From positions 1-49,888 of the forward strand of contig JAIPJW010000008.1 in the NCBI GenBank assembly GCA_021734075.1: a stretch of 49,888 nt of DNA, written 5' to 3'. Below the pieces are notes generated by a model. That model worked only from the letters and a program-made list of their open reading frames with translations. It did no database searches and was not told the DNA's origin. The stretch's first letter is position 1, and the number at the start of each line of letters is the position of its first letter. Shown one piece after another: positions 1 to 49,888 of the stretch. Origin of the DNA: Cephaloticoccus sp. GTDB lineage: Bacteria; Verrucomicrobiota; Verrucomicrobiia; Opitutales; Opitutaceae. The position numbers and the translations under genes were made by a program.

Positions 1-541
1 GGACCGTGAGTTCCTGCCCCTTGGCCCAGGCATCCTGGGCAATTGTGGTGGAGCAAACATTGGACACCTGCTCGATGACATTGAGTTCACACAACTTTGC
101 CCCCTGGGCTCCGCTGTCCGGCAACCCACAGAGGCAACGATCGTGCTTGAGTTTCACATCCTGCACGTGCCGGAGCCAATTGTCGGCCAACCCCACCCGT
201 TTGCATTCCATGACCGCCTGCACGCCGCCACAGCCATAGTGGCCCACCACCATGATGTGCTTCACCTTGAGCACATCGACGGCAAATTGGATGACCGAAA
301 GACAATTCAAATCGGTGTGCACCACGACATTGGCAATGTTGCGATGCACAAACACCTCGCCGGGAAGCAATCCGATGATCTCGTTGGCCGGCACGCGACT
401 GTCGGAGCACCCGATCCAGAGATATTCCGGTGTCTGCTGGTGGGAAAGCTTCGCGAAAAACTCCGGGTCAAGATTTTGAATGCGCTGCGCCCATGCCCGA
501 TTCGAAGCAAACAGATGGACCAGTTCTTCCATGGGCGCCAT
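1..541 (-). CDS. can: Beta-class carbonic anhydrase, C-terminus cut off by window edge
   Basis: Interconverts CO2 and bicarbonate in the cytoplasm using a zinc ion. The minus-strand frame carries the beta-class signatures: CSDSR early in the protein (zinc Cys and the Asp-Arg dyad) and HYGCGG about 55 residues later (zinc His and Cys). The surrounding text (LWIGCSDSRVPANEI, VHRNIANVVVHTDLNCL) closely follows the Can type of enterobacteria. About 180 residues are visible; the last few dozen codons lie left of base 1. The start is uncertain: ATG at 541 and ATG at 532 are in frame, and alignment with remembered family members (M-x-x-x-x-x-LFAxN) slightly favours 532. A GTG at 568 is also possible. 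No clear ribosome-binding site precedes any of them. It is divergent from the YebC gene. Family assignment is very secure. Confidence 0.93.
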   Translation of the reverse strand, partial: MAPMEELVHLFASNRAWAQRIQNLDPEFFAKLSHQQTPEYLWIGCSDSRVPANEIIGLLPGEVFVHRNIANVVVHTDLNCLSVIQFAVDVLKVKHIMVVGHYGCGGVQAVMECKRVGLADNWLRHVQDVKLKHDRCLCGLPDSGAQGAKLCELNVIEQVSNVCSTTIAQDAWAKGQELTV

Positions 542-639
542 GTTTTGCAACGCACCGGGGATGTCCACTCCGAATAACTGAATGCCATGCCCCGCGCTTC
601 CGTGTTGCTTGCCGTCGGCGGGCCAATTAGCTCAACGGC

Positions 640-1371
640 ATGGGACGTCAATGGCTGCATGCAAAACGCGCAATAGTTAACGAACGCAAGAGCAAGGTTG
701 CGGGGAAATTAACCAAGGAAATCACGGTCGCCGCCAAGCTGGGCGGCCCTGATCCGGCGGCGAATGCGCGTCTCTTTGCCGCGGTCGAGAAAGCCCGCAA
801 GGCCAGTGTCACCCGTGATGTAATCGAACGGGCCATCGCCAAGGGAGCCGGGATCGGCGGGGACAAAAATGCCCTGGAGCATATTGTTTTCGAGGGTTAT
901 GCCCCCCACAAGGTGCCGCTCATCGTCGAGGTTTACACCGACAACCATCAACGCACCGCCCCCGAGATGCGGGTGTTGTTCCGCCACGGCGTGCTCGGCA
1001 ATGCCGGGAGCAACAAATTCCTCTTCGAAAATGTCGGCCTGGTTGAGGCGCACCACCCCGATGCCGGCATTGATCGCGAGGCCGCGGCCATCGAGGCCGG
1101 CGCCAATGATTTCGAACCCCTGAGTGCGGACCAGAATGATGACATCCCGGAAGATCACGCCGGAGCGCGTTTCATCACGGAAAGGGCCGACGTGCACGCC
1201 GTGTCCACCTGGCTCAAGCACAACGGTTGGACCGTGGTCACCAGCGAACTCGGTTATGTCGCCAAGACTTTTCCGGAACTGGACGAGACCCAGCGCAGCG
1301 AAGTGGGCGAGTTTCTCCAAGCCATCGAAGACCATGATGACGTCCAACGCATCTGGGCGGCGGTGAAATAG
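640..1371 (+). CDS. yebC: YebC/PmpR family regulatory protein
   Basis: A 243-residue protein of the YebC/PmpR/TACO1 family. Members have been described as DNA-binding transcriptional regulators and, more recently, as factors that help ribosomes through difficult sequences such as proline runs. The N-terminus (MGRQWLHAKRAIVNERKSK, then KLTKEITVAAKLGG) is the typical basic start of the family. It is followed by the characteristic VTRDVIERAIAKG and EGYAPHKVPLIVEVYTDN blocks and the LFRHGVLGNAGS loop. Length is normal (about 240). The ATG is well placed by the conserved N-terminus although no strong Shine-Dalgarno is visible. It is a stand-alone gene, divergent from the carbonic anhydrase. Which target it regulates cannot be read from the sequence. 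Confidence 0.93.
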   Translation: MGRQWLHAKRAIVNERKSKVAGKLTKEITVAAKLGGPDPAANARLFAAVEKARKASVTRDVIERAIAKGAGIGGDKNALEHIVFEGYAPHKVPLIVEVYTDNHQRTAPEMRVLFRHGVLGNAGSNKFLFENVGLVEAHHPDAGIDREAAAIEAGANDFEPLSADQNDDIPEDHAGARFITERADVHAVSTWLKHNGWTVVTSELGYVAKTFPELDETQRSEVGEFLQAIEDHDDVQRIWAAVK

Positions 1372-1435
1372 GCTGGCTGGGAGTCCCTGCGGATAAATTG
1401 ACTGCAAGCGGATTTCCGCATTCAATCATCCTTCC

Positions 1436-1672
1436 ATGTCCACTCCCCATATCGCCCAAAAATCCCCCTACGTTAAAAAAATGGCCGCGGGCACCTACTG
1501 GTGGTGCGCCTGCGGTTTGTCCAAGGATCAACCCCTGTGTGACGGGTCGCACAAAGGCAGTGGCCTCACGCCGAAAAAGGTCGTTTTGGCCACCGAACAA
1601 ACGGTGGCTTGGTGCGGCTGCAAGCATTCGGCCAACGGGGCCATGTGCGATGGCGGGCACAAAAAACTTTGA
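1436..1672 (+). CDS. CDGSH iron-sulfur domain protein
   Basis: A 78-residue protein with two CDGSH-type motifs: CACGLSKDQPLCDGSH (about residues 24-39) and WCGCKHSANGAMCDGGH (about 59-75). Each has the three-Cys one-His spacing (CxC, then C and H) that binds a 2Fe-2S cluster. Bacterial tandem-CDGSH proteins are small soluble proteins implicated in iron-sulfur or redox handling; the exact role is unknown. The lysine-rich C-terminal tail is normal. The gene lies 64 bp after yebC in the same direction, so co-transcription is possible but not shown. Confidence 0.92.
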   Translation: MSTPHIAQKSPYVKKMAAGTYWWCACGLSKDQPLCDGSHKGSGLTPKKVVLATEQTVAWCGCKHSANGAMCDGGHKKL

Positions 1673-1793
1673 AACCAAATCAGGTGCCGGCCGGGGTGGT
1701 TCGCCGATTCACATTAATGTTACACCTGCGCTCTTGTCTTAGGCCGATCTTCACCCAAAATAGCCGGTTCCGCTTCCATTGCCAGTCCGCACC

Positions 1794-2690
1794 ATGATCC
1801 CGAAATCATTCCTCCTTTTCCCCCGCCGGGTCATGCGAGCGTGCTGGTGTGTCTTGGCCATGCTGCTGGTCGCACTGGCAACTCCCGAGGCCTCGGCCGT
1901 GATCGTGACCTTTCCCGGCTTTGGCAATGCCAGCGGGCTTTCGTTGCAGGGTAATGCCACCATCTTTACCGTCGGGGGTGAATCGGTGCTTCGTCTGGTG
2001 CCCGCTTCGACCAATCAAAGCGGTTCGGCCTTTGGTTCGACCAAACTCAGTTCGGCCACTTTCAGCACGGCTTTCCAGTTCCGCATCACCAATGCCGGGG
2101 GCATTACCGACAACTTCGGCCAGGCGGGTGGCGACGGCTTTACTTTCATTGTGCAGAATGAGGCGGTCAACGTCGTGGGCAGCACCGGAATTGCCCTCGG
2201 CATCGGAGGCATCTCCCCCAGCATTGCGGTGGAATTCGACACTTACAGCAACAGTGAGATCAGTTCCAATCACGTGGGAATCGATGTGAACGGCAATTAT
2301 AACTCTGTCGCCCATGCCGATATCGGCACCGTGTTTGGCTCCGGCGTCCGGCTGGACAGTCCCACTTCGACCGCCACCACCTGGACCGCCTGGATCGATT
2401 ACAACGGCACCTCCTTCGAGGTCCGGCTGAGCAATACGGATGTCCGCCCAATCAATGCCTTGCTCACCCACTCGATTGACTTGGTCAGCACCCTGGGTTC
2501 CTCCAGCACCTATATTGGATTCACGGCATCGACCGGTTCAGCTTACGGTAATTATGACATTGTGAATTGGGCCTACTCGGATGCGTTTGTCTCCGGTGGT
2601 ATCAGTCCAGTCCCCGAGCCCTCGACCTTGACCCTGCTGGGCTTGGGGTTGGGCTGCGTCGGTTTCATCGCCTGGCGTCGGCGCCGCTGA
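1794..2690 (+). CDS. PEP-CTERM protein with L-type (legume-like) lectin domain
   Basis: A secreted 298-residue protein. A signal peptide (about residues 1-35, hydrophobic run CVLAMLLVALATPEASA) precedes a legume-lectin fold with its typical stretches: GDGFTFIVQN, IAVEFDTYSN (metal- and sugar-binding region), HVGIDVNGN, WTAWIDYNG and YIGFTASTG followed by YDIVNWAYS. The last 28 residues form a PEP-CTERM sorting signal: VPEP, a hydrophobic segment and RRRR. Such tails are recognised by an exosortase in the inner membrane; one is encoded in this window at 47761-48762. The lectin domain suggests binding to a cell-surface or extracellular glycan; the ligand is unknown. The start used is the ATG before the signal peptide; a TTG five codons upstream is also in frame. 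Confidence 0.9.
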   Translation: MIPKSFLLFPRRVMRACWCVLAMLLVALATPEASAVIVTFPGFGNASGLSLQGNATIFTVGGESVLRLVPASTNQSGSAFGSTKLSSATFSTAFQFRITNAGGITDNFGQAGGDGFTFIVQNEAVNVVGSTGIALGIGGISPSIAVEFDTYSNSEISSNHVGIDVNGNYNSVAHADIGTVFGSGVRLDSPTSTATTWTAWIDYNGTSFEVRLSNTDVRPINALLTHSIDLVSTLGSSSTYIGFTASTGSAYGNYDIVNWAYSDAFVSGGISPVPEPSTLTLLGLGLGCVGFIAWRRRR

Positions 2691-2808
2691 TTCACCCGAC
2701 AGAGTCTATGCGGCCGCACCCGGCCTCAGCAGTCGTTTTCACCGGATTTGGTGCTTTGCCTGCTCAAACTCGTGTCCCAGACTTCCGCGGGCATACGTGT
2801 AATTCCCC

Positions 2809-5448
2809 GTGAGCACGAATCCACTACCTCCCAAAAAAGTCGCCGACCTCAATGCCCGGGAGTTGCACATTTTCAAGCAGTGGATCGGCCATGAACCCGG
2901 GGGCGGCCTGGTGCCCTACCCCACGCCGGAGGAACGCCACACCAGAAGGCGCCGTGAACGCTGGAAGCAACGTTACGCCGGAAAGGGAAATCCGGAACCT
3001 TCGTTGCTGATCAAGGCTGAGCAGCTGAAGCGGCTGGGCCAAAATGTGAAAGTTCACCCCGCGGCCAAAAAATGGCAGGAGCACGTATTCAAGGAGGCTG
3101 ACGAGGTCGCCGGACTGGACCAGACCTTCTGGTCGTCATTCATCAGTGAGTTGGGGCCATGGAATTGCCGGGGCAACTATTGCCCGCACTGCATCGGTAA
3201 TAAATCCGGCGAGGGTTTGAACCTGTATTTCTGGGATTGGAACTGGCGTAATCCCGATAGCTTGCGCTGTCCACATTGCGGCTTCTCCTTTCCGGATGCG
3301 CGCTATCCAGAGGAGGGAGAGTTGGTCCTCCCGCGCTTGAACCAGCGCTACACGTTTTACGTGCGGCCCGACGAGACAACCACCACCGACTGGCGCCGGG
3401 GCGAAAAGGCGGCCCGTTACGTGGGCGAACCGGTGCACGTGTCCTTCGCGGGCAACCTCCGCGCCATGAAACTGGCTTGGGCGCTGGGCAAGGCGACCCC
3501 ATTGAGCTTGGCCTATGCCATCAGTCGGAAGAAAAAATATGCCCGCACGTTGCAGCACATCCTGCTGCGCATGGCCGAAGTTTATCCTGGTTTCCCTTTG
3601 CACAGTTATTTGCAGGATTCGGTCGATGCCGATCCGGGTTATGCCGTGGAGCATGCCGATGCCCTGCCGACGGTTTTCAAACGGAATGCTTGTTTCAGTG
3701 CCTACACCGGCAGGGCCGACGCATTTTTTCACGGGGAAACCACCACCGTAAAAACCAAGGTGGCCTCGGGATTGTGGGGGGCCAGCCGCCTGGCGCCGGA
3801 GATGGCGGCCACTGCGGATACGTTTGTTTCCCTGTTTCAGGCCTATGATCTGGTAAAAACCGCTCTCCCCCGGCCTGCCCGCGTCCGCATCGAGCAGGAA
3901 TTCCTTTTGGAGCTCTACCTCGACGTCAAGGCCTACACGCCGATCACGAACAAGGCGGGTCCGGTGCGAGCAGCCCGGGTCGCCTTTGGCTTGGTCTATG
4001 GCGATGAACGGGAGCTCAAGGCCGGCTTGGCCGGATTTCATGCGATTCTGGCCGGACAGTTTTATCCGGATGGTTCCATGAAGGAGGCGCCGGTTTACGG
4101 CCACAAGCCCATTGGAGAGGGTTTGTGGCGCATCCCGGAAATGCTGCGCGGTCACACCGATTTGTATGCGCAGGGTCTTTACCGGCGGGCCCTGCAAACC
4201 CTGGTCGAGCTAGCCACGCCGGCTGGTTTGTGGCCCGCGCTGGATGATTCCTATGCCTGTTCCCGTCTCCCACAGCGAACCGTCGACATCGCCCGGTTGC
4301 GCTGCGGCATTCCCATCCCAGGGCCGACGGGAACCCCTTCCGATTTTGCCATCACCAACGAGGACCTTGCCGACAAAACCAAACGGACCAAACCCCGGGT
4401 TTTGAACAAGTATTATGCAGACCGGCGCCTCGCCTGCCTGGGTATCGGTGCGGGTCCGGATCGCATCCAACTGTATCTTTCCGGGGCTGATGGCCTCACG
4501 GGGCATCGCCACCACGACGTGATGAACGTGCAGCTTTTTGCCGGTCATTGGGATGTCTTCCCGGACTTGGGTTATCTCTGGGATCACCCCGGGAAAAAAT
4601 GGGCCGCTGCCACGCCGAGTCATCAGACGGTCACGGTGGATGAGCTAAACTCATCCGCAGCGAAGCCCAGTGAACTGCTGGCCTTTGTTGACAAGGGCAA
4701 TGCGCGACATGTGGACATGATGACCACCTTGGCCAATGGCACCGTGCTGCGCCGGGCGGTGACCTTGATCCGCAAACCGGATGGCCTGCCCATGCTCATT
4801 GATGTCTTCGAGGTCAACGGAGCCGGGACCCATGATTACACCATGCGGGCAAATATGCCTTCGGGGCAATCGACGGTCCCAGGCATCCGCAAGGAGGATC
4901 CCGTCTTTTTCTCACCGGTGGGCAGTCAGGATTTTTATGTGCCCCCAAGGCATCCCGCCAAACCGGCAAAATTTGCCTTGGACCGGCGCCTCCAACCCCG
5001 GCGCCAATTCCTCTATCAGGGACATTCCCATTACCCCCTCAGACATTTCATGACCGGCGGGAAGACGCCGGGAGGCTGGCAGGCCACGTGGAGCCGTCAC
5101 CCGCGTCGCGTTACGGCCCACGTGTTGAGCGACTGTGACGAGTTGATCACCTACCAGTCGCCCGCCTGGCGCAGCCAGTCAGCCGTGGCGGCGGAACCCA
5201 ATGACTATGCTGACACCGTGGTGCTCAGGAACCGCCGCGCCAAGAGTCGATACATCGTCGTCTTCGAGGTGAGCAAAGGCGCCAACCAAATCCAGGAAGT
5301 GTCAGTCAACAAAGCCGTGGGTCATGCCGATATCCGGGTTGCCATAAAACTAACCGATGCTCGTCAGCTCGACGTCAGCATACCCGGGACTTTGGCTGCT
5401 AACATCCCATCACGCTTTGCGATCCGCCAAGACAAAAGTAAACTTTGA
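2809..5448 (+). CDS. Heparinase II/III-fold protein with internal zinc ribbon
   Basis: An 879-residue protein of the heparinase II/III polysaccharide-lyase superfamily (helical toroid plus beta-sandwich). Around residues 125-165 two CPHC pairs (YCPHC and RCPHC) form a probable zinc ribbon. The lyase C-terminal domain shows GHRHHD (H566, H568, D570), then VFPDLGYLWDHP and SHQTVTVDE, blocks typical of the superfamily. By family analogy it would cleave or bind uronic-acid-containing polysaccharide, but the substrate cannot be predicted. There is no signal peptide; the N-terminus is charged (PPKKVADLNARELHIFKQW). The start is a GTG. It lies 118 bp after the lectin gene and upstream of a convergent gene pair. 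Catalytic competence is unproven. Confidence 0.8.
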   Translation: MSTNPLPPKKVADLNARELHIFKQWIGHEPGGGLVPYPTPEERHTRRRRERWKQRYAGKGNPEPSLLIKAEQLKRLGQNVKVHPAAKKWQEHVFKEADEVAGLDQTFWSSFISELGPWNCRGNYCPHCIGNKSGEGLNLYFWDWNWRNPDSLRCPHCGFSFPDARYPEEGELVLPRLNQRYTFYVRPDETTTTDWRRGEKAARYVGEPVHVSFAGNLRAMKLAWALGKATPLSLAYAISRKKKYARTLQHILLRMAEVYPGFPLHSYLQDSVDADPGYAVEHADALPTVFKRNACFSAYTGRADAFFHGETTTVKTKVASGLWGASRLAPEMAATADTFVSLFQAYDLVKTALPRPARVRIEQEFLLELYLDVKAYTPITNKAGPVRAARVAFGLVYGDERELKAGLAGFHAILAGQFYPDGSMKEAPVYGHKPIGEGLWRIPEMLRGHTDLYAQGLYRRALQTLVELATPAGLWPALDDSYACSRLPQRTVDIARLRCGIPIPGPTGTPSDFAITNEDLADKTKRTKPRVLNKYYADRRLACLGIGAGPDRIQLYLSGADGLTGHRHHDVMNVQLFAGHWDVFPDLGYLWDHPGKKWAAATPSHQTVTVDELNSSAAKPSELLAFVDKGNARHVDMMTTLANGTVLRRAVTLIRKPDGLPMLIDVFEVNGAGTHDYTMRANMPSGQSTVPGIRKEDPVFFSPVGSQDFYVPPRHPAKPAKFALDRRLQPRRQFLYQGHSHYPLRHFMTGGKTPGGWQATWSRHPRRVTAHVLSDCDELITYQSPAWRSQSAVAAEPNDYADTVVLRNRRAKSRYIVVFEVSKGANQIQEVSVNKAVGHADIRVAIKLTDARQLDVSIPGTLAANIPSRFAIRQDKSKL

Positions 5449-5517
5449 TTCCTTGCCGGCCCCACCCTTGTTGATCCCTCGGGGCAATGGAATTCGGGCA
5501 ACTGCTTCCCTATTTTC

Positions 5518-6171
5518 TCACCCTCTTGTTCCGCTGTAGCGGAATCTGCGTTTGCCAGACGAAGCCCAAAATAAATCCACGAAAGTGCAAACCGCCTCTC
5601 CGTTCCTCCGGGCCGGGGTGAACTCCAGGCGGTTCACGGTGCGTTCATCAATTTTCACCGTCCTTTGCGGGTGGGTGTAAATGATGGTGCATCCTGCCAC
5701 CTTGCCTTTCTCATCCACGAGAAAACGCAGCACGGCCACATTCAATTGCCGATCGTCCCAGGCTTTCAGCAAGCCACTAAATTTCAGAAAATAGCGCTGC
5801 GCCAAAACAGCTGCGCTATCAACCTGATCATCGCGGTATATGATCCTCCCATCCGCCATGTGCTCCGGCGAGGCTGTGTTCGCGCAAGCCACATCCAGTT
5901 CAGTGGGAAACTCTATGGGTATACGGCTTTTCTTTCCAGCATAGTTGGCGGGGAACTTCAGCCACGACAATCGCCGCAATATCGCCATTTCCGGCAGGTC
6001 ACTTGCATTTTCCGTGATGGTGGGATTGGCGGCCCGGCCATTGGCATCGATAACGAATTCCACCACGGCTTTGCGCATGACAAAGATGTCCGCCGCGCCG
6101 GCGTGCACCCAACAAGTCGAAAGCATTAGCAGGGTGATAAACGTCCCACCCAATTTGATGCGCTTGCTCAT
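5518..6171 (-). CDS. Secreted protein with TonB-C-like repeats
   Basis: A 217-residue exported protein with an N-terminal signal peptide (GGTFITLLMLSTCWVHAGA). Two segments resemble the TonB C-terminal fold. One is around residues 35-90 (AVVEFVIDANGRAANPTI, then WLKFPA); the other is around 140-205 (AVLRFLVDEKGKVAGCTII, then RLEFTPARRNGEAV). Such periplasmic energy-transducer-like domains are common in Verrucomicrobiota without a membrane anchor. There is no ExbB/ExbD or TonB-dependent receptor nearby, so a role in outer-membrane transport is not supported by context. It lies 17 bp downstream of the methyltransferase gene on the same strand and may share its transcript. Function is unknown; fold assignment is moderate. 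Confidence 0.7.
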   Translation of the reverse strand: MSKRIKLGGTFITLLMLSTCWVHAGAADIFVMRKAVVEFVIDANGRAANPTITENASDLPEMAILRRLSWLKFPANYAGKKSRIPIEFPTELDVACANTASPEHMADGRIIYRDDQVDSAAVLAQRYFLKFSGLLKAWDDRQLNVAVLRFLVDEKGKVAGCTIIYTHPQRTVKIDERTVNRLEFTPARRNGEAVCTFVDLFWASSGKRRFRYSGTRG

Positions 6172-6188
6172 TGCTTATCGACCCAGCA

Positions 6189-7409
6189 TCACACCACCCG
6201 CGCCCAGAGGATCTTGAGATAGCGGCTTTCCAAGCAGTTGGAAAAGACGGGATGATCCGCGCCCGGACCCGTGCGGTCGAAAAATTGCAGACGCCGGTCC
6301 AAACGGTGGGCCGCCTTGATAACATGCGCCTCGAAATCCTCCAGGCTCAACAATCCGGAACAGGAACAGGTCACGAAGATGCCGCCCGGTTTCACCAGGC
6401 TGATCGCAAGCAGGTTCAAGTCCTCGTATTTCTGGCGCCCCTCCCAATTGCCCGCCACGTCACGGGTGAAGATGAACTTGGGTGGATCGAGCATCACCAC
6501 ATCCCACTTTTCGCCGTTTTGCTGCATCTGGCGCGCATAGGCAAAGGCATCGGCGTGGACAAACTTGATACGCGCCTGGTTCAGGTTGGCGTTGCGCTTG
6601 GCCTGGGCAATCGCAGCCTCGTCGAGATCCACCGCGGTGACCTCGGCCGCCCCGCCGGTGACCTTGGCGTTAAGCGAAAACCCCGCCGTGTAACAACACA
6701 GGTCGAGCACCCGCATGTCCTTCGTGAATCGGGCAAAGGCCTTCCGATTTTCCCGTTGATCGCAGAAAAAACCGGTTTTGTGACCTTCGGCAAAATCCAC
6801 CTCGTAGCGGATGCCATGCTCGCGAATCTTCACCTTGGTCGGCGCCGCCGCATTGGTTTCATTGAAGGTCGAGGGCTTGATGCCTTCCAAGCTGCCCAGG
6901 TCATGATCCACGTGCACCCGCGCAAATCTGGTGCCCGCCAGTTCATGCAGCAGCGGCAGCCATCCGGGCAGGCGTTGGGCCATGCCGAGGGAGTAAATTT
7001 CACACAGCAGGGTGTCACCGTAGCGGTCGATGGTCAGTCCGCTCATGCCGTCGCCATCGGAATTGAGCAACCGCCAGGCATCGCTGACCTCATCCAATTT
7101 GAACAGTTCGCGCCGCAATGCCACTGCCCGGCGAATCGCCTGCTCAAAGTAAATTTCATCCAAAGGCAACTCACCATGCGCCACCACCCGCAGCGGGATC
7201 TTGGCCCGGGGGTTGTAAAGTCCGATGCCCGCCCGCTCGCCGGACTTGTCATAGACGTTGACCAGGTCTCCGGGCCGGGCGTCCGGTGATACCTGGCCGA
7301 GCAGACGGGGGAAGATGGCCGGCTGAAACGAGAAATATTTCAACTGGGCCCATGGCTTGGGCCATGAACTGCGATCTGGGGGTGCGGAAGTCGGCTTGTC
7401 GTCGGCCAT
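6189..7409 (-). CDS. Class I rRNA (cytosine-5)-methyltransferase, RlmI-like
   Basis: A SAM-dependent methyltransferase of the RlmI/YccW type, which modifies a cytosine of 23S rRNA in characterised members. An N-terminal PUA-like RNA-binding domain (VSPDARPGDLVNVYDKSGE, then GIGLYNPRAKIPLRV) is followed by an EEHUD-like middle domain and a Rossmann domain. The Rossmann domain has the SAM loop DLCCYTAGFSLNA, acidic residue VDLDEAA, catalytic VMLDPPKF and CSCSG. The total of 406 residues from ATG 7409 matches the usual length near 400. A GTG 14 codons upstream (7451) is also in frame, but conserved sequence begins after the ATG. The upstream neighbour is the divergent first tandem heparinase-fold gene. 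Confidence 0.9.
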   Translation of the reverse strand: MADDKPTSAPPDRSSWPKPWAQLKYFSFQPAIFPRLLGQVSPDARPGDLVNVYDKSGERAGIGLYNPRAKIPLRVVAHGELPLDEIYFEQAIRRAVALRRELFKLDEVSDAWRLLNSDGDGMSGLTIDRYGDTLLCEIYSLGMAQRLPGWLPLLHELAGTRFARVHVDHDLGSLEGIKPSTFNETNAAAPTKVKIREHGIRYEVDFAEGHKTGFFCDQRENRKAFARFTKDMRVLDLCCYTAGFSLNAKVTGGAAEVTAVDLDEAAIAQAKRNANLNQARIKFVHADAFAYARQMQQNGEKWDVVMLDPPKFIFTRDVAGNWEGRQKYEDLNLLAISLVKPGGIFVTCSCSGLLSLEDFEAHVIKAAHRLDRRLQFFDRTGPGADHPVFSNCLESRYLKILWARVV

Positions 7410-7526
7410 CTCCCTTGCATGGCCGAGGGCCGGTGGACAGGCAAGCCACACCGCAGGATGAATGTTCGCACCGATTATATACTCTGAAGTTGCGCCCGAC
7501 CGGCCATTGCCTAGGCCTAGCGAGCG

Positions 7527-9851
7527 ATGCGTATCACCCCGATCAACAGCGCGGAAGCGGTCTTTGAACCGTTCTTCGATGAACGACTGAGTGAACTGAA
7601 TCTATGGACCGCCGACGCCCCCGGGGCCATGGGGCTGAAACTCACACCGAGTTGGGCATTTGTGATCATCAATTGGGAAATGCCGGCCCCGGACGGTCTC
7701 GTGCTCCGCCTGCGCCGCCAATACGATACATTTGACTGCAGCAATTACGACCGGGTGATCGTGGCCATCAATTTGCCGGAAGATAGCACGATCAGCCTTT
7801 CGGCGGAAACGGATGCCGGGCGCCGGCATCGCACCGGCACGCCCTGTGGTCCCATGCGGCATGAGGAATGGTTGGAGCTGAACGGGGCAAAGCGCATTAT
7901 TTCCCTTACGGTGGAAGTGCGGCATCCCCATCCGGTCGCCGGCTCGGGTTGGTTGTTGTGGTTCGGGCTCCAAAGCACCGCAAGACTCCCCGCCCACTTG
8001 GCCCAATGGCAGGGCTACGATGAAAAGTGGGAAAAATATCTTCAACCGGAGGAATTTGAACCAACCTTCAATCCCACCTACGGCCTCATGCTTGATGCCG
8101 GCGAGTTGGCAGCCGTGCGGCAGGATTTCGCCGACTCGGAAACCACCCGTGAATTGCGCCATGTCGCCAGTGCCGCGCAGCAGGTCCGGCCGGAAAGCCT
8201 GATTGGTGAAAACATCACCTTCTGGAATTACAACGGCTTCCGACGGGAGCGTGACATGGGCAAGATGATCACGATGCAAGGTCCCTTTGCCGCCCAAGCC
8301 GGCGTTTTGTGGAAGGACAAGGCCCTTTGCCGGCACGCCGCGCGCTTCGCCCTCAGCATGGTGCACTGCGATCATTGGGAGGATGTGTTTTTCGCCTGGA
8401 TGCGCGGCAGCAACTGGGACCAGCGCGGTTTCCTCCAATCCCTCGGCGTGCTCGATTGCGCAATCATCCTGGATCTCTGCGGAGAGTTTTTCACGCCACT
8501 GGGCCGTGATTTGATTCTCCGCCGCATCGCCACCGAGGGCCACGGGGCGATGTGCCATGCTTCCTGGTGGTGGGAATACATGTATCACACCAACCAAATG
8601 GTCTGGATCACCCCTGCCCGGCTCTACGGGCTGCTCTTGCTGGAAAAAACCATGCCGATGCGCGGCGAAGGTTTCCCCGTGCCCCCTTCCCGGGTCGCCC
8701 CGCATACGGATATCGTCTGGGCCAATCTACAGGACAATCTGGCCAAGGCCCTCCTGCCGGATGGCGGCTATGTGGAAGGGCCAAACTACTTCACGTGGGT
8801 GGCACGGCAAGTGGCCTTCTCCGCCCTGCTCTATGGCCGGGGCCGGGGCGAGGACGCGCGCAAACTCGTGCCGCCCTCACTGTTCAAGACCGCACCGCTG
8901 GCCGAGATGCTTTATTCCACCGATGAGGGCCAGGACATGATTCTCGTCGGCGATGCCATGCTCGCAGTGGGCGAAGGGCTGGCCTTTCTGGCCTGGCTCA
9001 TGCCGGACTCACACTGGGTGACGATTTATCGCAAGTCTCTCAAACGGGCGGGGGCGTCCGCGATGCTGTTGCCCATGCGGCTTGACCGGGAAATCCCCGC
9101 GGCAGGACCGGCGCTGCATCCGTTCGTCGCAATGACCGATCTCGGTTACATGGCCTCGGTGCGCAAGCTCGGCTCCGAGACCGTGAAGCTTTTCATCATC
9201 GGCAACAAGGCCGGTGGCGATCACCAGCACGAGGACAAGGGCAGTTTCATTCTGGAATTCGCCGGAGACAGTTTCGCCTTCGATTTCGGCGTGGTCGATT
9301 ATGCCAATCCGGTCTGCGATTTGTTGAAGCAATGCCAGCGCCACAACATGTTGACCCCTTGGAGCGAGACCGAGCGGCCCAAACCGCAGAATCCCCTCAA
9401 GGTCGACATGAAGCCGGTGGGATCCGGCGATGCCACGCGGTTCCACGCCATGCTTGATGCCGCGTGCGCCTGGCAGGGCTGGTTCACGAAATGGCAACGC
9501 ACGTGGGATTCCCCCACGCCCGACACAGTTGTCATAACCGACGAATGGGCCGTGGAAAAAGGCGAAGGAGTCATCTTCCACTGGACCACCCGTCTGCCGA
9601 TTGAAATCCGGGGCAACCAGGTGGTCATCCAGGGACGACGCGCCCGGGCGGAATTCACGGTGCCGGCTGGAGTCGAGGTCAAGCTTGAGCAACTGCCGCT
9701 GATGGATCCCCGTCGTCGCGCCACCGATCAACAGCGCCATGAGCTCATCCAATACGGTTGGGCCCATGCCGAAACCCAACCCCGTCTCACCCTCCGTCAG
9801 CGCGGCACCTCCGGCACTTTACGGATCGAGGTCCGCCTGAACCTCGATTGA
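7527..9851 (+). CDS. Heparinase II/III-fold protein, tandem copy A
   Basis: A 774-residue protein. The N-terminal 190 or so residues look beta-rich (carbohydrate-binding-like, uncertain). An alpha-helical toroid follows, with WWWEYMYHTNQMVWI and DGGYVEGPNYFTWVARQ. The heparinase II/III beta-sandwich then carries HQHEDKGSFILEF (H566, H568, D570) and FDFGVVDYANP. The HxHxD block and the toroid Tyr/His residues are hallmarks of PL12/PL15/PL17/PL21-type lyases and their relatives. No signal peptide is visible (MRITPINSAEAVFEPFFDE), so the protein appears cytoplasmic unless exported unusually. It is followed after 21 bp by a full-length paralogue. The substrate is unknown; possibilities include uronate-containing oligosaccharides. 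Confidence 0.82.
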   Translation: MRITPINSAEAVFEPFFDERLSELNLWTADAPGAMGLKLTPSWAFVIINWEMPAPDGLVLRLRRQYDTFDCSNYDRVIVAINLPEDSTISLSAETDAGRRHRTGTPCGPMRHEEWLELNGAKRIISLTVEVRHPHPVAGSGWLLWFGLQSTARLPAHLAQWQGYDEKWEKYLQPEEFEPTFNPTYGLMLDAGELAAVRQDFADSETTRELRHVASAAQQVRPESLIGENITFWNYNGFRRERDMGKMITMQGPFAAQAGVLWKDKALCRHAARFALSMVHCDHWEDVFFAWMRGSNWDQRGFLQSLGVLDCAIILDLCGEFFTPLGRDLILRRIATEGHGAMCHASWWWEYMYHTNQMVWITPARLYGLLLLEKTMPMRGEGFPVPPSRVAPHTDIVWANLQDNLAKALLPDGGYVEGPNYFTWVARQVAFSALLYGRGRGEDARKLVPPSLFKTAPLAEMLYSTDEGQDMILVGDAMLAVGEGLAFLAWLMPDSHWVTIYRKSLKRAGASAMLLPMRLDREIPAAGPALHPFVAMTDLGYMASVRKLGSETVKLFIIGNKAGGDHQHEDKGSFILEFAGDSFAFDFGVVDYANPVCDLLKQCQRHNMLTPWSETERPKPQNPLKVDMKPVGSGDATRFHAMLDAACAWQGWFTKWQRTWDSPTPDTVVITDEWAVEKGEGVIFHWTTRLPIEIRGNQVVIQGRRARAEFTVPAGVEVKLEQLPLMDPRRRATDQQRHELIQYGWAHAETQPRLTLRQRGTSGTLRIEVRLNLD

Positions 9852-9872
9852 TTTTCTCCCAGACCCAATTCC

Positions 9873-12197
9873 ATGCGCCCCACTCCCATCAACTGTGCGG
9901 AAACTGTTTTTGAAGCATTTCACGATCCTCAGATCAGTGAATTCACCCAATGGACCGTGACTGGTCCGGGCGTCACCGGGTCGAAGGTCTGGCAAAACTG
10001 GATCTGGGTGCAATGGGAATGGCAGCAACCCGCACCGGACGGACTGGTGATACGATTCCAGCGCAACCTGAATTTGCCTTGTGCTGATTTTGACCGCCTG
10101 ATCGTCAACGCGGCCATGCCCGAAGGCGGGATCTACACCTTGCATGCCGAAACTGATGCCGGACCGCGCACCCGCCAGGGAGAACCCTTCGGCGCGACGA
10201 AACGCGAGGAATGGTTGGCGCTCGACGGTGCGAAACGAATCACCAGTCTGACCATTGAAGCCCGGATTCCTTCCAACCGAGCCGGCAACGGTTGGATCTA
10301 CTGGATGGCGTTGCAAAGCACCACACGCTTGCCGACCCATCTCGACCAATGGTCGGGTTATGATGATCGATGGGAAAATTACCTGCAGCCGGCGGATTTC
10401 GAGCCCACTTTCAATCCCACCGCCGGGCTGTTGCTTGACGCTGATGAACTCGAGGCGGTGCGACGCGAATTCGCCGACCCGGCCTTGACCGGATCGATGC
10501 GCGAGGCGGCCGAGGATGCCCGCCGCGTGCCACCCGAAAAACTCATCGGCCAATACGTCAATTTTTGGAATTCCAACTCCCTGCGGCGCGAACGCGATCA
10601 CGGCAAGGTCATCACCATCCATGGGGCCAATGCCGCCCAAGCCGGGGTGCTGTTCAAGGACAAGTCCCTGTGCCGCCTCGCCGCCCGGTTTGCCCTGAGC
10701 ATCGCCCACTGTGAACGTTGGGATGACAGCTTCGTCTGCTTCATGCCCGGCAGCACCTGGGAACAGCGCAGTTTCGTCCAATCCATCTGTGTGTATGAAT
10801 GCGCGCTGATCCTGGACCTCTGCGGCGAATGGTTCACCGAGGTCGGTCGACAACTCGTGCTCCGTCGCATTGCCGAGGAAGGCATCGGCAACATGAATTT
10901 TTGCGGCTGGTGGTGGGAATACATCTATCACTGCAACCAACTCGCGTGGTTCGCCCCCGGCCGGATCCTCGGTTATCTGTTGCTTGAGCGCACCATGCCG
11001 GCCCGCGGGGAGAATTACCCCAAACTTCCCGTCTCCCGCGTCGCCCCCTACACCGAGCTCGCCGTGCAGGACCTGATCGAAAACCTGAACCGCTGCCTGC
11101 AGACCGACGGGGGTTACGTGGAAGGACCGACCTATTTCACCTGGGTCGCCCGCCAGGCTTTTGTCTCCCTGCATCTTTATGCCCGGGACCGCGGCAAATC
11201 CCTCCAGGAACTGATGCCGGCCCAAATGCAGGCCACGGCCATCATGGCCGAGGTTCTTTACTCCACTGACGACAACCTCGACGTCATCCCCATCTGTGAC
11301 GCGATGTTCGCTTTTCCCGAGGCACTGGCTCATCTCGCGGCATTCATGCCGGACAGCCATTGGGTAACTATCTATCACAAGCAGCTTCGCCGGGCCGGCG
11401 CCTCGCCTTCCCTGCTTGCCATGGCACTCGCCCGACATATCCCCGCCGAGGGTCCGCCGTTGCGGCCCCTGGTGGAAATGCCGGCCACCGGCATGTTGTG
11501 CTCGGTGCGCCGACACGCCGGCGAATTGGTGAAGCTCTTTCTCATGGGCAACAAGGCCGGGGCCGGCCACACCCATGAGGACAAGGGTAATTTTGTGCTG
11601 GAATTTGCCGGCGACAGTTTCGCGATGGATTTCGGGGTCGTGGATTACAGCAATCCCCTGGTGGAAGAATTGAAGACCGCCCAACGTCACAACATGCTCG
11701 CCCCCTGGTCACTGGGTGAGCGGCCCGAACCAGCCAATCCCATCAATGCGGATATCCGCGCCGAGGCACGGGGTGATGACACCAGTTTCCATGCCCGTAT
11801 GGATCTGGGTGCCGGTTGGGAGGGCTGGTTCACCCAATGGCAACGCAGCTGGGATTCGCCCACCCCGGATTCGCTCACGATCACAGATCAATGGGTGGTC
11901 GAAAAAGGGGAAGGCGTTGTCTTCCATTGGACCACTCAGCTGCCCATGGAACGCCGGGGCGACCAAGTGATCATCACCGGCCGACGTGGCCGGGTGGAAA
12001 TCACGATCCCCGCGGACACCGAGGCCAACATTGAGCAGTTGCCGCTGATGAACGCCGAACGCAGGGCCATCGATGAACAGCGCCGCGAAATGGTGCGCTT
12101 CGGCATTCATCATGGTGACACCCAGCCCCGTCTCACGATCCGTCAACGCGGCCGCGCGGGTCGTCTGGAAATCAAGGTTCAATTGCTGCTCAATTGA
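9873..12197 (+). CDS. Heparinase II/III-fold protein, tandem copy B
   Basis: A paralogue of the preceding gene with the same length (774) and collinear throughout. Both begin MRxTPINxAExVFExF, both have WWWEY, DGGYVEGPxYFTWVARQ and xxHEDKGxFxLEFAGDSFAxDFGVVDYxNP, and both end with a TQPRLTxRQRG block. The HTHED motif is again at H566/H568/D570. By eye about half or more of the residues agree, which indicates an old tandem duplication with retained catalytic residues, not a decaying copy. No signal peptide is seen. The 21-bp gap suggests one transcript with copy A. Divergence in the N-terminal 200 residues could reflect different sugar preference; this is inference. Confidence 0.82.
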   Translation: MRPTPINCAETVFEAFHDPQISEFTQWTVTGPGVTGSKVWQNWIWVQWEWQQPAPDGLVIRFQRNLNLPCADFDRLIVNAAMPEGGIYTLHAETDAGPRTRQGEPFGATKREEWLALDGAKRITSLTIEARIPSNRAGNGWIYWMALQSTTRLPTHLDQWSGYDDRWENYLQPADFEPTFNPTAGLLLDADELEAVRREFADPALTGSMREAAEDARRVPPEKLIGQYVNFWNSNSLRRERDHGKVITIHGANAAQAGVLFKDKSLCRLAARFALSIAHCERWDDSFVCFMPGSTWEQRSFVQSICVYECALILDLCGEWFTEVGRQLVLRRIAEEGIGNMNFCGWWWEYIYHCNQLAWFAPGRILGYLLLERTMPARGENYPKLPVSRVAPYTELAVQDLIENLNRCLQTDGGYVEGPTYFTWVARQAFVSLHLYARDRGKSLQELMPAQMQATAIMAEVLYSTDDNLDVIPICDAMFAFPEALAHLAAFMPDSHWVTIYHKQLRRAGASPSLLAMALARHIPAEGPPLRPLVEMPATGMLCSVRRHAGELVKLFLMGNKAGAGHTHEDKGNFVLEFAGDSFAMDFGVVDYSNPLVEELKTAQRHNMLAPWSLGERPEPANPINADIRAEARGDDTSFHARMDLGAGWEGWFTQWQRSWDSPTPDSLTITDQWVVEKGEGVVFHWTTQLPMERRGDQVIITGRRGRVEITIPADTEANIEQLPLMNAERRAIDEQRREMVRFGIHHGDTQPRLTIRQRGRAGRLEIKVQLLLN

Positions 12198-12277
12198 GCA
12201 CGAGATCCGGGGACTTTCCGCAGCGCAGTTTTCGAAGGTTGCCAAGCTTGCCGGCCGACCATTCATTGGTTGGGCCC

Positions 12278-13210
12278 ATGGCCAGAACTCACCCCTCCCG
12301 CCCCGTGAAAATCGAGCAATTTTCACTCCCACTTTTTGCCTTCACGGTCCTCACGACCCTGGCCTGTATTCTGGGCCTTCTGTGGTGGGCCTTTCCCACC
12401 GTTTCCGCCGCGCAATACACCACATCCTGGACAAGGGTCCTGCTCGTATTCCTGATGGTGAGCTTGGGGTTGTGTTTTTTTGAGTTTTTCTTTCATCGCT
12501 ACGTCCTGCACCAACCCGCCCTGCCTTTTGTGCGGCGGCTTTATCGGCAGCATACCCTGCATCACGGCCTGACCCGGATTGTCCGCAAGCACCGGACCAA
12601 CGGACCTGACATCCTGATGGTGGTGGAAAACAAGTTTCCCATTGTGGAAGTTGAGCAGGGCGAGGCGTCGTTCTTCCCTTGGTTCACCCTCGCGATATTC
12701 GCCATTTTAATGAGCCCGTTGCTGGCGCTGGGCCACTGGCTATTGCCATCCTACCCTTGGTTCCTGGGCGGGTATCTGGCCCTGTCCTCCTCCCTGACGC
12801 TATACGAAATGTTCCATGCCATTAACCACTGGCCCATTGAGAAGTGGCTGCCCCTGCTGGAGCATCCCCGGTGGAAGTGGTTTTGGCATCCCGCTTATTC
12901 CTTTCACCTGCGCCATCACGCCGTCATCGACTGCAACGAATCCATCTCCGGGTTATTTGGGATTCCCCTTGCCGATTGGGTCTTTGGCACCTGCGTCGTG
13001 CCAAAGAGCATTTACGCCGATGGTGACGAATGGAAGGAAAGCGAGTTTTCCCGCCCCCGACCGCGTTGGCTTATCCGGGTGGTCGATGCATGGATCAAGG
13101 GCGTGGTGCAACGCCGACGCCAATCCGCCCGGGGCGGGGTCGTGGAAAAGACCCAGGAGGAAGTCGACCTTGCCCTCGGCAAAATGACCGAGTCCAACGT
13201 CGAGACCTGA
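12278..13210 (+). CDS. Fatty acid hydroxylase / sterol desaturase family membrane protein
   Basis: About 310 residues with four or more hydrophobic segments, plus histidine clusters of the di-iron membrane hydroxylase superfamily: HRYVLH, HTLHHGLT and, near the C-terminus, HLRHHAV. Known relatives hydroxylate or desaturate lipid chains or sterols, using two iron atoms held by eight or more histidines on the cytoplasmic face. The substrate here is unknown. The start is taken at an ATG after an 80-bp spacer; an in-frame TTG at 12194, overlapping the stop of the preceding heparinase-fold gene, would add 28 residues that do not look conserved. A strong terminator follows at 13244. Confidence 0.8.
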   Translation: MARTHPSRPVKIEQFSLPLFAFTVLTTLACILGLLWWAFPTVSAAQYTTSWTRVLLVFLMVSLGLCFFEFFFHRYVLHQPALPFVRRLYRQHTLHHGLTRIVRKHRTNGPDILMVVENKFPIVEVEQGEASFFPWFTLAIFAILMSPLLALGHWLLPSYPWFLGGYLALSSSLTLYEMFHAINHWPIEKWLPLLEHPRWKWFWHPAYSFHLRHHAVIDCNESISGLFGIPLADWVFGTCVVPKSIYADGDEWKESEFSRPRPRWLIRVVDAWIKGVVQRRRQSARGGVVEKTQEEVDLALGKMTESNVET

Positions 13211-13243
13211 ATCGCTGAAAGGCACCGGGAGGTGCAACCGGCA

Positions 13244-13277
13244 CAAAAAAACCCGGCCTTAACGCCGGGTTTTGTTT
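13244..13277. terminator. Bidirectional rho-independent terminator
   Basis: A perfect stem AAAACCCGGC / GCCGGGTTTT (13248-13257 and 13264-13273) with a 6-nt loop, flanked by an A-run on the left and T-rich sequence on the right. It serves the hydroxylase gene on the plus strand and the convergent thymidine phosphorylase gene on the minus strand. Confidence 0.93.
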
Positions 13278-13293
13278 AAGCACTTTAAGTGGA

Positions 13294-14637
13294 TCAGGCC
13301 ACCCGCTCCACCACCAGGGGCGGCGGGGTCGGCCGCTTGGGCGCCAGCCGGTAGGCCGTCTTGAAACACTCCAGGGCCTGCTCAAGTTTGGCCTCGTCGT
13401 TGTAATGAATCATCATCAAGGGCTCACCCTGCTTGACCTGGGTGCCGACCTTTTTGATTTCCGACACGCCAGCGGCATGGTCGATCTTGCTCTTCTTGTC
13501 GAAGCTGGAGCTGAGAATGGCCACGCCCTGGGCAATGAAGGCCGCATTGATGGTATGCACATAACCGCGCTTGGGCGCAGGCAATTTGCGCACATGCTTG
13601 GCCGCCGGGAACTTGTCCGGATGATCAACATAACTGGTATCGCCGCCCTGCGCCTTGACGAGGTCCTTGAATTTCTGGAGGGCCGATCCATCAGTGAGAT
13701 GCCGCTGCACGGTTTGCTTGGCGGATAGCGTGGATCCGGCGACACCGGCCAAGCGCACAATTTCCATACCGAGCTTGAGCACGAGTTCCTTGAGGTCTTC
13801 CGGACCTTCACCCTTGAGCAGGGAAATGGCTTCCTTGACTTCAAGTGCCGTGCCGACGGTGTCACCCAATGGCTGATTCATGTCGGTGACCAAGGCCACG
13901 CAACGGCGCTTCATGGAACGTCCGACGCGGGTCATCGAACGGGCCAATTGTTTGGCTTGCTCCAGATCCTTGATGAAGGAACCGTTGCCCCACTTCACAT
14001 CAATCACGAGACCTTCCGCTCCTTCGGCAAGTTTCTTGGAAAGCACACTGCCGGTGATCAGGGGCAAACTGGGAATCGTGCCCGTTTCCTTGCGCAAGGC
14101 ATAAAATTTGGCGTCAGCGGGGGCGAGTTTGTCGTCCTGTTTGACAATGGCTCCACCAATGCGGGCCAATTGCTTGGTGAAGACATCAATGGATTGGTTG
14201 CCATCGAATCCGGGAAAGGCGCTCAGTTTGTCCAGCGGACTGATAATGTAGTCGTGTTCCACCCCGCACATCATCGGCACCACCACGCCGGCGGCCATGG
14301 CCAGCGGGACCAGCACCAACGACGTTTTGTCACCCACGCCACCGGTCGAATATTTGTCGATCTTTGGCTTCGCAATGTGTGACAGATCGATGACCTCACC
14401 TGAAAGCATCATCTCTTCCGTCAAAATTGCCGTCTCTTGGGCGGACATGTTGGCAAAGAAAATCGCCATCAGCAAGGCAGCCAACTGGTGCTGGGGCATT
14501 TCCCCATCCAGCGTGCTATCAACGATATAACGGATCTCCTCTTGCGTAAACTCCTGTCCATCGCGTTTCTTCTCGATCAAATAGTTGAACGAGGGCTTGA
14601 TGAACCGACGGGCCGGGATGGTGCGTTTGCTAGTCAT
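13294..14637 (-). CDS. deoA: Thymidine / pyrimidine-nucleoside phosphorylase family protein
   Basis: About 447 residues. The family cleaves thymidine (or other pyrimidine nucleosides) with phosphate in nucleoside salvage. Seen are the phosphate-loop region DKYSTGGVGDKTSLVL, the pyrimidine-binding stretch YALRKETGTIPSLPLITGS with VLSKKLAEG (Arg, Ser and Lys of the base pocket), DVKWGNGSF and the C-terminal domain with GYVHTINA and VGTQVKQGEPL. One normally conserved loop, usually GRGLGHTGGT before LDKL, is replaced by GVEHDYIISP, so substrate or phosphate binding may differ (see findings). ATG 14637 is the start because conserved sequence begins there. It is divergent from argS. Confidence 0.87.
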   Translation of the reverse strand: MTSKRTIPARRFIKPSFNYLIEKKRDGQEFTQEEIRYIVDSTLDGEMPQHQLAALLMAIFFANMSAQETAILTEEMMLSGEVIDLSHIAKPKIDKYSTGGVGDKTSLVLVPLAMAAGVVVPMMCGVEHDYIISPLDKLSAFPGFDGNQSIDVFTKQLARIGGAIVKQDDKLAPADAKFYALRKETGTIPSLPLITGSVLSKKLAEGAEGLVIDVKWGNGSFIKDLEQAKQLARSMTRVGRSMKRRCVALVTDMNQPLGDTVGTALEVKEAISLLKGEGPEDLKELVLKLGMEIVRLAGVAGSTLSAKQTVQRHLTDGSALQKFKDLVKAQGGDTSYVDHPDKFPAAKHVRKLPAPKRGYVHTINAAFIAQGVAILSSSFDKKSKIDHAAGVSEIKKVGTQVKQGEPLMMIHYNDEAKLEQALECFKTAYRLAPKRPTPPPLVVERVA

Positions 14638-14841
14638 GTGGGCTATGTGTAAATCTGTAACAGCTCCGCTCTGCGGAAAAGTTTTCCAGCAAACCGGTTC
14701 CTGGGGAAATGTCGAGTCAAAACTGCCCACCACCCCCACCTGCAACGGGATCCCAATACCCGCATACTGTTGTTTGACAATATATTACGGACACATGGCC
14801 GGACGGCTTCCGGCGGGGCATGAAATCCACGCTTGCACGGC

Positions 14842-16626
14842 ATGGCTTCACATTCGTTGAGTGGCCCGATGCATGTGACGTTTAACCTTGCCGCAGAATT
14901 GGATGCGGCCCTGCAGTCCGCCGCTCGCTCTGCCGGATTGGAGGGTAATGACTTCGTGTCCGATGTGCGAACGGCAGACCCGCGTCATGGTGACTTCCAA
15001 GCCAACGGCGTGCTGGGCTACGCCAAGGCCCGCAAATTGAATCCACGGGCCATTGCTGAACAGCTGGTCGCGGCACTCCCCGCTGACCTTCGCGACCAAT
15101 GTGACATCACAATCGCGGGACCCGGCTTCATCAACTTCGCGCTTAAACCCGCCACGTTGTTGGCATGGTTGTTGCCGCACGACAATCAGGAACACTTGAA
15201 GGCGGGTGCATCCGCTTTCTACTCCGGTCAGCGCTATGTCGTGGACTTCAGTTCACCCAATACGGCCAAGCAGCTGCATGTCGGCCATATTCGCAGCATG
15301 GTGATTGGCGAGGCGATATGTCGACTGCTCTCCTTTTGTGGGGCCAGCGTGGTGCGCGACAACCACATCGGCGACTGGGGCACGCAATTCGGCAAACTTA
15401 TCTGGGGTTACAAGCAGCTCCGGGATGACGCCGCACTGTCGAGGGACCCATTGGAAGAACTCGAGCGGATCTACAAGGCGGCTGACGCGGCGACCAAATC
15501 CGATGCCGCCATCCTCGATGCGGTCCGCGCCGAGCTCGTGAAACTGCAACAGGGCGACGCCGAAAATCTGCAGTTGTGGAAAAAAATCATCGCGATCAGT
15601 TCCGGGGCATTCCGGGAAACCTACGAACGTCTGGACATTCATTTTGACCACGAACTCGGGGAGAGCTTCTACAACGACAAACTGCCCCGCATTTATGCAG
15701 AGTTGGCGGAAACCGGGCTGGCCGTGGAATCACAGGGAGCCTTGGTGGTCTTTCACCCGGAACATCCCCGTTTTAAGACCCAGCCGTTCATTGTGCGCAA
15801 GTCGGACGGTGCATCCAATTATGCCACCACCGACTTGGCGACCATGCTCTACCGCACCGAGCACTTTTCCGCCGACGCGATCATCGTGCTGACCGATACA
15901 AGGCAAGCCGACCATTTTGAGCAGCTTTGGCTGACAACGCAAAAATGGTATGCCGCCAAGGGTTATCAGCTGCCCCGTTTCGAGCACGTCTCGTTCGGCT
16001 CGATCCTCGGGGAGGACGGCAAGGCGATCAAAACCCGCTCCGGTGACCCCATCAAGTTGCAGGCGTTGTTGGATGAGGCCGTCGAGCGGGCGTTTGCCCT
16101 CGTCACGGAAAAATCCCCCGAACTACCGGAAAGCGAGCGGAGGGAAATCGCGGGCACCGTCGGAATCGGCGCGGTGCGCTACGCGGATCTCGCCCAAAAC
16201 CGCAGCAGCGATTATGTTTTCAACTGGGAAAAAATTCTCTCCTTCGACGGCAACACGGCCCCCTACCTTTTGTATGCCGTGTCCCGCATCCACTCGATTT
16301 TCCGCAAGTTAAGCCTCAACCCCTGCGACGTTGCCGCCACGGCCGGCGCCACCGCGCCGGAAACCATCGCCGAAATGACCCTGGCGCGCAAGTTGTTGGG
16401 CTTGCCCTCCGTGCTGACCAACACCACTGCAAACCTGCGCCCGCATTTTCTGTGCACTTATCTCTTCGAACTGGCCGGCACATTCAGCTCATTTTACGCC
16501 GCCGAGAAGGTTTTGGTGGATGATCCTGCCATCAGGGCCCGGCGGCTGCTTCTCTGCGCCCGCACCCTGCTATTTCTGGAAACCGGACTGCAATTGCTCG
16601 GCCTGAGAACGCTGACCCGGATGTAA
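14842..16626 (+). CDS. argS: Arginyl-tRNA synthetase
   Basis: Charges tRNA-Arg. A class I synthetase with an N-terminal Add-1 domain, then the nucleotide-binding signature FSSPNTAKQLHVGHIRS (HVGH is the HIGH motif). This is followed by DNHIGDWGTQFGKLIWGY, the degenerate second signature GKAIKTRSGD that is normal for ArgRS, and a C-terminal DALR anticodon-binding domain ending in LLGLRTLTRM. Length near 594 is standard. Start candidates are ATG 14842, ATG 14869 (begins MHVTFNLAAEL, with a GAGTGG upstream) and TTG 14833; 14869 is plausible. The single argS copy and intact motifs argue for the housekeeping enzyme. Confidence 0.96.
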   Translation: MASHSLSGPMHVTFNLAAELDAALQSAARSAGLEGNDFVSDVRTADPRHGDFQANGVLGYAKARKLNPRAIAEQLVAALPADLRDQCDITIAGPGFINFALKPATLLAWLLPHDNQEHLKAGASAFYSGQRYVVDFSSPNTAKQLHVGHIRSMVIGEAICRLLSFCGASVVRDNHIGDWGTQFGKLIWGYKQLRDDAALSRDPLEELERIYKAADAATKSDAAILDAVRAELVKLQQGDAENLQLWKKIIAISSGAFRETYERLDIHFDHELGESFYNDKLPRIYAELAETGLAVESQGALVVFHPEHPRFKTQPFIVRKSDGASNYATTDLATMLYRTEHFSADAIIVLTDTRQADHFEQLWLTTQKWYAAKGYQLPRFEHVSFGSILGEDGKAIKTRSGDPIKLQALLDEAVERAFALVTEKSPELPESERREIAGTVGIGAVRYADLAQNRSSDYVFNWEKILSFDGNTAPYLLYAVSRIHSIFRKLSLNPCDVAATAGATAPETIAEMTLARKLLGLPSVLTNTTANLRPHFLCTYLFELAGTFSSFYAAEKVLVDDPAIRARRLLLCARTLLFLETGLQLLGLRTLTRM

Positions 16627-16689
16627 CCCCGGCAGGAGTCCCCACAAATCGCTTGCCGCAAACCCGGCCCAACCCCAGATTCCCCTCCT

Positions 16690-17448
16690 ATGGCCACCCA
16701 GGAATTCTACGTCCGCAACGAGTCTGAGACCGAAGCACGTGGACCTTTCAACATCGAGCAATTGTCCACCCTGATTGATAACGGGCAAATCACGACAGAT
16801 ACGCTCTTCTATGACGCAACCACGGAACAGTGGGCGGCCATCGACACCAGCGAGGAACTCAAAGCGGCGCTCTTCCCGGTGAAGAAAGCGCTCAAGATGC
16901 GCACCAAGCATAATCTCCAGTCCCTCAATGCCGAGGTTACCGACAGCCGTCCGCCCATCACGGTGGACGACATGCTGGCCGCGGCAGAGGGTCGCACCAC
17001 CGACACCAAAGACCGCAAGGATCCCGAAATTGCCATGGCCCGGGCCGCGGCGGTGGGGATATGGAGTTGTGTCTTCATGCTCATCATCGCCGCCTTGGCC
17101 GAGCTGTTGCCGGCCATCGATTTCCTGATGAAGTTTGATCCGGCCAAACTGCTGGAAAACCCGTTGGTGATATTGGGCGCGGCGGATGCCATTCTGGCGA
17201 TCATCCTGATGCTCGGCATGGTCACCATTTATCCGGTGGTGCGTTTTCGTGCGGCTTTGGGCTTCGGCTTTCTGGGCTTTGTTTTTTATACTCAGGGTCT
17301 CTCGATGCCATTCCTCGCCACCGCCGGCGGATCCGTGGGCCTCTATCTCTGCACCGTGAGCGTCTCCCTGCCCATGGTTGTGATCAGTGGCTTGGTTGGC
17401 CTGGCCGGCATGGCCGGGCTGGCCTATCATCTGATCATGACGCCTTGA
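16690..17448 (+). CDS. GYF_2-domain membrane protein of unknown function
   Basis: A 252-residue protein. Residues 1-60 (EFYVRNESETEARGPFNIEQL, then TLFYDATTEQWAAI) form a GYF_2 (DUF4339) domain, a small module thought to bind proline-rich or other peptides. A charged linker leads to four hydrophobic segments from about residue 117 to the C-terminus. It sits 63 bp after argS and is followed directly by the BrkB/YihY gene, so the two membrane proteins are probably made together. The function is not known. Confidence 0.75.
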   Translation: MATQEFYVRNESETEARGPFNIEQLSTLIDNGQITTDTLFYDATTEQWAAIDTSEELKAALFPVKKALKMRTKHNLQSLNAEVTDSRPPITVDDMLAAAEGRTTDTKDRKDPEIAMARAAAVGIWSCVFMLIIAALAELLPAIDFLMKFDPAKLLENPLVILGAADAILAIILMLGMVTIYPVVRFRAALGFGFLGFVFYTQGLSMPFLATAGGSVGLYLCTVSVSLPMVVISGLVGLAGMAGLAYHLIMTP

Positions 17449-17454
17449 TTGATC

Positions 17455-19029
17455 ATGGCACGCTTGGCTGAACGCTGGCACCGGTTTTCAGAGCTCTATC
17501 ACAAGGAAATCTGGCAACAGGCGGATGTGCGGCACTCCCCGTTAAGGTGTGGCCTGTATACCATCCTGCGTATTTTTTCGATCACCACCACGGTGTTCGG
17601 TGAAACCAAGGCAGCCAGTCGGGCCGCGGCGCTGAGTTTCAGCTCCCTGCTGGGCTTCGGTCCCATGATCGCGATTGCCATGGTCGTGGCCGGCATGGTC
17701 GTCGATCAGAAAGATCCCAATCTGGCGGTTAATGCACTCAACCGGATGATCAAGTTCGTCGCACCTCAGGTCGGCCAGTATGAAACCATGACCGCAGGGT
17801 CCCTGAAGCAACCAAGTGCCTCCAGCAGCGACTTGGCACAAGTGATCGCTCCGGCCCCGACCTTGGATTCTGGGCAGAACCCGGAACCCGCCAGGGCAGC
17901 CGCACCCACCGCGACCGCACCCATAACCAACGTCAACCCGGGTTTGGTTCAACTGATCAACGGGGTGGTGGCGGGATCTCGCTCCAGCACCGCCGGCGCG
18001 CTGGGCGCCCTGACCTTGATTTTCATCGTCATCCTGCTGTTCAAATCCATCGAGGATACTTTCAACGAGATCTGGGGGGTGCGCGAAGGACGCTCCTGGT
18101 TGATGCGCATCATCTATTACTGGACGATACTCACCCTGGGCGCCGTGATCTTCTTTGCCGCCGTCACCCTCCTGAGTGCCGGGGCCTTCATCAACGTGTT
18201 TATTGAACGACTGCCCTACGGCAATGAGTTGCTCTCCGCGGCAAGGTGGATGCTGCCCCTGGCTTCGGGCACGCTGGTGGTGGTGATGCTCACCCTGTTT
18301 TATCGCTACATTCCCAACACCCATGTCTTTTGGCGTTCCGCCCTCATTGGCGCCGTGATCGTCGCCCTGCTCCTGCTGCTGAACAACTACCTCGCGTTCA
18401 TTTATGTGCGTCGCGTCGTTCTCTCCAAAAGTCTTTACGGTTCCCTCGGAATCTTACCGATCCTGATGTTCGGACTCTATGTCTTCTGGTTGTATGTGCT
18501 GATCGGCGGCCAAATCAGCTATGCGGTGCAAAACGTGCATTTTCGCAGCAGTCAAAACGCCTGGAGCACCCTTTCGTCCTCCACCCGCGAACGGTTGTGT
18601 CTGATTGTGCTGCTAACCATCGGTCGACGCTGGCAAAACTGTTTGCCGGCCAGCACCACCTCCCAACTCAGTGCCATGATCAAGGTGCCCACCCAGATCC
18701 TGAACGAGTGTATCAATCTGTTGGTGGATATGAAACTCATCACGCCCATCCCCCCGAACGATGCAGACCCCTCGACCGATTTTCTTTACCAACCCGCCCG
18801 GCCACTGAATCATATCACCCTCGGCGATTTCAAAAAACGGCTTGAGAACCACGGGGAAAACCCAACAAGTGAAACCATCGATGCGCTGGACCCGGTGCAA
18901 CAGGGCTATAATTCCGCCCTGCAGCAGGGTTGGGAAGGGGAATTCTTTCAAAAACCACTCGATCGGCTCTTTGCCGAGCACGATTTCGAAGGTTCCCGCC
19001 CCCCGTTCACCTTTGGCAAGGAAAGGTAA
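17455..19029 (+). CDS. YihY/BrkB family inner-membrane protein
   Basis: About 524 residues with six predicted membrane spans. Family features include ETKAASRAAALSFSSLLGFGPM in the first span region, LLFKSIEDTFNEIWGVREGRSW, and the VYRVYIPN-like FYRYIPNTHVFWRSALIGA. The family was once called ribonuclease BN in error; its transport or envelope role remains unclear. Two departures are visible. An Ala/Pro-rich insertion lies near residues 115-162 between spans one and two. A long cytoplasmic tail from about residue 390 has a winged-helix-like piece (TSQLSAMIKVPTQILNECIN). ATG 17455 is preferred over TTG 17449. It lies 6 bp after the GYF_2 gene. Confidence 0.85.
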   Translation: MARLAERWHRFSELYHKEIWQQADVRHSPLRCGLYTILRIFSITTTVFGETKAASRAAALSFSSLLGFGPMIAIAMVVAGMVVDQKDPNLAVNALNRMIKFVAPQVGQYETMTAGSLKQPSASSSDLAQVIAPAPTLDSGQNPEPARAAAPTATAPITNVNPGLVQLINGVVAGSRSSTAGALGALTLIFIVILLFKSIEDTFNEIWGVREGRSWLMRIIYYWTILTLGAVIFFAAVTLLSAGAFINVFIERLPYGNELLSAARWMLPLASGTLVVVMLTLFYRYIPNTHVFWRSALIGAVIVALLLLLNNYLAFIYVRRVVLSKSLYGSLGILPILMFGLYVFWLYVLIGGQISYAVQNVHFRSSQNAWSTLSSSTRERLCLIVLLTIGRRWQNCLPASTTSQLSAMIKVPTQILNECINLLVDMKLITPIPPNDADPSTDFLYQPARPLNHITLGDFKKRLENHGENPTSETIDALDPVQQGYNSALQQGWEGEFFQKPLDRLFAEHDFEGSRPPFTFGKER

Positions 19030-19076
19030 TCCGGCCCGGCCGGGGTTCTACTTGAATCAGACCGACCCAAATAACC

Positions 19077-19093
19077 CTTGCCTCATAGGCAAG
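19077..19093. other. Perfect short hairpin between BrkB and PpiD-like genes
   Basis: CTTGCCT, a 3-nt loop, then AGGCAAG. No T-run follows, so it is not a standard terminator; it could act as a transcript-processing site or a weak stop. Confidence 0.4.
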
Positions 19094-19120
19094 CCCACCT
19101 AGCTTCGCCGGTTTATCCCC

Positions 19121-20785
19121 ATGATTTCCTGGATCCAGCGCTACTTTCAGAGACATTTCGCCATCATCTTCGTGTTGGTCCTGGCTGCCATGGCCATCCC
19201 GCTCGTGGTCGTGTTCGCGCCCTCTTCCGGCATCGGTCAAGGCGGTCAAGATGTCGCCACACGAAATGTCTTTGGCTATAACTTGGGCTCGCAAGAGGAT
19301 CAGGCGCGTCTGTTTGGCGATGCCAACCTCAGCGCCACACTGCAACTCGGCTACAGTGGAATGGACAGCGATCAGTTGCAGCAATACGCCTTGCAACGTG
19401 CAGCGGCTATCGAACTGGCCAAACAGCTGAACCTACCCGCGAGTTCAAAGGCAGAAGTGGCCGATTACATCAAGGGACTGCGCGCCTTCAGCACCCCGGA
19501 GGGTGGCTTTGATACCCAGCGCTACAACGCCTTTCGCGATTCGCTCAAGGCCGGCGGACGCTATTCCGAGGCGGACGTCAGCCGGATTATTGCCGCCGAT
19601 GTGCGCGTGGACAAAGTGCGCCAGTTGCTGGCCGGTCCCGGTTACGTTTTGGACGCGGATGTCGTCACTCAACTCAAACGCATCGGCACAACCTGGACCT
19701 TGGGTTTGGCGACCATCAATTACAGTGATTTCAAGCCCTCCATCACTGCCACCAACGAGCAACTCGCGAAATTTTTCAGCGACAATACCTTTCGCTATGA
19801 AATTGGCCCCCGGGTGAGCGTCAGCTACGTCAAATTTCCCGCGGCCGACTATTCGGCCCGGATAAGTGTCACCGAGGATGAACTGAAGGCGTTGTTCGCC
19901 GCCGCACCCGGGAGATACAAACTGCCTGCGAAGGATGACAAGACTCCGGCCAAGGTCGCCGGAGCGGACGATTTCGCCCTCGTGCGTGATCAAGTTGAAG
20001 CCAACCTCCGCCTGGCCAAAGCCCGGCAATTGGCCACCAAGGCCGCGTCGGACATCAGTTTGGCCATTTACGAGAGCAAGCTCGCCAACGATCCCGCCAC
20101 GCTCGCCTCCTTCCTGTCTGCGCATCAGGTCAAGGAAGTGCTCCTCAATCCCTTTACGCAGGCCGCTGGTCCCGCGGAATTGAACAACTCGGCTGACGTG
20201 ACCACGGCCGCCTTCAAACTGGACGGTGAGCGCTTCTATTCCGATGCCGTGCCGGTAATCGATGGAGCCGTGGTGCTGTTCTGGAAAGACACCCTGCCAC
20301 CACGCACTCCGCTGATGAGTGAAGTGCAATACATGGTGTCCACCGACTACATGGAAAATGAGAAGCGCAAGTTGTTTGTGGAACTCGGGCGCAGGGCCAA
20401 GTCCCTGCTCGAGACCCGCCTCAAAGCGGGCACTGACTTGGCGACGGCGGCGAAGGCCGTGTCCGACACGGTTGCCACGCCGATCGAAGCCAAGATGTTG
20501 ACTCCTTTTTCTGCCGCAAATCCCCCCACCGAGGATGATTTTTCCTACTACAATACCTTGGACAATCTGGAACAAGGAGGGGTGTCCGACATGATCATCA
20601 CCCGGGAAAAAGGGGTCATGGTCTACGCGGCCGGCAAAAAATTGCCCGATCTTACCAAGGCCAATCCGCAATATGAGACCACGCGCAACCAAATCGCCGC
20701 TGTCACTGCCCGCATGGGTGCGAACAAGATCCTTGAGGAAATGGTCGAGCGGGAGTTGAAAAAGTCCGAGCCCAAGCTCGATTAG
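19121..20785 (+). CDS. PpiD/SurA-like membrane-anchored periplasmic chaperone
   Basis: A 554-residue protein with one N-terminal membrane anchor (FAIIFVLVLAAMAIPLVVVF, about residues 14-33) and a long periplasmic part. The stretch after the anchor resembles the SurA_N_3/PpiD chaperone region (ATRNVFGYNLGSQED, then LQRAAAIELAKQLNLPAS). I cannot find a convincing parvulin active-site block, so it may be a chaperone without isomerase activity. PpiD in other bacteria assists folding of proteins leaving the Sec translocon. It is followed by a strong terminator. The family call is moderate because these proteins diverge quickly. Confidence 0.7.
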   Translation: MISWIQRYFQRHFAIIFVLVLAAMAIPLVVVFAPSSGIGQGGQDVATRNVFGYNLGSQEDQARLFGDANLSATLQLGYSGMDSDQLQQYALQRAAAIELAKQLNLPASSKAEVADYIKGLRAFSTPEGGFDTQRYNAFRDSLKAGGRYSEADVSRIIAADVRVDKVRQLLAGPGYVLDADVVTQLKRIGTTWTLGLATINYSDFKPSITATNEQLAKFFSDNTFRYEIGPRVSVSYVKFPAADYSARISVTEDELKALFAAAPGRYKLPAKDDKTPAKVAGADDFALVRDQVEANLRLAKARQLATKAASDISLAIYESKLANDPATLASFLSAHQVKEVLLNPFTQAAGPAELNNSADVTTAAFKLDGERFYSDAVPVIDGAVVLFWKDTLPPRTPLMSEVQYMVSTDYMENEKRKLFVELGRRAKSLLETRLKAGTDLATAAKAVSDTVATPIEAKMLTPFSAANPPTEDDFSYYNTLDNLEQGGVSDMIITREKGVMVYAAGKKLPDLTKANPQYETTRNQIAAVTARMGANKILEEMVERELKKSEPKLD

Positions 20786-20792
20786 TTCGTCC

Positions 20793-20819
20793 ACCCGCCG
20801 GTCCGCTGGCGGGTTTTTC
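20793..20819 (+). terminator. Rho-independent terminator after PpiD-like gene
   Basis: Stem ACCCGCC / GGCGGGT with an 8-nt loop, followed by a run of five T. It begins 8 bp after the stop codon. Confidence 0.92.
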
Positions 20820-21089
20820 ATTATCGAGTCTGCAACCGTTTATCCATACCGATAACCGTTCGCCCTATTTAGGCTCGAACCTTAAGGACACCTGGCGGAA
20901 AATTAACGCATGAACATCATCCAGCTTCGACGCCTGGCGGAACATGGGCTGTAATTAAACGAAACCTGATCCCCCCGCAGACGTCTCTCCTCCCACAAAC
21001 CAGCCAGTCGAGTAAAAATCGGTAACTTTTTCCCCTTTCGCGTGTTCTCAACACAACTTCGGCCTCTTTTGTAACCCACCACGCATTCC
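20820..21089. other. Gene-free spacer upstream of TolC-like gene
   Basis: About 270 bp without a credible gene. It contains AACCGTT twice (20834-20840, 20854-20860), the 10-mer CCTGGCGGAA twice (20891-20900, 20933-20942) and a possible 14-codon frame between the latter (starts at 20910). The promoter of the TolC-like gene is probably here but no clear -35/-10 pair is recognisable. Confidence 0.5.
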
Positions 21090-22604
21090 ATGTCGTCTTC
21101 GTTTTATCCCTCCGCCTTTCTCCGCACCACCTTTGTTCTGGCCCTCGCTTCGATCTTGCCGCTCTGCGCTGCCGAACCAGCCCCCAGTGGTCCCGCCCAA
21201 CAGCTCACCCTCCGGGAATGCATTGCCCGGGCTTTGGACAAAAACTTCAGCTTGAAGATTCAAGGCCTTGACAGTGCCAATGCCTTGGAAGCCCTCACCG
21301 TCTCACAATCTGATTTTGATCCCAGTTTCACCCTGAGCACGACCAAATCCGTGAATCAGGCCGACCAGGCATCGACCACCCTGGTGGGGACGAAAAGCGA
21401 CTCACTGGACACCCGCATTGGCGTGACGCAGAAAGTCTCCAGCGGTGCCACGGTCAACCTCAGCAGCAGTCTCGCCCGCAATTCTACCAACAATACCTTT
21501 GCAACCCTCAATCCCGCCTACAACGCGGACGTCTCGCTCAGCATCAGCCAACCCTTGTTGAAAAATGCCGGATCAGCCGTCAATCGCGCCGCGATCGACA
21601 AGGCTGAAATCGGCGTGACCATTGCCAACCTGAAATACAAGGGCCAGGTGCTGCAGTTGGTGCGCGATACCGAGTCCGCTTATTACAACCTGGTTTTTGC
21701 CCGTGAACAGTTGAAAGTCCGGGTCAGCAGCCTCGAACTTGCCCAAAAACTCTACGAGGAAAACAAAACCCGAAAAAATACCGGGGTCGCCACCGATCTT
21801 GACGTCTTGCAGGCCGAAGTCGGAGTGGAAACCTCCCGCCGGGGTGTTATCCTAGCCCAACAGAGTGTGCGTGATGCCGAGGACGGATTGCTCAACTTGA
21901 TTGGCCAGTTCGAGTTCAACACCAATTTGGGTGAGGTCAGCCTGCCCGCCGTCGACAACCCCACGCCAAATTTTGGCGTATCCTTGCAGATGGCCCGGGA
22001 CACACAACCCGACTACGTGGCCGCAACGAATTCACTCAAGCAGCTCGAAATCGATGTCGCCACGGCTAAGCGCAATCGCATGCCCGCATTGGATTTGGGA
22101 GGAGCAGTCGGCTACAATGCCCGGGACAACAGTGCCGGTGGAGCCTTGGATCGCCTGCCCAATGGTGACGGATACTCGTGGCAGGTTGATCTTTCCTTGA
22201 AAATGCCCTGGGGTCGGCGCCTGGACAAAGCGCGCTATCAGACCGCTTTGAATTCCTATCAGCGCCAACAAACCAGCGTGCGGCAGATGGAGCAAAACCT
22301 AGAGGTCTTGGTGCGCTCGGCGGTTCGTTCCGTGGAAACCAATCTCGCGAGCGTCGCCATCTCCCGCAAAGCCACCGGTCTGAGCGAAAAGCAATACGAA
22401 TTGGAAAAGGCCCGTTTCGATGCCGGTCTTTCCACCAGCCGGCGGGTATTGGAAGCCCAGGATGATCTGGAAACCGCGCGAGTGGCTGAATTGCAGGCGC
22501 GGGTAAATCTCCGGACTGCCATGGCTGAATTGCAGCGACTGGATGGCAGTTCCCTTGGTTATTATAATATCTTGGTTGAGGATCAGCAGGCGACCGTGCG
22601 GTAA
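21090..22604 (+). CDS. TolC family outer-membrane channel protein
   Basis: A 504-residue exported protein (signal peptide about residues 1-28, ending LCAAEP) with the two repeated halves of the outer membrane efflux protein fold. Repeat starts include LTLRECIARALDKNFSLKIQ, and the long coiled-coil segments include LVRDTESAYYNLVFAREQL and KQYELEKARFDAGLSTSRRVLEAQ. Such proteins form a trimeric beta-barrel and periplasmic tunnel for efflux or type I secretion. No periplasmic adaptor or inner-membrane pump is adjacent, so the partner must lie elsewhere. It is convergent with miaA. Confidence 0.9.
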   Translation: MSSSFYPSAFLRTTFVLALASILPLCAAEPAPSGPAQQLTLRECIARALDKNFSLKIQGLDSANALEALTVSQSDFDPSFTLSTTKSVNQADQASTTLVGTKSDSLDTRIGVTQKVSSGATVNLSSSLARNSTNNTFATLNPAYNADVSLSISQPLLKNAGSAVNRAAIDKAEIGVTIANLKYKGQVLQLVRDTESAYYNLVFAREQLKVRVSSLELAQKLYEENKTRKNTGVATDLDVLQAEVGVETSRRGVILAQQSVRDAEDGLLNLIGQFEFNTNLGEVSLPAVDNPTPNFGVSLQMARDTQPDYVAATNSLKQLEIDVATAKRNRMPALDLGGAVGYNARDNSAGGALDRLPNGDGYSWQVDLSLKMPWGRRLDKARYQTALNSYQRQQTSVRQMEQNLEVLVRSAVRSVETNLASVAISRKATGLSEKQYELEKARFDAGLSTSRRVLEAQDDLETARVAELQARVNLRTAMAELQRLDGSSLGYYNILVEDQQATVR

Positions 22605-22733
22605 ACTTGCCGCGGGATGCACCGTGAATTCCCTGTCCCGGGCCCGGATTTGACCACTTTGCTGACTGCCTCTCTTCCGGCAGGATTCAGTCGTTGGCAC
22701 GCGACCGCCGTTTCACGATTACCACTCTGACAG

Positions 22734-22752
22734 GCAGGTTTCACGAACCTGC
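22734..22752. other. Hairpin at TolC / miaA convergence
   Basis: GCAGGTT, a 5-nt loop, then AACCTGC. It overlaps the last codons of miaA and lies between the two convergent genes; there is no T-run. Possible weak terminator for the TolC-like gene. Confidence 0.4.
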
Positions 22753-23652
22753 AAACAGCTGGTCGATTGCCACCCCGGCCGCCGGCATCTGGCGATGGGA
22801 CGGCAATTGAGTGCGGAACCAAGTGCGTTGTTTTTTCACCAACGACCGGGTGTTCTTGACGATTTCATCCACCAATGCCTCCCGGGGCAACTTGCCTTCC
22901 AGCATGGCCTGAACTTCGCGATAGCCAATTGCCCCGGCAGCGCTGGGGTTGTTACCCATGCCCAAAGGCAGGAGGTGCTCCACTTCGGCAATCAAACCCG
23001 CCTCAATCATCTGAATCACCCGCATTCTGATGCGTTGCTCCAACTCGTCTGGCGGGCGCGCCAGTTCCACCAATTTTATTTCATAACCGGCAAATGGAGC
23101 TGGCTGGGTGGCAAAATCCACCTGCAAGTCCCGCAGGGTGCGGCCCGAGGCCAGACAGCGTTCCAGGGCGCGGGTGACTCGCCGGGGATTGGCCTGATCA
23201 AGCTGCCCCAACCCATCCGGGTTGAGCCGGTTTAGTTCGGACACAGCCTGGGCCAGGGTCATTGCCCCCACCCTCTGGCGCATGTCAGGCGGCACGTGCA
23301 CGGCATCCACCACCGGGGCGAAAAAGGCCTTCAGATAAAATCCACTTCCGCCCACGACCAGCACCGGACAATGGCGTGCGGCCAGGTCCCTGATCACCTC
23401 CTGGGCCATCATGACATAGCGGGCAATGTCCATGGCCGCGTCCGGCGAACAAATATCGATCAAATGATGGGGCACCCGCCCAAGTTCCTGCACCGTAGGC
23501 TTGGCGGTGCCGATGTTCATGCCGCGGTAAAACAACAGGGAATCGCAGGAGAGAATTTCCGCATGATTGGCTTCCGCCCATGCCAGGGCAGTCTCGGTTT
23601 TGCCCACCGCCGTGCAGCCGGTGAGCACATGAATCACGTTGAAGGAAGCCAT
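22741..23652 (-). CDS. miaA: tRNA dimethylallyltransferase
   Basis: Adds the isopentenyl group to A37 of tRNAs that read codons starting with U. The 303-residue protein has the P-loop GCTAVGKTETALAWA and the substrate block DSLLFYRGMNIGTAKP (usually DSxQxY). It also has PHHLIDI, GGSGFYLKA, RVTRALE, AIGYREVQAML and the KKQRTWFR tail. Length is normal. ATG 23652 begins MASFNVIHVLTGCTAVGKT, as expected. It is divergent from the lipid kinase gene with a 114-bp gap. Confidence 0.96.
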   Translation of the reverse strand: MASFNVIHVLTGCTAVGKTETALAWAEANHAEILSCDSLLFYRGMNIGTAKPTVQELGRVPHHLIDICSPDAAMDIARYVMMAQEVIRDLAARHCPVLVVGGSGFYLKAFFAPVVDAVHVPPDMRQRVGAMTLAQAVSELNRLNPDGLGQLDQANPRRVTRALERCLASGRTLRDLQVDFATQPAPFAGYEIKLVELARPPDELEQRIRMRVIQMIEAGLIAEVEHLLPLGMGNNPSAAGAIGYREVQAMLEGKLPREALVDEIVKNTRSLVKKQRTWFRTQLPSHRQMPAAGVAIDQLFAGS

Positions 23653-23766
23653 GCCGGTTGAAGTCTGAGGGCACGATCCGGACGGTTACAAGCGCGTGAT
23701 TTCCATTCCATCGGCCGCGTTCCACGCTCGCCCTGCCGACCGGCATCCCTCTAGCGTCTGCCTGGC

Positions 23767-24663
23767 TTGAAACTACGATTCATTTTCAACCCCCGATCCG
23801 GCCACAACGCACGCAATCCCCATCTGCTGGCCCGCGCCCGTGAATTCATCCGGGAGCACCGTCTTGACGCCACCGTGGTGCCCACGGAAAGACCCTTGCA
23901 TGCCACCGATCTTGCCCGACAAGCCATTGCCGAAGGTTGCGACGTGGTGGTGGCCATTGGAGGCGACGGCACCATGAATGAAATCGCCACCGCTTTGGTC
24001 GATTCTCCGTCAACCTTGGGATTGATCCCCTGCGGCTCGGGGAACGGATTGGGTCGACATCTCGGGATTCCGGGCCCGGGGCACGGGGCCTTTGCCAATT
24101 TGCTCAAGGGTCAGGTTCGGCTGATCGACTCCGGTTTCGCCAACGAAAGGGCATTTTTCAATGTCATGGGGCTGGGCTTTGACGCCGAAATCAGTGAGCG
24201 ATTCACGAAGGTTTCGCGCCGTGGTTTCGGGGCCTATATCGGCACGACGTTGGCCGCTTGGAGGAATTACCAAGCACCGGAAGTGCATATCCACGGCGGC
24301 GGGCAGGATTTGCTCGTCCGGGCCTTCATTCTGTCCGTGGCCAATTCCGATCAATTCGGCAACAACTGTTACATTGCCCCCGGGGCCCGGGTGGATGACG
24401 GCATCCTTGATCTTACGGTGCTCAAACCGGTGAACCTGCTCCAGGCCATCCCCTTGGGCTATCGCTTGTTTACCCAACGCGTCGGCGGCAGTCCCCATGC
24501 CCTTCGATTGCGGGGCGAAAAATTCGTCATCGACCGGCAAGCCCCGGGCCTGATCCACACGGACGGGGAACCCTTTGTCACCGGGGCCCGGGTCACCATC
24601 AGCGTGCGACCACGGAGCCTGCGCGTGCTGGTGCCGGACAATCAACGAACCACACAATCCTGA
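23767..24663 (+). CDS. Diacylglycerol kinase-family lipid kinase (DagK/YegS type)
   Basis: A 298-residue soluble kinase-fold protein. Motifs include FIFNPRSGHNARNP at the N-terminus, VVVAIGGDGTMNEIATAL (nucleotide-binding GGDGT), GLIPCGSGNGLGRHLGI, FFNVMGLGFDAEIS and a C-terminal TDGEP. Relatives phosphorylate diacylglycerol or other lipids with ATP. Here it could recycle diacylglycerol released from phospholipids, for example by the PlcP-like enzyme at 41946; that link is inferred. The start is TTG because an in-frame stop lies just upstream and the family begins at this point. The 3' end overlaps the convergent diguanylate cyclase gene by 22 bp. Confidence 0.9.
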   Translation: MKLRFIFNPRSGHNARNPHLLARAREFIREHRLDATVVPTERPLHATDLARQAIAEGCDVVVAIGGDGTMNEIATALVDSPSTLGLIPCGSGNGLGRHLGIPGPGHGAFANLLKGQVRLIDSGFANERAFFNVMGLGFDAEISERFTKVSRRGFGAYIGTTLAAWRNYQAPEVHIHGGGQDLLVRAFILSVANSDQFGNNCYIAPGARVDDGILDLTVLKPVNLLQAIPLGYRLFTQRVGGSPHALRLRGEKFVIDRQAPGLIHTDGEPFVTGARVTISVRPRSLRVLVPDNQRTTQS

Positions 24664-25550
24664 AAAGCGACCGCCCGATTGCGCCCGCGGGTCTTGGCCG
24701 CGTATAGGGCCTGGTCCGCCGCTTGCACGATGTCAGCCCGGTTGGCTCCATCATGCGGGAACACCGCCATGCCGGCACTGATCGTGATCGGCAGACTAAG
24801 CTCACCCGCGGCCACCGGCTTGTTCCGGATGGCAGCACACATGCGCTCCGTCGAGGTCGTGGCCATGGCGAGATCACTTTCCAGCATCAACACCACAAAT
24901 TCCTCACCGCCATAGCGCATCACGCGGTCGACGCTGCGCAATGCGCCCTGCAAGCGTTGTGCCACCTCCCGGAGCACGATATCGCCCACCGGATGGCCGT
25001 GCGTGTCATTGACATTCTTGAAGTGGTCTATGTCCAGCAAGGTCAGTGCAAAGGAACGACCAAACCGCTGGGATCGTTCCATTTCCTCGCGCAATATGTT
25101 CTCGAATACCCGGCGATTCAACAGACCGGTCAACTCGTCGCGCGTGGCCAATTGCCGCAGCGCCTCCAAGGTTTTCGCCAGCTTCAGGGCATAACGGAGG
25201 GAACGTTCCAGCATCGGGGCACTGAATTCTCCCTTGACCAGATAATCCAGAGCCCCGGCATTCATCGCCTCAATGTCCACCTTGGATCCGGTTTCAGCAG
25301 TCAGAAAAATAATGGGCACCCGACACTCGCGCTCCGTCGCCTCGCGGATCAGTTCCAGCCCATCACGGGGTCCCAAACGGTAATCCAACAAACAAGCCTC
25401 ATAGTCCCCGTGCAGCAATGCCTCCAACCCTTCCTCATAGGTGGCCTTCCACTCCAGCTCATAATGGCTGGCCACGAAGGCCTTGAACAGTTGCCGGGTC
25501 AGGCTGAACTGCATGCGGTCATCGTCGATGAGCAGTATTTTACGTGCCAT
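24642..25550 (-). CDS. Response regulator with diguanylate cyclase output
   Basis: A 302-residue protein. An N-terminal CheY-like receiver (DDD at residues 9-11, probable phospho-acceptor D56 in CLLDYRLG, Thr in FLTAE, Lys in LVKGEF) is joined to a GGDEF domain: RDELTGLLNRRVFE, LLDIDHFKNVNDTHGHPVGD and active-site YGGEEF. Four residues before the RYGGEEF stretch is RSVD, matching the inhibitory RxxD site, so product inhibition by cyclic di-GMP is likely. It synthesises cyclic di-GMP in response to an unidentified histidine kinase. No sensor kinase is adjacent. It lies just 2 bp from the trpA stop on the same strand. Confidence 0.95.
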   Translation of the reverse strand: MARKILLIDDDRMQFSLTRQLFKAFVASHYELEWKATYEEGLEALLHGDYEACLLDYRLGPRDGLELIREATERECRVPIIFLTAETGSKVDIEAMNAGALDYLVKGEFSAPMLERSLRYALKLAKTLEALRQLATRDELTGLLNRRVFENILREEMERSQRFGRSFALTLLDIDHFKNVNDTHGHPVGDIVLREVAQRLQGALRSVDRVMRYGGEEFVVLMLESDLAMATTSTERMCAAIRNKPVAAGELSLPITISAGMAVFPHDGANRADIVQAADQALYAAKTRGRNRAVAFQDCVVR

Positions 25551-25552
25551 GG

Positions 25553-26368
25553 TCAGTTCGAATTAACGGGCAACACTGTGCCGGCCACCAAGTCGGTAGT
25601 CACCACTTTAAGTTGGCGGCAGAGTTCATCCACCGCATCCGGATATTTGCGGATGATATTGACCAGGGCACTGCCCACAACGACCCCGTCGGCATGCATC
25701 GCCACTTGGGCAACCTGCTCCCGCGTGGATATGCCAAAGCCGACCACCACCGGCAGGGTTGTGCGCGCCTTGATGCGGCCAATCGCCTCCGGGATGTTGG
25801 TTGCCACCTGATCCCGCACGCCGGTGACTCCCTCCCGTGAGACGTAATAAATAAAACCGGTGGCACATGCCACAATCCGATCGATCCGGGCATCGGGCGT
25901 GGTCGGTGCCACAATGAACACCGTTTCCATGCCGTGTTTCCTGCCCGCTGCGGCCACCTCTCCTGCCTCCTCCGGCGGTAAATCCAAGGTGAGCATCCCG
26001 TCGACTCCGGCCGCCCGGGCAGCCGCCACATACGCATCCACGCCATTGGCAAAAACGAGGTTGTAATAGGTGTAAAAGACAATCGGCACCTCACTGAACT
26101 CCCGAATCCGGCGGACCAATTCCAGGACCCTCGCCATGGTCATGCCGCTTTCCAGCGCGCGCTGGGCCGCCAGCTGATTGGTCAGACCATCGGCCAGGGG
26201 ATCGGAAAAGGGCACCCCCAACTCGAGAATATCCACCCCATTCTCAAGCAAAACCCGGCAGGCCGCCAGCGAGGTCTCCAAATTGGGATCGCCGGCACAA
26301 AGATAGGCGACAAACGCCGCGCGGTGGGACGCACGGGCACGGACAAAGGCTTGGGCTAGGCGGGACAT
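25553..26368 (-). CDS. trpA: Tryptophan synthase alpha subunit
   Basis: Cleaves indole-3-glycerol phosphate to indole and glyceraldehyde 3-phosphate. The 271-residue TIM barrel shows AFVAYLCAGDPNLETSL, then DILELGVPFSDPLADG (catalytic Glu) and LTLDLPPEEAGEV (catalytic Asp). It also has FIYYVSREGVTG, VVGFGISTREQ and the phosphate site DGVVVGSALV. ATG 26368 is the conserved start; a GTG seven codons upstream is also open. No trpB or other tryptophan gene is adjacent, so the pathway is dispersed in this genome; trpA sits upstream of the diguanylate cyclase gene. Confidence 0.96.
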   Translation of the reverse strand: MSRLAQAFVRARASHRAAFVAYLCAGDPNLETSLAACRVLLENGVDILELGVPFSDPLADGLTNQLAAQRALESGMTMARVLELVRRIREFSEVPIVFYTYYNLVFANGVDAYVAAARAAGVDGMLTLDLPPEEAGEVAAAGRKHGMETVFIVAPTTPDARIDRIVACATGFIYYVSREGVTGVRDQVATNIPEAIGRIKARTTLPVVVGFGISTREQVAQVAMHADGVVVGSALVNIIRKYPDAVDELCRQLKVVTTDLVAGTVLPVNSN

Positions 26369-26426
26369 GGAAAGACTCAATACCTGCACGACAATCGTGC
26401 GCGGAGCAAAGTCTGTTTTAAGAAAA

Positions 26427-27200
26427 CTATGCCAAAGTGAAATCGACCCATACCGGTCGGTGGTCGGAGAGAAAACTTCGCACCACCTCGCATTTTACTT
26501 CACCACACGCCGGCGGTAAAAAGATGAAATCCAGGGCCCGACTGGGCATGGGGGACGGAAAAGTCCGTCCTGCCTTGGGATGCAGGGAATAATCCCCGTG
26601 CAATGAAAAATAACGCAACAATTCAGCGGTGGCATCAGGCAGATGTGAGGGATTATTGAGGTCGCCGCACACGATCGGGGGCATATGCCAGTGGTCACGC
26701 CGGTGATGATGCTTGTGGGTCACATAATCCATCACCTGTTCCACCTGGCGAAACCGATGGACGCGCGAGCGATAATGCAGGTGCAGGTTGACGATCGGCA
26801 CACGCTTACCGCCAACATCCAATTCCACATAAAGAAAACCCTTTTCGCCCACGGTCCGGGCCCCAAAAACGATACTCTCGGACTCGATGATCGGATGCCG
26901 GGACAGGATGGCATTGCCATAATTGAGATTCAAAAGCCCCCCCCGACGGTTGTTGATCCCAAAAATGGCGTGTTGGAATCCCGTGTGCAGTTTGAGGTAT
27001 TCCAAATGATCAAAGTTGCCGGCCCAACGGGAGTTCTGGTCGATTTCCTGCAGGGCGACCACATCGGGCTCGAGTTCGTTGATCAGACGACCAATCTTGC
27101 GCAAATTGGCGCGCAGTTTCCGCCCCAGTGTGAAACCCGAGATGGGGGTCAGTCCGCGTCCGTGGGCGATATTGAAGGTAAGGATCCGCAGGCGCTGCAT
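26427..27200 (-). CDS. Endonuclease/exonuclease/phosphatase (EEP) family hydrolase
   Basis: A 257-residue protein with the full EEP catalytic set: ILTFNIAHGRG (Asn), VVALQEIDQNS (metal Glu), VNLHLHYRS (His), VCGDLNNPSH (Asp/Asn), ALDFIFLPP and SDHRPVWVDF (Asp-His). Such enzymes hydrolyse phosphodiester or phosphate bonds in DNA, inositol phosphates or sphingomyelin; the substrate is unknown. No signal peptide is present when the ATG at 27200 is used. It is divergent from the tRNA-His gene. Confidence 0.88.
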   Translation of the reverse strand: MQRLRILTFNIAHGRGLTPISGFTLGRKLRANLRKIGRLINELEPDVVALQEIDQNSRWAGNFDHLEYLKLHTGFQHAIFGINNRRGGLLNLNYGNAILSRHPIIESESIVFGARTVGEKGFLYVELDVGGKRVPIVNLHLHYRSRVHRFRQVEQVMDYVTHKHHHRRDHWHMPPIVCGDLNNPSHLPDATAELLRYFSLHGDYSLHPKAGRTFPSPMPSRALDFIFLPPACGEVKCEVVRSFLSDHRPVWVDFTLA

Positions 27201-27307
27201 GAGCACACTGATTGCTGCCAGCTGCAGACCTACCCAGCAATGGCAATCCGCCAGAAGAAGGGATTGACAGTCACCGGACGGGTCGTGAAGTTCTGCCACT
27301 CTTCACG

Positions 27308-27384
27308 GCGGCCATAGCTCAGTTGGTTAGAGCACTTGATTGTGATTCAAGGGGTCGCGGGTTCGAGTCCCGTTGGCCGCCCCA
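27308..27384 (+). tRNA. tRNA-His (anticodon GTG)
   Basis: Cloverleaf: acceptor GCGGCCA with TGGCCGC; D-stem GCTC/GAGC; anticodon stem CTTGA/TCAAG around TTGTGAT; T-arm GCGGG, TTCGAGT, CCCGT. The discriminator is C73 and CCA is encoded (27382-27384). The base before position 1 is G (27307), giving the G-1:C73 pair that identifies histidine tRNAs. Confidence 0.97.
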
Positions 27385-27397
27385 CTTTCACCATCCT

Positions 27398-28189
27398 ATG
27401 TTTTGGCTTAAAAAGGCGATCGCGTTCTGCCTGATGCCATTCACGGCCGGTCTGGGCCTGATCATATTCGGGGTGATACTGTCTTACCGGAAGCAATGGC
27501 CCCGCCTGGGGCGCACCCTGATCGTGGCAGGCGTGCTCATATTGGGCATTTCCAGCCACCGGCAGGTGGGATTGCTACTGCTTCAACCCTTGGAACAGCA
27601 ATATCCCGCAATCCCGGAATTCTCCGCGGGCGATACCTTGCCGACCACCTTGGCCGCCTGCCGCTACATCGTCGTGCTCGGTGGCGGCCATGCCGACGTG
27701 GCCTTGCTGCCCGCCACGAGCAAGCTCAGTCCCTATGCCCTGGCCCGCGTCGTTGAGGGCGTGCGGCTGGCCCGGTTGTTGCCCGAGGCCAAAATCATCA
27801 CCACCGGGCCGGGTTACCCCGGTCTGCAAACCCACGCCGAAATTCTCGCCCAAGCCGCCACATCTCTCGGATTGGATCCCAGCCGGTTGGAACAGACGGA
27901 CCATGGTCGTGATACGGAAAACGAGGCCCTTGCGCTCCAGAAACTGATCGGCGACCGTCCCTTCGCCCTGGTCACTTCGGCCTGGCACATGCCGCGGGCC
28001 ATTGCCCTCATGCGCAAGGCGGGGCTACACCCCCTCGCCTGCCCCGCCGATTTTCATGCCAAGGACAATGACCGGTTTACGTGGTCCGAATGGCTTTGGG
28101 GCTTGGATGGCCTCGAAAACAGCACCTGGGCGATCTACGAACGCTTGGGCTACCAGTGGGCCCGCGTGCGGGGCCGGATTGACGATTAG
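27398..28189 (+). CDS. YdcF/ElyC (DUF218) family membrane protein
   Basis: A 263-residue protein with two N-terminal membrane spans (AIAFCLMPFTAGLGLIIFGVI and TLIVAGVLILGISS), then a DUF218 domain: YIVVLGGGHAD, LARVVEGVRLARLLPEAKII, DTENEALAL and VTSAWHMPRAIALMRKAG. ElyC, the best-studied relative, supports envelope integrity and peptidoglycan synthesis at low temperature. ATG 27398 starts 13 bp after the tRNA-His 3' end, so a joint transcript is likely. It is convergent with phoU. Confidence 0.88.
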   Translation: MFWLKKAIAFCLMPFTAGLGLIIFGVILSYRKQWPRLGRTLIVAGVLILGISSHRQVGLLLLQPLEQQYPAIPEFSAGDTLPTTLAACRYIVVLGGGHADVALLPATSKLSPYALARVVEGVRLARLLPEAKIITTGPGYPGLQTHAEILAQAATSLGLDPSRLEQTDHGRDTENEALALQKLIGDRPFALVTSAWHMPRAIALMRKAGLHPLACPADFHAKDNDRFTWSEWLWGLDGLENSTWAIYERLGYQWARVRGRIDD

Positions 28190-28192
28190 GCG

Positions 28193-28209
28193 GCCAGTGA
28201 CGCACTGGC
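28193..28209. other. Hairpin between YdcF-like gene and phoU
   Basis: GCCAGTG, loop ACG, CACTGGC: seven perfect pairs placed between convergent genes. No T-run; possible weak bidirectional stop. Confidence 0.45.
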
Positions 28210-28231
28210 AGAGCCTCAGGGTCAGGGTCGG

Positions 28232-28903
28232 TCAACTGCCGTTTTTCAAATTCTGGTCGTGCCGCACGTCCTTGCCCTTTGCCAGGTAGATCATCTCCTC
28301 GGCAATGTTGGTGGCGTGATCGGCTATCCGCTCAATCGATTTGGAAATGAACATCAGTTCTATCGCGCGGCTGATGGTGTCGGGTTGTTCCAGCATGAAA
28401 CTTGAAAGCTCCCGGTAGAGTTGCTTGTTGATGGCATCGACCTCGGCATCCCGACGGATGACATCCGCCGCTATTACGGCATCGCCATTGAGGAAACAAT
28501 CGAGGGCATCCCTTAACATCGTCCCGGCCATGCCGGCCATGCGAGGAATATCGAGGTAGGGTTTAAGCGGCGGCTCGGCGGCCAGGCGCACCGCCCGCTT
28601 GGCAATGCCCGTGGCTTCGTCACCCACCCTTTCAAGGTCGTGTGAAGCCTTCATGCCCACGATCACCAGCCGCAGTTCGGTGGCAATCGGTGCGCGCAGA
28701 TTCATATACCGCATGGCCTCCTCGTCTATTTTGATCTCCAATTGATCCAATTCATCGTCGCGGGCGATCACCCGGTCCGCCAGTCCAATGTCGGCCTCCA
28801 CCAATGCCTTGATGGAGTCGTTGAGTTGCTGGATGGAGGTCTCGCCCATCTTGATCAGATGGCTGCGAAATGTTTCCAGTTCGGCGTCGAAAAAGCGTTT
28901 CAT
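28232..28903 (-). CDS. phoU: Phosphate transport regulator PhoU
   Basis: A 223-residue all-helical protein that damps Pst transport and PhoR/PhoB signalling when phosphate is plentiful. Two repeats of the PhoU fold are seen, with metal-binding-like motifs EEAMRYMNLRAPIATELR, SHDLERVGDEATGIAKRA in the first and RDAEVDAINKQLYREL, KSIERIADHATNIAEE in the second. Length is typical. It is the last gene of the phosphate operon, 41 bp after pstB. Confidence 0.97.
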   Translation of the reverse strand: MKRFFDAELETFRSHLIKMGETSIQQLNDSIKALVEADIGLADRVIARDDELDQLEIKIDEEAMRYMNLRAPIATELRLVIVGMKASHDLERVGDEATGIAKRAVRLAAEPPLKPYLDIPRMAGMAGTMLRDALDCFLNGDAVIAADVIRRDAEVDAINKQLYRELSSFMLEQPDTISRAIELMFISKSIERIADHATNIAEEMIYLAKGKDVRHDQNLKNGS

Positions 28904-28944
28904 GATGTGGGGAGGACAGGCGTTTTGATCAGGGTGGGGGCAAC

Positions 28945-29808
28945 TCAGCCAAAGCGTCCGGAGACGTAGGCCTCGGTCTGGGCATTGCCGGGGTTCATAA
29001 AGATGGTTTGCGTATCGGCGTATTCAATCAGCTTGCCCAGATAAAAGAAGGCGGTCTTGTCCGAACAACGAGCCGCCTGTTGCATGTTGTGGGTCACGAT
29101 GATGATGGTGAACTGTGATTTTAATTCGTGGATCAGCTCCTCCACCTTCGAGGTGGAAATCGGGTCCAGGGCCGAACAGGGCTCGTCCATCAGGATAATT
29201 TCCGGCTCCACCGCAATCGCTCGTGCAATGCACAGTCGTTGCTGTTGTCCGCCCGACAGACCCAGACCGGAGGTGTTGAGCCGATCCTTCACCTCGTCCC
29301 ACAACGCGGCTCCACGCAGGGATTTTTCGACCACCTCGTCGAGATGCGCCTTGTTGCTGACCCCCTGCAGGCGCAAGCCGTAGGTGATGTTCTCGTAAAT
29401 CGACTTGGGGAAGGGATTGGATTTCTGGAAGACCATCCCGACGCGTTTGCGCAATTCAATGGCATCCACCTCCGGACTGTAAATGTCGACCCCGCGGATT
29501 CTGATCTGACCGCGCTTGACCTTGGTGCCGTCAATCAGGTCATTCATGCGGTTGAGGCAGCGCAGCAAGGTGGACTTGCCGCAGCCCGATGGGCCGATAA
29601 AGGCACTGACCTTCTTCTCCTCGATCTTCATGTCCACATCGAACAATGCCTGGTTGGCCCCGTAAAAAAAATCCACGTGATCAATGTCGATCAGGGTCTT
29701 GCCCACCGGGTTTGCGGTGGCAGGCGGCACCGCGCCAATTTGGTTGGCGACGGGATTCGAGGGGGCGGTCGGCGGGCTGGTTTCCATGGAAAGTGGGTGA
29801 GTCACCAT
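28945..29808 (-). CDS. pstB: Phosphate ABC transporter ATPase PstB
   Basis: A 287-residue ATPase subunit. Walker [22 protein letters not shown]-loop [19 protein letters not shown], signature [16 protein letters not shown], Walker [13 protein letters not shown] and switch [12 protein letters not shown] are all intact and typical of PstB. A Pro/Ala-rich N-terminal extension of about 35 residues precedes the ATPase core. The start overlaps the end of pstA by 7 bp, which implies translational coupling; a second ATG seven codons in (29787) is possible. Confidence 0.98.
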
Positions 29809-30851
29809 TTGTAACGGTTACGGAGATGATTACGCAGGATGATCGAGGCCGCGGCAATCAGTGCCACGATCAGCAAAAAGACAAAGGCGGTGCCGTATTG
29901 CACCCGCTCGGTGTATTCGTTCTGGGGGATTTTTGAACTCACCACGTAAATGTGATAAGGCAGCGCCATGACCCCCTGAAAAATGAAATCACTCGCACGG
30001 TGCAGATCCTCCCACGGGAGCTTGTCGCGGATGACATAGGCGGCGGTGAACATGATCGGCGCGGTTTCCCCTGCCACCCGCGCAATGCCCAGGATTGACG
30101 AGGTCAGGATGCCCGGCAGGGCGTAGGGCAGGACATTTTTCCGGATGGTCTGCCAATGGGTGGCGCCCAGGGCCAGGGAGCCTTCCCGAAAGCCTTTTGG
30201 CACGGAGCGCAGTGATTCCTCCGAGGCGGTGATCACCACCGGCAGCACCATGAACGCCAGGGTAAACCAACCGGCGACCAGTGAGACATTCCAACCAAAA
30301 TAATTCACGAACATGCCGAAGCCAAAAAGCCCGAATACGATGGAAGGCACCCCCGCGAGATTCAATATGGCGAGGCGCACAAAGCGGATGAACCGACCTT
30401 CCTTGGCGTATTCGCTGAGGTATACTGCCGCACAGACGCCCAGAATCAGGGCAATGGTCATGGAACCCACCACCAACAGCACGGTGCCGACAATGGCCGG
30501 GAAGATGCCACCGGCGGAGTAGACGTAACTGTCGGCATGCACTTTTGCCGCGGCGGGATTTGCGTCGGTGAAGGACCGATACTCCCGGTCCCCCATCTCG
30601 TGTTTCACGCCCTCATATTCAAAGACATAAAGCGATTCCGGAGCCTCCGTGAAGAAGGTTGTGTTGATGAACGGAGCCTCCGTCTTGAACACCGTGCCGG
30701 CTCCCTTGATGAAAATGGTCAGAAAGACCGAGGCGCCGCAAAGCAACACCAGATAAGTCGCGGCCCGGAAGGCCCAAAAAATCCGGTTCTCCCAGCGGGA
30801 ACCCGGGGTCGAGCGCTTTTGGAAAATATTGTGCGGGGCGGTGACGTCCAT
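29802..30851 (-). CDS. pstA: Phosphate ABC transporter permease PstA
   Basis: A 349-residue inner-membrane permease. The permease core has [37 protein letters not shown] and the ATPase-contact loop [18 protein letters not shown], then [12 protein letters not shown], all typical of PstA. It is about 50 residues longer than enteric PstA because of a periplasmic loop after the first span (residues 50-115, [11 protein letters not shown] region). ATG 30851 lies 4 bp from the pstC stop. Confidence 0.96.
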
Positions 30852-30855
30852 GAGT

Positions 30856-32457
30856 TCAGCCGATGGAGATGCGATAGCGGCGCACAATCTTCTGCGCGAG
30901 GTAGTTGATGCCGAGCGCCAGGAAAAACAGCAAGATACCCACCACGAACAGCGCGCGGTAGTGAATGCTGCCCCGCACCACTTCACCCATTTCCTGTGCA
31001 ATGATGCCGGTCATGGTGTGCACCGGTTGGGTGATCACGGCCAGCCCCGCCGTGAAATCCGGGATGGCAATGCGATTGCCGGCACAGAGCAGCACCACCA
31101 TGGTCTCACCAATCACCCGGCCCAGACCGAGCAGCACCGCGGAAATAATACCCGAAAGCGAGGCGGGCACTATGATGCGGATGATGGTCTGCAGGCGCGA
31201 TGCCCCGAGCGCCATGGAAGCTTCCTTGAAGGGCCGGGGCACGTTGTTGAGCGCATCCTCGGCGAGGGTGAAAATGGTGGGGACGGCAATCAGGGCCAGC
31301 AGGCAGCCGGCGGTCAGAATGTTGAGCCGCTCACTGTAGGGGAAACCCGGCACCCATTCCATCCAGCCTTGCTGCGACAGGGCCCGCAAAGCCTGGCCCA
31401 GCACGGCGATGCCGAAGAATCCCAGCACCACGGAGGGAATCGCGGAAATGAATTCAATACCGGGTTTGATCAACCGGCGTTCCGCTTCCGTGGCGATCTG
31501 GTTGACGTAAATCGCCGCACCCACGCCCATGGGAACCGCCAGCAACAGGGCGACAAATGACACCATCAGCGATCCCACCACAAGGGGCACGACCCCATAC
31601 CAATCCTGCCAAAAGCTGGCCGTGAGCCAATCCCGACCAAAGATAAAGGCACTGATGGAACGGAAAAATGGCACCTCCTTGTGATAATCCCATGTCTCCA
31701 GATTCCTTTCGATGGCGGGAAAACCCGCCAGGTAGGTCCGGGTGAGTGCCTTGAAATGGACCAGACGGGCCGCGATTTCGTCCGTGGGCATGACCGGGGC
31801 CTGCCCGAGAACTTCCTCCAGTTGCCGGCCAAATTCCGCAGTGATCGTGCGGTAGGTGGGCAGAATGCCCACCAAGGGGGCTAATTCCGCATCAAAATCC
31901 ACCGTGATTTGCTCCACCTTGGCGGCCTCGTCCTTTTTGCCTTCTGCCAGCAATTGCTCCCGCTCGGTTTGCTTGTCCTCGGAGATCAGGAATTTTGATT
32001 TGATGGCCGAGGCGACATCCGTGAGGTCCGAGAGCACATCACGCAGCGGGTCGACGGCATAACTGTAATTGTCGGCAAACTCGTCAAACGACCGTAATTG
32101 GGCATTGGCCGCAGCCAGATCCATGCCCTTCTCTTCGGTGTAATACAGGAACTGTTGCCGCCGCATATCCGCGAGGTAACGACTCAGGGCCGTGTGGTCA
32201 TCCACCTGTTGGCGGATGTAATCGACATATTCCAGACCAGCCTGACGGTAAATCTTCAGGTTGCGCTGGTTTTGGGTGAAGAAATCAGTGCCTTCCCGGA
32301 ACAGGAAAATCGTGATCAGGGCGAGCACCACAACTGAAACCACGGCATTGCCCTGAAAAAAATGCCGGATGAAATCGTCCACACTCAGACCCAGGAATCT
32401 CACGCGGGATTTCCTGATGGGAAATGAAGGTTCGTTATCCGGGGACTTGGAATCCAT
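30856..32457 (-). CDS. pstC: Phosphate ABC transporter permease PstC with large periplasmic insertion
   Basis: A 533-residue permease. The C-terminal 250 residues carry the family core: [59 protein letters not shown] and [14 protein letters not shown]. Between the first span (near residue 40-55) and the second lie about 210-220 extra, mostly helical and charged residues (57-275), far longer than in enteric PstC (about 320 residues in total). The insert should be periplasmic and could contact PstS or another envelope protein. ATG 32457 is chosen because the 13 upstream codons run into the terminator stem. Confidence 0.93.
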
Positions 32458-32496
32458 TGCGTTGGTGCGGTCGTGATAAACCGGTTGACAGCACAA

Positions 32497-32526
32497 AAGC
32501 CCGCCGACGCTTGGTCAAGCGGGCTT
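32497..32526 (-). terminator. Terminator or attenuator inside the phosphate operon
   Basis: Read on the minus strand: AAGCCCGC, a 14-nt loop, then GCGGGCTTTTG. An inner GCTTG/CAAGC pairing competes with the outer stem. It lies between the pstS stop and the pstC start and would let pstS and the porin be made in excess of the permease genes. Confidence 0.85.
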
Positions 32527-32546
32527 GTGACATTATTTGGTGAGGC

Positions 32547-33353
32547 TTAACGAATCGCCACGAAACCGACCTTTTCCACGATCTTCTGGCCTTCGTCACT
32601 GAGGGTGAACTCGATGAACTTGGCGGCTTCACCCACGGGCTCGCCGTTGGTGTAGTAGAAGGTCGGGCGGGCATAGGGATAAGCCTTGGACAGCACCGTT
32701 TCCTTGGAGGGATGAACCCCATTGATCCCCACGGCCTTGAGCCCAGGGTCACTGATATAGGCAATGCCCACATAACCGATGCCATTGGGGTTCTTGGCGA
32801 CTTCCGCCGCAATCTGCTCATTGCCCGCCATCTTTTGGGAGGAGGAGGCATAATCACGTTTCTTCATGGCCAAGGCCTTGAAGTCGGAATAGGTGCCGGA
32901 CGAAGTATTGCGGGTGTAGACCGAAATCTTGCCAGCCGGACCACCCACGGCGGACCAGTCCGTGATGTCACCGGTGAAGATCTGCTCCACCTGGCGCGGC
33001 GTCAGATCGTTGATTGGGCTGCCCGCATTCACGACGACCCCAATGCCATCGTAACACACGATGGTGGGCTTCATCGAAACCCCCTTGGCCTGGGCGGCGG
33101 ACATTTCGGTGGGCTTGGCCCGACGGGAAGCCATGCCGATATCAGCCGTGCTGTCAGTGATGGCTGCTATGCCGGTCGTGGAACCCTCCGCGGCGATTTC
33201 AAAGCTGACGCCGGGATGCTGGGCCTTGTATTCTTCGGACAGCATCGGCACGAGTTTGGCGCCCAGGGTGTCGGAACCCTTGATGACGAGTTTCTGAGCC
33301 TGCAGTGAGGTCGCGGCCAGGGAGGCCAGGGCGAGTATGAGTAATTTTTTCAT
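32547..33353 (-). CDS. pstS: Phosphate-binding protein PstS
   Basis: A 268-residue periplasmic binding protein with a signal peptide (MKKLLILALASLAATSLQAQ). Phosphate-site motifs are KGSDTLG near the N-terminus, EGSTTGIAAI, IGMASRRAKPTE and TRNTSSGTYSDF. It belongs to the shorter PstS-like type found across many phyla. It is 36 bp downstream of the porin gene and upstream of a terminator, consistent with high expression of the binding protein. Confidence 0.96.
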   Translation of the reverse strand: MKKLLILALASLAATSLQAQKLVIKGSDTLGAKLVPMLSEEYKAQHPGVSFEIAAEGSTTGIAAITDSTADIGMASRRAKPTEMSAAQAKGVSMKPTIVCYDGIGVVVNAGSPINDLTPRQVEQIFTGDITDWSAVGGPAGKISVYTRNTSSGTYSDFKALAMKKRDYASSSQKMAGNEQIAAEVAKNPNGIGYVGIAYISDPGLKAVGINGVHPSKETVLSKAYPYARPTFYYTNGEPVGEAAKFIEFTLSDEGQKIVEKVGFVAIR

Positions 33354-33389
33354 GACTGTTGATGTTTTTGTTGCAATTGAAAACCAGGG

Positions 33390-34670
33390 TTAAAAGTCGA
33401 TCTGCATCTGGGAACGAATGCCGGATCCATTCTCGGATGCACCATCGCTCAATTTGCTGTCGGTGTAACCGAGTTGCCACTTCATGCCGTCGGGCACAAA
33501 AGTGTAGGTCATTCCGATAAATATTTCCTCAAGCTTCTGACCGGTCTTGGCTGCCGGAGACGAGCGCACGCCGTCTGAAATCTTCACGCCACGACCGTCG
33601 GCGTCCACACTGCTGAAGCGGGCAACCGCCTCAATTTTCTCCGTAAGCGCAAAGGAAGGCTGGATCCAGTAACCACTGGGACTGGCATCCTTGCCCACTG
33701 CCGCACCACTGTCGACCGAGGCGGAGAGATATTCACCGGCCAGGTTGAACTTGCCCATCGTCAGATCGCCATAGAGCGAAAAGACATTCATGTCGTAGCC
33801 CTGACCCAGTGCGGTGTTCTTGACGCCACCTTGGTCAGGCAGGAACCCGACACCCGCACCGACCTTCAGCTTGCCGCCGGAGAACATGCTGGTGTAGCCG
33901 GCATCGGCCCAGAGTGCGACCGTGTTGTTCGCGCTGCTGCCACTGCTTTTGGAACCATCAACCGATCCATCGCCCGTGGTCTCGGTGCGTTGCGGGTTGG
34001 TGGCGGCGGCACCGAAAAAGAATCCGGAAGTCTTGGCTTTGCGGGCATTGACGTCGCCCCCTTCAAGATAGGCGCCGATGCGGTAACTCGCCGCACCCAA
34101 CCGCCGGCCATTGTTTGGCTCCACGAAGAAACGGGTGACGGGGGAACGCTCGATCGACTTTAGACTGCCCGAAGACATGGTCTCTTCGTAGCCGAGGTTG
34201 ACCTTGCGCAAACCGAAATCGAGCGCGATCGGCGTGCCGCCGGCATAACCGCTCCATTCCATGTAGGCCTTGTCGAAATTGCCGCCGGAAAAATCATAGT
34301 TCAAGTTGGCCGTCCAATCCGCACCCACGCCGGCTTTGACGCCGAAATAAATGCGACGGAGGAAGAACTGGCTGGTGGCCGCAACATTTTGGTCGGTGGA
34401 GAGACCGGCATATTGCAACTGCATGCGGCCGCTCAGGGCAATGGAGTTGGTCGCCTTGCCGCCGGAGACGGAGGAAATGACGAATTCCTGGGATTCACGG
34501 GAAAGGTCGGCGCGAATATCCTCGGCTTCCTGGTCCGTGATGATCCCCTTGCGGATAAGAACATCAAGCAGGGCACCACTTTCTCCGGCCAGCACCGGAC
34601 TGGTGATCAGGGCGACGCCTGCAAGCAGGGCGATCCATTTGGATTTGAATGTGAACATACGATTACTCAT
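33390..34670 (-). CDS. OprO/OprP-like phosphate-selective porin
   Basis: A 426-residue outer-membrane protein with a signal peptide (residues about 5-28, LLAGVALITSPVLAGE). A short helical N-terminus follows (LLDVLIRKGIITDQEAEDI), then a beta-barrel of alternating strands ending SQMQIDF with the terminal Phe of outer-membrane barrels. It matches the phosphate-selective porin O/P family (SGRMQLQY, RRIYFGVKAGVG, NYDFSGGNFDKAYMEW). Linkage to pstS supports a role in phosphate entry across the outer membrane. A second ATG is four codons in. Confidence 0.92.
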   Translation of the reverse strand: MSNRMFTFKSKWIALLAGVALITSPVLAGESGALLDVLIRKGIITDQEAEDIRADLSRESQEFVISSVSGGKATNSIALSGRMQLQYAGLSTDQNVAATSQFFLRRIYFGVKAGVGADWTANLNYDFSGGNFDKAYMEWSGYAGGTPIALDFGLRKVNLGYEETMSSGSLKSIERSPVTRFFVEPNNGRRLGAASYRIGAYLEGGDVNARKAKTSGFFFGAAATNPQRTETTGDGSVDGSKSSGSSANNTVALWADAGYTSMFSGGKLKVGAGVGFLPDQGGVKNTALGQGYDMNVFSLYGDLTMGKFNLAGEYLSASVDSGAAVGKDASPSGYWIQPSFALTEKIEAVARFSSVDADGRGVKISDGVRSSPAAKTGQKLEEIFIGMTYTFVPDGMKWQLGYTDSKLSDGASENGSGIRSQMQIDF

Positions 34671-34715
34671 TTTGGTTGGTAGGTTTGTGGGACGGTGCAG
34701 TTTTAGCCCACGATT

Positions 34716-34742
34716 GTTACGAATCCGTGTCGCGCATGTCAC
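34716..34742. promoter_or_regulatory. Possible Pho-box half-sites upstream of the porin-pst operon
   Basis: On the plus strand GTTAC (34716), GTGTC (34727) and GTCAC (34738) are spaced exactly 11 bp apart, 46-72 bp before the porin start codon. The period and the GTCAC core recall PhoB sites, and the same layout is seen more clearly at 39521-39553. Only partial matches, so low confidence. Confidence 0.35.
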
Positions 34743-34847
34743 AAACCTGCAAAACACCGCCGGAACGGGTATTTTCATGCGCCGCGATTGAATCGCGTCG
34801 TCCGGGCCGCAGCCCGACCCCGTTGATTCCACAACCATGCGACGCCA

Positions 34848-36626
34848 TCAGGCGTCTTTTTCCGGCTTCTTGCGCGACTCCACCAGGGCGAGCATCAGGT
34901 CGTTTTTGGACAGACTGCCCAGTAACAAACCGGCCGCATCCACCACCGGCAAACGTTGGACATCGCTGCCCAGAAACTTGCCCAGTGCCTCGCTCAAGGC
35001 GTGATCAGGATCAAGCCTCGGAAAATCCTCGCGCAGGATATCACCCGCCAACACCAGGTCGGCCACCCCCGCCTCACCGAGATAGGGTTTGATGTCATGC
35101 AGCGACACTGCCCCCAGAAAATGTCCCTCGGGATCCGTCACATACACATTGTTGACCCGCACTGAGAGAAACAATCGGGCGATTTCCGCAAACCGGGCCG
35201 TCGGGGCCACGGTCGGGGGATTGGGTTTGACCAAATCGCGCACCTTCCCGACCTCCAACACGGCTGTGGGATCCTCGGCACGTTTCCGGCGCAGCACTTC
35301 CCCGTAAAGTGAATGGGTGTCAATTCCCCGGGCAGTGAAATAGGCGACGACACTGCACAACATCAAAGGAAGAATAATGTCATAGCTGAGGCTCATTTCA
35401 AAAATCATGATCACGGCCATCACCGGAGCCCGACTTGCCGCCGAGAGGAACGCCCCCATGCCGACTAGGGCAAAGGCCTGCGGGTTGGGCACCAGGTGCG
35501 GCCACATCCCGTGGATGGCCGAACCAAAAAGATAACCGCCCGAGGCCCCCATGAACAGGGTCGGGGTGAACACGCCACCCTGCGCGCCGGAACCGACGGA
35601 AGAGGCGGTTGCGAGCCATTTGCAGCACATGATGCCGATCAGTGCCAACCAGATGATCCTGCCATTTAGGATGTCCACCACCACGGTGTAACCATTGCCG
35701 CAGACTTCGGGCACATTGATCGCAATGGCTCCGACCAACAACCCTCCCAAGGTCAAGCGGCCGATCAACGGCAGCTTCGTGTCGACGAAAAATGACTCGG
35801 CCAAGCGCAGGGAACGCAGGAAAAACGGCGCCACCAAACCGGCCAACAAACCGAGGATCAGATAAGGCCCCATTTCCCACGGCGAGCTGAGCTTGAAATC
35901 CCCCACCAGATAAAGGGCCTGCGCGTTGCCCAACACTTGCATGGTGAGGGCCGCCGTCACCGCCGCCGCCACGAGTGCGCCCAGACTCTCCATGGCAATG
36001 GTGCCAAGAATGATTTCGGCCACGAAAAAGGATCCCCCGATCGGTGCATGATAGGCGGAGGCGATGCCCGCGGCCCCGCCGCAGGCCACCAGCAAACGCA
36101 GCTGTTGGCGTGAAAACCGCCGCCAGCGCCCTATCAAGGAAGCCATCAAGGCCGCCAATTGCACCATGGGACCTTCCCGACCGACCGATCCCCCGGAACC
36201 GATGGTAAAAAGCGCCGCGGTGATTTTCACCAGGCTGCTGCGCAGCGGCAGATGACCATCACCGATCACAATGGCTTCCATGTAGTCGGTCGAACTCTTG
36301 CCCGGGACCAAGCGCTTGCCCATCATCAGCACCACACCTGCCAACAAACCGCCGACTGCCGGAACAGCCAGCGTTGCCCACCAGGGTAAACGCCGCATGG
36401 ATTCCACCACGCCGGCATTCGAGTTCGTCAGCACCTGGTGAATGCCCTCCGCACATGCGGCAAAAAACAAGGACGCCAGCGCGCCCAGAAACCCCGCCAA
36501 TGAAGCCCATGCCAGGGTGAGTTGCCATTCCGTCGGTTGCAGTCGTTCCGCCAGCCACACGCGCCAACGCAGCAGCCGCAGCAGCCGGTCCATGATCAAT
36601 TTGGCCGGGTCGGTAACCGTCTTCAT
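34848..36626 (-). CDS. ClC-type chloride channel/transporter with C-terminal CBS pair
   Basis: A 592-residue membrane protein of the ClC family. The gating-glutamate motif GSVGREGPMVQ and the anion-binding GGVFTPTLFMGASGG are intact. The first family motif GSGIP is not recognisable; the corresponding place reads GKSSTDYMEA, as in some bacterial ClC subgroups. From about residue 460 to the end are two CBS domains (VRVNNVYVTDPEGHFLGAVS and DVQRLPVVDAAGLLLGSLSK), which usually sense adenine nucleotides. It exchanges or conducts chloride or another anion. It is transcribed in the same direction as the porin-pst operon but 177 bp upstream, with no sign of co-regulation. Confidence 0.93.
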   Translation of the reverse strand: MKTVTDPAKLIMDRLLRLLRWRVWLAERLQPTEWQLTLAWASLAGFLGALASLFFAACAEGIHQVLTNSNAGVVESMRRLPWWATLAVPAVGGLLAGVVLMMGKRLVPGKSSTDYMEAIVIGDGHLPLRSSLVKITAALFTIGSGGSVGREGPMVQLAALMASLIGRWRRFSRQQLRLLVACGGAAGIASAYHAPIGGSFFVAEIILGTIAMESLGALVAAAVTAALTMQVLGNAQALYLVGDFKLSSPWEMGPYLILGLLAGLVAPFFLRSLRLAESFFVDTKLPLIGRLTLGGLLVGAIAINVPEVCGNGYTVVVDILNGRIIWLALIGIMCCKWLATASSVGSGAQGGVFTPTLFMGASGGYLFGSAIHGMWPHLVPNPQAFALVGMGAFLSAASRAPVMAVIMIFEMSLSYDIILPLMLCSVVAYFTARGIDTHSLYGEVLRRKRAEDPTAVLEVGKVRDLVKPNPPTVAPTARFAEIARLFLSVRVNNVYVTDPEGHFLGAVSLHDIKPYLGEAGVADLVLAGDILREDFPRLDPDHALSEALGKFLGSDVQRLPVVDAAGLLLGSLSKNDLMLALVESRKKPEKDA

Positions 36627-36762
36627 CCGTCGACCCCTTTGGTCCGGCCAGTCTCCGCGTCAGGGTCAAACCCACCCTGCCCACCCGAAAATTCGGCGTC
36701 GATTCTCCTGCCCGGAAATAGGATCTCAAAAATAGCGTCCACTTTTCGTCACCGTAGCCTTC

Positions 36763-36793
36763 ACCTTGGGCAAAACAAGCCTGCGCCCAAGGT
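36763..36793. other. Nine-base-pair inverted repeat between ClC and helicase genes
   Basis: ACCTTGGGC, 13-nt spacer, GCCCAAGGT, perfect. It lies downstream of the helicase gene and about 140 bp upstream of the ClC start. Lack of a T-run argues against a plain terminator; an operator for a dimeric regulator is possible. Confidence 0.45.
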
Positions 36794-36854
36794 TCGGGGT
36801 TAATTTTCCATAAAACACGTCAAACCCAAGTGGATGCCCGGCCCAAGTCCCCAA

Positions 36855-39437
36855 TCAGGACTGGCCGTCCGGGTCGGATTCCACCTGGGCGGTCAGTTGC
36901 ACCAAACTCTGCAAGGAGGAAAAGTGCTGGCTCAGATCAAAATCTCCGCCCAGACCACCGATCAATTTGTCGAACAAGTCTTTCTTGTCCGCCTTCAATT
37001 CCTGGATGCGTTCCTCAATCGTGCCGGCCGTGACCATGCGATAGACGAATACCGTGTTGGTCTGCCCGATCCGGTGCACCCGATCCACGGCTTGTGCCTC
37101 CACCGCCGGATTCCACCATGGGTCCAATAAAAACACGTAATCCGCCGCATGTAATGTGATGCCGGTGCCGGCCGCCTTGAGCGAGACCAACATGGCCGCC
37201 GCACCTTCCGCAGTCTGGAAATCCTGCACCGGCTTTTGCCGGTCCAACGTCATGCCGGTCAGTTCAAAACGGGCCAATTCGGGAAAATTTAACTCCAGGG
37301 CCGTCTTCACCCTTTCGAGAAACATCACGAATTGGGAAAAGATTACGACCTTGTGTCCGTTTTCGATGACTTCGGTCAGCTTATCCATCAACAGGTTGAT
37401 CTTGCCCGAATCACTCAGCGGCGACTTCCGCCACGGCAGCATGTCGGGGTCGCAGCAGGTTTGTCGCAAACGCGTGAGCAGCGCGAGAAAACCGAAGGAT
37501 TTTTCGCGCATGGCCGTGCCCACGTCGTCACCCAGTCTTTCCAAACCTTCGGCACAGGTCCGGGCGTATTCCGCCCGTTGCACCTCCGTCAGCGGGCAAA
37601 GCAAATCCATCTCCACCTTGGGCGGTAATTCCTTCGCGACCTCCTTCTTCGTGCGGCGCAATATAAAGGGAGCCAATTGGGTTCGCAGTCGTTCCATCGT
37701 GCCCCGACGGTCCGTGTTGAGCGCCGCTTCAAAGACCGCCCGCGAACCCAAGAGGCCGGGTAGCAGGAAACGGAAAATGCTCCACAGATCGAGCTGACGA
37801 TTTTCCAACGGAGTGCCCGTCAGGACAATCCGGCGCTGTGCCCGCACCGCAAAGCAGGTCTGCGTGATCTTGGCGTCCGGGTTCTTGATGAACTGGCCTT
37901 CGTCCAACACCGCGTAGCCAAATTCACATTGGGGCAGCAGTTCGCGGTGTTTGCGCAATTGGGTGTAGCTCGCGATCCAGACCACCTTGGCCGTATGCGT
38001 GGTGAAGTCGTGGCCGGCCTTGATGACCTCCACCTTCAGTTCCGGGAAAAATCGCGTAATCTCCTCCTGCCAAACCGGCACCACACTGGCGGGACATACC
38101 ACCAGGCTGGGACGATCGGTCAGGGGGCGCGTCGCCAAAAGCGTGATGATTTGCAGGGTCTTGCCCAGGCCCATTTCATCCGCCAGCAGGCCATGACAGC
38201 CGACTTCACCCAAGTGCGCCAACCATTCCACGCCGCGGCGTTGATAGGGACGCAATACTTCCGGCATATCCGAAGAGGGATTCGAAGGGGCAAGGACCTG
38301 TTGCCGCCAGGCCTCGACTTCGGGGGTTAGGGTCAATTTCAACCGGGCATCATTGAAAAGTGAAAACACCAGATACGGCGGCAAGGTGCCGTCGCCTTGG
38401 GTTTCCTTGATGTTGCGCTGCCAGCTTCGGTAGCTTTCCCAGCGTTCGGGCGAGAGAGACACGATGCCGAAATTGGGCAGTATCACCGGCTGGCCGTCAT
38501 GCCTGAGCAATGCCTTGACCTCGGTGGCCGACAGCATTTTTTCCCCGGCGCGGAAGATCCACCGCAGGTTCAGGGGATTGTCCCCGGCGGGTGCCCCCCC
38601 GGGCGTGAAGCCACTCGTCGCCGATTCCGCAATTGCCTCGATGTCGATCGCGCGGGTGCCTTTCAACAGGTTGAGCGACTTGTCATCCAATTCGATCGAA
38701 AACAATTTTTTCCAAGCCGGCAGGGTGCCCTTCAGGAAATTGGGAATCTCCACCAGGGAGGCCATCAGGTAGACTCCCGACTCCTGATTGTATTGAAAGT
38801 GGGCCTTGCGCGCATACGCCGCCAAACCGATCAGCTTGGCCCGTTCACTGGAACTGACATGACCATTGCCGTTGGCGTGCGCCGCAGTGCCCAAGGCCGG
38901 ATGCTTGGTCTTGCCATCCTCGTCCAACCAACAGGCCTGGAAGGTAAGACCGCGCGTCTTGGTTTTGAAAACCAACAAGAGCCGCCGTTGCGTATCGGGG
39001 CGGTCGCTCGCGGGTTTGGTTTCGGCTCGCGCCGGGATTGCCGCGCCATTTGTTGAATTTCCGGAACCGTGCCCATTGGGGCCAAAATCATCGGAAAGCG
39101 GCGAAATCTCATCAGCCACCAATTCCTCAATTTCGTGCAATCCAGCGACCGCCAGCGCCCTGGCCACCTCCATGTCCGTGGTGGAGGAACGCACGGAAAG
39201 CCCGGTTTTGCCCTCCCATTCGATAACCGCGTATTCGTCCTTTTTTTCGATTCGGCGGTGGATAATGGCATCCTTGTCCGTCAATTCCAGTTCACGGACC
39301 TCCCCTTCACGATAGAGCCGTCGACCTGCATCCAACTGGCTCTCACTGAACACGACAGACCAGTCGTTTTCGAGTTTACTGAACCAGAATTCCAAAGACT
39401 GCGGGGTGTATACGCGCTTGGGGCCGTGTGCTTGCAT
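36855..39437 (-). CDS. SNF2-family DEAD/DEAH-box helicase
   Basis: About 860 residues. The C-terminal half is a complete Swi2/Snf2 ATPase. It has LLADEMGLGKTLQII (motif I, Lys near residue 426), LDEGQFIKN (motif II, DEGQ), LTGTPLENRQLDLWSIF (III) and VSLKAAGTGITLHAADYVFL (V). Motif VI is DRVHRIGQ. The N-terminal 400 residues match the bacterial SNF2-associated region but lack the CxC and CxH residues of a SWIM zinc finger. Such proteins remodel nucleic-acid-protein complexes, RapA being one example; the target is unknown. It stands alone, divergent from the lipid-remodelling operon. ATG 39437 is chosen; an upstream in-frame start at 39515 would overlap most of the regulatory region. Confidence 0.92.
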   Translation of the reverse strand: MQAHGPKRVYTPQSLEFWFSKLENDWSVVFSESQLDAGRRLYREGEVRELELTDKDAIIHRRIEKKDEYAVIEWEGKTGLSVRSSTTDMEVARALAVAGLHEIEELVADEISPLSDDFGPNGHGSGNSTNGAAIPARAETKPASDRPDTQRRLLLVFKTKTRGLTFQACWLDEDGKTKHPALGTAAHANGNGHVSSSERAKLIGLAAYARKAHFQYNQESGVYLMASLVEIPNFLKGTLPAWKKLFSIELDDKSLNLLKGTRAIDIEAIAESATSGFTPGGAPAGDNPLNLRWIFRAGEKMLSATEVKALLRHDGQPVILPNFGIVSLSPERWESYRSWQRNIKETQGDGTLPPYLVFSLFNDARLKLTLTPEVEAWRQQVLAPSNPSSDMPEVLRPYQRRGVEWLAHLGEVGCHGLLADEMGLGKTLQIITLLATRPLTDRPSLVVCPASVVPVWQEEITRFFPELKVEVIKAGHDFTTHTAKVVWIASYTQLRKHRELLPQCEFGYAVLDEGQFIKNPDAKITQTCFAVRAQRRIVLTGTPLENRQLDLWSIFRFLLPGLLGSRAVFEAALNTDRRGTMERLRTQLAPFILRRTKKEVAKELPPKVEMDLLCPLTEVQRAEYARTCAEGLERLGDDVGTAMREKSFGFLALLTRLRQTCCDPDMLPWRKSPLSDSGKINLLMDKLTEVIENGHKVVIFSQFVMFLERVKTALELNFPELARFELTGMTLDRQKPVQDFQTAEGAAAMLVSLKAAGTGITLHAADYVFLLDPWWNPAVEAQAVDRVHRIGQTNTVFVYRMVTAGTIEERIQELKADKKDLFDKLIGGLGGDFDLSQHFSSLQSLVQLTAQVESDPDGQS

Positions 39438-39520
39438 CCAAGTAAAAAAGTAGAACCTAGAATCCGGCCATGCGGGTGCAACCACGAAGTGAGTCTGATT
39501 TGCGTCTTTGCACATTTGCC

Positions 39521-39553
39521 CGATTCGTCACCGAAATGACACCGGATCGTCAC
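39521..39553. promoter_or_regulatory. Three contiguous 11-bp direct repeats (Pho-box-like)
   Basis: Plus-strand units CGATTCGTCAC, CGAAATGACAC and CGGATCGTCAC follow one another without a gap. CGTCAC in units one and three is exactly 22 bp apart. They end 46 bp before the GT4 start and 84 bp before the helicase start. PhoB binds 11-bp direct repeats with a (T)GTCA core, so this is a candidate Pho box for the glycolipid operon. Confidence 0.6.
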
Positions 39554-39599
39554 GACACGCCGTCAGGTTAGAGTTCGCATCACCAATAATTTACCGACC

Positions 39600-40742
39600 T
39601 TGAAACTCGCCATTGTCACCGAAACATTTCCTCCCGAGGTCAATGGCGTCGCCATGACATTTGGTGTCATCGCCCGTGAATTGGGCCTTCGCGGTCATGC
39701 CATCACCGTCTACCGACCACAACGTGATGACTTGTCCACCACTGATTTCGTCCCGGAATATCATGAGGTCCCCATGCCGGGCATGCGTATCCCAGGTTAC
39801 CCTCTCCTGCGGCTCGGCCTGCCCGCCCGGGGCCGGCTGATGCGCGCCTGGCGGAAAGACCGGCCAGATCTGGTTCATGTAGTCACGGAGGGTCCCCTGG
39901 GGGCCACCGCAGTCAGTGCGGCCCGGGCATTGCACGTGCCGGTCACATCCAGCTTTCACACCAATTTTCACGCTTATACGCACAACTACGGGTTCAGCTT
40001 TCTGCAGCCGGTCGTGCTCGGCTGGTTGCGCCGGGTGCACAACCGCACCTCGCGCACCTTTGCCCCGACCAACGAACTTTGTGTCGAGCTGACCCGTTTG
40101 GGCTTTGCCAACATGACCCTGCTTTCCCGCGGGGTGGACACCGCATGTTTTTCGCCGTTCCGGCGCTCCGACGAACTACGCACCTCGTGGGGCGCCGGTC
40201 CGGAAGATCCTGTGGTCCTGCATGTCGGCCGTATGGCCGCGGAAAAAAACTACGACCTGCTCTTCCAGTGCTATGCCGCCATGCGCGCGGTCAATCCCCG
40301 CCTGCGCTTCGTGCTCGCCGGTGACGGTCCTTTGCGCGAGACAATGATCCAGGCGCACCCCGAATGCCATTTTGCGGGCTTCTATTCCCGTGATGAAATA
40401 GGCCGTTACTATGCCTCGGCTGACATCTATATCCACGCCAGCCTGACCGAAACCTTCGGCAATGTCCTGACTGAAGCCATGGCCAGCGGGCTCGCAGTGG
40501 CCGGTTTTGATTATGCCGCCGCCCGACAATTTATCCGGCAACGTGAAAACGGACTCGTGGTGCCGGTCGATCAACCGGCGGCCTTGGTCGCAGCCGCGGT
40601 GGAACTTGCCCGGGATGAACCGCTCCGGTCTGGCCTGCGTCGCGCCGCCCGCACCGGCTTCGAACTCCAATCCTGGTCCCACGTCATCGGGCGCTTCGAA
40701 AGTGACCTGCTGGCCGCCGCCCAAGGCGGAACAAGCAAATGA
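39600..40742 (+). CDS. GT4 glycosyltransferase (MgtA/SqdX/Agt-like)
   Basis: A 380-residue GT-B glycosyltransferase. N-terminal IVTETFPPEVNGVAMTFGVI and the block SFHTNFHAYTHNYG are typical of the MgtA/SqdX/PimB-like subgroup, which transfers sugar from a nucleotide donor to lipid acceptors. The C-terminal nucleotide-sugar site has LHVGRMAAEKNYDLL and HASLTETFGNVLTEAMASG (the EX7E motif). The start is TTG, fixed by homology (KLAIVTETF). It overlaps the next gene by ATGA, and the third gene of the operon is PlcP-like. This suggests that diacylglycerol is the acceptor. Sugar donor unknown. Confidence 0.88.
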   Translation: MKLAIVTETFPPEVNGVAMTFGVIARELGLRGHAITVYRPQRDDLSTTDFVPEYHEVPMPGMRIPGYPLLRLGLPARGRLMRAWRKDRPDLVHVVTEGPLGATAVSAARALHVPVTSSFHTNFHAYTHNYGFSFLQPVVLGWLRRVHNRTSRTFAPTNELCVELTRLGFANMTLLSRGVDTACFSPFRRSDELRTSWGAGPEDPVVLHVGRMAAEKNYDLLFQCYAAMRAVNPRLRFVLAGDGPLRETMIQAHPECHFAGFYSRDEIGRYYASADIYIHASLTETFGNVLTEAMASGLAVAGFDYAAARQFIRQRENGLVVPVDQPAALVAAAVELARDEPLRSGLRRAARTGFELQSWSHVIGRFESDLLAAAQGGTSK

Positions 40743-41938
40743 GCCGGATCATCATTCTCACCGCCGGGTATGGCGAGGGCCACAACGCCGCCGCACGCAA
40801 TCTTGCCACCGCCCTCGACGCCGCGGCCGGAGCTGGCACTGCCCGTGTGGTCGATCTGTTTGCGCTCGCCTCTCCCCGCCTGAATGCGATTGCCCGTCGG
40901 GGTTACCTCACGGTCATCAACCGCTTGCCCAGACTTTGGAGTGCCTTTTATGCGTGGATTGATCGCACTCGACCCTTTCCCCGACACTTGTGGATCCTGC
41001 GTCGCGAACGGCGGCTGCTGGCCGGAATGATTCAGCAGGAAAAGCCCGTTTTGATCTGCAGCACTTATCCCGTCTATGCATTCCTGCTGGAACAACTGAC
41101 CGAGACCGGGACCATCTCCGCGCCGTATTACAACCTCGTGACTGATTCCATCAGTATCAATTCGCTCTGGTGGTTGCCCCGGTGTCACGGCTGGTATCTC
41201 CCCAACGTGGAATCCGCGCGGGTGATCACCGCCGCCGGCCGCAGTCCCACCCTGCTGCATACCCTCGGGTTTCCGGTGCAACCCTTCTTTGCCGCACAGA
41301 CGGGCGAGTTGCAGCCGCCCAATCTTGCCACCGGCCACAACCCGCGGGTGCTCTACATCATCAATTCCGGCTCGAAACATGCGGAGACCACGGCCCGTCT
41401 GTTGCTGGCCGAGTCCAATTGGGAAATCACTTGTGCCGTCGGCCGTGATCAGCGCCTGCGGGCGCGTCTGCAAAAGTTGGCCAACCGGCGTCGCATCCCT
41501 GCCACCATCCTCGGCTGGACCGACCAGATTCCGCAACTGCTTATGACCCACCATGCGGTGGTCAGCAAAGCCGGAGGAGCCACGACGCAGGAAGCCATCG
41601 CGGCGCGCTGCCCGATGATCGTCAACCAGATCATCCCCGGACAGGAGGAGGGCAACTACGAGCTTCTGCGGCGCCACGGCATCGGCGCCCTCGCCCCCAC
41701 CCCCCGGGCCGTTGTCACGGTCCTGCGTGATGGATTTGCCCATGGAGGCAATCTTTGGCGCGAATGGCGCCACAGCCTCACCCAACTGACCCGACCGACT
41801 GCGGCCGCGGATATTGCCCGTCACCTGCTCACCCAAGGCAAATGTCACTTATTAGGTGACCCTTCTCCTGTTGCCACGACTGATGTCACCCCGAGGGAAA
41901 ACCTCCGGCTTTCAAAGGCAATGACACCCATTAAGTGA
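40739..41938 (+). CDS. MGDG synthase-like (GT28) glycosyltransferase
   Basis: A 399-residue protein. The N-terminus ILTAGYGEGHNAAARNLATAL is the MGDG-synthase domain signature (G-x-G-H-x-x-A-A). The C-terminal half has IINSGS, the GT28 donor site GWTDQIPQLL, then SKAGGATTQEAIAARCPMIV and IPGQEEGNYELLRRHG. Relatives such as plant MGD1 and bacterial UgtP-type enzymes glycosylate diacylglycerol. It is translationally coupled to the GT4 gene (ATGA overlap) and 7 bp before the PlcP-like gene. It may add the first or a second sugar; which of the two glycosyltransferases acts first cannot be told. Confidence 0.85.
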   Translation: MSRIIILTAGYGEGHNAAARNLATALDAAAGAGTARVVDLFALASPRLNAIARRGYLTVINRLPRLWSAFYAWIDRTRPFPRHLWILRRERRLLAGMIQQEKPVLICSTYPVYAFLLEQLTETGTISAPYYNLVTDSISINSLWWLPRCHGWYLPNVESARVITAAGRSPTLLHTLGFPVQPFFAAQTGELQPPNLATGHNPRVLYIINSGSKHAETTARLLLAESNWEITCAVGRDQRLRARLQKLANRRRIPATILGWTDQIPQLLMTHHAVVSKAGGATTQEAIAARCPMIVNQIIPGQEEGNYELLRRHGIGALAPTPRAVVTVLRDGFAHGGNLWREWRHSLTQLTRPTAAADIARHLLTQGKCHLLGDPSPVATTDVTPRENLRLSKAMTPIK

Positions 41939-41945
41939 CAATCAC

Positions 41946-42746
41946 ATGGAAAAAAAACTGCTCCAAGTGCGCACGGTGATCATTTCCGACGTCCATCTCG
42001 GGACGCCGGACTGCAAAATCGAGGAGGTGAATCATTTCCTGCGGACCATCCGGTGCCGGAAGTTGATCCTCAACGGTGACATTATCGACGGCTGGCAGTT
42101 GAAACGGGCCGGCCAGTGGACCAAGGCGCACACCCGCTTCGTCCGCATCGTGCTCAAGAAACTCGAGAAGCGTGACACCGAGATCATCTACCTGCGAGGC
42201 AACCACGATGACGTGCTCACCGCCTTCCTGCCGCTAGAATTTTCCGGACTTTCCATCGTGGAGGATTACATCCATGAGGGTCCGCGCGGCCGCTACCTCG
42301 TGCTGCACGGCGATGTGTTTGACACCGTCACCAAAAATTTCGTCTTCCTCGCCCATCTCGGCGATTGGGGCTACCGCGCCCTGCTGAAGATCAACCGCCT
42401 CTACAACGCCTACCGCGTCTGGCGGGGCAAGGAATACTGGTCACTCAGCAAGGCCATCAAGGCCCGGGTCAAGGAAGCCGTGAACCATGTGTCCAATTTC
42501 GAGGACCATATTGCCGAGCTGGCCGCCAGTCGCGATTGTGTCGGTGTCATGTGTGGTCACATCCACACCCCGGCGGACAAGCAACTGGGCAGGATTCACT
42601 ACCTCAATTCCGGCGATTGGGTCGAATCAATGACCGCCATCGTGGAGCACCTCGACGGGAATTATGAGTTAATCAATTACGCCCATTTTGTGCGGGACTT
42701 TCCCGCCCCGTCGGTCGAATTTGCCGCCGAATCCACCGAGCTCTGA
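41946..42746 (+). CDS. plcP: PlcP-like metallophosphoesterase (phospholipase C type, LpxH-related)
   Basis: A 266-residue calcineurin-like phosphoesterase with all metal ligands: ISDVHLGT (D15, H17), GDIIDGW (D45), RGNHDD (N86, H87), HGD (H121) and GHIHTP (H205, H207). Databases usually label this family UDP-2,3-diacylglucosamine diphosphatase. However, GDIIDGWQLKR, the YWSLSKAIKARVKEAVN stretch and SGDWVES are the features I recall from PlcP of Sinorhizobium and marine bacteria. PlcP releases phosphate headgroups from phosphatidylcholine or phosphatidylglycerol under phosphorus starvation. The operon with two lipid-type glycosyltransferases supports PlcP over LpxH. Lipid A synthesis remains the alternative. 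Confidence 0.78.
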   Translation: MEKKLLQVRTVIISDVHLGTPDCKIEEVNHFLRTIRCRKLILNGDIIDGWQLKRAGQWTKAHTRFVRIVLKKLEKRDTEIIYLRGNHDDVLTAFLPLEFSGLSIVEDYIHEGPRGRYLVLHGDVFDTVTKNFVFLAHLGDWGYRALLKINRLYNAYRVWRGKEYWSLSKAIKARVKEAVNHVSNFEDHIAELAASRDCVGVMCGHIHTPADKQLGRIHYLNSGDWVESMTAIVEHLDGNYELINYAHFVRDFPAPSVEFAAESTEL

Positions 42747-42889
42747 TTTTCTGCCGGCGTGAAACTCGGATATCATCAAATAAGACTCTCCGAAGCGGTG
42801 CAGTCGCACGTCTTTAGCCGGGGCGAGGGGACGGCATTACGAATGGCAGTGGACTATTGTGGGGCGAGGCGAGAGAGTATGCGGGTTCC

Positions 42890-43525
42890 ATGACAATTTA
42901 CTGGGGTCTGTTCCTGCCAGGTTTGCTGCTGCTGTTCTTTCCGGCGGACCGACTGCTGTCATCCGTGGTGCAACTGCGTAGTTTCGACTGTTTCCAAAGC
43001 TTGGAAGACAGCGCACGCCACCGCCCGTGGTGGTGGGTGCCGCTCCTTTGGATCGATCCCTTGCGCGGTCTAGCCGGCACACTGCTGCTCAAGCAGGCCC
43101 TGGACTTGAACTCCCCCTATTGGGACTCCATTCCCCTGCCGGGTTACTGCCTGCTGCTGGGTCTGCTTGTCCCCGCCATCTGGTGCCAGACTTATACCCG
43201 GCGCGAAGATCAGGTCATGCTGGCGCCGCTGGGCTTCGTCTTTGGCATTGTCGGCGCCCTCACTTCGTGGCCCGTCGCGCTCCTCGGTTTGATCATGGCC
43301 CTGACCGGTCTGTTTGCTTTCCGTCAATTCCATGCCTTTTTCGCCATGGGACTCGCGGCGGTCGCGCTGGTCGGATTTGTCATGGAAATAAATCCCCACT
43401 GGCTGGTCCCCGCCGTGATCGTGGTCGGCCTGCCCATCATGATCTCGATCATCACCGGCCGCACTCTGGAAGTGCCGACGCGCGACGCTTCCGGTGGCAA
43501 ACGGGCCAAGGCTGATTCAGTCTGA
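42890..43525 (+). CDS. Hypothetical membrane protein
   Basis: About 211 residues with five or six hydrophobic segments (for example YWGLFLPGLLLLFFPADRLL and AFFAMGLAAVALVGFVMEI) and a short charged tail. I do not recognise the family. It lies 143 bp after the PlcP-like gene in the same direction, so it might be carried on the same transcript or have its own promoter. The 3' end overlaps the convergent Kdo transferase gene by 9 bp. ATG 42890 starts just before the first span; an in-frame TTG at 42857 is less likely. Confidence 0.65.
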   Translation: MTIYWGLFLPGLLLLFFPADRLLSSVVQLRSFDCFQSLEDSARHRPWWWVPLLWIDPLRGLAGTLLLKQALDLNSPYWDSIPLPGYCLLLGLLVPAIWCQTYTRREDQVMLAPLGFVFGIVGALTSWPVALLGLIMALTGLFAFRQFHAFFAMGLAAVALVGFVMEINPHWLVPAVIVVGLPIMISIITGRTLEVPTRDASGGKRAKADSV

Positions 43526-44803
43526 CATCAGACTCGTCCGGATCGCCGCCAAAGTCCGCGCCACCGCCCCGACATTCTGCTGGTGCCAAGCCTGACCGGC
43601 TGCCGCACCGGCCGCCCGCCGGGCGGGATCGCGCAACAACTCAATCGCCTTTGTCGCCAAACCCTCGCCATCGGCCACCACCTGGGCGGCGCCAACGTCG
43701 AGCAGCTCACGGGCAATTGTATGAAAATTTCCCATGCCCGGCCCAAACAAAATGGGCCGGCCCAGCACCGCGGATTCAACCGGGGTCTGACCCTCGCGAT
43801 GTGGCGGCAAACTTTTGCCCACGAATACCACATCCGCCAGTTGCAGCATGGCTCGCAATTCACCCGTGGTGTCACCCACCGCCACATCAACTTCGCCGGC
43901 GGCTTTGCGCATGGAACGGAAATGATAAGTCAGCCCTTGGCTGCGCAGCATCAATTCAATGGCGGCCCGGCGCTCAGCGTGCCGGGGCACGATCAGCAAG
44001 GAACAGGCCAGACCCGCAGCGCGAGCCTGTTTGAGCGCCCTGACCAGGGCGACCTCCTCCCCTTCCCAGGTTGAAGAGCCCATCAGCACCAATCCGGCGA
44101 CGGGCAAGCCAAGCTCCCGGCGCAGTCGACCTTGCTCTTCGGCCGACAGGACCGGGATGCTGACATCCAGTTTGATACTGCCGGTGGTGGTGATCTGGGC
44201 CGCTGAAAAGCCCAAGGCGCGAAACCGCTCGGCATCGTGGGTCGAGCACGCCAGCACGCGGGTGATCCCCCCCAACAGCGGACCCACCATCGGTCGCACC
44301 CGCAGCATGCGCCGGAAACTGCGGTCCGACACCCGGGCATTGACGCATACCACCGGCACACCGCGCCTCGCCGCCTGGTGAATGTGCTCCGGCCAGCGTT
44401 CACCCTCGGTCAAAATCACCAGATCGGGTTGCACGGCGCGCCAAGCCCGGGCACTGAAATACCACCAGTCCAGGGGAAAGTAACCGATGCCTATGGTTTG
44501 ACCCTGATAGCGTTCACGGGCCAGACCGTAACCCGTGCTGGTGGTGGTGGTCAGGAAAATCTCCACGCCGCCCTCGCGCTGCCAAGCGGCCAGCAAGGGG
44601 CCGATAGCCAGCACTTCTCCCACACTCACCGCCTGCAGCCAGATGCGTTTCACTGCGGGATGCTTCACCGGCAATTGGGGCTGGCGGCCAAACCGCTGCC
44701 AAAAGTTTTCCCGGTAGCCGCCGCGCCGCCACATCCGCCGCAAATAGAGCGGCGAGCTCAGGATCAAGGCCGGCAGGAAGAGCAATCGGTAAAGCCAAAG
44801 CAT
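43517..44803 (-). CDS. waaA: 3-deoxy-D-manno-octulosonic acid (Kdo) transferase
   Basis: A 428-residue GT30 enzyme that adds Kdo to lipid A precursor at the inner membrane. Seen are an N-terminal anchor (LLFLPALILSSPLYL), WLQAVSVGEVLAIGPLL and TTTTSTGYGLA. The acceptor-side block LTEGERWPEHI sits where most members have ETELWPN. The C-terminal half has GSSTWEGEE, VPRHAER and VFVGKSLPPHREGQTPVESA. Length is normal. It shows that the organism makes Kdo-containing lipopolysaccharide. It overlaps the preceding convergent gene by 9 bp. Confidence 0.93.
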   Translation of the reverse strand: MLWLYRLLFLPALILSSPLYLRRMWRRGGYRENFWQRFGRQPQLPVKHPAVKRIWLQAVSVGEVLAIGPLLAAWQREGGVEIFLTTTTSTGYGLARERYQGQTIGIGYFPLDWWYFSARAWRAVQPDLVILTEGERWPEHIHQAARRGVPVVCVNARVSDRSFRRMLRVRPMVGPLLGGITRVLACSTHDAERFRALGFSAAQITTTGSIKLDVSIPVLSAEEQGRLRRELGLPVAGLVLMGSSTWEGEEVALVRALKQARAAGLACSLLIVPRHAERRAAIELMLRSQGLTYHFRSMRKAAGEVDVAVGDTTGELRAMLQLADVVFVGKSLPPHREGQTPVESAVLGRPILFGPGMGNFHTIARELLDVGAAQVVADGEGLATKAIELLRDPARRAAGAAAGQAWHQQNVGAVARTLAAIRTSLMSD

Positions 44804-44963
44804 GGTGAATGCAGCCTAGTGCAAAATGCCCAAACGGGATTTTTCCGAGCCTTTTCCGATTGGCCTAGCCGGATCCGATCATGACCGCCGGGGTCGACCC
44901 ACCCGATTGTTTGTCACCAAACGGCGTTTCAGCGTGACGGTGCCTCAACAAAAAAACTAGAAA

Positions 44964-47807
44964 ATGGGTGTGACCGGCCCACGCATCGCTTTTGTCCTTT
45001 GTTTTGTCAGTTTGCTTCAATTTGTCTCGGCCGCTCCGCACTGGGCTCATGAACAGAGCGACCTTGCCCCCGATCCTGCGGTGCATTGGGGGACTTTGCC
45101 CAACGGGTTGCGCTATGCCATCCGGCCCAATGCCGAGCCGCAAGGGCGTGTATCCATGCGTTTCGTCGTCCTGGCCGGGTCCATGCACGAGGCGGACGAC
45201 GAACGAGGCCTGGCCCATTTTCTCGAGCACATGGCCTTTCGCAGCACTCGCGATCATCCGGCGGGCTCGCTCGTCGAATCATTGCAACGCCTGGGCATCG
45301 CCTTGGGGCCGGAAAACACCGCGTTCACGACCTACGATTACACGATCTACCATCTCGAACTGCCCAACGCCCTCGAATCCACCGTGCGTGAGGGTTTGGG
45401 TGTTTTTCGCTCCTACGCCGACGGGATCACTTTTTCACGGGATGAGATCGAGCGTGAGCGCGGCGTCGTGCTGAGCGAATTGTCCACGCGCGACAAGCCG
45501 GAGCAGCGCGCCTATCTCGCGAACCAGGCTTTTACCCTCCCGGAGGCCCGGATCAATGTGCGCAGCCCCATCGGTTTGGAGGAGCAAATCCGGCATTTCA
45601 CCCCGGAACAATTTCGCGCGTTCTACGCCGCCTGGTATCGGCCGGAACGCATGATTGTGACTTTGGTTGGCGAAATTGACCCTGCAGCGGGGGAAAAACT
45701 CATCGCCGCAATCTTTGGGTCCCTGGTTCACCGCGGTCCCGCCCGCCCGGAACCTGAACTCACCATCAAGTCGAGTCCCACGCTTACGGATGAAACGGTC
45801 GGACTTTTCAAGGAACCGGAAATAGTGGGGGCGGGCTTGATCCTGCAACATGCCACCCCCGACCCGTTGGAACCCGATACCCGGGCCAAGTGGACCAAAT
45901 CGCTGCATGCCTCGCTGGCCTTTCACATGCTGCAAAGGCGCTTTCACAAGCAGGCCTTGCGCCGCGGGGCCAGTTTCATCGCGCCGACGGTGAGTTTCGG
46001 CAGCGGTCCCATGGGCTGGAAGGTCAATTCCCTCAGCCTCCACAGCAGCTTGCGCGCCTGGCAATTGGTGATCAATGCCGCCGAACAGGAACTCCGGCGC
46101 GCCTTGGAATACGGCTTCACCGCGGCGGAACTTCGGGACGCAAAGATCTATTACCACAGCTATTACCAACAGGGCGTGCGTTCCGCGGCCACCACGCCCT
46201 CGGACGACATCGCCACCAATCTGGCCGTGGGCATTGCCTACAACCGGGTATTTCCCAGTGCCGAGTTCGTGGCAGCGGTAATGGAACCCCAGGTCGACAC
46301 CGCCACCCTACCGGACTGCGAACAGGCCTTTCGGGAAGCATGGGGCGAAGGCCCGCCCAAACTCTTCATCGTGGCCAACGCCTCCCTCAATGTCGCCGAG
46401 CGACATCTGGCCGCAGCTTATGCCTACAGTCGGCGCGTCGAGGTGCTGCCGCCCGTGGAACGGGCTGATGTGGCCTTTGCCTATACGAATTTCGGACCCG
46501 CCGGACAGATCAAAACCAATGAACACGTTGCCGACTTGGATTTGTGGCTTGCGCGGTTTGGCAACGGCACCCGCTTCAATTTCAAACAGACGGATTTTGA
46601 GGATGACACGGTGCTCGTGAGCCTGCGCGTGGGCCTGGGGCGACTCTCCCAACCCAACAATCAACCCGGATTGGACCTGCTCGCCAATTATGGTTTTCTT
46701 AGCGGCGGTTTGGGTGGACACACCAATGAGGAAATGACCGATATCCTCAACGGCCATGTCATCAGTCTGAACTTCTCCGTGGATAGTGATGCCTTTGCGT
46801 TTTCCCTGCGCTGTGCACCAAGGGAAATGCTGTTGGGCATGCAGGTGCTCACGGCCATCATGACCGATTCCGCTTACCGACCGGAGGCCGTGCGCATTGC
46901 CCGGGCCGGGTATGGCTCGTTGTTTGAATCACTCACCAGCTCTCCCGGAGGCCCGATCTTTGCCACCGCCCCCCGCGTGCTCTCCTCGGGTGATGCCCGT
47001 TTCGGCGTGCCCGACATCGAAACCCTCTCGCAACGCGACTTGCATGAACTGCGCCAATGGTTGGAACCTGAATTCGCCCACAGCCCGATCGAAGTCAGTG
47101 TGGTGGGCGACATCGATCGCGCTGCCGCCACCGATGCCATCGCGCGAACCATCGGCGCCCTGCCGACCCGACAGGCGGCCAAGATCAAGACCACTGCCGG
47201 GGAGGTCATGGTGCCCAAAGCCCCCGGCCCGCCGATGATCTGGCCGGTGAACCCCAAACTGCGGCAAATTGCCGTCGCCTATTACTGGCCGGTTACCCAT
47301 GCCCCGGATTTTCATACCGAGCGGCGCTTGCGCTTGCTCGCCAACGTCATCGCGGAGCGGCTGCGCCAGCGCGTCCGTGAGGAATTCGGTGCCGCCTACT
47401 CGGTCTCCACCCGGTTGATCGTCAATGAAGGGTTCGATCACCAAAATTTTCTCGAGGCCTATGCCGAGGTCGAGGCGTCCCGGGCCACCGAAGTGGATGC
47501 CTTGATTCGTCGTGAGATCACCGCGATGCGCCGGGAGGGCATCACGGCCGATGAGTTTGAACGCTCCAAGCAGCCCTATCTGGCCCAACGCGAAGTGGAT
47601 CTGCGACAAAACAGCTACTGGGGTTTCACCGTGCTGCGTGACGTGCAGGAAAAACCCGAACGTTTGTCCGCCGCACGCGACCGGGCCGAGGATCTTGGCG
47701 CGATCACGGCCCGCGACGTGCAATCCCTGCTCGATCAATACATCGACCCGGCAACCGCCTTCAACTTTCGGACGATTCCGTATCAGGATACAGGTCGGAG
47801 TCGGTAG
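44964..47807 (+). CDS. M16 family zinc metalloprotease, exported
   Basis: A 947-residue protein with a signal peptide (VLCFVSLLQFVSAAPH) and the inverted zinc motif HFLEHMAF (H85, E88, H89) with the third ligand E165 in EIERERGVVLSEL, 76 residues later. The second, non-catalytic half has the usual RQR-Y block (ERLRQRVREEFGAAYSVS). Such pitrilysin-type proteases degrade peptides in the periplasm. The 3' end overlaps the convergent exosortase gene by 47 bp. Confidence 0.94.
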   Translation: MGVTGPRIAFVLCFVSLLQFVSAAPHWAHEQSDLAPDPAVHWGTLPNGLRYAIRPNAEPQGRVSMRFVVLAGSMHEADDERGLAHFLEHMAFRSTRDHPAGSLVESLQRLGIALGPENTAFTTYDYTIYHLELPNALESTVREGLGVFRSYADGITFSRDEIERERGVVLSELSTRDKPEQRAYLANQAFTLPEARINVRSPIGLEEQIRHFTPEQFRAFYAAWYRPERMIVTLVGEIDPAAGEKLIAAIFGSLVHRGPARPEPELTIKSSPTLTDETVGLFKEPEIVGAGLILQHATPDPLEPDTRAKWTKSLHASLAFHMLQRRFHKQALRRGASFIAPTVSFGSGPMGWKVNSLSLHSSLRAWQLVINAAEQELRRALEYGFTAAELRDAKIYYHSYYQQGVRSAATTPSDDIATNLAVGIAYNRVFPSAEFVAAVMEPQVDTATLPDCEQAFREAWGEGPPKLFIVANASLNVAERHLAAAYAYSRRVEVLPPVERADVAFAYTNFGPAGQIKTNEHVADLDLWLARFGNGTRFNFKQTDFEDDTVLVSLRVGLGRLSQPNNQPGLDLLANYGFLSGGLGGHTNEEMTDILNGHVISLNFSVDSDAFAFSLRCAPREMLLGMQVLTAIMTDSAYRPEAVRIARAGYGSLFESLTSSPGGPIFATAPRVLSSGDARFGVPDIETLSQRDLHELRQWLEPEFAHSPIEVSVVGDIDRAAATDAIARTIGALPTRQAAKIKTTAGEVMVPKAPGPPMIWPVNPKLRQIAVAYYWPVTHAPDFHTERRLRLLANVIAERLRQRVREEFGAAYSVSTRLIVNEGFDHQNFLEAYAEVEASRATEVDALIRREITAMRREGITADEFERSKQPYLAQREVDLRQNSYWGFTVLRDVQEKPERLSAARDRAEDLGAITARDVQSLLDQYIDPATAFNFRTIPYQDTGRSR

Positions 47808-48762
47808 CCAGTTTGAGACTGAAGAGCGGCAGCAGGCACAAGAGGCCGATCACCGTCAGCCCGAGCACCGCGTAACCGGCCGCATCGTGCACCGTGCCTT
47901 CAATCGCCTCCGGTCCGTAGTTGTAGGCGTAAGCCGTCAGAAACAGGCTGCGGATCAGGTTGGTGAAAAAGGCAAACAACATGGACAGCGCCACCAACGT
48001 GATTTTTTTCCACAACCGGTCCAAAAACACCGCCGCCAAAAACGAACCGGCAAAAAGGCAGGCGGTCAGGGAGCGAATGCCGGAGCAGGCCTCGGCCACT
48101 CCCACCCGGCCGGTGGGCAGCACCAGCACATTGCCTTCCTGTTCGACCGGCATGCCCAGCATGTCGAAAACAAAGGAAACCACCGACACGACCTTGTGCA
48201 GCAGAAAAAGGCTCAGTTGATTTTCGATCACCGAAACCATCGGCGCTGAGACAAACCAGATCATCACCGGGAAAATGAAGAGTGCCACCAGTTGCACCCG
48301 GGCATCGCCCGGCAAGCTTGATTTGACCGGAGACGGACTTTCAGGGGCATTGGTCAGCAGGAGGCCGAACAACAGGCCGACCGTGCCCATGGTGATGGCG
48401 AGGGTGCCGGGATAGGAAGGCCCCGCCCCCGCCCGGTAGAATGCACCCAACAGGAAAAAAAGTGCACCGAAGAGCAGGAAACCCGTCACGCCCAGCCGAT
48501 ACGCCCAAAGGTGCAGCCCTCCAGCACGAGGACTTCCCGCCGCGGCACAGGACACCAATCCCGCCTTGATCGCGGGCCAGCGCTCATGAACGACATAGAT
48601 GACAAACAACGGCACGAGCCAGCCGAAGCTGTAATCCTCCTTTTTGCTCCACCAGTGCGATTGGTCCCAAGTGACGAAAAGACAAAAGGCCGCGCCCAGC
48701 AGCAAGGCAGCCAGAAACGCCGACGGGACTGCCTGGGTGAGTTTTTGCCAGAATGCTTTCAA
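47761..48762 (-). CDS. Exosortase (PEP-CTERM sorting transpeptidase)
   Basis: A multi-span inner-membrane protein with the exosortase catalytic triad: Cys in VAEACSGIRSL, Arg in FFTNLIRSLF and His in TVHDAAGY. It is expected to cut PEP-CTERM tails such as that of the lectin at 1794-2690. From the chosen TTG start (KAFWQKLTQAVPSAF just before the first span) the protein has 333 residues with C226, R271 and H292. Frame-open codons continue to 48876 (TTG) or 48867 (GTG), so the N-terminus is uncertain. No exopolysaccharide cluster adjoins it, although exosortases often sit beside one. Confidence 0.9.
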   Translation of the reverse strand: MKAFWQKLTQAVPSAFLAALLLGAAFCLFVTWDQSHWWSKKEDYSFGWLVPLFVIYVVHERWPAIKAGLVSCAAAGSPRAGGLHLWAYRLGVTGFLLFGALFFLLGAFYRAGAGPSYPGTLAITMGTVGLLFGLLLTNAPESPSPVKSSLPGDARVQLVALFIFPVMIWFVSAPMVSVIENQLSLFLLHKVVSVVSFVFDMLGMPVEQEGNVLVLPTGRVGVAEACSGIRSLTACLFAGSFLAAVFLDRLWKKITLVALSMLFAFFTNLIRSLFLTAYAYNYGPEAIEGTVHDAAGYAVLGLTVIGLLCLLPLFSLKLATDSDLYPDTESSES

Positions 48763-48881
48763 TGGACGAGAGCGAACCAAGTGTTGGCCGAATGTGAACC
48801 GCAAAAGACAGCCGGCCGCAGATCTGGTCAAAGGCGCTCGCCTCCGCTCCACTCTCCCGGTAATCACGCATTCCAAAAATC

Positions 48882-49385
48882 ATGAGTGCCACGATTCGTC
48901 CCTGCCAGCCGGGTGATGCCGCCGCGATCTGCGCGATCTACAATCACTATATTGCCCATACGATCATCACGTTTGAGGAAAGCCCTGTCGATGCAGTCGC
49001 CATGGCGGCCCGCATGGCCGGGATAACCTCGAAACTGCCCTGGCTGGTATGTGAGGTTGACGGCATCATGACCGGCTTTGCCTACGCGAGCCCGTGGAAA
49101 GGCCGCTGCGCCTACCGCTTCACCGTGGAGAGCACCGTTTACCTCGCTCCGGACGCCTTCGGCCGGGGTCTGGGCACAAAATTATATTCCGCCTTGATTG
49201 AAGCCGTGCAATCCTTGGGCCAGCACAGTGTCATTGGTGGGATCGCCCTGCCCAACGCCGCCAGCGTGGCCCTGCACGAGAAACTGGGCTTTCACAAAGT
49301 CGCCCACTTCGAACAGGTCGGCTGGAAATTCAACCGCTGGATCGATGTGGGCTACTGGGAACGCCTGTTGGCGACGAGCCCTTAG
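48882..49385 (+). CDS. GNAT N-acetyltransferase, phosphinothricin acetyltransferase-like
   Basis: A 167-residue GNAT enzyme. ATIRPCQPGDAAAICAIYNHYI at the N-terminus, YRFTVESTVYLAPDAFGRGLGTKLY (acetyl-CoA loop) and NAASVALHEKLGFHKVAHFEQVGWKF match the phosphinothricin/methionine-sulfone acetyltransferase group. Native substrates are often methionine sulfoximine-like compounds or unknown amines; drug resistance cannot be inferred. It is divergent from the exosortase and overlaps the convergent fabF gene by 4 bp. Confidence 0.9.
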   Translation: MSATIRPCQPGDAAAICAIYNHYIAHTIITFEESPVDAVAMAARMAGITSKLPWLVCEVDGIMTGFAYASPWKGRCAYRFTVESTVYLAPDAFGRGLGTKLYSALIEAVQSLGQHSVIGGIALPNAASVALHEKLGFHKVAHFEQVGWKFNRWIDVGYWERLLATSP

Positions 49386-49888
49386 ACCTTCGCGAAAACC
49401 AGTGATGCATTCGTGCCCCCAAAGCCGAAACTGTTGGCCAGCGCCGCGCGCACGGTCTTTTTGACCGCCGTGTTCGGCGTGAAATTGAGCCCGGTGGCTG
49501 CGCAAACCGGATCGATGTTGGTCAGGTTGATCGTCGGGGGCACCAGGCCTTCATGGATCGCCTTCACGGCGGCAAATGCGCCCATCGATCCTGCACCGCC
49601 GAGCAGATGTCCGGTCATGGATTTCACGCCACTGACGTGCAGGTTCGCCTTGTTCTCTGCAAACACCGTGGCAATGGCGGCGGCTTCCTCGCCATCACCG
49701 CTGGGGGTCGAGGTCGCGTGGGCCGACACATAATCCACGTCCATCGGCGTGAGACCCGATCGATTGAGGGCCGCTTGCATGGCCCGGGCCGATCCTTCGG
49801 CTCCGGGGGCCAAGGAAGATAAGTGATAGGCATCCGCCGTCGCCCCATAACCGCGCACCTCGGCATAAATGCGGGCCCCGCGTTTCAC
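49382..49888 (-). CDS. fabF: Beta-ketoacyl-ACP synthase II, N-terminus beyond window
   Basis: The C-terminal 168 residues or so of a KAS II enzyme that elongates fatty acyl chains on ACP. Visible are the first catalytic His in SAHATSTPSGD and the second in KSMTGHLLGGAGS, followed by the C-terminal NSFGFGGTNASLVF. The nucleophilic cysteine lies outside the window to the right. Reading continues to the last base, so no start is assigned. Confidence 0.95.
   Translation of the reverse strand: MKRGARIYAEVRGYGATADAYHLSSLAPGAEGSARAMQAALNRSGLTPMDVDYVSAHATSTPSGDGEEAAAIATVFAENKANLHVSGVKSMTGHLLGGAGSMGAFAAVKAIHEGLVPPTINLTNIDPVCAATGLNFTPNTAVKKTVRAALANSFGFGGTNASLVFAKV

Follow-up and report, generated by a model that had tools for sequence, protein, structure and literature searches.

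Lipid remodelling at phosphate starvation by PlcP and the GT4 glycosyltransferase Agt is described for rhizobia, SAR11, roseobacters, Methylosinus and Pseudomonas, and putative Pho boxes are reported at plcP clusters (PMC4796936; PMC9239053). In type Ia methanotrophs, plcP lies beside a gene for a diacylglycerol (DAG) glycosyltransferase of the Bacillus subtilis YpfP type, with no adjacent agt in the arrangements described there (PMC9239053). Marine plcP neighbourhoods of types 3 and 5, as described in the text, place plcP directly upstream of putative glycosyltransferases, one of which is tied to di-/triglycosyl-DAG, and PlcP in a verrucomicrobium has already been published (PMC4796936). Phosphorus-free membranes have been studied chiefly in proteobacteria, algae and plants and scarcely in Verrucomicrobiota.

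The window (the whole 49.9-kb stretch of DNA that was analysed) very probably carries two nearby Pho-regulon operons, one predicted to serve phosphate import and the other lipid remodelling by PlcP and glycosyltransferases at low phosphate. The porin-pstSCAB-phoU set lies on the minus strand, and its PstS, PstC, PstA, PstB and PhoU proteins each score above the curated cut-off. The set comprises phoU (28232–28903; TIGR02135, 214.7 bits against an NCBIfam cut-off of 130.25), pstB (28945–29808; TIGR00972, 406.5 against 343.2 bits), pstA (29802–30851; TIGR00974, 263.1 against 193.45 bits), pstC (30856–32496; TIGR02138, 248.7 against 196.45 bits) and a PstS-family gene (32547–33353; TIGR02136, 231.9 against 206.6 bits). 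The pstA start is an internal ATG in a frame open to 31001, and PstC carries a long N-terminal extension, with the model matching residues 276–541. A Porin_O_P-type porin gene (33390–34670; PF07396, 60 bits, cut-off 20.9) is the first gene of the set; its frame is open to 34838, and the start at 34670 is likelier because of the position of the Pho-box-like site described below.

On the plus strand, 4.9 kb from this set, is the lipid operon. It consists of genes for an Agt/PimA-like GT4 glycosyltransferase (39600–40742; PF13439 and PF00534), an MGDG-synthase/UgtP-like GT28 glycosyltransferase (40739–41938; PF06925, MGDG_synth, 38.6 against 25 bits) and a calcineurin-like, PlcP-like metallophosphoesterase (41946–42746; PF00149, 45.7 bits). 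The GT4 and GT28 genes overlap by 4 bp, and a 7-bp gap separates GT28 from plcP. A single transcript of the two sets is ruled out, since the strands are opposite and genes for a ClC channel and an SNF2 helicase, unrelated to either set, intervene. An initial annotation of this DNA had placed the two sets at 28232–34670 and 39600–42746 with gaps of −4 and 7 bp in a probable verrucomicrobium; the positions and gaps were reproduced, and the genome is of the Opitutaceae type.

The window phosphoesterase groups by sequence as PlcP and not as LpxH, the question that the initial annotation had posed for its PlcP-like candidate. A tree of 30 rows was built from the window, 10 references and 19 of 80 plcP loci; it separates four LpxH-type rows from the remaining 26 with support of 100/100, with long-branch warnings for the LpxH rows and Thioclava. 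The window protein is among the 26, in a PlcP clade of Verrucomicrobiota and Bacteroidota and in one set with Opitutaceae (support 99/97). In blastp comparisons, it is 42% identical over 266 aligned residues to the Sinorhizobium meliloti PlcP homologue, which we take to be the product of the characterised gene, and 22% identical to Escherichia coli LpxH (E 5e-4). The LpxH equivalog model gives 37.1 bits, under its cut-off of 134. Calcineurin-type enzymes carry the metal motifs DxH, GD, GNHD, H and GHxH, and the translation contains SDVHLG, NGDIID, RGNHDD, LHGD and CGHIH. A search of solved structures with the window protein gave no match at E<=0.01, and no member with assayed enzyme activity was found in the Verrucomicrobiota/Bacteroidota PlcP clade. 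Elsewhere in the genome, an LpxI-like gene (LpxI_C, 140.2 bits, cut-off 25; whole-protein NCBIfam LpxI model, 132.5 bits, under the cut-off of 400) could serve the lipid A step of LpxH. A genome search with the LpxH model gave no match at E<=0.001; it also missed the window's own weakly matching protein and therefore says little about distant LpxH.

The GT28 protein is by its structural matches a predicted lipid glycosyltransferase of the MGDG/UgtP kind. It matches the MGD1 structure 4wyi (E 8e-19) over residues 3–360 of 399 and the processive DAG glucosyltransferase 9wde (E 1e-15). The diglucosyl-DAG synthase model PRK13609 gives 126.5 bits, under its cut-off of 500, and such scores do not predict substrates. 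The best solved structures for the GT4 protein are of the PimA type (E 4e-16). GT4 is 31% identical over 303 aligned columns to a plcP-linked Sphingomonas GT4, and PimA and other GT4 proteins score equally.

The enterobacterial Pho box consists of 7-bp direct repeats at an 11-bp pitch ahead of the −10 element. The promoters of both window sets contain a similar motif, composed of three 7-mers at an 11-bp pitch followed by a −10 element at a fixed distance; unlike the enterobacterial box, it has three repeats (four in relative G024) and a G+C-richer unit, with the consensus GTCAC / CGyCAC / TCGTAAC. The porin-pst site (34716–34744, minus strand) reads TTGTGAC-N4-GCGACAC-N4-TCGTAAC with TAAAAC at the −10 spacing, and the GT4-GT28-plcP site (39525–39553, plus strand) reads TCGTCAC-N4-ATGACAC-N4-TCGTCAC with CAGGTT at that spacing. 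These sites are putative operators shared by the pst and lipid operons. A matrix was built from pst promoters of 34 genera, excluding the window and including one genome of the same genus (G099); the promoters came from 40 of the 75 loci outside shared regions together with those within (58 in all), reduced to one per genus. On both strands of the window, this matrix ranks the porin promoter first (31.8 bits) and the GT4 promoter second (15.5 bits), with the third site at 8.1 bits. Reciprocally, a matrix from the GT4 promoters of 28 genera finds its top three window sites all in the porin and GT4 promoters.

The shared motif extends across the family. At 65 family loci from 28 genera, with pst promoters masked, the best site of the pst matrix falls no more than 250 bp ahead of GT4 in 47, against 1.8 expected, and does so in 21 of the 28 genera; 18 of the 65 loci fail this top-site test. 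Among the 42 loci that have neither the porin nor pstS, 26 still carry their best site ahead of GT4. The −10 spacing was counted for sites that scored above 14 bits and were followed by a sufficient length of sequence (34 pst and 18 GT4 genera). Of the 34 pst promoters, 28 combine an A at +10 after the box with a T at +14, as do 9 of the 18 GT4 promoters, with other offsets reaching at most 3; half of the GT4 promoters thus have no complete pair, and the window porin promoter itself has the A at +10 and no T at +14. A pattern search of the window's own genome yielded two exact sites, the porin and GT4 promoters, and none with one mismatch. Because the pattern was derived from this very pair, the exact matches carry no weight by themselves; the information lies in the lack of further sites. 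Ten rows with two mismatches (one site on both strands) are attributed to chance, since a reversed control gave 18 in all, and they do not identify further Pho-box genes. Of the 28 plcP loci with no upstream GT4, 25 were examined, including some truncated at a contig end, and a pst-type box scoring more than 5 bits was located near plcP in only 3; plcP as such is therefore not always in the pst regulon.

An adjacent PhoB/PhoR-like pair, which the initial annotation had proposed to look for, is present in the genome (G000:C104:4429-6464). The PhoB-like gene (4429–5199) scores 251.3 bits, under the curated cut-off of 296.2, and the PhoR-like gene 316.5 bits, under 334.2; the best named families are PhoB and PnpS/PhoR, respectively. 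The common Pho-box-like promoter, together with this pair, supports the proposed coupling of phosphate import to the lipid genes as a predicted regulatory connection.

In the proposed mechanism, low phosphate would lead the PhoB/PhoR-like pair to turn on both the porin with the PstSCAB-PhoU importer and GT4-GT28-plcP. PlcP would cut the headgroup from phospholipids, yielding DAG and a phospho-headgroup whose phosphate could be re-used. GT4 and GT28 would add sugars to DAG, and the resulting phosphorus-free glycolipids would take the place of phospholipids. Neither BtaA (PF11899) nor an OlsB-type protein (PF13444) was matched in the window's own genome, which is 91.3% complete, so glycolipids are the one phosphorus-free route found in it.

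The lipid operon occurs widely across the family, and a fourth gene, for a lipid kinase, is often included. In many relatives, this kinase could turn DAG back to phosphatidate, which would make DAG a branch point. In the window, a YegS-type lipid kinase gene (23767–24663, plus strand), the sole DAGK_cat match in the genome, lies 3.6 kb beyond phoU, and none of the top-scoring sites of the window belongs to it; its product is 47% identical to the operon-internal kinase of relative L012. That the kinase left the operon within the genus of the window is not claimed, as eight relatives (G037, G040, G071, G074, G095, G096, G113 and G116) have no operon kinase and one 11–15 kb from pstS, and G015 and G052 have an operon kinase and a second copy on the same contig. 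A tentative and rather doubtful extension is a four-enzyme DAG switch, in which PlcP would make DAG, the two glycosyltransferases would convert it to phosphorus-free glycolipids and a Pho-boxed kinase to phosphatidate, so that the operon would set the balance between glycolipid and anionic phospholipid and not act in plain replacement. If such a switch operates, phosphate control would be limited to the outward branch in the window's genome, where the kinase stands apart with no detected box. The operon kinase poses a testable question of why phosphatidate would be synthesized during phosphate saving.

The neighbourhood recurs in relatives, as an earlier proposal to examine its conservation had asked. 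plcP is present in 93 of 120 sampled family genomes. Once the window's genome is set aside, along with four rows that are fragments (second pieces in G026, G029, G060 and G104), 80 genomes contain both pstS and plcP, on one contig in 32 and within 22 kb in 24. The SNF2 and ClC genes, for which no role in phosphate supply is known, remain in one block with pst and the lipid operon at family loci, and given this retention the synteny may be inherited.

Such inheritance is the core of one competing explanation, in which the glycolipid pathway is constitutive, controlling membrane charge or curvature, and pst is nearby through synteny only. It is consistent with the SNF2 and ClC retention and with the 56 of 80 genomes in which pstS and plcP are not near each other, many of these assemblies being highly fragmented. 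This explanation is improbable in view of the box upstream of GT4 at loci with neither porin nor pstS and the −10 spacing equal to that of pst promoters. Moreover, plcP meets pst genes in other arrangements: in L153, the porin and pstS lie 0.5 and 1.8 kb downstream of plcP on the same strand; in L169, a convergent phoU-pstB lies directly 3' of plcP; and a phoU match follows plcP in 10 of 80 loci, with the PhoU domain checked in L050. Less credible still is a lipopolysaccharide or other envelope glycan pathway in which the phosphoesterase is LpxH and the glycosyltransferases build the glycan. LpxH and PlcP share a superfamily, many public records name such proteins UDP-2,3-diacylglucosamine diphosphatase, and a KdtA-like gene lies at 43517–44803; against this stand the low equivalog score, the tree split, the LpxI-like gene, the promoter in common with pst and the lipid-type GT28.

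How the two glycosyltransferases divide their work is a much closer matter. With a likelihood only slightly short of even, GT4 and GT28 may act not in series but in parallel, GT4 making one lipid, such as the acidic hexuronosyl-DAG known from Agt, and GT28 another, a neutral mono-/diglycosyl-DAG, to replace PG and PE, respectively. Agt is reported to make both MGDG and GADG (PMC4796936). Of 94 family plcP loci, 13 have GT4 with no GT28 nearby, which leaves parallel or single action as open as a two-step synthesis, and five have GT28 with no GT4, two of these at contig starts. All three genes occur together in 53 of the 94, an arrangement that suits action in series too, and substrates are not predictable from scores.

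For the preferred reading of two phosphate-controlled operons, a named operon, a searchable operator and a family-wide distribution are now available, from which phosphate limitation could be read in genomes and transcriptomes. The three-gene version had been regarded as possibly undescribed. This stands for the two-glycosyltransferase variant but not for PlcP in a verrucomicrobium (PMC4796936) or a DAG glycosyltransferase beside plcP (PMC9239053); no publication was found on a two-glycosyltransferase, often kinase-containing, Pho-boxed version. As in the PlcP-Agt systems described in those texts, a PlcP-family phosphoesterase adjoins a GT4 lipid glycosyltransferase. Unlike there, GT4 precedes plcP, GT28 lies between them or after plcP, a lipid kinase is often present, the window GT4 is only distantly similar to the plcP-linked Sphingomonas protein and the PlcP clade is that of Verrucomicrobiota and Bacteroidota. 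A plcP gene beside that of a processive-type DAG glycosyltransferase is a feature shared with the type Ia methanotrophs (PMC9239053), whereas both glycosyltransferases and a box in common with pst are found here. From marine types 3 and 5, the locus differs in gene order and taxon (PMC4796936). The principle of PlcP with a glycosyltransferase is thus known, whereas the Opitutaceae gene combination and its common switch look new.

The porin–pst set of the window (C129:1-49888) occupies the minus strand from 34670 down to 28232 and consists of a porin (PF07396), pstS, pstC, pstA, pstB and phoU, with the pst and phoU proteins all exceeding curated cut-offs. The plus-strand operon comprises a GT4 glycosyltransferase (39600-40742), a GT28 glycosyltransferase (40739-41938; MGDG_synth domain over cut-off) that overlaps it by 4 bp, and a PlcP-like metallophosphoesterase (41946-42746) after a 7-bp gap. 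The two sets are separated by minus-strand genes for a ClC channel and an SNF2 helicase. Re-checked gene calls confirmed the adjacency and the coordinates of both sets reported in the initial annotation, which was silent on their opposite strands. In PstC (30856-32496), ∼270 residues precede the family-matching part, which starts at residue 276. A tRNA gene (27308-27381) is located between phoU and trpA (25553-26389; PF00290), inside a mechanical open frame (27212-28189). The genome (3.53 Mb, 212 contigs) is 91.3% complete.

At the level of sequence, both the gene identities and a Pho-box-like site shared by the two promoters are established. An expectation-maximisation search on the pst promoters of 34 genera, with the window excluded, yielded the motif GTCACm.r..CGyCACr.rwTCGTAACAA (31.2 bits), which is built from 7-mers at an 11-bp pitch. 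When both window strands were scanned with this pst matrix, the porin promoter ranked first (34716-34744, minus strand; 31.8 bits) and the GT4 promoter second (39525-39553, plus strand; 15.5 bits), and the next site scored 8.1 bits. A separate matrix from the GT4 promoters of 28 genera placed its top three window sites in the same two promoters. With pst promoters masked, 65 family loci that include the start of GT4 were scanned; in 47, against 1.8 expected, the best pst-matrix site fell in the 250 bp ahead of GT4. At loci without porin or pstS, it did so in 26 of 42. The box is also the best site where SNF2 was not found (for example, loci L159, L160, L171 and L175), and SNF2 is divergent within 700 bp of GT4 at only 22 of 94 loci; the box therefore belongs to the GT4 operon. 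In 28 loci, some of them truncated at contig ends, plcP has no GT4 upstream; of the 25 examined, only three carry a box scoring above 5 bits close to plcP. Thus, the box tracks the GT4-headed operon and not plcP everywhere.

An A at +10 together with a T at +14 after the box, resembling a −10 hexamer, is found in 28/34 pst promoters and 9/18 GT4 promoters, and the pair at any other offset occurs in at most three promoters. The window GT4 promoter has both bases and the porin promoter the A only. A pattern drawn from the two window boxes had no other match in the genome at one mismatch or fewer. An adjacent response regulator and histidine kinase on another contig match PhoB and PnpS/PhoR best, below curated cut-offs. 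In 14 of 19 scanned Verrucomicrobiaceae-type loci (L040, L041, L045, L046, L050-L052, L055, L057, L058, L060-L062 and L064), the palindrome GTGAC-N6-GTCAC precedes a GT4–plcP pair, with no other match in those loci except one further in L061; this palindrome may represent either a Pho box with two units or a binding site for a different regulator.

The phosphoesterase resembles PlcP more than the lipid A enzyme LpxH. It scores only 37.1 bits against the LpxH equivalog model (cut-off 134) and is 22% identical to Escherichia coli LpxH (E 5e-4), versus 51% to a Parabacteroides protein and 42% over 266 aligned residues to a Sinorhizobium meliloti homologue, probably the characterised PlcP, in keeping with a LuxR-type neighbour. 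In a maximum-likelihood phylogeny of 30 proteins, four LpxH-type rows are split off by a branch supported at 100/100; these rows, like Thioclava, carry a long-branch warning. The window protein and Opitutaceae proteins form a set of four (99/97), nested in a set of 21 from Verrucomicrobiota and Bacteroidota (99/100) that also contains one MAG labelled Legionellales and adjoins proteobacterial PlcP homologues. The records closest to the window protein come from Opitutaceae or Opitutae, and the top 15 share 75-82% identity with it. The initial annotation would count the lack of any other LpxH in the genome against PlcP; for the lipid A step, an LpxI-like gene was found (LpxI_C 140.2 bits, cut-off 25; whole-protein NCBIfam LpxI model 132.5 bits, below its cut-off of 400). 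The Legionellales-labelled plcP (L039, 817-1581), 59% identical to the window protein, groups with Verrucomicrobiota through either misbinning or transfer.

The best solved-structure matches of GT4 are PimA-type proteins (E 4e-16), and a Sphingomonas GT4 placed after plcP shares 31% identity with the window GT4 across 303 columns. For GT28, MGD1 aligned across residues 3-360. Both fall below equivalog cut-offs, so their sugars and products are not readable from the scores. Parallel or single action of GT4 and GT28 has about even odds against action in series, the two-step synthesis initially proposed. In Parabacteroides (L135, 2977-4898), the PlcP-like gene overlaps a glycosyltransferase (Pfam Glyco_trans_1_3) unrelated to GT28 by blastp, a further glycosyltransferase partner.

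plcP is present in 93 of 120 sampled family genomes, own included (82/96 good genomes; 41/49 genera). The 94 plcP loci of 92 non-own genomes, some cut by contig ends, are arranged as GT4-GT28-kinase-PlcP (28), GT4-GT28-PlcP (15), GT4-kinase-PlcP (10), GT4-PlcP-GT28 (10), kinase-PlcP (4), GT4-PlcP (3), GT28-kinase-PlcP (2), PlcP-GT28 (2), GT28-PlcP (1) and PlcP without GT4, GT28 or kinase (19). GT4 and GT28 jointly accompany plcP at 53 loci and the kinase at 44. pstS (E<=1e-20) occurs in 99/120 genomes. Among the 80 non-own genomes having both genes, pstS and plcP share a contig in 32 and lie within 22 kb in 24 (10/37 genera). In 21 of these 24 pairs, pstS is upstream of plcP and on the other strand, with SNF2 mostly and ClC often in between; the proximity is therefore partly inherited synteny. 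Other arrangements include porin and pstS downstream in the same orientation (L153), convergent phoU and pstB directly after plcP (L169) and phoU–pst further downstream (L154). A phoU match follows plcP at 10 Verrucomicrobiaceae-type loci among 80 relatives' loci, with the PhoU domain confirmed in one (L050).

The operon kinase, the component likeliest to surprise, is in one example (L012) a YegS/Rv2252/BmrU lipid kinase (TIGR00147, 126.7 bits; cut-off 118.65). The only DAGK_cat match in the window's genome (23767-24663, plus strand) is 47% identical to it, with no box nearby among the eight best window sites of either matrix. In G119, a genome of the same genus, the orthologue (76%) is likewise located 3.6 kb from phoU, in the position that the kinase has in the window. 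The window kinase is divergent from miaA (22741-23652, minus strand; IPPT, PF01715). At plcP-only family loci, the gene divergent from miaA is plcP itself (L208 and L213 with confirmed IPPT; L212 and L222 alike by eye), so this slot seems to be taken by plcP in some genera and by the kinase in others. Two further genomes of the genus (G045 and G076; 2.1-2.4 Mb) lack plcP and a DAGK_cat gene and keep pstS, possibly a joint loss of the lipid branch.

Most likely, low phosphate would induce both operons via PhoR/PhoB-like signalling; PlcP would convert phospholipid to diacylglycerol and phospho-headgroup, and GT4 and GT28 would convert diacylglycerol to glycolipid. We infer all of this chemistry and in-cell regulation from known PlcP–Agt systems. 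The initial interpretation of coupled phosphate uptake and lipid remodelling is largely right and better grounded now, chiefly via the shared promoter box. In PMC4796936, plcP is reported across phyla, with a verrucomicrobium among the carriers; putative Pho boxes accompany plcP clusters, and agt or other glycosyltransferases adjoin plcP. PMC9239053 reports plcP–agt in methanotrophs, several type Ia species with a Bacillus subtilis-type diacylglycerol glycosyltransferase next to plcP, and no PlcP in verrucomicrobial methanotrophs. The GT4-GT28-(kinase)-plcP operon was not found among the literature titles and abstract openings listed, weak evidence of absence, as most subscription journals lie outside the library searched. 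The window operon is a form of PlcP lipid remodelling, a new variant of a system type already known.
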